From: a bacterium
GTDB taxonomy: Bacteria; UBP14; UBA6098; JAFGQG01
Length of the DNA stretch: 28,610 nt
Reading direction: 5' to 3'
Assembly: GCA_016930435.1 (NCBI GenBank)
Contig: JAFGGQ010000178.1
Location: forward strand, 1 to 28,610
Below are positions 1 through 28,610 of this stretch, one piece after another; positions within the stretch are counted from its first letter, which is position 1; every line of letters begins with the position of its first letter. The translations under genes and the position numbers were made by a program. The notes beneath the pieces are model-generated. The model had not been told where the DNA came from. It made no database searches and worked only from the letters and a program-made list of their open reading frames with translations.

Positions 1-662
1 ACCCTATCAACAGAAGTGTTTGTAAGGATTTCTATTTGGGAATTATTGTTAAGGGCTTCGATTTTTTTATCGATCATCTCCAGGTTGAATCCGGAATGCT
101 TCATAATATCCCGGTATTTGAGTACTTTGCCGCCCAGTTCGGATTCTTTCTCGATCAGATATATCTTGCGCTCGGGACCGGCCAGTGAGAGAGCAGATTC
201 AATGCCTGCAATACCTCCCCCAACCACGACAACGTCGGGATTCATATCCAGTTCTTTTTTAAGCAGGGGTTTATGCAATCTAACCCTCTCTATACCCGCC
301 TTGATATACTTGATGGCTTTTTGGGTAGCTATTTCTTTATCCTCAAATATCCAGGCGCAATGCTCCCTGATATTTACAACCTGACTTAGATAAGGATTGA
401 TTCCGCCACGGACGCTTACCTTCATGAAAGTGATCTCATGGTCTTTTGGAGAGCATGCTGCCACTACAAGATGGGTGAGGTTCTCATTTTTAATCTCATC
501 TACCAGGAAATTCTGGCCATCGCCGGAACATAATAATTTATGCCGTTTTACCGTGGCTACATTGGCCATGGGTTCGATCGCGGAAATAACCTGATCAATA
601 TGAATAGCATCTCCTATATTAGGTCCACACTCGCAAATATAGACACCAATTCTTTCGCTCAT
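1..662 (-). CDS. hdrA: HdrA-family FAD/iron-sulfur protein, N-terminal 220 residues, runs off left edge
   Basis: This open frame starts at an ATG behind a good ribosome site (TTGGAGG, 4 nt spacing) and is cut by the window edge. Residues 1-140 match the HdrA N-terminal domain: Cys10 and Cys12 in a YICECG motif, Cys45, the VVAACSP motif near 67-72, and IREHCAW near 98-104. The FAD-binding GGGIAG follows at 148-153. HdrA is the flavin subunit of heterodisulfide-reductase complexes and carries the bifurcating FAD. Unlike the HdrA half at 6990-8294, it lacks the DCSxC motif; residues 185-200 hold no cysteine there. It lies 35 nt behind the QmoA-like HdrA, so the two probably form a pair, as QmoA and QmoB do. 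The ferredoxin domains cannot be seen, so a fused MvhD tail as in QmoB cannot be judged. Confidence 0.9.
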   Translation of the reverse strand, partial: MSERIGVYICECGPNIGDAIHIDQVISAIEPMANVATVKRHKLLCSGDGQNFLVDEIKNENLTHLVVAACSPKDHEITFMKVSVRGGINPYLSQVVNIREHCAWIFEDKEIATQKAIKYIKAGIERVRLHKPLLKKELDMNPDVVVVGGGIAGIESALSLAGPERKIYLIEKESELGGKVLKYRDIMKHSGFNLEMIDKKIEALNNNSQIEILTNTSVDR

Positions 663-697
663 TTTGCCTCCAACAAAAATATTTTAAAAGACAACCA

Positions 698-1987
698 CTA
701 ACTAATAGAAAGAACCTTTCCCACTGCTGCTTGAGCTTGAGCAATAGAATCGGGAACGTCCTTGGGACTTTCGGCAGTTCCCACAACGAAAATACCGGGC
801 TTGTCAGTAGCAACAGGCTCTAAATCATCCTCCCTGGACAGAAAGAATCCATAGTTATCCTGGGAAATACCCAATATTTTAGCTAAACTCTCGGTATCCT
901 TTCCATTTTTGATTGATTGGGCAAGGATAACCATGTCTGCTTCTAAGGACTCTTCCTTATTGCTGTCGTTTTTATAATTTATTGTCACTTTATTTCCGTT
1001 TCCAGAGACAGAAACATCGCCGGCATAGATAAATTTAGCGCCCTCATCGACCGCTTTTTTATGGAATTTCTGGTAAGATTTTCCGGGAACACAGAGATCA
1101 TAATAGAGGTGCGAGACTTTCGCTTTAGGCAGGCAATGTTTAAGGTAATGGGCGAATTTAACGGCATACATGCAGCAAACAGCAGAGCAGTAGCCCAGCT
1201 CTTTTCGCCCAACACAATGGACAATGGCCACCGATTCGGGAGTGCTTCCGTCCCGGAGGGTAACCGCTCCCTCAGTAGGGCCATTTTTGGCAAATAAGCG
1301 TTCAAATTCCAGAGCGGAATAAACGTTCTGGACCTTCCCGAAAGCATATTGTGAAAGCTCCTTCAGGTCGCATACGGAGGCACCGGTAGCAACTATGATC
1401 CCCTCTACCTTGATCTCCATATACTCTTCCTTCTGATCATACTCAATAGCTTCAAACATACAGGAGTCCTTGCAGGCCTGACAGTCATCCTTTCCGCTCA
1501 ATCGGGTGCAATAATGGGGATCGATAACCGGAACGTTAGGAAGAGCTCCGGAGCATGGGATGTATATGGCTTTTTTCTGTATCAGGTTCTCTTCGAATTC
1601 GTTATCCAGGCTAACCGGACAGGGTTCATAGCAAGCACCGCAACCGATACAGTTGACCTCGGAAACATAACGGGGATTTCTTTTTAACAATACTGAAAAA
1701 TTACCCGCTTCCCCTTTTACTTCCTGGACCTCGGTCAGGGTAAGTAACTCGATATCCGGATTCTGCAGGACATCCTGCTGTTTGGGAGCGATCATACAGG
1801 TTGAGCATTCCATATTTGGGAAAACTTCTTCGTACTTGATTACTTGGCCCCCGAAAAGCGGTTCCTTCTCAACCAGGTAAACCTTTTTCCCGGCCTCTGC
1901 CAGAAGCAAACTGGCTTCGATTCCCGCCACTCCAGCGCCAATAACCAAAACATTATTGTTTGTTTGTTCAGCCATTTTAGTATTCAT
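698..1987 (-). CDS. hdrA: Short HdrA / QmoA-like FAD and iron-sulfur subunit
   Basis: This 429-residue protein is HdrA without the N-terminal domain and without the C-terminal double ferredoxin. It starts almost directly at the FAD motif (GAGVAG, 17-22) and ends right after the family's VVGTAESPKDVPDSIAQA stretch. The CSTC motif is at 61-64. The inserted ferredoxin has Cys113/116/119/123 and Cys160/169/172/176. The CVG...YCSxxCC motif conserved in HdrA is at Cys257/266/270/271. This layout is that of QmoA, an electron-transfer subunit of sulfate reducers, but no aprAB or sat is in view. It follows mvhD by 16 nt. Its start is not firm: ATG codons at residues 1 and 5 both lack a strong ribosome site. 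It probably passes electrons between MvhD, the HdrA at 1-662 and an unseen partner. Confidence 0.9.
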   Translation of the reverse strand: MNTKMAEQTNNNVLVIGAGVAGIEASLLLAEAGKKVYLVEKEPLFGGQVIKYEEVFPNMECSTCMIAPKQQDVLQNPDIELLTLTEVQEVKGEAGNFSVLLKRNPRYVSEVNCIGCGACYEPCPVSLDNEFEENLIQKKAIYIPCSGALPNVPVIDPHYCTRLSGKDDCQACKDSCMFEAIEYDQKEEYMEIKVEGIIVATGASVCDLKELSQYAFGKVQNVYSALEFERLFAKNGPTEGAVTLRDGSTPESVAIVHCVGRKELGYCSAVCCMYAVKFAHYLKHCLPKAKVSHLYYDLCVPGKSYQKFHKKAVDEGAKFIYAGDVSVSGNGNKVTINYKNDSNKEESLEADMVILAQSIKNGKDTESLAKILGISQDNYGFFLSREDDLEPVATDKPGIFVVGTAESPKDVPDSIAQAQAAVGKVLSIS

Positions 1988-2003
1988 TTTTTAAATGTTT
2001 CTA

Positions 2004-2429
2004 CTATACAGCAGGGTCTTTCCGCATCGGATTGGGTCCCATTTTCTGGATCTTATCGGTGAAGGTGTTAACCACATCACGATATCTCTGACCCTCCGAA
2101 GCTGACACCCAGGCCAATTGCAAGCGCTCAGGATCTATACTTAAGGACTCCAGAACCTTTTTCATAAGAGCGAAACGTCTTCGGGTATAATAATTGCCTT
2201 TTTCATAGTGGCAATCACCGGGATGGCAACCAGCAACCAATACACCGTCAGCTCCCCACAAGAAGGAGCTTAATACCAGATTAGGATCGATCCTGCTGGA
2301 GCACATCACCCTGATTACATTGATGGATGGTTTTATTTTAAGCTTCGTTGAACCCGCCAGGTCAGCAGCGGCATAGGTACACCAATTACATAAAAACCCA
2401 ACTATATTGGGGGTAAAATCTTCGCTCAT
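2004..2429 (-). CDS. mvhD: MvhD/FlpD-like [2Fe-2S] electron-transfer subunit
   Basis: The 141-residue length is normal for MvhD, the small subunit that docks on HdrA and feeds it electrons from a hydrogenase or dehydrogenase. The visible cysteine motifs are LCNWCTYAAADLAG near the start, RVMCSSR in the middle and GCHPGDCHY near residue 90. These are the family's hallmark and are expected to bind a [2Fe-2S] cluster. It lies between tusA and two HdrA genes in one direction. No hydrogenase gene is present here, so its electron source is unknown; TusA/DsrE-bound sulfur chemistry or the NADH module upstream are options. The ribosome site is weak, and an inverted repeat sits directly before the ATG. 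Confidence 0.92.
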   Translation of the reverse strand: MSEDFTPNIVGFLCNWCTYAAADLAGSTKLKIKPSINVIRVMCSSRIDPNLVLSSFLWGADGVLVAGCHPGDCHYEKGNYYTRRRFALMKKVLESLSIDPERLQLAWVSASEGQRYRDVVNTFTDKIQKMGPNPMRKDPAV

Positions 2430-2485
2430 AGTTGTTTACTTCTTTGCTAAATGTGAACGAATAACAGACACTTACATAAACAACT
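2430..2485 (-). repeat. 9-bp inverted repeat in the mvhD leader
   Basis: AGTTGTTTA at 2430-2438 and its exact reverse complement TAAACAACT at 2477-2485 flank a 38-nt loop. The inner arm abuts the mvhD ATG (2427-2429). In mRNA this could place the ribosome-binding region in a stem. The stem is AT-rich and the loop long, so chance is quite possible. Confidence 0.3.
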
Positions 2486-2509
2486 CAACAAATGTGATTA
2501 AACGACTAT

Positions 2510-2734
2510 TTAGAACTGGATCTGGGCTTTGAATTTGCCTCCGCCCTCATCTGTGCAGAATAATAAAGTTTTGCCAGTTCTGGCTGCCCAGGCTTTAATG
2601 TCATTAGGAAAAGAATGACAATCAGCGCTTATTTCCAAAATATCGCCTGCCTGCAATTTAGGAGCTAATGCGGCAACCTTTAAGATTGGTTGGGGGCATT
2701 TTAAACCGAGGGTATCCAGGGTATGAGTAGCCAT
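2510..2734 (-). CDS. tusA: TusA-family sulfur carrier protein
   Basis: This 74-residue protein has the TusA signature LGLKCPQP, with the sulfur-carrying Cys13 in a CPxP motif, and the usual family length. TusA proteins take a persulfide sulfur and pass it to tRNA thiolation, molybdenum cofactor or dissimilatory sulfur enzymes. The ribosome site is strong (AGGAGG, 7 nt before the ATG). It sits 84 nt after a DsrE-like gene and 80 nt before mvhD. The DsrE-TusA pairing with HdrA-type genes recalls sulfur-oxidation and sulfur-reduction loci, but no dsrAB and no lipoate-binding protein are seen, so a dissimilatory role is only a possibility. Confidence 0.95.
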   Translation of the reverse strand: MATHTLDTLGLKCPQPILKVAALAPKLQAGDILEISADCHSFPNDIKAWAARTGKTLLFCTDEGGGKFKAQIQF

Positions 2735-2818
2735 TATAAGTCCTCCTTTTTTGTGATTAAATGATTTTATTGTGTTTGCTTATTTTACTTTTTTAATTTT
2801 CATCAAGGTGATAAATGA

Positions 2819-3172
2819 TTAGAATGTAAAAGCTAAATCATAATCTTTTATTTCACTGATAAATGTAGTAGCGCCTACAACCTCGATTCCATCGCGAAGG
2901 TCCTCATGGGTAAAACCTTTGGCTTCGAAGCATAATTCACAAGCCATAATTCTGCCGCCGAGTAGCTGATAGCCTTCTACCAGCTCTGACATCACTGGCA
3001 AGCCCTTACCGGACATGTTTTCCAGAACCCCTTTTTTCAGGGCTAAACTGCCGCCTGGAGTATAAAACATGATTACTTCATCGCCTGAAGCCACCGCAGA
3101 TGAACCCAGAATAAAAGCAGGGAAAACACTACCGGGATCGTCATGGTTTACTACAATAGCTAATTTACTCAT
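2819..3172 (-). CDS. DsrE-family protein (predicted sulfurtransferase/peroxiredoxin-like)
   Basis: This soluble 117-residue protein has the DsrE/DsrF-like fold pattern: a beta strand with KLAIVVNHDDP at the start, then FYTPGGSLALKKG, and ACELCFEAKGF at 77-87 carrying Cys78 and Cys81. In DsrE-type proteins a cysteine in this region holds a persulfide. The ribosome site AAGGAGG with 5 nt spacing supports the ATG. It appears to be the first gene of a second unit (dsrE-like, tusA, mvhD, hdrA, hdrA), since a promoter-like sequence lies just upstream. It probably exchanges sulfur with the adjacent TusA. The substrate is unknown. Confidence 0.85.
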   Translation of the reverse strand: MSKLAIVVNHDDPGSVFPAFILGSSAVASGDEVIMFYTPGGSLALKKGVLENMSGKGLPVMSELVEGYQLLGGRIMACELCFEAKGFTHEDLRDGIEVVGATTFISEIKDYDLAFTF

Positions 3173-3200
3173 TTAAACCTCCTTAAAAATGTTGAACCGA

Positions 3201-3229
3201 AATTTAAATTATCCAAAATCTTAAGTCAA
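3201..3229 (-). promoter_or_regulatory. Candidate sigma-70-type promoter for the dsrE-tusA-mvhD-hdrA unit
   Basis: Reading the minus strand, TTGACT (3224-3229) is followed after 17 nt by TAAATT (3201-3206). It would start transcription about 20 nt before the DsrE-like ATG. The -35 box matches 5 of 6 consensus bases and the -10 box 4 of 6. The surrounding 3173-3296 gap is strongly AT-rich, so the match is suggestive only. If real, the downstream five genes can be expressed apart from the fumarase-Frd-Hdr genes. Confidence 0.4.
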
Positions 3230-3296
3230 GTAAAAAAAAATGTATTCTATTTATATATGGATATATATTATTTTTAATTCCTTATTATCGTTTATT

Positions 3297-5063
3297 TTAA
3301 TCCAGGACCACCTTTACCATCTTCATGATCTGGTTGTCCTCCAGGTTTCTTTGTTGGACAGCGCCGCTGGGACAGGCAACTATACAGGAGCCGCATCCTT
3401 CGCAAAGGCCTTCATTTACGATAACGATATTATCTGATTCATCATATTCCCTTGCGCTGTATGGACATAGGGGAACGCAGATCTGGCATCCGCTGCAGAG
3501 GTCCGGGTCAACCCAGGCGATAATCGGCTCTTTATGTATCTCCGAACCGGAGAACATGGCGATCACCTTTGCCGCAGCGCCGCTGGCCTGGGCAACAGTA
3601 TCAGGAATATCCCTTGGTGCTTGAGCGGTACCGGCCAGAAAAAATCCACCGGTTAAAGTCTCTACCGGCCTCAGCTTGGGATGGGCCTCGGTCAAAAACC
3701 CGTGAGCATCCGTCTGGATTTTTAGTTTACGGATCAGGTCGCTTACTCCATGAGTAGGAACCACAGCCATGGAAAGCACAACCAAATCAGCTTCTACCTC
3801 TAATTGTTGACCGGTCAATGTATCCGCACCCATTACCGTTAAACCGCTATCAGGATTCTCGTAAATTCGGGAAACCTTACCCCGGATATACTTTACACCC
3901 TCTTCCTCCTGTGCACGGGTAACAAACTCCTCATAACCCTTGCCATCGGAACGGATGTCGATATAGAATATTATTGCTTCACCATTATGAACAGCATGTT
4001 TATAAAGCATGGCATGTTTGGCCGAATACATACAGCATATCTTGGAGCAATATGGGAAATGATTTTCAGGGTCCCGGGAACCAACACATGAAACGAAGAC
4101 GACCCTTTTGGGTTCCTTGCCGTCAGAGGGACGAAGGACTTTCCCGCTGGTCGGTCCCGATGCGGATAAAAGCCTTTCAAACTGCAGGCCGTCCAGAACA
4201 TTCTTATATTTTCCACCGCCATACTCGTTAAAATTTAAGATCGGATAAAGGTCATATCCGGTAGCAACCACTATGGCTCCAATCTCTTCCTCCACGAACT
4301 CCTCTTTCTGGTCGAAGGAAATAGCCTGAGGGCCGCAAACGGTCTGGCATACACCACAGCCATCATTGAGAAAATGCATGCAGTATTCCGGTGATAGAGC
4401 AGGTTTATTTGGAATAGCCTGAGCAAACGGAATGTTGATAACCGACCGTTTCATTAAACCGGCTTCATATTCGGATAACAGTGGTTCCGGCTTGCGGTCC
4501 GTTATCTTGCTTAGCTGAATAGCATTGGTAGGGCATATAAATTCACAGGCGCCGCAGGAAGAACATATTTCTGAATTTGCGTCAAATGGGGTGGTTAATT
4601 CCCTGCGGTAACCGCGCCCCTTGAATCCGATAGCTCCAATATGCATAACTTCCTCGCAGAAACGTGTACAAAGCGCGCATTGGATACACCGGTTTTCTTC
4701 ACGCTCTTTTTTAATCCTGAATCTGGTTTTCTCTATCCCGTATTCCCTGGCTAATTCCTGTATCTCCACTGCATCCGGGGCTTCAGCCAACATTAATTCC
4801 AGCAGAATCTTCCGGGCTTTCCGGACCATTTCGGAATTAGTGCGTACTTCCCCTTCCCAGGCGGGGAAGGTACAGGCAGGATGCAGGGTGGAACGGCCCT
4901 TCCAGATAGTCTCTACCATGCAAATCCGGCAGGCTCCATGTGCCGGTAATGAAGGATGATAGCATAATGTGGGGATATGTATCCCAAGCTCCCGGGCTAC
5001 TTCCAGGATAGATTTGGAAGGATCCGGGTCAACTTCTATGCCATCTATAATTAACTTGTCCAT
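3297..5063 (-). CDS. Fusion of NuoG/HydA-like N-terminus with the C-terminal half of HdrA
   Basis: This 588-residue hybrid starts with a plant-type [2Fe-2S] ferredoxin (Cys34/45/48/64) as in NuoG or HydA, then two [4Fe-4S] motifs (Cys126/129/132/136 and Cys167/170/173/177). From about residue 195 it is HdrA from the middle of its inserted ferredoxin onward: Cys228/236/239/243, the VVATGYDL stretch, CVGSRD...YCSKICC (Cys326/339/343/344), the FLAGTAQAPRDIPDTVAQA region and the C-terminal ferredoxin (Cys523/526/529/533 and 554/557/560/564). It lacks the first FAD motif and HdrA N-terminal domain; both are in the gene at 6990-8294. The His-Cys cluster motif of NuoG is missing: around residues 93-104 the sequence goes straight from LMLAEAP to IQELA. 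The ribosome site is GGAGG with 4 nt spacing. It should receive electrons from the NuoF-type subunit and complete the HdrA flavin unit. Confidence 0.92.
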   Translation of the reverse strand: MDKLIIDGIEVDPDPSKSILEVARELGIHIPTLCYHPSLPAHGACRICMVETIWKGRSTLHPACTFPAWEGEVRTNSEMVRKARKILLELMLAEAPDAVEIQELAREYGIEKTRFRIKKEREENRCIQCALCTRFCEEVMHIGAIGFKGRGYRRELTTPFDANSEICSSCGACEFICPTNAIQLSKITDRKPEPLLSEYEAGLMKRSVINIPFAQAIPNKPALSPEYCMHFLNDGCGVCQTVCGPQAISFDQKEEFVEEEIGAIVVATGYDLYPILNFNEYGGGKYKNVLDGLQFERLLSASGPTSGKVLRPSDGKEPKRVVFVSCVGSRDPENHFPYCSKICCMYSAKHAMLYKHAVHNGEAIIFYIDIRSDGKGYEEFVTRAQEEEGVKYIRGKVSRIYENPDSGLTVMGADTLTGQQLEVEADLVVLSMAVVPTHGVSDLIRKLKIQTDAHGFLTEAHPKLRPVETLTGGFFLAGTAQAPRDIPDTVAQASGAAAKVIAMFSGSEIHKEPIIAWVDPDLCSGCQICVPLCPYSAREYDESDNIVIVNEGLCEGCGSCIVACPSGAVQQRNLEDNQIMKMVKVVLD

Positions 5064-5102
5064 TTATCCTCCAATAAATTCCAATAAAATAAGTTTAGAG
5101 CA

Positions 5103-6956
5103 TTATTCGACTATTATGGCGTTAAATTTGCAAACATCAAAGCATATTCCGCACTTAATACATTTACCCTGGTCTATCTGATGGGGTTTCTTCACCTCGC
5201 CACTGATCGCATTATTGGGGCATTGCCGGAGGCAGAGTGTGCAACCGGTGCAGGCTTCCTGGTCTATTGTATAAGTGATGAGGGCTTTGCAGACTTTAGC
5301 GGGGCATTTTTTGTCCCTGATATGGGTTTCATATTCATCCCGGAAATAGAGCAGGGATGACTTGACCGGATTGGAAGCCGAAGAGCCCAGCGCGCAAAGA
5401 GAAGTCTCATCCAATATCCAGCTTAAATCCTCCAGCAATTCAATATCTCCTTCCCGTCCGCGGCCTTCGGTGATATCGTTAAGGATTTCGTACATCTGGA
5501 TCAAGCCTTCCCGGCAGGAGGTACATTTCCCGCAGGATTCATCCTTCAGAAAATTAACAAAGTATTTGGCTATGTCCACCATGCAGTTATTTTCGTCCAT
5601 AACGATCATGCCGCCGGACCCCATCATGGAACCTGCTTCGGTGAGACGCTCAAAATCAACGGGGAGGTCCAGCAGGCTTGCCGGCACTACACCACCGGAA
5701 GGACCCCCGGTTTGAACAGCCTTGAAAGGCTTATTGCCGATGATCCCACCCCCAATATCGTAGATTATCTTTCGAAGACTGACACCCATGGGTACTTCCA
5801 CTAAACCTGAATTATTGACCTTGCCTACCAGAGAAAATATCTTTGTACCCTTGCTCCTTTCGGTTCCGATACCGGTGAACCATTCCCAGCCATTATTAAT
5901 GATCAAGGGAACGTTCGCCCAGGTTTCAACATTATTCAGTGTGGTAGGGTTATCCCGAAGACCTTTCTCAACAGTATGAACATGCTTGGATCGAGGCTCT
6001 CCTACCTTTCCTTCCAGGGAGGCCATCAGCGCAGTCGATTCACCACAGACAAATGCTCCTCCACCCCTGTTTACTTTAACATCAAAATTAAAGCCGGAGC
6101 CCATTATGTTGTTTCCGAGCAGCCCATATTCACGGGCTTGTTCTAAAGCTATGGTAAAGTGTTTCAATGCCAATGGATATTCCTGGCGGACGTAAATATA
6201 ACCTTCATGAGAACCTATAGTGTAAGCGCCAATGATCAATCCTTCCAGAACAGAGTGGGGATTGCCTTCCAGGAGGGAGCGGTCCATATAGGCTCCAGGA
6301 TCACCCTCGTCGGCATTTATAATGACATATTTGGTTTCACCTTCGGCGTCCCGGCAGGATTGCCATTTACGGCCGGTGGGGAAGCCTCCGCCGCCGCGGC
6401 CCCTCAAACCCGATTTATTGATAATCTCAATTATCTCATCCGGATCCATGCCCGAAAGTACCTTCGCCAATGCCGTATAGCCACCAATAGCAATGTAATC
6501 CTCTATGGAAACAGGGGAAATTCTGCTGTTATTGCCAAAGACCAATCGCTGTTGGTGCTTGTAAAAAGGGATGTCCTTTTCAAAAATGATCTTTTCGCCC
6601 GTAGATAGATCCTCGTACAGAAGCCTTTCGATAATCTCATTTTTCATTATGGTGGTTTCAATGATCTCCGAAACGTCATTTTCCTGCACCCGCTGATACA
6701 TGATCCCTTCCGGCCGGACAACTACAATTACTCCACGTTCGCAAAAGCCATGGCAACCGGTAACCAGCAGGTCAACCTTCCGGTCCAATTTCCTTTGTTT
6801 TAATTCCTTTTTAAAGGTCTCTACCAGTTTATGAGCGCCCAGGGCAATACAGCCTGTTCCTGCGCAAAGGGCAATACAGGGCTTCTGGGGATCTTTATCC
6901 TTGTTAAGTTTATTCCTTAAATCTTCCAGCGCTTTTATGCTTTTTAATTGGGGCAT
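5103..6956 (-). CDS. nuoF: HydB/NuoF-type NADH-binding FMN iron-sulfur subunit
   Basis: At 617 residues this matches the long NuoF form of bifurcating hydrogenases (HydB, HndC). The N-terminal thioredoxin-like [2Fe-2S] domain has Cys31/36/68/72. The NADH/FMN core shows [10 protein letters not shown] (186-195), [13 protein letters not shown] (214-226) and [13 protein letters not shown] (304-316), and the [4Fe-4S] site has [12 protein letters not shown] (Cys475/478/481) plus Cys521. The C-terminus carries CPAKVCKAL (551-559) and a two-cluster ferredoxin (Cys569/572/575/579 and 599/602/605/609). It oxidises NADH, or reduces NAD+, in the cytoplasm. It lies between the two HdrA-half hybrids, whose NuoE and NuoG-like parts are its normal partners, so the three should form one module. 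GAGG lies 8 nt before the ATG. Confidence 0.95.
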
Positions 6957-6989
6957 TATTTTTACCTCTGCATTAATTGAAGATATTGG

Positions 6990-8294
6990 CTATATTTTAC
7001 TGTATTTTTTCAACAGCTCGCCCACCTTTTTGGGGGTCATCATAAAGTAGTCATCATCTATCACAGCTACCGGAGCCAGAGCGCAGCAACCCAGACAGGC
7101 TACAGTTTCCAGTGTAAATTTATTATCCGGAGTAGTCTCTCCGGGCTTGATTTCTAATTGTCTTTGAAATTCATCGAGAATTTTCAATGCACCCCGGGTG
7201 TGACAGGCGGTACCGGTGCATACCCGGATCAAATGATCGCCCCTGGGGGTTAAGCTGAAGGCTGTATAAAAGGTAGCGACATGATAAATCTGGGGCAAAG
7301 ATACCGATAACCTTTCCGATACATATTTCAAGGCCTGTTCGGGAAGATAGTTATATTTTAGATTGATATCCTGAAGGATTAGTACCAGCATTTCCTTGTC
7401 CTGACTCCCCTCCTGAGCGGGAAGGTAATTCTTTAAGATCTGGTCCACTTCCTTCTTCAACCTGGGTTCGATCTGCTTGCTATATTCCGGCTTGGGCTGT
7501 ATATGCGGTTTGTAGTGAACAGGGCAATGGGTCATACAATCACCGCAACCGGTACATTTTTCATAATCCACATACCGCGGTTTCTTCTTGATCTTGACCT
7601 TAAAATTGCCTACATAGCCGGAAACATCTTCTACTTCAGAATAGGAATAAAGCTTGATATTGTTATGATGACCGGCCTCCACCATTTTAGGGGTCAGGAT
7701 GCATTGCGAACAATCCAGGGTGGGAAAGGTCTCGGAAAGCTGGATCATGTGTCCCCCTATGGAGGATTCCTTTTCAACCAATATCACCTCGTAACCGGAG
7801 TTCGCTATATCCAGGCTGGCTTGAATTCCCGCGATCCCACCGCCGATCACCAGCGCCTTTCTGGTTACGGGGATGCTTATAGGGGTAAGTTTCTCGTTCT
7901 GCTTGACCTTTTCGATGATGGTCTGTACGATCTTGACCGCTTTACTGGTGGCAGAGGAAATATCATGATGAACCCATGAACAATGCTCCCGGATGTTAGC
8001 GCTTTCAAAACGGAAAGGGTTCACGCCCTCCGCTTCACAAGCGCGCCTAAAGGTCAATTCATGCAGGGTGGGGGAGCAAGCTGCGACTACTATCCCATTC
8101 AGATTTTTCTCCCGGATCTTCTCCCGGATTAATTGCTGACCAGGCTCTGAACACATATAAACATAGTTCTCGCAATGCTCAACTCCAGGATAGTTTTTAA
8201 TCTCCTCGACCACCTTTTTAACGTCCACAGTTGCGGCTATATTGCTCCCGCAATGACAGACAAAAACGCCAATTCTCTGATCGTTATTTTTCAT
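6990..8294 (-). CDS. Fusion of the N-terminal half of HdrA with a NuoE [2Fe-2S] domain
   Basis: Residues 1-140 are the HdrA N-terminal domain (Cys13, Cys15, YMCSEPGQ, VVAACSPTLHE, IREHC). The FAD motif GGGIAG is at 151-156, the DCSQCILTPKM motif at 194-204, and one [4Fe-4S] motif at Cys247/250/253/257. There HdrA stops. From about residue 275 to 434 the protein is NuoE: helices, the PQIYHVATFY stretch, then [2Fe-2S] ligands Cys359/364 and Cys400/404 in CTGTAC and CLGCC. The rest of HdrA lies in the gene at 3297-5063. Both are uninterrupted, well-formed proteins, so this is not a frameshift. Its ATG overlaps the hdrB stop by 4 nt (ATGA), implying translational coupling. The product should hold the HdrA FAD and sit between NuoF and HdrBC. 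Confidence 0.93.
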   Translation of the reverse strand: MKNNDQRIGVFVCHCGSNIAATVDVKKVVEEIKNYPGVEHCENYVYMCSEPGQQLIREKIREKNLNGIVVAACSPTLHELTFRRACEAEGVNPFRFESANIREHCSWVHHDISSATSKAVKIVQTIIEKVKQNEKLTPISIPVTRKALVIGGGIAGIQASLDIANSGYEVILVEKESSIGGHMIQLSETFPTLDCSQCILTPKMVEAGHHNNIKLYSYSEVEDVSGYVGNFKVKIKKKPRYVDYEKCTGCGDCMTHCPVHYKPHIQPKPEYSKQIEPRLKKEVDQILKNYLPAQEGSQDKEMLVLILQDINLKYNYLPEQALKYVSERLSVSLPQIYHVATFYTAFSLTPRGDHLIRVCTGTACHTRGALKILDEFQRQLEIKPGETTPDNKFTLETVACLGCCALAPVAVIDDDYFMMTPKKVGELLKKYSKI

Positions 8295-9154
8295 TTGAAT
8301 AATTCCCTGGGGTTAATATAATTGAGATCAAACCTTAAGGATTTAAGGGGTAGCCCGAGTGCCTTACCCAATAACTGTGTATAATAAAGAACAGGGATAT
8401 CAACGTGGTCCGGATATTTTTTACGGACCTCTTTCTGGCGGTTATCGAGATTGAATTCGCACAATGGGCAACTGGTGATAATCACATCAGCGCCATAGGC
8501 TTGCGCGGATTGGGTGATCATCCGGGTACGCTCGATCACGATATCCTTGTTGCTCACGGTCTCGTAGGAGCAGCAGCATTCGTTAGCATAAGGGAATGGC
8601 ACCGCTTCCGCGCCAGTAGTACGGATCAAGTCTTCCATTATGGTTGGGCTTTCGGGATCATCAATACACACCTCTTTCGGCCGGAGCAATAAACAACCGT
8701 AATAGGCGGCCACTTTTAAACCATCCAAAGGTTTTTTGATCTGGGATTTTATTTTATCGTACCCGACCATGTCCCGAAGCACGGTTAATCCATGCAGAAC
8801 CTTGACCTTCCCATCATATTTAACCTTTTCCTTGTACATAAATTCGTTCAATTTATCCCGTTCTTCCTCGTTTTGTTGAATCCGCAGATTGGACTGGGCT
8901 AGTGTATTATAGCACATGCTGCACAGGGTAACCACCTGATCGGCACCCTGTTCTTCAACCCGGATAAGGTTTCTGATCGGCGCAAGATGATGCATCAGGT
9001 CGTCCGAGGTAAGGGAATAAACCGTTCCGCAACAATTCCAGCGGGGCAACTCCTTAAGTTCGATACCCAGCTTTTTATATACTGCAAAGGCAGAATCGTC
9101 GAAGTTCTTGGCTGTGGTCTTTAATGTACAACCCGGATAATATGGTATTTCCAT
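8291..9154 (-). CDS. hdrB: HdrB-type subunit with two CCG domains
   Basis: This 287-residue protein has two cysteine-rich CCG motifs. The first uses Cys9, Cys41-Cys42 and Cys78/81; the second uses Cys154, Cys193-Cys194 (in ECCCSYE) and Cys229/232. In HdrB these bind two noncubane [4Fe-4S] clusters, where heterodisulfide is split in methanogens. Related subunits in bacteria act on other disulfides or serve as electron relays, as in the CCG part of methanogen thiol:fumarate reductase TfrB and SdhE-type anchors. Length is normal for HdrB. It lies between hdrC and the HdrA-NuoE hybrid, in an operon with FrdAB. There is no membrane segment. Its true substrate is not evident; it may be a relay to FrdAB or a thiol-disulfide site. 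Confidence 0.93.
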   Translation of the reverse strand: MEIPYYPGCTLKTTAKNFDDSAFAVYKKLGIELKELPRWNCCGTVYSLTSDDLMHHLAPIRNLIRVEEQGADQVVTLCSMCYNTLAQSNLRIQQNEEERDKLNEFMYKEKVKYDGKVKVLHGLTVLRDMVGYDKIKSQIKKPLDGLKVAAYYGCLLLRPKEVCIDDPESPTIMEDLIRTTGAEAVPFPYANECCCSYETVSNKDIVIERTRMITQSAQAYGADVIITSCPLCEFNLDNRQKEVRKKYPDHVDIPVLYYTQLLGKALGLPLKSLRFDLNYINPRELFK

Positions 9155-9170
9155 GAGTCCACCTATTTTC

Positions 9171-9575
9171 TTAACTTGACATTTTTCTTAAACAACTCAC
9201 CAGCGCTATGGTGGGAAGTTCCATTCTTTCTTTGGGCGTCAGCTCATCCACGCTAACTATATCAACGTTCTTGCGGATCCGTATCTGGCGGAGGGATTCC
9301 ATTATCTTTGGAAGATTGACACCTTTGGGACAGCGTTGAGAACAGGTAAAGCAAGATGCGCAAGCCCAGATAGTCTTTGAGTTTAAAACCTCCTCGTCCA
9401 ATCCCAGCATAATATACCTGTTGACCTGATTGGGGATAAGATCCATGCTGGCAATACTTGGGCAACCTCCGGAACACCTTCCGCATTGGTAGCATTTGAG
9501 AAGATTTTCCCCGCTAAGCTCTTCAACCTTCTCGCGAAGACTTTCCTCCCTATCAATTTTTAATTTAACTTTCAT
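9171..9575 (-). CDS. hdrC: HdrC-type double [4Fe-4S] subunit
   Basis: This short 134-residue HdrC has two CxxCxxCxxxCP motifs, Cys28/31/34/38 and Cys72/75/78/82, binding two [4Fe-4S] clusters. HdrC carries electrons between HdrA and HdrB. It lies directly after frdA (16 nt) and before hdrB (16 nt). In methanogen TfrB a 2Fe-2S/4Fe-4S part and a CCG part are in one chain; here the equivalent pieces are FrdB, HdrC and HdrB. The ribosome site is AAAGGA, 8 nt before the ATG. The last 40 residues have no recognisable motif. Confidence 0.93.
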   Translation of the reverse strand: MKVKLKIDREESLREKVEELSGENLLKCYQCGRCSGGCPSIASMDLIPNQVNRYIMLGLDEEVLNSKTIWACASCFTCSQRCPKGVNLPKIMESLRQIRIRKNVDIVSVDELTPKERMELPTIALVSCLRKMSS

Positions 9576-9591
9576 GTCGCTGTTCCTTTTA

Positions 9592-11244
9592 TCAAAAGAC
9601 GTCGATCATTCTGGCCAACGCTGCCTTTCCCCGGTATTCAGGGAGGATAATCGGAGCCCTTCTTTCCGGTTTGATATTAGCGGCTTTGAGCATTTGAACA
9701 TATACATCAAGATGATCCAGGGTGAGTTTTCCCCAACTCTTTTGGGTTTGCACGAACTTAGCTGCATCAATTCCGGCCCGTCTTCCAAATACCATAGTGC
9801 CCAAGGTAGAATTGCCCATCAAGCGGTTCTTCCCATGTATCCCGCCGGCAACCTCTCCGGCAGCATACAGGCCTTCCAGGCTGGTATGAGACCATGGATC
9901 TATTTCTATCCCGCCATTCTGATAATGCAGTGTTGGGAATATCAGTACTGGGTTTTTACGTATATCGATGCCAAAGCGTTCATACATCCTTTTGATGCCG
10001 GGGAATGATTTATCTATAAACCCCTCGCCATTTTTAAGGTCAATAAGGGGGGTATCAAGCCAGACGCCCCGCAGGCCGGTAGGTGTGATTACACCATTCT
10101 CCCTAACGTAGCATTCCTTGATAATGGCCGAGGCCTCGACATCACGTGGTTCCAGGGGGAATACAAATGCCTCACCATCCTTGTTGACAGGTTGAGCGCC
10201 GGTAGCGCGGAGTTTTTCGGTGAGCAGAAAACCGATGATTTGTACCGGATAGGCTGCTCCGGTAGGATGATATTGCACGGTGTCTGCATCGATCAGCTTT
10301 GCCCCGGCACGGTAGGCCAACACTACTCCATCATAAGTAGCGCCATAATGATTAGTGGTCGGGAACCCCCGAATGTGCAGCCGGCCAAACCCCCCTGTTG
10401 CCATGATAACCGCTTTGGATTTGACGATCTTGTACTCTCCGGTTTCCAGGTTCCAGAGTACCGCACCGGTTACTTTATTGCCGTCGGTGAGCAGTTCGAT
10501 TACCGGGAAATGCTCGATGGATGGGATCAACCTGTTCGTGAATTCGTCTTTAAGAACACGCAGTTCCTCCAGTCCGGTATAGTCTTTACAGGAATGCATT
10601 CTTCTGACCGAGGTGCCTCCGCCCCATTTCTCGGTGAATTCGCCGTTCTCTTCCCTGTCCAGCATAGCACCCAACTCACAAAGCCAGTCCATTATAATCG
10701 GAGCATCGGTCACCAGCGCCCGGACTACGTCTGGTTTGTTTGTAAAGTGTCCGCCGCCGATAGTATCTATAAAGTGTTTTGCCGGGGAATCGGGCTCACG
10801 ATCCGCCGCCTGAGTGCCACCCTCAGCCATAATGGAATTAGCATCGCCATGCCTGAGTTTGTTGGTAAGCAGGATATTTTCCGCTTTCACCCCCATTTCA
10901 TTGGCCCAGATAGCTGCCGAAGTACCCGCTAAACCACCACCAATGATAAGGATCTCCGGAGAATAATCCGCTTTGGAAAGATCAATATCGCCCTTTTCAA
11001 TCAGGGGATAAGCCTCCAGAAGATTTGCTATCTCGTCCGGGACGATATCGCCCTTATTCAATCCTACCATAAGGTTCCGCTTGCCCCCCTTGGCATAATC
11101 GGGGTGGAATTGCAGAACATCCTCTCTACCCTCAGGAGTCAGCGCTTTAGGAACAAAGTCCTTGCGCTTGGCTCTGGTTTGATGGACTTTCTGAATGAGC
11201 TTATGCATGTATTCAGGGTAACCGTCAATATATTTCTCAGCCAT
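9592..11244 (-). CDS. frdA: Fumarate reductase / succinate dehydrogenase flavoprotein (FrdA/TfrA-like)
   Basis: The 550-residue protein has the FrdA core from about residue 95: GGGLAG (102-107), AEGG (140-143), HPTG with His326, TEKLR with Arg346, EPRDVEASA with Arg367, LHYQNGG with His440 and NRLMGNSTLG. These cover the known substrate and catalytic residues, so it should interconvert fumarate and succinate. The His that binds FAD covalently in SdhA/FrdA is replaced by Asn136 (ANSIMAEGG instead of SHTVAAEGG), so FAD is probably non-covalent. An extra N-terminal stretch of about 93 residues precedes the FAD domain, and the C-terminus is short. No frdC/frdD anchor follows; HdrC and HdrB do. 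Ribosome site AGGAG, 6 nt spacing. L-aspartate oxidase is a relative, but the adjacent fumarase and FrdB argue for fumarate. Confidence 0.92.
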   Translation of the reverse strand: MAEKYIDGYPEYMHKLIQKVHQTRAKRKDFVPKALTPEGREDVLQFHPDYAKGGKRNLMVGLNKGDIVPDEIANLLEAYPLIEKGDIDLSKADYSPEILIIGGGLAGTSAAIWANEMGVKAENILLTNKLRHGDANSIMAEGGTQAADREPDSPAKHFIDTIGGGHFTNKPDVVRALVTDAPIIMDWLCELGAMLDREENGEFTEKWGGGTSVRRMHSCKDYTGLEELRVLKDEFTNRLIPSIEHFPVIELLTDGNKVTGAVLWNLETGEYKIVKSKAVIMATGGFGRLHIRGFPTTNHYGATYDGVVLAYRAGAKLIDADTVQYHPTGAAYPVQIIGFLLTEKLRATGAQPVNKDGEAFVFPLEPRDVEASAIIKECYVRENGVITPTGLRGVWLDTPLIDLKNGEGFIDKSFPGIKRMYERFGIDIRKNPVLIFPTLHYQNGGIEIDPWSHTSLEGLYAAGEVAGGIHGKNRLMGNSTLGTMVFGRRAGIDAAKFVQTQKSWGKLTLDHLDVYVQMLKAANIKPERRAPIILPEYRGKAALARMIDVF

Positions 11245-11282
11245 ATTATGCTCCTATGATATTTAAAGGGTCGTGATTGTTT

Positions 11283-12038
11283 CTAATCCTTTTCCCGTTC
11301 CCGGGCGGCGTAAAACTTGACCAGTTCCTCCTTAGTAGCTTTCTCCAGTTTATCCAGTTCAGGGTCGAACTTCTTTTCTTCAAGCTCCTTGAGCCTTATT
11401 TTAAGATGGTCAGGTTTATCCATACCGTATCTGCCATACATTCTGCGGCCTAATTGCCCGATGTCGTATTGTACTATCTCCGCCGGGCAGCGCATGGCGC
11501 ATAAACCGCATCTGATACAGTCGAAAGAGGTCTCGGCAACTTTTTCATAATTTCCCCGCAGAGCAGCCTGCACATAATCCATAACCTCGATATCCTGAGG
11601 ACAGGCCTTAGTGCAGGTATTACAGGAAACGCACTTGGCCACTTCCGGATAGTATTTCAGGATAGTGGAAACATTATAGCGTTCCTTCTTTATGTCATAG
11701 ATTGCTTTTTGGGCGGGTGAAAAGGGTATTTGAACCAGGTACATCCCGTCTTCCACCCTTGTTTGGCAGGCTAAACCGGTCTTAAGCTTATATTCTCCTT
11801 CTTTGCGGTAAACGGTGCCGCATGCGCCGCAAAACCCCTGCCTGCAGCCTACACCGCGGACAAAACGGTATCCTGCGAATTCCATAGCGGTCAGGATGGT
11901 CAGGTCGGAGGGCACCCGATACGCCTTGCCCATGATACGAATAGTCACCCAGTGCTTTATATCTTTTTCATCAACACCGGCAGTTACCGGTTTATTGGCT
12001 TCTGCGATCCTCTCCATTACGCTTTTTTCGTTACTCAT
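11283..12038 (-). CDS. frdB: Fumarate reductase iron-sulfur subunit with two [4Fe-4S] motifs (FrdB/TfrB-like)
   Basis: This 251-residue protein has a [2Fe-2S] ferredoxin domain (Cys65/70/73/91) followed by two CxxCxxCxxxCP motifs (Cys136/139/142/146 and Cys174/177/180/184). Standard SdhB/FrdB has a [3Fe-4S] motif as its last site, next to the quinone; here both later sites look like full [4Fe-4S] sites, as in soluble, quinone-independent enzymes such as the TfrB front half. The last 50 residues are charged and probably helical. It lies 38 nt ahead of frdA and 14 nt behind the fumarase beta gene. It should pass electrons between the FrdA flavin and HdrC. The GAGG ribosome site is well placed. 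Confidence 0.92.
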   Translation of the reverse strand: MSNEKSVMERIAEANKPVTAGVDEKDIKHWVTIRIMGKAYRVPSDLTILTAMEFAGYRFVRGVGCRQGFCGACGTVYRKEGEYKLKTGLACQTRVEDGMYLVQIPFSPAQKAIYDIKKERYNVSTILKYYPEVAKCVSCNTCTKACPQDIEVMDYVQAALRGNYEKVAETSFDCIRCGLCAMRCPAEIVQYDIGQLGRRMYGRYGMDKPDHLKIRLKELEEKKFDPELDKLEKATKEELVKFYAAREREKD

Positions 12039-12052
12039 ATTGCACCTCTATG

Positions 12053-12640
12053 TTAAGCAGTTATGGATGATAAAATGCGTTGATAATTTTCGGCTGTCTC
12101 CTTCTCCACCCTTTCGTGGAGGCTTTCGCCTTGGCTATCCATAGTAACAATGACGGGAAAGTTTTCAGCCCGGCATACCCAGAAGGCTTCCGGAGTTCCG
12201 AACTCCTCGAGCTTGAAAACATTGATGATCTCCTTGACAGATTTGGCGATCAAGGTTCCCGCGCCCCCGATGGCGTGAAAATAGCAAGCCCCAAAATGCT
12301 GACAGGCATTTAAAGTTTTTGCCCCCATGCCCCCCTTGCCAATCATTCCGCGAAGATGATAACTCTCGATCACTGCAGCCTGGTATGGTTCTTCCCGGAT
12401 GCTGGTGGTGGGTCCGGCAGAGACGAAACTCCAAACCCCATTCTCGTTCTTTACTACCGGTCCGCAATGGTAAATGATGCCGCCATTGAGATACTCATCC
12501 AGGAACTGAGGCCGTTCTTCAACCATTAGTTTATGGCCGGCATCCCGGGCGGTAACTATGATACCGGAAAGCCCTACCACATCGCCGCATCTTAGCTTTC
12601 GGATATCCTCTTCAGAAATGGGGGTCTTTAAATTAATCAT
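12053..12640 (-). CDS. Class I fumarate hydratase, beta (C-terminal) subunit
   Basis: This 195-residue protein matches the small subunit of two-part iron-sulfur fumarases and tartrate dehydratases: AGPTTSIRE near 76-84, IGKGGMGAKT near 99-108, and the GAGTLIAKSVKEI helix. With the alpha subunit it hydrates fumarate to malate. Its ATG overlaps the alpha-gene end by 8 nt, and its ribosome site (AGGGG) lies inside that gene, so expression is coupled. Tartrate dehydratase is a possible alternative by sequence, but frdAB directly downstream makes fumarate the likely substrate. Confidence 0.93.
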   Translation of the reverse strand: MINLKTPISEEDIRKLRCGDVVGLSGIIVTARDAGHKLMVEERPQFLDEYLNGGIIYHCGPVVKNENGVWSFVSAGPTTSIREEPYQAAVIESYHLRGMIGKGGMGAKTLNACQHFGACYFHAIGGAGTLIAKSVKEIINVFKLEEFGTPEAFWVCRAENFPVIVTMDSQGESLHERVEKETAENYQRILSSITA

Positions 12641-13505
12641 TGTCGAAATCCCCTTTGCTTAAGATCAAAGTTTTTCTCCGGCAAGCCCAGCACATATATG
12701 AGATGGTCACGAAGAATGTGGCTGGATGCCGATGGTATTTCCCGCAAAAAACCTCTAATACAGTAGTTTTACCGCCGAATCCCATAGGACCAATACCCAG
12801 GGCGTTTAACTGGTTAAAGAGTTCCACTTCCGCTTCGGCCAAAACCGGATCTTCGGAACGCTCACCGAATTTGCGAAGCAGAACCTCCTTGGATAGTTCG
12901 TAGGATGATACCCGGTCACCACCGATGCCTACACCTATGATCCCCGGCGCGCAACCCTTGCCCTGAGCCTTGAAAACAGCATCGATCACGCACTTTTTTA
13001 TCCCCTTGAGATCCCTACCGGCTTGAAGACCGGCATCAGGCAGCTTGTATTGAGTACCCACGTTCTCGGAACCCCCACCCTTAAGCATCAGACGAAAACG
13101 GAAATCATCACGTTCCCACTGATGAAAATGAAAATAGGGGGCGTTCAACCCGATATTATTACCGGAATTCTTGCCGGTTATCGGGTCCACAGCATTGGGT
13201 CTGAGCAGATATTCCCGGGTCGCACGATCCGCAGCGATCTGAATAGAACGCTTCAGGGGATCTGTATCAGTGCCAACCGGAACATCAATATAGAACAGCA
13301 AAGAACCGGTGTCCTGACATATAGGGGTTGTAAATTCCCGGGCCATCTTTGTGTTTTCAAGAATTGCATCAAAAGCGCTGAAGGACATACTCCCCTCCAG
13401 CTCCCGGTCGCGCGCATCCACCAAAGACTGCTCCACATCCGGAGGAAGATCGGTCGAAGCGCTTTTTATTAATCCCATAATATGCTCTGAGAGTTTTTGA
13501 TTCAT
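12633..13505 (-). CDS. Class I fumarate hydratase, alpha (N-terminal) subunit
   Basis: This 290-residue catalytic subunit binds an oxygen-sensitive [4Fe-4S] cluster: Cys63 in PICQDTG, Cys185 in GCAPGIIGVGIGGDR and Cys254 in EVFCGKYHRHPA. KGGGSENVG (142-150) is also typical. I use the ATG at 13503-13505 because AAAGGGA lies 8 nt before it and family proteins begin about here; a longer open frame with 28 more residues lacks a ribosome site and would overlap the promoter. It is the first gene of the long minus-strand cluster and links malate to the FrdAB step. Confidence 0.94.
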   Translation of the reverse strand: MNQKLSEHIMGLIKSASTDLPPDVEQSLVDARDRELEGSMSFSAFDAILENTKMAREFTTPICQDTGSLLFYIDVPVGTDTDPLKRSIQIAADRATREYLLRPNAVDPITGKNSGNNIGLNAPYFHFHQWERDDFRFRLMLKGGGSENVGTQYKLPDAGLQAGRDLKGIKKCVIDAVFKAQGKGCAPGIIGVGIGGDRVSSYELSKEVLLRKFGERSEDPVLAEAEVELFNQLNALGIGPMGFGGKTTVLEVFCGKYHRHPATFFVTISYMCWACRRKTLILSKGDFDND

Positions 13506-13561
13506 CGAGGTCCCTTTCTTGTATAAAGTACCATAAGCCCTAAATAAAAAAATGGTATTGA

Positions 13562-13589
13562 ATGATAAATAGATATTAAATTTTGGCAA
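13562..13589 (-). promoter_or_regulatory. Candidate sigma-70-type promoter for the fumarase-frd-hdr operon
   Basis: On the minus strand TTGCCA (13584-13589) and TATCAT (13562-13567) are separated by 16 nt, each with 5 of 6 consensus bases. Long A runs directly upstream of the -35 box (minus strand, about 13592-13608) resemble an UP element. Transcription would start about 50 nt before the fumarase ATG. This is the best promoter match in the divergent gap 13506-13754. Confidence 0.5.
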
Positions 13590-13689
13590 GCCTTTTTTTA
13601 TTTTTTTTGCATGCTAAAAAAGGGGTAAATAAAATTGGTTCATTTGCAAATCAATTAAAAAAATCTGATAACAATATCGAAAATACATA

Positions 13690-13717
13690 TTGACATTAAA
13701 TTTATTTATCGTAATTT
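13690..13717 (+). promoter_or_regulatory. Weak candidate promoter for the DUF134-mrp operon
   Basis: A perfect -35 box TTGACA lies at 13690-13695. The best -10 at a usual distance is TAATTT (13712-13717, 16 nt spacer), only 3 of 6 bases. A promoter with a poor -10 would fit an activator-dependent or autoregulated gene, and a palindrome overlaps the -10 region. Confidence 0.3.
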
Positions 13718-13735
13718 ATGAGCATATGCTAATAA
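13716..13735. promoter_or_regulatory. 20-bp near-perfect palindrome, candidate operator of the DUF134 regulator
   Basis: The sequence TTATGAGCATATGCTAATAA has 9 of 10 base pairs symmetric, with a perfect AGCATATGCT core at 13721-13730. It lies 20 nt before the DUF134 start and overlaps or follows the candidate -10 box. A second weaker palindrome (core ATTTGCAAAT, 13642-13651) lies further left in the same gap. Autoregulation is inferred from position only. Confidence 0.45.
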
Positions 13736-13754
13736 CCAAAAATGGAAGATAATT

Positions 13755-14189
13755 ATGGTAAGGCCTCTAAAATACCGAAGGGTAAACCAGCTACCCGGAG
13801 TGGAAATTTTCAAACCAACCGGGATACCGATACGGTTACTGAAACTGGTCAATCTTACTATCGATGAATTTGAGGCGTTGCGGTTAGCTGACTATGAGGG
13901 ATTATATCAGGAAGATGCCGCCCTTCGAATGGGGATCTCCCGTCAGACACTGGGAAGAATATTGTTATCAGCCCGGAAGAAATTAGTGGAATGTCTGGTG
14001 GATGGTGCGGCCCTTAAGATCGAGGGGGGGAAATTCGACCCCTCCCTGTTTTTTCTGAGATGTGAGGACTGTAATGAAATGATTGATATTGATTACAATA
14101 AGAGCTGGCCTCTTCAATGTCCCAGTTGTCGGGGCTATCATATCTTTCTATCCTGTAAAAACGTCTGGCAAAAAGGAGAATTAGGATGA
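13755..14189 (+). CDS. DUF134/UPF0251 DNA-binding protein with C-terminal zinc ribbon
   Basis: The 144-residue protein begins with the DUF134 signature (VRPLKYRRV, FKPTG, LTIDEFEALRLADYEGLYQ) and a sigma-70-region-4-like helix-turn-helix at about 52-78 (QEDAALRMGISRQTLGRIL). Residues 103-125 add CEDC and CPSC, probably a zinc ribbon, beyond the usual domain. DUF134 genes are often found beside Mrp or NifX-like genes; their exact role is not settled. Its stop overlaps the mrp start (ATGA), so the two are coupled. It is transcribed away from the fumarase operon and could control both directions. Target genes are inferred. Confidence 0.9.
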   Translation: MVRPLKYRRVNQLPGVEIFKPTGIPIRLLKLVNLTIDEFEALRLADYEGLYQEDAALRMGISRQTLGRILLSARKKLVECLVDGAALKIEGGKFDPSLFFLRCEDCNEMIDIDYNKSWPLQCPSCRGYHIFLSCKNVWQKGELG

Positions 14190-14989
14190 GTGAAAAGGAA
14201 AACACGAACTCCCTGGATGAGACCCTGGGCAAAATAAAACGCCGGGTAATGGTTTTCAGTGGAAAGGGTGGAGTAGGGAAAAGCACTGTTGCTGCCAATT
14301 TAGCCATAGCTTTAAGCGAGAAGGGTTTCAAGGTTGGGATTGTGGACGTTGATATCCATGGCCCCAACTTAGCCAAAATGCTTGGAGTAGAGAAGGCACG
14401 CATGCTACCATCCAAGAACAACCGGGTGAATCCGGTCAGCATCACTCCTAACCTTAAGCTGGTATCCATGGCCTTTCTTCTGGAACATGAGGATCTGCCT
14501 GTTATCTGGCGTGGGCCACTGAAGATGAAAGCCATTCAGCAATTTATGCAGGATGTAGAATGGGGAGACCTGGACTGGCTGATCATTGATTCACCGCCGG
14601 GCACGGGAGATGAGCCGCTTTCTGTAGCTCAGTTGATACCATCTACCGGCGCACTTGTTGTGACAACCCCCCAGGATGTAGCCCTTCTGGACTCCAGAAA
14701 AGCTATCAACTTCGCCCGGAAATTAGATCTCAAGATACTGGGCATTGTGGAGAACATGAGTGGCTTTAAATGTCCTCATTGCGGCAAAGAGATTGATATT
14801 TTTAAGGGTGAGGGTGCGCTTGTCACAGCCAAAAAAATGGGTATTAATTTCTTAGGCAAAATTCCTTTGGAGCCTTCTATTGTAGCTTCAGGGGATTCCG
14901 GGCAACCCTTTATACTTGGTCATCCCGAATCCGAAGCGGCCAAGGCATTCCAGAAAATAGTCGATAAAATAATGGAGAGTGAAGAATAA
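14186..14989 (+). CDS. mrp: Mrp/NBP35-family Fe-S cluster carrier ATPase
   Basis: This 267-residue P-loop ATPase has the deviant Walker A GKGGVGKST (26-34), DVDIHGPN (54-61), IIDSPPGTGDEP (133-144) and the cluster-binding CPHC (Cys196/199). Mrp/ApbC/NBP35 proteins hold and transfer [4Fe-4S] clusters to apo-enzymes in the cytoplasm. It lacks the N-terminal DUF59 domain of some relatives. Its start lies at a GGAG-type site inside the DUF134 gene. Position next to a cluster needing dozens of Fe-S clusters suggests a maturation role. Confidence 0.95.
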   Translation: MSEKENTNSLDETLGKIKRRVMVFSGKGGVGKSTVAANLAIALSEKGFKVGIVDVDIHGPNLAKMLGVEKARMLPSKNNRVNPVSITPNLKLVSMAFLLEHEDLPVIWRGPLKMKAIQQFMQDVEWGDLDWLIIDSPPGTGDEPLSVAQLIPSTGALVVTTPQDVALLDSRKAINFARKLDLKILGIVENMSGFKCPHCGKEIDIFKGEGALVTAKKMGINFLGKIPLEPSIVASGDSGQPFILGHPESEAAKAFQKIVDKIMESEE

Positions 14990-15013
14990 CAAAATTATTT
15001 CAGGGAGGAAGTA

Positions 15014-15217
15014 ATGCCTATTTATGAATATCAATGTGAGGACTGCGGGAAGCAATTTGAATTGCTGATCAGAAATACCAGCGAGAACAATGAACCTAAA
15101 TGTATCCATTGCGGAAGCCCAAAGATAGTTCGCAAACTCTCCGCCTTTGCTGTCAAGAATGATAGCGGCAGTTCAAGTTCATCCTGTCCCACCGGGACCT
15201 GTCCTTACTCCAGTTAA
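15014..15217 (+). CDS. FmdB-family small zinc-ribbon protein
   Basis: This 67-residue protein starts MPIYEYQCEDCG, the FmdB/zinc-ribbon regulatory family signature, with CxxC pairs at Cys8/11 and Cys30/33 in CIHCG. A Ser-rich tail ends in CPTGTC. The family is widespread and its function is poorly known. The AGGAAG ribosome site is well placed and the gene lies 24 nt after mrp, in the same operon. Confidence 0.9.
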   Translation: MPIYEYQCEDCGKQFELLIRNTSENNEPKCIHCGSPKIVRKLSAFAVKNDSGSSSSSCPTGTCPYSS

Positions 15218-15238
15218 AAACGAAAGGAGGGCACAGTA

Positions 15239-15973
15239 ATGGCGACCCTTACTATTCTGGTAGACAATGTTTCCCTTTATCCAGAGCTTCAGCCGGAGTG
15301 GGGATTTTCCTGTTTGCTTGAGGGGTTCTCCAAAACCATTCTCTTCGATACCGGCGCCAGTGGCAGGATATTGATGAGCAATATGAAGAAGCTAAGCAAA
15401 GACCCCGAAAATGTCGATATTATTGTTATTTCCCATGATCACTGGGACCATACCGGGGGATTGAAGGATTTCCTTACCCTTAATAGCAGGGTTCAGGTAT
15501 GGGTGCCCGGATCAACCACGCAGGAGACCAGGGAACTTATAATAAACGCAGGAGCAGAGTTAATAATAGTTGACAAATCACAGATAATCTGTGATAATAT
15601 ATTTACTACCGGAAATTTAGGTATTGACATTGTCGAACAGTCCCTTGTGCTAAAATCCGGCGCTGGAATCTTTTTAGTAACAGGGTGCAGTCATCCCGGC
15701 ATTGTAAATATCACTCGCAATGTTAAGCAAGAATTCGTTATGCCCGTTTTCATGGTGCTGGGTGGTTTTCACCTGCTCAACCACACTGCGGTTCAGCTCC
15801 AGGGGATATTCGGGGACTTGAAGGAATTGGGCGTAGTAAAGGTAGCTCCTTGTCACTGTACCGGCAAAGAGGCTATCTCTGCTTTCGAGGAGAAGTGGCA
15901 GGGGAATTTTATTAAAATTGGCTGTGGAGCCTGCCTTACCATCGATCTGCCCGGACCAGGATCTGAGCATTAG
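15239..15973 (+). CDS. Metallo-beta-lactamase-fold hydrolase, COG1237 type
   Basis: The 244-residue protein has FDTG (36-39), the metal motif SHDHWDHTGG (His66, His68, Asp70, His71), TGCSHPG near 148-154 and PCHCTG near the end. This set is that of COG1237 proteins, sometimes annotated as dihydropterin ribofuranosyl-aminobenzene phosphate synthase relatives. That enzyme is a methanopterin-pathway protein in archaea, so the name should not be carried over to this bacterium. Substrate unknown. It has a strong AAAGGAGG ribosome site and lies 2 nt before the DUF89 gene. Confidence 0.88.
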   Translation: MATLTILVDNVSLYPELQPEWGFSCLLEGFSKTILFDTGASGRILMSNMKKLSKDPENVDIIVISHDHWDHTGGLKDFLTLNSRVQVWVPGSTTQETRELIINAGAELIIVDKSQIICDNIFTTGNLGIDIVEQSLVLKSGAGIFLVTGCSHPGIVNITRNVKQEFVMPVFMVLGGFHLLNHTAVQLQGIFGDLKELGVVKVAPCHCTGKEAISAFEEKWQGNFIKIGCGACLTIDLPGPGSEH

Positions 15974-15975
15974 AT

Positions 15976-16836
15976 ATGAAAACCTACCTGGATTGTATCC
16001 CTTGTTTTTTTCAGCAAGCCTTGTTGGCTGCCCGAAAGGCTACTACCGATGAATCTAAGATACGTGAGGTGCTGGATGCTGTTGCCGAATTGATGCCCAG
16101 CATTTCCCTTACCGCATCTCCCCCGGAGATAGGGCGGGAAGTGTACCGTGTAGTCAGGAAGATTACTGGGGTTGATGATCCCTTCCGCGAAACAAAAGCG
16201 GAGAATATCCGCACAGCAATGGCCCTTTACCCTCAGCTTAAAGAACTGGTATCGGGTTCCCACGATCCTCTGCTCACGGCTTTGAGAATCGCAATCGCCG
16301 GTAACATTATTGACTTTGGAGCGGACCCCCATTTTGATCTAAGCAGGGATTTGAATGCCATTTTAAAACAGGATTTTGCCATTTTCCACTATGACCAATT
16401 CATGGAATCAATACAAAAAGCGAAGCATATCCTTTATTTGGGCGATAATGCCGGCGAAACGGTTTTTGACCGTGTACTGATCGAGCAGTTGAGGGACCAC
16501 CATTTCACCTTTGTAGTCCGGGAAACCCCGGTAATCAACGATTGCGTTCTCGAAGATGCTCTGGATTCAGGGCTGGGAGAAGTAGCTGAGATCATTTCTT
16601 CAGGTTGCGATGCCCCGGGAACTATTCTCTCACGTTGTTCACAGCAGTTTTTGAAACGGCTTCAAGCGTCAGAACTGGTCATCAGCAAGGGGCAGGGAAA
16701 TTATGAATCCCTTTCGGAGGTCAGGGACTACCCCATTTTTTTCTTATTAAAGGCTAAGTGTTCGATCATTGCCAAGAATATTGGCGTTCCGTTAGGAAGC
16801 ATTATTCTGGAATACAATCAACAGTCTGCCTTCTGA
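15976..16836 (+). CDS. DUF89 / ARMT1-like protein, predicted metal-dependent phosphatase
   Basis: The 286-residue protein belongs to DUF89 (COG1578): N-terminal CIPC (Cys7/10), AGNIIDFG at 108-115 and LGDNAGE at 155-161 with metal-binding Asp157-Asn158. Family members act as damage-control phosphatases on sugar phosphates in eukaryotes; the bacterial and archaeal form with the CxxC start is less well studied. It is the last gene of the plus-strand operon and converges with gmhA, leaving 21 nt between stops and no visible terminator hairpin. Confidence 0.88.
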   Translation: MKTYLDCIPCFFQQALLAARKATTDESKIREVLDAVAELMPSISLTASPPEIGREVYRVVRKITGVDDPFRETKAENIRTAMALYPQLKELVSGSHDPLLTALRIAIAGNIIDFGADPHFDLSRDLNAILKQDFAIFHYDQFMESIQKAKHILYLGDNAGETVFDRVLIEQLRDHHFTFVVRETPVINDCVLEDALDSGLGEVAEIISSGCDAPGTILSRCSQQFLKRLQASELVISKGQGNYESLSEVRDYPIFFLLKAKCSIIAKNIGVPLGSIILEYNQQSAF

Positions 16837-16857
16837 ATTCCCTTACATATAGCTGAT

Positions 16858-17424
16858 TCAGGCAGAAAGCAGTTCCTCAAGCAATCCAGCCAGGATATGA
16901 AGTACGACCTCATGGCTTTCTTGAATATTCGGGGTATTAGGCGATTTAATGTCCAGATTATAACACGATCTTGATGCAAGCTCCCCCCCTCCTTTTCCGG
17001 TCAGGGAAATGGTGTACATATCCAGAGCAAGGGCTTTATCTGCTGCCTTCAGGATATTAGGCGAGTTCCCGGAAGTTGAAATAGCCACCAGTACATCCCC
17101 GCTCCTGCCCAGAGCTTCCAACTGGCGTTCAAAGATCCGATCAAATCCATAATCATTAGCAACCGCGGTCAGAATGGAGGTATCGGTAGTCAAGGCGATC
17201 GCCGGATAACCGGGCCGTTCCATTTTGTATCGGCCGACGATCTCCGCTGCAAAATGTTGAGCATCTGCGGCGCTTCCCCCATTCCCGCAGACCAGGATTT
17301 TGTTCCCTTTCCTTACCGTATCTGCCAAAAACCGGGCAATATCAGCTATCAGTCCGGCCTGCTCCTTTAAACAAACAAGGACCTCAGCGCTCTCCTGAAT
17401 TTTCTGTTTAATTTTATCTTCCAT
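16858..17424 (-). CDS. gmhA: Phosphoheptose isomerase (SIS domain)
   Basis: The 188-residue SIS-domain protein shows CGNGGSAADAQHFAAE (46-61), ISTSGNSPN (115-123) and QESHEVVLH (168-176). His57, Glu61, Gln168 and His176 match the metal and catalytic positions of GmhA, which turns sedoheptulose 7-phosphate into glycero-manno-heptose 7-phosphate for lipopolysaccharide or S-layer sugars. I start at the ATG at 17422-17424, which has AAGAGG 6 nt upstream; the open frame extends 15 residues further with no good site and would overlap the previous gene. Last gene of a five-gene minus-strand run. Confidence 0.92.
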   Translation of the reverse strand: MEDKIKQKIQESAEVLVCLKEQAGLIADIARFLADTVRKGNKILVCGNGGSAADAQHFAAEIVGRYKMERPGYPAIALTTDTSILTAVANDYGFDRIFERQLEALGRSGDVLVAISTSGNSPNILKAADKALALDMYTISLTGKGGGELASRSCYNLDIKSPNTPNIQESHEVVLHILAGLLEELLSA

Positions 17425-17441
17425 ATTCATCCTCTTGTTTA

Positions 17442-18368
17442 TTAGAATTCGGTTCCCAGATCCAGGCAATGGGTTGCCGGCAAACCCTCGTATGGAGAAA
17501 GCAGAAAGGCATAGTCTAATTTCAGTGTTAGCAACTCAAAGCGTTGTTTTAAGCCTATTCCAAAAGTGGCATTCCCGTTGTTCAAACCCGCTCGGAAGCC
17601 AAGCTGTTTCACTACCCAGAATTCCATACCAAGGTGATACCGAAAATCAAGATCATCGCATTTTTCCAAATCCACCTCAACGAAGCCCGGGAATTGTTTA
17701 GGGGTATAAGCTGCACCCACCCGGATATGATTCGGAAACTCCTCCGAATAGGTTCCCCCCTGATTATAATATTCCCCGGAATCCCAGGAATATTTAATAC
17801 CGATATTGCTCCAGCTCGCTCCTAACTTCAATCTTTTTTCCAGCAAATCAGCATACACACCAACGTCAAAACCAACGCTATAGGTATTTACTTCCAGCAG
17901 CTTCCCCTGAACATATTTAAAATTCAATCCGATCCCACCCATATCGCCTTTCACGTTTTTAGCGAATGTCAGATAAATGGCATTATTGCTATTGTCCAGG
18001 TGCCCGGTTGGTTCACCATCGATATTGTATCCTTCGAGATTATCATCCCCGGAATGTATCCAGGCCAGGCCCAGCGAGGCGTCGTTGCGAATGTTGATGG
18101 CAGCACTGGCGTTGAATATTTTGCGGTTCAGGGCAAGAATCTGGTAGCCGGAAGAGACAACCCGGTTCCTGGTATTAATAAGGGCGCCGGGGTTATAGTA
18201 GAAAGCGTAACCATCCTCCGCTTTGGCGGTAAAGCTTTGGCCCAGGGCAGAAGCCCGGGCTCCAAGTCCCAGACGCAGAAAACTACCAGGGGCACCGCCC
18301 AGATCATCCCCTTTTAGCCCTGAGGCAGTTATCATAAATGATATCAGCAAGATTATTAATTTCTTCAT
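17442..18368 (-). CDS. PorV/PorQ-family outer-membrane beta-barrel protein
   Basis: The 308-residue protein has a signal peptide (MKKLIILLISFMITASG) and then the family hallmark near residues 26-62: GSFLRLGLGARASALGQ followed by YYNPGAL. The rest is alternating strands typical of a FadL-like barrel. PorV shuttles T9SS cargo to the attachment complex. The ATG at 18366-18368 has GGGAG 7 nt upstream; 10 more upstream codons lack support. It directly follows a secreted protein with a sorting-like C-terminus, which fits a T9SS role, although PorV paralogues are numerous in FCB bacteria and some do other jobs. Confidence 0.88.
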   Translation of the reverse strand: MKKLIILLISFMITASGLKGDDLGGAPGSFLRLGLGARASALGQSFTAKAEDGYAFYYNPGALINTRNRVVSSGYQILALNRKIFNASAAINIRNDASLGLAWIHSGDDNLEGYNIDGEPTGHLDNSNNAIYLTFAKNVKGDMGGIGLNFKYVQGKLLEVNTYSVGFDVGVYADLLEKRLKLGASWSNIGIKYSWDSGEYYNQGGTYSEEFPNHIRVGAAYTPKQFPGFVEVDLEKCDDLDFRYHLGMEFWVVKQLGFRAGLNNGNATFGIGLKQRFELLTLKLDYAFLLSPYEGLPATHCLDLGTEF

Positions 18369-18399
18369 TATCGGTCTCCCAATTATATCTATGTTCATA

Positions 18400-19902
18400 C
18401 TATTTCAAGATCATTATTTTCCCCCAATAGGAATCCGTTCGGGTTTTTACTTCAAAGTAATAAACGCCGTTAGGGACAATTTCATTTTTCCGGTTGGTCC
18501 CATCCCATTGTATCTTCCCCTGGTTGATGCCCGTATCCCGGGGGTCAGGGATTACGTTCTCCTCAATTGTGATCAGTGGATCCAGGGCAAAATCGTATAT
18601 GGTTATGGTTACCGCTCCTGATTCGGCCAGGGGAAAGACGATCAAGGCAGTACCATGATGTTCCGGAGAAAAGGGGGATGGGAAGGCGTAAGTCTGATCT
18701 TCTACTTCTGTATAGGTTTGGATGAGCCGCCATGTATCACCTCTATCCTCGGAATAAGCAAGTCCCTGATAGGTTCCCGCCCACAGTATTCCCCGGGCAT
18801 ATTCTACAGAGACGATTTCCGGAACTGAAACCCAGATGCCGTTGACCTTATCAATAATCTTTAGTGTGTCCCAGTTAGAGGTGAACTCGGCAGAGCGGAG
18901 GACGCCGTATGGGGTTGCTGCGAACACGGTATCTCCGGCGAAAGCAAAGTTCCAGGCCCATATTGATGAATCGATCACAACCCAGGTTTCACCCCCGTTT
19001 GGGGAATAGGAAATGCCGTCGAATTCCCCGCTGTTATCGGTGGCCCGGGTTCCTGCCCAGAGGTAATTGCCACCCGGTCTATATTGGACGGATAATGAAA
19101 CGATCCAGTTCCCGGATATCACCGCATGGCTGTCAGCTTCGGGGATATCCTGAGCCGTGAAGCTTTCCCAGATACTACCGCCGTTTGTGGACTTATGTAT
19201 TCCGGCGGCGGAACCTGCCCACAGGGTGGGGGGCTCCGTGGAGGTATCCGCAACAAAAGAGAAGAAACGATGATCGTAATGGCTGTTGGGATTCTGCTGA
19301 TGATCGGATGTATCCACGAATACATTGATCCAGGAGTCTCCCCAGTCCGAGCTTTTCAGCAATCCGCCGTAGAAAGCCGGGATCCAGATGGTGGTATCCG
19401 TGGTAAAACTATCGTTAGTTAGTATTACCAGTTCCACATCGTAGCCCACCACACCGGCGCTGACCTCGTTTTCTATCCAATCGGAGGGCCAGGTTTCGGG
19501 AAGGGGGATGGAATGGGTCCAGGTTTCACCTCCGTCATTAGAGCTCCAGAAACCGCCCCCCATTGGGATGGATTCATCGGATCCTTCCACTGATGTATCA
19601 AAGGCTGCTGCCGCCCAAACCCATCCATACCGGGCTTTCAGGCCAGAAAAAGCCTTGCCGGGCAAGTAGCTGTTCCAGCTTATACCATCATCATTGGTCT
19701 TTCCCAATCCATCACCTGTGGACATCCAGAGGTATTCCTCCCCATCGTAGATAATATCCCCGATGTTATTGCTGGGAGGCTGTGATTCTGGTCCGGGAGG
19801 TTCGGAATCACTCTCTCCGTCAGGCAAACTGTAATGGTAGGGGGCACTCATGGCCAATCCCAGTATGAGCATCAGTAAAGCCCCTGTTATTAATAAACGC
19901 AT
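18400..19902 (-). CDS. Secreted BNR/Asp-box repeat protein with C-terminal sorting-like domain
   Basis: The 500-residue protein starts with a signal peptide (MRLLITGALLMLILGLAMSA) and contains about six Asp-box motifs (for example SNDGGETW, SSDWGDSW, SPNGGETW, SEDRGDTW), which mark a beta-propeller of the sortilin/sialidase type. Sialidase catalytic residues are not evident, so enzymatic activity should not be assumed. The last 95 residues (PSPFSPE, VTITIYDF, PNGVYYFEV, KIMILK) form a FlgD-like/T9SS type A sorting domain. Ribosome site AAGGGG, 6 nt spacing. It is probably exported through T9SS with the PorV-like protein encoded next. Confidence 0.88.
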   Translation of the reverse strand: MRLLITGALLMLILGLAMSAPYHYSLPDGESDSEPPGPESQPPSNNIGDIIYDGEEYLWMSTGDGLGKTNDDGISWNSYLPGKAFSGLKARYGWVWAAAAFDTSVEGSDESIPMGGGFWSSNDGGETWTHSIPLPETWPSDWIENEVSAGVVGYDVELVILTNDSFTTDTTIWIPAFYGGLLKSSDWGDSWINVFVDTSDHQQNPNSHYDHRFFSFVADTSTEPPTLWAGSAAGIHKSTNGGSIWESFTAQDIPEADSHAVISGNWIVSLSVQYRPGGNYLWAGTRATDNSGEFDGISYSPNGGETWVVIDSSIWAWNFAFAGDTVFAATPYGVLRSAEFTSNWDTLKIIDKVNGIWVSVPEIVSVEYARGILWAGTYQGLAYSEDRGDTWRLIQTYTEVEDQTYAFPSPFSPEHHGTALIVFPLAESGAVTITIYDFALDPLITIEENVIPDPRDTGINQGKIQWDGTNRKNEIVPNGVYYFEVKTRTDSYWGKIMILK

Positions 19903-19937
19903 TCTATTCCCCTTTGGTATATTGTAAGATTTAGGGC

Positions 19938-21287
19938 TTATGCCCCCCGGATCAACTTCAGTAATTCATCCTGCTGTTTCTGGAGTATCTCCCTGCTGTT
20001 CGCTTCGATATTGAGGCGGACCACTGGTTCCGTGTTCGAGGGCCTTAGATTGAACCACCACTCACCCAGGTCAAAAGTAATACCATCCATTGTATCCGCG
20101 CTATATCCGCGCGACTCGTAATATTCACGTACTTTATTCAGGGTTTGTTCGCGATCATCTACCCGGGAATTTATCTCTCCGGACTGAAAATATGGATTAA
20201 TCCCCCGGATCAATTCGGAAAGGGGCTTGTCCTCCAATGAGAGTAGTTCCAGGGCTACCATCAGGGCGATCAGGCCGGAGTCTGCATACCAGTTATCCCG
20301 AAAGTAGAAATGCCCCGAATGCTCGCCTCCGAAAATAGCGTTTTCCTCTCTCATGATGGGCTTTATCAAGGCATGCCCCACGGGAGTCCGGATAGCCTCA
20401 CCGCCCATACCGGTGATTATTTCCGGCACACATTTTGATGAAATAATATTATAAATTATGGATTCTCCGGGATTCTTTGCAAGGATACTTTTAGCTACCA
20501 TTGCGGTAACATTGGTCCCTAATACCATTTGACCTTTTTCATCGATCAGAAACACGCGGTCGGCATCGCCATCGAAAGCGACTCCCAAATGGGCGCCACT
20601 TTCCACAACTTTCTTCCTCAACTGAACCGTATTCTCCGGTTCTATGGGACTTGGAAGATGATTTGGGAAATTGCCATCCGGTTCAAAAAATAAAGGGATA
20701 ACCTCGCAGGGGAGGTTTTTAAAGAGAAGGGGGATGATCCTTCCGGCTACCCCGTTTCCACTATCGATCACTATTTTAAAAGGCTTGATATTATCGAGCT
20801 TCACAAAGGAAAGCACGTGCTCTATATAGTCATCTGTGATATCCATACGGATAAAACTACCCAATGATTCGGGTTCGACATAGTCGTTAGTAACCATGAT
20901 CTCCCTGATCTCAGAGAGCCCCTCTTTGCCACTAAGGGGAATGGCTTCATCCCGGCAGACCTTGAAGCCATTATATTCGGGTGGATTATGAGAAGCTGTT
21001 ACCATCACTCCGGCGTCATATCTGAATTTTCCTACTGCGAAGTAAAGAGCATCGGTAGAGACGATACCTAAATTGATAACATTCGCCCCGGACCCAATTA
21101 TACCTTGACAGAGTTCATTCGCCAGTTCATCGGAGGACAATCGGACATCCCTTCCAACTGCGACCTCGTTGGGAACCAGGTACTCAACCAGGGCTTTTCC
21201 AAAATGATAGGCGATCTCTTTGTTGATCTGGTCGGGGTAAATTCCTCTTACATCATAAGCTTTGAAAATTTTGGGGTCAACCTTCAT
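19938..21287 (-). CDS. Phosphomannomutase/phosphoglucomutase
   Basis: The 449-residue alpha-D-phosphohexomutase has all four sites: phosphoserine loop TASHNPPEYNGFK with Ser99, magnesium loop DGDADR (239-244), sugar loop GGEHSGH (320-326) and phosphate loop RPSNTEP near 417. It interconverts 6- and 1-phosphates of mannose and/or glucose, feeding GDP-mannose or other surface sugars. The GEHSGH loop fits a dual-specificity enzyme. It lies between nadK (67 nt upstream) and the BNR protein gene. AAGGAAGG precedes the ATG. Confidence 0.94.
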   Translation of the reverse strand: MKVDPKIFKAYDVRGIYPDQINKEIAYHFGKALVEYLVPNEVAVGRDVRLSSDELANELCQGIIGSGANVINLGIVSTDALYFAVGKFRYDAGVMVTASHNPPEYNGFKVCRDEAIPLSGKEGLSEIREIMVTNDYVEPESLGSFIRMDITDDYIEHVLSFVKLDNIKPFKIVIDSGNGVAGRIIPLLFKNLPCEVIPLFFEPDGNFPNHLPSPIEPENTVQLRKKVVESGAHLGVAFDGDADRVFLIDEKGQMVLGTNVTAMVAKSILAKNPGESIIYNIISSKCVPEIITGMGGEAIRTPVGHALIKPIMREENAIFGGEHSGHFYFRDNWYADSGLIALMVALELLSLEDKPLSELIRGINPYFQSGEINSRVDDREQTLNKVREYYESRGYSADTMDGITFDLGEWWFNLRPSNTEPVVRLNIEANSREILQKQQDELLKLIRGA

Positions 21288-21354
21288 TATTAATATCCTT
21301 CCTTATAGGTGACTATGTTTATAACTAATCTAAATTATCTCGGTTGAAGATATT

Positions 21355-22230
21355 TTATCTGCTTTCGCCGGGGAGCCGGCCCCACCCTAATTTAGTTCGC
21401 AATACCTCGAAAAATGATCGGTTCTGGTAGTTTAAAAAATTCGCGTAGAATTCTGCCTTGGTAATTTCCACCCGGGTACCGATTGGGATCTCGTAACTCT
21501 CCTGACCGTCAATAGTAATTTGTGCGGGTTCATTCCCCCTGGACTGAAAGGCAATATCGATGGTTTCCTTGGAATCTACCACCATGGGCCGAATAGCCAG
21601 GGTATAAGGTGAAAGGGGGGTGATCAGGAAGGCTTCCATCTCCGGGCTTAGAATAGCGCCACCGGAAGCCATCGCATAGGCCGTCGAACCGGTAGGGGTA
21701 GAAATAATTATCCCGTCTGAAGAGTAGCGACTGACAAACTGCGCCGATATACGGATATCGAATAGCAGCAGCCGGGGAGAAGCCCCTTTGTCTATCACTA
21801 CCTCGTTCAAGGCATAAAGAGGACCAATAGGACTATCCTTAATAACCAGTTTGAGCATCATCCTTTTTAAAATCTGATACTGGCCCTCTAAAATATGGGG
21901 GAGGGCATTCTCCACTTCCTCAGGCAATAATTCGGTCAGAAAACCGAGATGGCCGATATTCACGCCCAACACCGGGGTTTCATGTCTGCCCACCATCCGG
22001 GCTACCTTAAGCATAGTTCCGTCCCCGCCCAGAATGATTAAAAGATCAACCTTCTGAACCAGCTCATCCATGGAAAGTCCCCTGATGCCAAGAGCCTGAG
22101 CCAGCGAATTATCCGCAAACCATTCGATCTGCCGGGCCTCCAATAGACGGGTCAACTCGGATATATGTTCCTTAAAATCGAGCTTGTTGACGTTGGCAAA
22201 AATGCCCACTTTATGAATCAGCTTGTTCAT
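21355..22230 (-). CDS. nadK: NAD kinase
   Basis: The protein shows GGDGT (68-72) with the catalytic Asp70, the NE pair in ALNEVVID and TPTGSTAYAMASGG, all typical of NAD kinase, which makes NADP+. Length from the chosen start is 291 residues, normal for bacteria. The start is uncertain: the ATG at 22228-22230 gives MNKLIHKVGIFAN, which fits the family, with AAAAGG close upstream; an ATG at 22248 is also possible. A TTG at 22275 is unlikely because it lies about 6 nt after the predicted transcription start. First gene of the nadK-pmm-BNR-porV-gmhA run. Confidence 0.93.
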   Translation of the reverse strand: MNKLIHKVGIFANVNKLDFKEHISELTRLLEARQIEWFADNSLAQALGIRGLSMDELVQKVDLLIILGGDGTMLKVARMVGRHETPVLGVNIGHLGFLTELLPEEVENALPHILEGQYQILKRMMLKLVIKDSPIGPLYALNEVVIDKGASPRLLLFDIRISAQFVSRYSSDGIIISTPTGSTAYAMASGGAILSPEMEAFLITPLSPYTLAIRPMVVDSKETIDIAFQSRGNEPAQITIDGQESYEIPIGTRVEITKAEFYANFLNYQNRSFFEVLRTKLGWGRLPGESR

Positions 22231-22287
22231 ATCCTTTTCTAAAAACATCTCCTTGCTCACCGTTGATAATTTCAAATTATTTTATGG

Positions 22288-22316
22288 AATATATCTTTTA
22301 AAGTTCTGGTTGGCAA
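22288..22316 (-). promoter_or_regulatory. Candidate sigma-70-type promoter for nadK operon
   Basis: On the minus strand TTGCCA (22311-22316) and TATATT (22288-22293) are 17 nt apart, each matching 5 of 6 consensus bases. It reads into nadK with a leader of about 35-50 nt. It has the same -35 box as the fumarase promoter candidate. Confidence 0.5.
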
Positions 22317-22421
22317 CATAAAAATGGCAATTTTAGCTTGCATTTCCTTATTCTTAAACTATTTTATTTAAATGAAATTAGTAAACTTATGGCGAAACCT
22401 CAAGGCCCGGGAAGGATACTT

Positions 22422-25400
22422 ATGCGATACTTAAAATATCTTATGAGCATACTGTTCATTGTTAACACGCTTCTATTATGTGTCAGCTTCGGAGAGCCGC
22501 TCACCTCCGAGATGCAAGAACGGTTGAGGGGACTCCGTGATGACCAGAAACTCTCTGTGATCGCCTGGTTGGAAGAGAGTAATGATTATGAAAATATGTT
22601 ATATCACATATCCGATCTGCCAATGCCCGAGCGAAGACTTGAGGGGCGGGAGATGCTGAAGGAGCATTGGGAGCTTCATAACCAGTGGGTACTTGAGTAC
22701 TTATATCGGGAAAAAAAGCAGGGTAATGCAGGGTCCATCAAGAGGCTCTGGATAGTTAACAGTGTTGCTTTCCGGGCTACCCCGGCAGTGATCCGCGAAT
22801 TAGCGCAATCCCCAAAAGTTAAATATATATTCGAGGATAGGGAGTGTTTCATGATAAGCGATGTAAGTGCTCCCAGCTTTGATGAAATGGTTGCCGATGC
22901 GACGACGAGCCCTACTGATATAGCCTGGGGTGTCAGCCACATCGGAGCTTCCACAGTTTGGTCCAGTTATACTGGAGAGAATGTGGTAGTGGGGGTTCTG
23001 GATACCGGGGTTAAATATACCCACGATGACCTGCAGAACAACATGTGGATTAATACTGGTGAAACCCCCGGGAATGGTGAGGATGATGATTTCAATGGTT
23101 ATATCGATGATATTTATGGATATAATTTTCCCGATTCTACCGGCGATCCAAACGATGATAACTGGGGGACCTGGCATGGAACCCATACCTCCGGTACGGT
23201 TGCGGGTGACGGCTCTTCGGGAACCAACACCGGCGTTGCTCCCGGAGCCAGGATCATGGCCCTGAAAGTACTCCGCTACAATGGCGCAGGAGGGCCGGTC
23301 TCGGTAACCGAGGGACTGCAATACGGCCTGGATAACGGTGCCCAGGTCTTTAACCTGAGTATCGGGTTTGAATACGGCACCTATTCATACCTGGAGGATT
23401 ACTTGATCGTTAAAAACTTTTTCCGCTCCGCCTTCCAGGTGATCTTGACTGTAGGTGTAAACGCTGCAATTGCTGCCGGTAATGGTAGCAGCTACGGACA
23501 TTATGACATCCCTTATGATATTTCTGTTCCCGCTGATGCGCCGGCACCCTGGGAACCAGACGGCGGCCATTCCGCTGCCATCGCCGTGGCAAATATTAAC
23601 TCCAGCAATAATATCTCATCTTCCTCCTCACGGGGGCCTACCGAATGGGATAACGACACCTATGACGATTACCCTTATGGGGGAGGTGAACCCGGATTGG
23701 TAAAACCGGACCTCAGCGCACCCGGAACATCGATAACTTCCTGTTACGGGCTTTCCGAAACTGGTTACGTCCAGTATTCAGGCACCAGCATGGCAGCCCC
23801 TCATTTGGCCGGCGCAATAGCCCTGATGCTGGATAAAAATCCGACAATGACCCCCGAAGAGATCGATTCAATCCTGGAAACCACAGCCCTGGACCTCGGT
23901 ACCACCGGCAAAGATAATGACTATGGCTCGGGATTAATAAGATGTGTACTTGCCATCCTGAATACACCGGAGCTGACCCAACCATATATTCATTACCTCA
24001 ACCATGAAGTTGACCCTGAAGGCAACCAGATCTTCGATCTCGGTGAAACTGCCGAGCTACTCGTTACCATAAAGAACCTGGGGATCAACGCTAATAATGT
24101 TGAGGTGACTCTTTCTGAAAGTTCACCCTATGTATCCCTTTCCGATGACCGGGCAACATACGGCAGCATATCCTCCGGTGAGAATAAAACCAATAATTCC
24201 AATCCCTTTTTGATCTATGCCAGTCCATCCACTCCGGTCGGACATATAGTCAGACTAATCATGAACATCACCGCCGATGGACCTTATTCCAATAACGATA
24301 CCCTCGAGGTTTCGGTGGGCACATATAACCGGGATTATATGGATCATGAAACGGTAAATTTAGATTTTACAGTTACAAATTTTGGTAGTTATGGATATTT
24401 TGATCCTACGGTAGCCACCCCTTCAGGCCAGGGTTTTAAGTTTCAGGGTTACAATTACCTCTTCGGGGGAGGTTTCCTGCTGGGTCTCTCCTATAATAAT
24501 GTGGTCAGTTATGAATATGGACAGACCTCAGAATGGCTTCCCATTTCCGATCTGCAGATGTCCGACCCCCCTGAAGCTGACCAGCAGATCACCACTTCTT
24601 TTATCGATCCCTACTCCCGTATCGAGGTATGTCAGTACAGCTTTGCCTGGAATTCCCAGGATTATATTATTTTCAAATACGACCTTGTCAACCGGGGCAC
24701 TGAAACCATCAGCAATTTTTACACTGCTGTTTATTGTGATTGGGACATCCATTATGCCAGCGAAACCTGGTACGATCAGGGTAATTTCAGCGGAACCAAT
24801 GATTGGGTATATATGTTTGATTCAGATAGCCCTCCCCTGCACAACGGCTATGTGGGACTGGTTGGCTTAACACCCTCCGCTAACGGAAGCATGGTGGAAA
24901 ACGCTGTTTACGTATATCCATCCGGTGGTGGGATGGGGTGGGATGATACCGTCAAATTTAATTTTATGAATGGTTCATTCTTTGATGCTTCTGGTACCCC
25001 TGCAGATGATTGGTCCACTATTCTCTTCAGCGGACCGTTCACCCTCGCCCCGGGCGAAAGAACACGTGTCGGGTATGCTATTGTAGCCGGCACCAGCCTT
25101 AGTAATTTTGAGTCCAACGCCGGGTCCGCCAGGGCTCAATGGACATCTGTGAGCGTCATCGAAACTCAAAGCCTGAATATCCCCCAGAAAATTACCCTCG
25201 ATCCCCCATACCCCAATCCCTTTAATCACAAAACCCGGATATCTTTCTCAATTCCGGGTGATATGCCGGTTGAGCTTGCCATCTACGATATACGCGGCAG
25301 AATAATACGAACCATCGTGAAAAGCCCGTTAGGCGGTGGGGACCATCACTATTACCTGGAAGCTTCCAATCTGGCTTCCGGTGTATATTTATGCAGGCTT

Positions 25401-25448
25401 CGGACCCCTCATCAAACCCTGTCACGGCAGCTGTTATTCATCAAATAA
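22422..25448 (+). CDS. Secreted S8 subtilisin-like protease with T9SS C-terminal domain
   Basis: The 1008-residue protein begins with a signal peptide (MRYLKYLMSILFIVNTLLL), then a prodomain to about residue 165. The S8 catalytic domain has all residues: Asp194 in VLDTGV, His252 in HGTHTSG, oxyanion Asn354 in AAGNG and Ser456 in GTSMAAPH. A CARDB-like beta domain (FDLGETAELLVTIKN) follows, then a beta-rich stretch, and from about 926 a type A sorting domain (PYPNPFN, LAIYDIRGR, LASGVYLCRL, final LLFIK). It should be exported and attached or released at the surface, digesting proteins. I use the ATG at 22422 because AAGG lies 6 nt upstream and the signal peptide starts there; the open frame extends 28 codons further. 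Confidence 0.93.
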   Translation: MRYLKYLMSILFIVNTLLLCVSFGEPLTSEMQERLRGLRDDQKLSVIAWLEESNDYENMLYHISDLPMPERRLEGREMLKEHWELHNQWVLEYLYREKKQGNAGSIKRLWIVNSVAFRATPAVIRELAQSPKVKYIFEDRECFMISDVSAPSFDEMVADATTSPTDIAWGVSHIGASTVWSSYTGENVVVGVLDTGVKYTHDDLQNNMWINTGETPGNGEDDDFNGYIDDIYGYNFPDSTGDPNDDNWGTWHGTHTSGTVAGDGSSGTNTGVAPGARIMALKVLRYNGAGGPVSVTEGLQYGLDNGAQVFNLSIGFEYGTYSYLEDYLIVKNFFRSAFQVILTVGVNAAIAAGNGSSYGHYDIPYDISVPADAPAPWEPDGGHSAAIAVANINSSNNISSSSSRGPTEWDNDTYDDYPYGGGEPGLVKPDLSAPGTSITSCYGLSETGYVQYSGTSMAAPHLAGAIALMLDKNPTMTPEEIDSILETTALDLGTTGKDNDYGSGLIRCVLAILNTPELTQPYIHYLNHEVDPEGNQIFDLGETAELLVTIKNLGINANNVEVTLSESSPYVSLSDDRATYGSISSGENKTNNSNPFLIYASPSTPVGHIVRLIMNITADGPYSNNDTLEVSVGTYNRDYMDHETVNLDFTVTNFGSYGYFDPTVATPSGQGFKFQGYNYLFGGGFLLGLSYNNVVSYEYGQTSEWLPISDLQMSDPPEADQQITTSFIDPYSRIEVCQYSFAWNSQDYIIFKYDLVNRGTETISNFYTAVYCDWDIHYASETWYDQGNFSGTNDWVYMFDSDSPPLHNGYVGLVGLTPSANGSMVENAVYVYPSGGGMGWDDTVKFNFMNGSFFDASGTPADDWSTILFSGPFTLAPGERTRVGYAIVAGTSLSNFESNAGSARAQWTSVSVIETQSLNIPQKITLDPPYPNPFNHKTRISFSIPGDMPVELAIYDIRGRIIRTIVKSPLGGGDHHYYLEASNLASGVYLCRLRTPHQTLSRQLLFIK

Positions 25449-25488
25449 CTATTTTGGGGGAAATCACCAATCTGAAATTTGAGGAAAA

Positions 25489-28254
25489 ATGTTAAATAAA
25501 TATCTGATTATATTAATAATAATCTTTTTCATCTTTACACTTTCCCAAGGGAAAGATTGGGGTTACAGTCCCGGCCAAATGGTGATCACCATCGAACGGG
25601 ATTACCTGGTAAATTTAGCAGTGAATGATCAGGGCTTCTTAACTACCGGGCTTGCCGACGTGGACCGGCTCAACCGGGAGTACGGTGCGGTTCGGTACCG
25701 CTATACCGTGGGGCAAACCCTTGCCTTTAAGCCGGGTTGGGAACGCTTCCGCAACTCCTTTATCTTTTTCTTCACGGACAAGAACCTCGAAATAGAGTAC
25801 ATTTCCCAGATGTATGGTCAGCTTCCTTCGGTACGTGATGCACATCCGGCCTGGATTAAGCCCATTTATACGACCCCTGACGACCCCATCTTTTATAATC
25901 AATGGCATCTTCGCAAGATCAAAGCCGATTCCACCTGGAATTTAACTACCGGGTCCGATTTAATCATAATGTCCACCCTGGAGGGGGTTGATTGGAAGCA
26001 CAGGGACCTTGCTCCGGTGATCTGGCAAAATTGTTACGGAGGTTTCGGAGGCTATGGAGAGGATGCAGACCGGGATGGCTATACCCTTGAATACCTTGAT
26101 GGAGAATGGCAATTCGATCCCGGCGACCTGAACGGCATTGACGATGATCTAAATGGCTGGGTTGACGACCTTATCGGCTACGACTTCATTGACAGCGTGA
26201 GTAATGCCTTTAATAACGGGGTATTTGCAGAGGACAGCATTGATATGGATAATGACCCCGGCGACTTCATCCTTGATGGGCATGGAACACATACCTCCGG
26301 TACTATGCTGGCCGCTACCAATAATGCCTTTGGAGTTGCCGGAGTAAACTGGCAGGGGAAATTAATGATCCTGCGCAGTGATTATTATAAATATGACCCT
26401 GAAGATCACGAAGCAACCGGGGTGAGCGACCCGGCTGCAACATATTTAGCCATGGGTTATGCTATCGACAAGGGGTGCAACATCCTCAGCTTCAGTTGGG
26501 GCAGCGGTAGAATTGACGTGGAGATGAGGGATTTGGTGGAATACGCCTGGGAAGTTGGATTGATCATGACTGGCGCCGCCGGGAATGATGATGTTGTCGA
26601 TATCTCATACCCAGGTAATTACCATGATGTGATCACCGTTGCGGCAACCGATATCAACGACCGTAAGACCGGTTTTTCAAATTTCGGCGCCTGGATAGAG
26701 ATCAGTTCGCCAGGTGAGGGAATTTGGAGTACTACCCCTTTGAATTCCTTTATGTTCAAAAATGGCACTTCCATGTCAACCCCTATTGTTGCCGGGGTTG
26801 CCGCGCTGATGCTATCCGCTTTCCCCGATTCATCCAACCAGTGGATTCGCGACCGAATGCTTGCCACAACTGATACTATCGAACATTTGAATCCCGGCTA
26901 CCGTGGCATGCTGGGCTCAGGCAGGGTCAATGCACTTCGCGCTATAGGCCCTATCCGCTATCCCTGGTTGACCGTAGAGCATTACTCGGTAACCGATTCC
27001 TCATTCGGTAACCGTAATGGCCGGGTGGACCCCGGCGAAGAAGCGGAAGTCTTTTTCCAGCTTGGCAATAGACCACTCTGGCAGCCGGCTACAACGGTTA
27101 ATCTGGAGATATTCAGCGATGATCCCGAAATTTTCATTACCGACAGCTGCACAGTCATCCCCTTAATTGAACCCGGAAACAGCGAGTCCAACCGGGAGTC
27201 ACCCTTGCGTTTTATAATGAACGATCCTTCTTATGCTCATTACACAGAGATCCGCTACCGTATTTCCAGCAACGAAGGATTTTCTAATTCAGGAAAATTT
27301 TCATTCTTGATCGGACGGCCGGCGATACTGGTACTGGATGCCGACGGTGATGATGGATGGGAGGACTATTACCTTAATCCCCTTGAGGAAGCCCGGTTGA
27401 TTTATGATCATTGGGATCGCTATGAACGGGGGATAATCAACTCTTATGAAATGAACCTATATGAGACCATCATACTATTTACGGGAAATCTCTCTGAGGG
27501 TACGGTCACCCCGGGTGAACAGGAACAGTTGACCGGGTTCCTGGAGGCAGGAGGGAATCTGCTGATCACCGGCCAGTATATCGGTGACGACATCGGAGAA
27601 ACCCCATTTTTCCGCGAAATGCTTCGGGGTGAACATACCGATGACCTGCTACCCACCCTATGGGGTTTCGGCATCTTGGGTATTTCTGGTAACCCTGTTT
27701 CGGATGGACTGGAGCTCTCCACACTTAGCGGATCCGGCAACCAGGTTTCACTGTCAGGAGTCACCCCACTGGAAGGAGCAAGTGGTATCTTCCGTTATAA
27801 TCTGGACGATTCTCTTACCCGTTTCGCTGCCATAAGCTACGAAAGCCCTACATACCATTATAAAGCCGTCTATCTCGGATTTGGACTGGAGGGCATCGGT
27901 AATTTCGGGGACCCTGCCAGTACCGTACTTAATAAAACCCTGGAATGGTTCGGATATTATCCGGGTTATAGTGATGGCTTTGCCCAATTACCTCGAAAAT
28001 CGAGCCTGTTTAATTACCCTAATCCCTTCAATAACATAACAACATTAAGCTATCATATAGACCGGGCCGGTATGGTTAGCTTAAAGCTATATGACATTAA
28101 TGGAAAATTGATTGAAGTATTGGTAAACAGCTATCAGAATGCCGGGTCTTATTCTATGAAATTCGATGCTACATCTTTATCCAGCGGCATCTATTTTTCC
28201 TGCCTGGACACGCCTGAGCTCCGGCAGAACTGCAAATTAATACTGCTGAAATAG
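25489..28254 (+). CDS. Secreted subtilase-like protein lacking the catalytic Asp, with T9SS C-terminal domain
   Basis: The 921-residue protein has a signal peptide (MLNKYLIILIIIFFIFTLSQG), a fervidolysin-type prodomain (to about 130), then an S8 domain. His265 (HGTHTSG), Asn366 (AAGND) and Ser428 (GTSMSTP) are present, but the position of the catalytic Asp is Leu164, with Glu165 next to it (STLEGVDWKH where VLDTGVKYTH stands in the neighbour). A beta domain follows near 500-600, then a Rossmann-like/glutamine-amidotransferase-like domain at about 615-830 (ILVLDADGDDGWEDYY, FLEAGGNLLITGQ). The end (842-921; YPNPFNN, LKLYDINGK, LSSGIYF, ILLK) is a type A sorting domain. It lies 40 nt after the first subtilase. 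It may be inactive, use Glu165, or bind proteins. Confidence 0.9.
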   Translation: MLNKYLIILIIIFFIFTLSQGKDWGYSPGQMVITIERDYLVNLAVNDQGFLTTGLADVDRLNREYGAVRYRYTVGQTLAFKPGWERFRNSFIFFFTDKNLEIEYISQMYGQLPSVRDAHPAWIKPIYTTPDDPIFYNQWHLRKIKADSTWNLTTGSDLIIMSTLEGVDWKHRDLAPVIWQNCYGGFGGYGEDADRDGYTLEYLDGEWQFDPGDLNGIDDDLNGWVDDLIGYDFIDSVSNAFNNGVFAEDSIDMDNDPGDFILDGHGTHTSGTMLAATNNAFGVAGVNWQGKLMILRSDYYKYDPEDHEATGVSDPAATYLAMGYAIDKGCNILSFSWGSGRIDVEMRDLVEYAWEVGLIMTGAAGNDDVVDISYPGNYHDVITVAATDINDRKTGFSNFGAWIEISSPGEGIWSTTPLNSFMFKNGTSMSTPIVAGVAALMLSAFPDSSNQWIRDRMLATTDTIEHLNPGYRGMLGSGRVNALRAIGPIRYPWLTVEHYSVTDSSFGNRNGRVDPGEEAEVFFQLGNRPLWQPATTVNLEIFSDDPEIFITDSCTVIPLIEPGNSESNRESPLRFIMNDPSYAHYTEIRYRISSNEGFSNSGKFSFLIGRPAILVLDADGDDGWEDYYLNPLEEARLIYDHWDRYERGIINSYEMNLYETIILFTGNLSEGTVTPGEQEQLTGFLEAGGNLLITGQYIGDDIGETPFFREMLRGEHTDDLLPTLWGFGILGISGNPVSDGLELSTLSGSGNQVSLSGVTPLEGASGIFRYNLDDSLTRFAAISYESPTYHYKAVYLGFGLEGIGNFGDPASTVLNKTLEWFGYYPGYSDGFAQLPRKSSLFNYPNPFNNITTLSYHIDRAGMVSLKLYDINGKLIEVLVNSYQNAGSYSMKFDATSLSSGIYFSCLDTPELRQNCKLILLK

Positions 28255-28337
28255 ACCTTATTGACCTCCACGTAATTAGTTAGTATGCTATATCCCCTGT
28301 AAAAACGGTGAAATCCCACCTTATCAACATAAAAAAC

Positions 28338-28365
28338 TTGATATTTACTACGTTCCTGATATACT
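28338..28365 (+). promoter_or_regulatory. Candidate promoter ahead of the right-edge membrane genes
   Basis: TTGATA (28338-28343) and TATACT (28360-28365) are separated by 16 nt, matching 4-5 of 6 consensus bases each. It lies in the 142-nt gap after the second subtilase and about 30 nt before the small open frame. Apart from a 4-bp hairpin with no T-run, the gap shows nothing else. Confidence 0.45.
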
Positions 28366-28396
28366 ATACAATGATTTATTTACAGAGGTACCCGAA

Positions 28397-28534
28397 TTGG
28401 AAAAGATTAACAGGATAATTCCTATACTCGCCATCGCTTTAGCGATCTTTATAGCAATAGCGGTTTCGTTTTCCATCTTGAACCTGATGCTCTATGCCGG
28501 GTATTCTCCGTTCGGGAATTTAACATGGATATAA
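28397..28534 (+). CDS. Possible 45-residue single-span membrane peptide (TTG start)
   Basis: A TTG codon with GAGG 8 nt upstream opens a 45-codon frame. Residues 7-32 are almost wholly hydrophobic (Ile, Leu, Ala, Val, Phe), flanked by Lys and Arg at the front and a polar end (GNLTWI), as in a one-span membrane peptide. Its end overlaps the start of the next gene by 10 nt, suggesting coupling. I do not recognise a family. The TTG start and short length leave real doubt. Confidence 0.5.
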   Translation: MEKINRIIPILAIALAIFIAIAVSFSILNLMLYAGYSPFGNLTWI

Positions 28535-28610
28535 TCCGCTATTTCACCGAGGGTTGGGCCCTGGGATTAGCTCTGGGGCTGACCTGCCTGACTACCTGCG
28601 GTTTGATATA
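28525..28610 (+). CDS. Start of a polytopic membrane protein, TauE/DsbD_2-like, cut by right edge
   Basis: The ATG at 28525 opens a frame to the window end (28 codons). It has a hydrophobic helix with GLALGLTCLTTCG, resembling the first helix of sulfite exporter TauE/SafE or DsbD_2 (CcdA-like) proteins, in which a C-x3-C-G motif lies at this place. Such proteins carry electrons or metals across the membrane. Too little is visible to name it firmly. Confidence 0.5.
   Translation, partial: MDIIRYFTEGWALGLALGLTCLTTCGLI

Follow-up and report, generated by a model that had tools for sequence, protein, structure and literature searches.

Flx-Hdr has an intact HdrA. In Mvh-HdrABC (structure 5odc), HdrA is likewise a single chain, and the donor enters via MvhD. 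For type I HdrA, electron flow has been described as running from MvhD through the C-terminal ferredoxin domain to FAD, and from there to HdrBC and, via the inserted ferredoxin domain, to ferredoxin, which makes the inserted domain the low-potential exit (PMC9012536). Two residues, E356 and K409, have been proposed as markers of bifurcation in HdrA (PMC12054007). Here, we describe a 28,610-nucleotide stretch of bacterial DNA (contig JAFGGQ010000178.1; the window) in which HdrA is divided between two genes with a NADH-FMN subunit gene between them. This split HdrA around NuoEFG seems to be a direct wiring of NADH into electron-bifurcating machinery that has not been described before, and the arrangement is widespread, recurring in many other anaerobes. 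In literature searches and in papers on Bfu, HdrA diversity, ANME, and archaeal fusions we found no description of it, although earlier notice in work on HdrA(BC) modules is possible.

The first of the two genes, AE (6990..8294, minus strand), encodes an HdrA N-half (aa 1-260) followed by NuoE (aa 277-434). In a phmmer search against the PDB, AE aa 5-260 aligned to residues 3-259 of HdrA 5odc_A (E 2.4e-96), with 148/256 identical positions (58%) to this Methanothermococcus protein, and aa 277-433 matched NuoE/HydC. The N-terminal domain and the first part of the thioredoxin-reductase-like FAD domain (aa 1-238; 7581..8294) gave a Z score of 23.8 to 5odc_A over 233 residues. Inserted-ferredoxin motif 1 (CTGCGDCMTHC; aa 240-260; 7515..7577) follows, and the remainder (aa 277-434; 6993..7466) is a NuoE/HydC (BfuC)-like thioredoxin-fold [2Fe-2S] domain, with a Pfam 2Fe-2S_thioredx match at 295-431; it corresponds to the NuoE-like BfuC subunit. 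The initial annotation had read AE as HdrA through its first inserted [4Fe-4S] motif and then NuoE, and this reading is borne out, Cys257 being the last cysteine of motif 1.

The second gene, GA (3297..5063, minus strand), had been described as a NuoG/HydA-like N-terminus that becomes HdrA at the second half of the inserted ferredoxin domain, and the matches agree. Residues 3-186 match N-termini of the HydA/NuoG type, and this NuoG/BfuA-like part (aa 1-186; 4506..5063) holds a [2Fe-2S] plus 2[4Fe-4S] ferredoxin domain without the His/Cys4 cluster motif of HydA. From residue 167 or 199 to 587, GA matches HdrA from 246 or 261 to 647 by phmmer, with 176/375 identities (47%) to the Methanothermococcus protein. 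The HdrA C-half (aa 196-588; 3300..4478; Z score of 27 to HdrA) includes inserted-ferredoxin motif 2 (CMHFLNDGCGVCQTVC; aa 228-243; 4335..4382), the remaining FAD domain, and a C-terminal 2[4Fe-4S] domain (aa 510-588).

The two HdrA parts are complementary. HdrA sequence picks up in GA about two residues after it ends in AE, placing the seam at 259|261 in 5odc numbering, inside the inserted ferredoxin domain, as the initial annotation had placed it; coordinates, strand, and gene order were also as it had given them. Jointly, but not singly, AE and GA supply the full HdrA domain set (N-domain cluster, FAD domain, and inserted and C-terminal 2[4Fe-4S] domains). All HdrA iron-sulfur cysteines are retained across the pair, including those of the inserted ferredoxin (AE C247/250/253/257; GA C228/236/239/243). 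GA E296 and K349 correspond to HdrA E356 and K409, both near FAD N5, and their columns are at least 90% conserved in intact and split HdrA sequences alike. The split HdrA thus shares with Mvh-HdrABC its HdrA fold, ligands, bifurcation residues, and HdrBC partner but consists of two chains, at 26 of 26 loci, rather than a single polypeptide. Two single-chain AlphaFold models had their lowest confidence where the HdrA halves should meet (for GA, pTM 0.47, with low confidence at 194-260), which is expected and is not proof of a joint fold.

Between the halves lies F (5103..6956, minus strand), which carries Complex1_51K, NADH_4Fe-4S, Trx-like (N-terminal), and C-terminal Fer4 (2[4Fe-4S]) domains by Pfam. 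F has the ligands for BfuB clusters B1 to B5 (C458, H545, C551, C556, C475/478/481/521, and eight C-terminal cysteines). The B2 ligand His545 is invariant in 20/20 F sequences, while the fifth B2 site is Thr, as reported for most BfuB (PMC9304861). Among the relatives, the C556 position is Ala in one, and a GltD-like C-terminus replaces the full 2[4Fe-4S] set in several. Judged by its sequence, F is not a complex I NuoF but belongs to the HydB/BfuB type and has the complete ligand set of a bifurcating subunit; the earlier placement of NuoF between the halves therefore holds for position but not for type. PF00146 (NuoH), a marker of the membrane arm of Complex I, was unmatched in the 90%-complete genome. 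The three genes had also been likened to HydABC with the hydrogen-cluster domain exchanged for half an HdrA. Their parts are HydABC-like, but a swap of the HydA H-cluster is disfavored: the module donor was probably not a hydrogenase, because GA lacks the His/Cys4 motif and the closest NuoEFG sets carry a short BfuA without an H-cluster domain. The H-cluster domain PF02906 had no match in GA or elsewhere in the genome.

A scan of genome contigs yielded only four loci, and the wider spread emerged from further genomes. Both halves occur at 26 loci in 21 genomes. Each of these 26 readable loci has them together on one strand, and neither ferredoxin motif is damaged at any of them. A search for the halves apart found no locus with one half alone among those with readable flanks, in keeping with the expectation that the pair always co-occurs. 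The NuoE fusion is less general: half of the loci have NuoE as a separate gene, which leaves the split together with the fusion to NuoG as the essential feature. Since the same split, with frames, ligands, and gene order intact, recurs at this many loci, it is neither chance nor assembly error, and a decayed or misassembled hdrA devoid of any functional split, for which we saw no evidence, is exceedingly improbable.

The halves also share a history. The nearest intact HdrA is identical for both at 13/17 loci, and their divergence covaries (r = 0.85; 0/2000 permutations). The HdrA halves evidently derive from several intact HdrA lineages, and one clade holds eight of the fused NuoEFG modules. 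An AU test on the HdrA tree, applied to seven loci whose NuoEFG form one clade, rejected the idea that their split arose once (P = 5e-17); because the genes are mosaic, this value should be taken as no more than indicative. At locus L061, the order hdrC-hdrB-intact hdrA-dsrE-mvhD-qmoA-like matches the window except that nuoEFG is absent; this near-empty site places the NuoEFG module inside hdrA. In a related genome, identity within a paralogue pair is 95.0% over motif 1 plus NuoE and 90.2% over NuoG plus motif 2, against 63.9% and 47.6% in the flanking HdrA parts. Motif 1, motif 2, NuoE, and NuoG thus act as a single unit despite lying on two chains; on sequence grounds, [Fd motif 1-NuoE] and [NuoG-Fd motif 2] have been homogenized jointly in that genome.

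AE, F, and GA belong to one tightly spaced operon, fumarase-FrdBA-HdrCB-AE-F-GA. On the minus strand, it includes HdrB with two CCG domains (8291..9154; 4 bp overlap with AE), HdrC (9171..9575), a FrdA/TfrA-like fumarate reductase flavoprotein (9592..11244), a FrdB/TfrB-like iron-sulfur subunit (11283..12038), and a fumarase beta subunit (12053..12640); the gene at 12633-13589 is presumed, from position and sequence, to encode fumarase alpha. A promoter and terminator scan gave signals at shuffle level, and an Rfam search gave no matches. FrdAB adjoins only 3/13 fused loci (the window, L006, and L044), and a second split copy in the source genome adjoins EtfAB and acyl-CoA dehydrogenases, so fumarate is not the general acceptor. 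Among intact-HdrA relatives, FrdAB lies alongside in 9/14 loci fetched.

We consider it fairly probable that these genes encode a soluble complex, predicted to bifurcate electrons, whose HdrA has received a Bfu-type NADH module (NuoE, NuoF, and the N-terminal part of NuoG) at the inserted ferredoxin domain. Such an Hdr complex would most likely be driven by NAD(H) and coupled to ferredoxin, and would here feed fumarate reductase. HdrA would be assembled from two chains, with the N-domain, ferredoxin motif 1, and the first FAD lobe coming from AE. If the normal 2[4Fe-4S] ferredoxin pattern applies, both chains would ligate each inserted cluster, one with three residues and the other with the fourth. 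NuoF would be held between NuoE on AE and NuoG on GA, and this clasp would open a path for NADH electrons from FMN through the NuoG clusters and the bridging ferredoxin domain to the HdrA FAD. The FAD would split them between HdrC/HdrB at high potential (here probably with FrdAB and fumarate as the next steps) and ferredoxin. Overall, the reaction would most likely be 2 NADH + fumarate + 2 Fdox -> 2 NAD+ + succinate + 2 Fdred, reversible, for which standard potentials of -320, +33, and -420 mV give about -49 kJ/mol. A more ambitious version, which we put forward tentatively, is a two-flavin, double-bifurcating enzyme, with a Bfu FMN core (NADH, ferredoxin) in series with the HdrA FAD, the two [4Fe-4S] clusters of the linking ferredoxin domain each ligated by two polypeptides, and ferredoxin plus NuoEFG forming an exchangeable cassette joined to several HdrA lineages with different acceptors (fumarate, or acyl-CoA via ETF).

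NADH entry via the inserted ferredoxin would reverse the type I port, because that domain is the low-potential exit there. The architecture might instead be unchanged, with NuoEFG on the low-potential branch of HdrA, as in type III HdrA, where GltD in the same domain has been proposed to put NADH in the place of ferredoxin (PMC12054007). MvhD, a possible further electron port, is adjacent to GA in most distant loci, as such a port-conserving flow would have it, yet in the window (MvhD/FlpD; 2004..2429, minus strand) and close relatives it lies away from GA with a QmoA-like/HdrA-like set, and NADH is ill suited as a low-potential acceptor when the flow is linked to fumarate; we regard this alternative as rather unlikely. 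It is improbable that the FMN of the Bfu core is the sole bifurcation site and the split HdrA a nonbifurcating conduit to HdrBC. Although F has the diagnostic His and all the other ligands that mark a bifurcating BfuB, and Bfu enzymes typically route a third substrate via BfuA, conservation of the proposed markers E296 and K349 and retention of the C-terminal 2[4Fe-4S] domain argue against this reading.

AE and GA might also not be halves of one HdrA. Each could partner another HdrA-like protein, such as the QmoA-like and HdrA-like pair at 3-1987 of the same window, or motif 2 of GA could conceivably join up with the NuoG motif of the same chain (C167-177), a segment that phmmer can also align with HdrA motif 1. 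However, distant loci have both halves without the Qmo-like pair, AE motif 1 keeps its four cysteines in 26/26, the two motifs are exchanged together, and the halves covary, so that we think either possibility quite improbable. Under the preferred two-chain HdrA, the split architecture would fix the entry or exit port as the inserted ferredoxin domain, predict interchain iron-sulfur clusters, and unite two distinct bifurcating families in a single complex. It also bears, for anaerobic bioenergetics, on the NADH route to HdrA in bacteria without hydrogenase-linked or Flx input, and the intact-HdrA relative L061 and the shuffled paralogues offer natural controls for which flavin bifurcates. The arrangement further suggests that, in genome annotation, the pieces of a split HdrA have been taken for NuoE/NuoG and HdrA fragments with no relation to one another.

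Several known systems share elements of this design. The Bfu family (HydABC-like) has the BfuBC core ligands and, in what is called "Type 1," a BfuA with an added catalytic part, and in Bam-Bfu, BfuABC is combined with HdrA, which is described as a separate module; split HdrA was not found in the part of that family description available to us (PMC9304861). In type III HdrA and HdrA9-11, an NAD(P)H-oxidizing flavoprotein module likewise enters between ferredoxin motifs 1 and 2 (PMC12054007, PMC9012536). There, however, it is a GltD/NfnB-like domain within one polypeptide, joined about 28 residues further on than the split seam and taking the place of the first part of motif 2, whereas in the split HdrA the chain is broken, NuoE-NuoF-NuoG is spread over three polypeptides, and neither AE nor GA has a GltD-like match in Pfam. 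Finally, the Flx-Hdr "succinate operon" of Pseudoclostridium thermosuccinogenes, for which ferredoxin-coupled fumarate reduction has been proposed, also connects NADH to HdrABC and likewise has FrdAB and fumarase within a single operon (PMC7282089), but its NADH side is Flx, while the window has a Bfu module joined to HdrA by fusion.

The three reverse-strand genes described in the initial annotation lie exactly where it placed them, and alignment bears out its reading of the outer two. AE (positions 6990-8294; 434 aa) matches HdrA over residues 1-260 and NuoE/HydC over 277-433. GA (3297-5063; 588 aa) matches HydA/NuoG N-termini over residues 3-186 and HdrA from about residue 196 to its C-terminal end, and F (5103-6956), between them, is NuoF/HydB-like. 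On the solved Methanothermococcus HdrA (5odc_A), AE covers HdrA residues 3-259 (148/256 identical) and GA covers residues 261-647 (176/375 identical), so that together they make up one full HdrA. The break falls, as had been proposed, inside the inserted 2[4Fe-4S] ferredoxin domain, between its motifs 1 and 2. All eight cysteines of this domain are retained, four on AE and four on GA, as are all eight C-terminal HdrA cysteines, the equivalents of C194/C197, and E356/K409 (E296/K349 in GA), which are cited as residues proposed to set bifurcating HdrA apart (PMC12054007). It is very probable that AE and GA, as two chains, form one HdrA.

AlphaFold2 models of the single chains (pLDDT 85 for AE and 72.5 for GA; pTM 0.47 each) agree with these assignments. 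For the AE model, the alignment with 5odc_A spans 233 residues (Z 23.8, rmsd 4.9), and NuoE-type chains also match it, at Z up to 18.8; the GA model aligned with HdrA chains (Z 27-28) and, separately, with BfuA/HydA N-termini. The least confident regions (AE 178-194, AE 241-270, and GA 194-260) are the parts that meet each other in HdrA, a pattern that fits, rather than shows, AE and GA folding together. In 2[4Fe-4S] ferredoxins, cluster I is bound by cysteines I to III of motif 1 and cysteine IV of motif 2, and cluster II by the reverse; this pattern predicts two interchain clusters, built from AE motif 1 and GA motif 2. Through this inserted domain, NAD(H) is probably wired to the HdrA FAD.

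The initial annotation expected the halves to travel together and regarded their separate occurrence as evidence against its reading. Searches of relatives and reading of the loci identified 26 loci in 21 genomes with both HdrA halves readable, and at every one of them the halves are near each other on one strand and both ferredoxin motifs are present. At four further loci, outside this count, the contig ends before the N-half. An HdrA half alone was found at no locus with readable flanks. One member of the expected fusion pair, NuoG-HdrA C-half, is common to all split loci, whereas the other, HdrA-NuoE, occurs as in the window at only 13 of the 26; at the remaining 13, the N-half is its own gene of 275 to 411 aa, and in most cases a NuoE gene of its own comes next. 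The window's genome has a second complete AE-F-GA set on contig C131 (L001:12594-17553). The gene anatomy, recurrence, and linkage of the split HdrA are close to certain. A third form is a tandem HdrA whose first copy is split; there (L002:7400-8377 with L004:649-3933; also L056 and L058), FAD lobe 1, without the HdrA N-domain, is fused to NuoE, and the partner is a protein of about 1,090 aa in which NuoG and FAD lobe 2 are joined to another full HdrA. L113:2675-4891 (genome G394) encodes a NuoG-HdrA C-half-MvhD triple fusion of 738 aa. L008:3655-6060 holds a different HdrA as two consecutive open reading frames, broken within the first FAD lobe, which could be a frameshift.

F aligns over its full length with structurally solved BfuB subunits (E values of 1e-240 and 1e-231). 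Its B2 ligands are C458, H545, C551, and C556, and the fifth site is Thr. One study reports the B2 His as present in virtually all bifurcating BfuB and absent from nonbifurcating homologues (PMC9304861); it is invariant in 20/20 F proteins aligned from split loci. The GA N-part has a [2Fe-2S] and two [4Fe-4S] motifs and lacks the His/Cys4 cluster motif. Of the earlier picture, a HydABC with its H-cluster domain exchanged for half an HdrA, the HydABC-like parts stand and a hydrogenase donor is disfavored: in the nearest unfused NuoEFG sets (L076 and L082 to L088), BfuA is short and has no H-cluster, and thus such a set is the more likely donor. In the window's genome, neither an [FeFe]-hydrogenase domain nor NuoH was detected; it does encode [NiFe] hydrogenase large subunits, one on contig C32, which also bears an intact HdrA with MvhD. 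Elsewhere (L002:8830-11910, L043:11868-14909, L051, L055, and L056), NuoF is about 1,010 to 1,080 aa long, with a GltD/NfnB-type C terminus (Fer4_20 and Pyr_redox_2 confirmed for L002) standing in for the full C-terminal ferredoxin domain, possibly making a NADH/NADPH two-headed subunit.

Locus L061 (genome G152) shares the window's order hdrC-hdrB-hdrA-dsrE-mvhD-qmoA-like-hdrA-like, with an intact hdrA (653 aa; 58-79% identity to the window halves by domain) and no nuoEFG. Side by side with it, AE exits HdrA at "...CPV" and GA reenters at "SEYEAGL," with about two HdrA residues missing. As a gene order, hdrA_N-nuoE-nuoF-nuoG-hdrA_C matches what would arise if a nuoEFG set had been inserted in hdrA. 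A tree of HdrA parts intermixes fused-split with intact HdrAs, with 10 changes (the split HdrA of L046 with intact L077, that of L049 with L009, and that of L042 near L065 to L067; the window near L061 and L008). The NuoE+F+G tree groups eight fused loci in a single clade (SH-aLRT 99). Holding seven of these eight together in the HdrA tree was rejected (p-AU 5e-17, indicative only, as the genes are mosaic). Both halves of a locus share the same nearest intact HdrA in 13/17 cases, and their identities correlate across loci (r = 0.85; 0/2,000 permutations as high). The interleaved HdrA tree, single NuoEFG clade, and concordant halves point either to nuoEFG having entered hdrA at one site several times or, more simply, to one cassette having recombined into several hdrA lineages.

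The G001 paralogues L006 and L041 share 95.0% identity over AE 231-430 and 90.2% over GA 1-255, versus 63.9% (AE) and 47.6% (GA) in the flanking HdrA parts; the homogenized block begins just upstream of motif 1 in AE and stops just past motif 2 in GA. Of the indirect evidence that motif 1, NuoE, NuoG, and motif 2 work as one unit across two chains, this block is the strongest. The second G001 operon (L041:7579-10703) and one in G011 (L045:942-4026) lack nuoF and may share a NuoF from elsewhere. Their NuoE/NuoG-facing parts resemble those of the same-genome paralogous operon, strongly in L041.

In the window, fumarase, FrdB, FrdA, HdrC, HdrB, AE, F, and GA form a one-strand run with gaps of a few dozen bases at most and a 4-bp HdrB/AE overlap. 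FrdA is closest to the thiol:fumarate reductase TfrA, and convincing FrdAB homologues occur at 9 of the 14 closely related intact-HdrA loci that were retrieved (L061 to L074). Fumarase, Hdr, and Frd genes are likewise together in Pseudoclostridium thermosuccinogenes, whose fumarase, Flx-Hdr, and Frd operon is proposed to form succinate with ferredoxin reduction (PMC7282089). On these grounds, the most likely reaction would be reduction of fumarate driven by NADH and coupled to that of ferredoxin, reversible and at about -49 kJ/mol at standard potentials; the assignment of NADH as donor and of ferredoxin and fumarate as acceptors is tentative. Type I HdrA uses its inserted ferredoxin domain as the low-potential exit (PMC9012536). 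The second set (L001:10709-18958, contig C131) neighbors EtfBA, a CCG protein, MeaB, a B12-binding protein and, by sequence inspection, four acyl-CoA dehydrogenase-like genes and an RnfC-like gene, which suggests an acyl-CoA-linked version; the device thus seems to serve other acceptors too. Downstream in the window (3-3172) are HdrA-like (cut by the contig end), QmoA-like, MvhD, TusA, and DsrE genes. Similar genes lie downstream of the intact hdrA in L061 and of the split set in L006, making a sulfur-carrier link possible. The window also encodes two large secreted proteins (22338-25448 and 25489-28254) that are subtilase-like and have sorting-domain-like C-terminal ends; they are unrelated to the split HdrA.

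No description of a split HdrA-NuoEFG was found in the open-access literature searched. Among the nearest likenesses is type III HdrA, described from methane-metabolizing archaea, in which a GltD/NfnB module interrupts the inserted ferredoxin domain (PMC12054007, PMC9012536). In both, a module interrupts this domain; however, type III HdrA carries its insert on one chain, with the junction about 28 residues farther downstream than the split, whereas the window HdrA is two chains. Bacterial type III candidates with a GltD-like insert in this domain are encoded at L055:5332-8733, L075:1971-5318, L079:1697-5029, L080:3078-6410, and L119:3292-7023. What the window encodes can best be described as a variant in which a split HdrA surrounds a Bfu core; interruption of the same domain by GltD/NfnB was known before.
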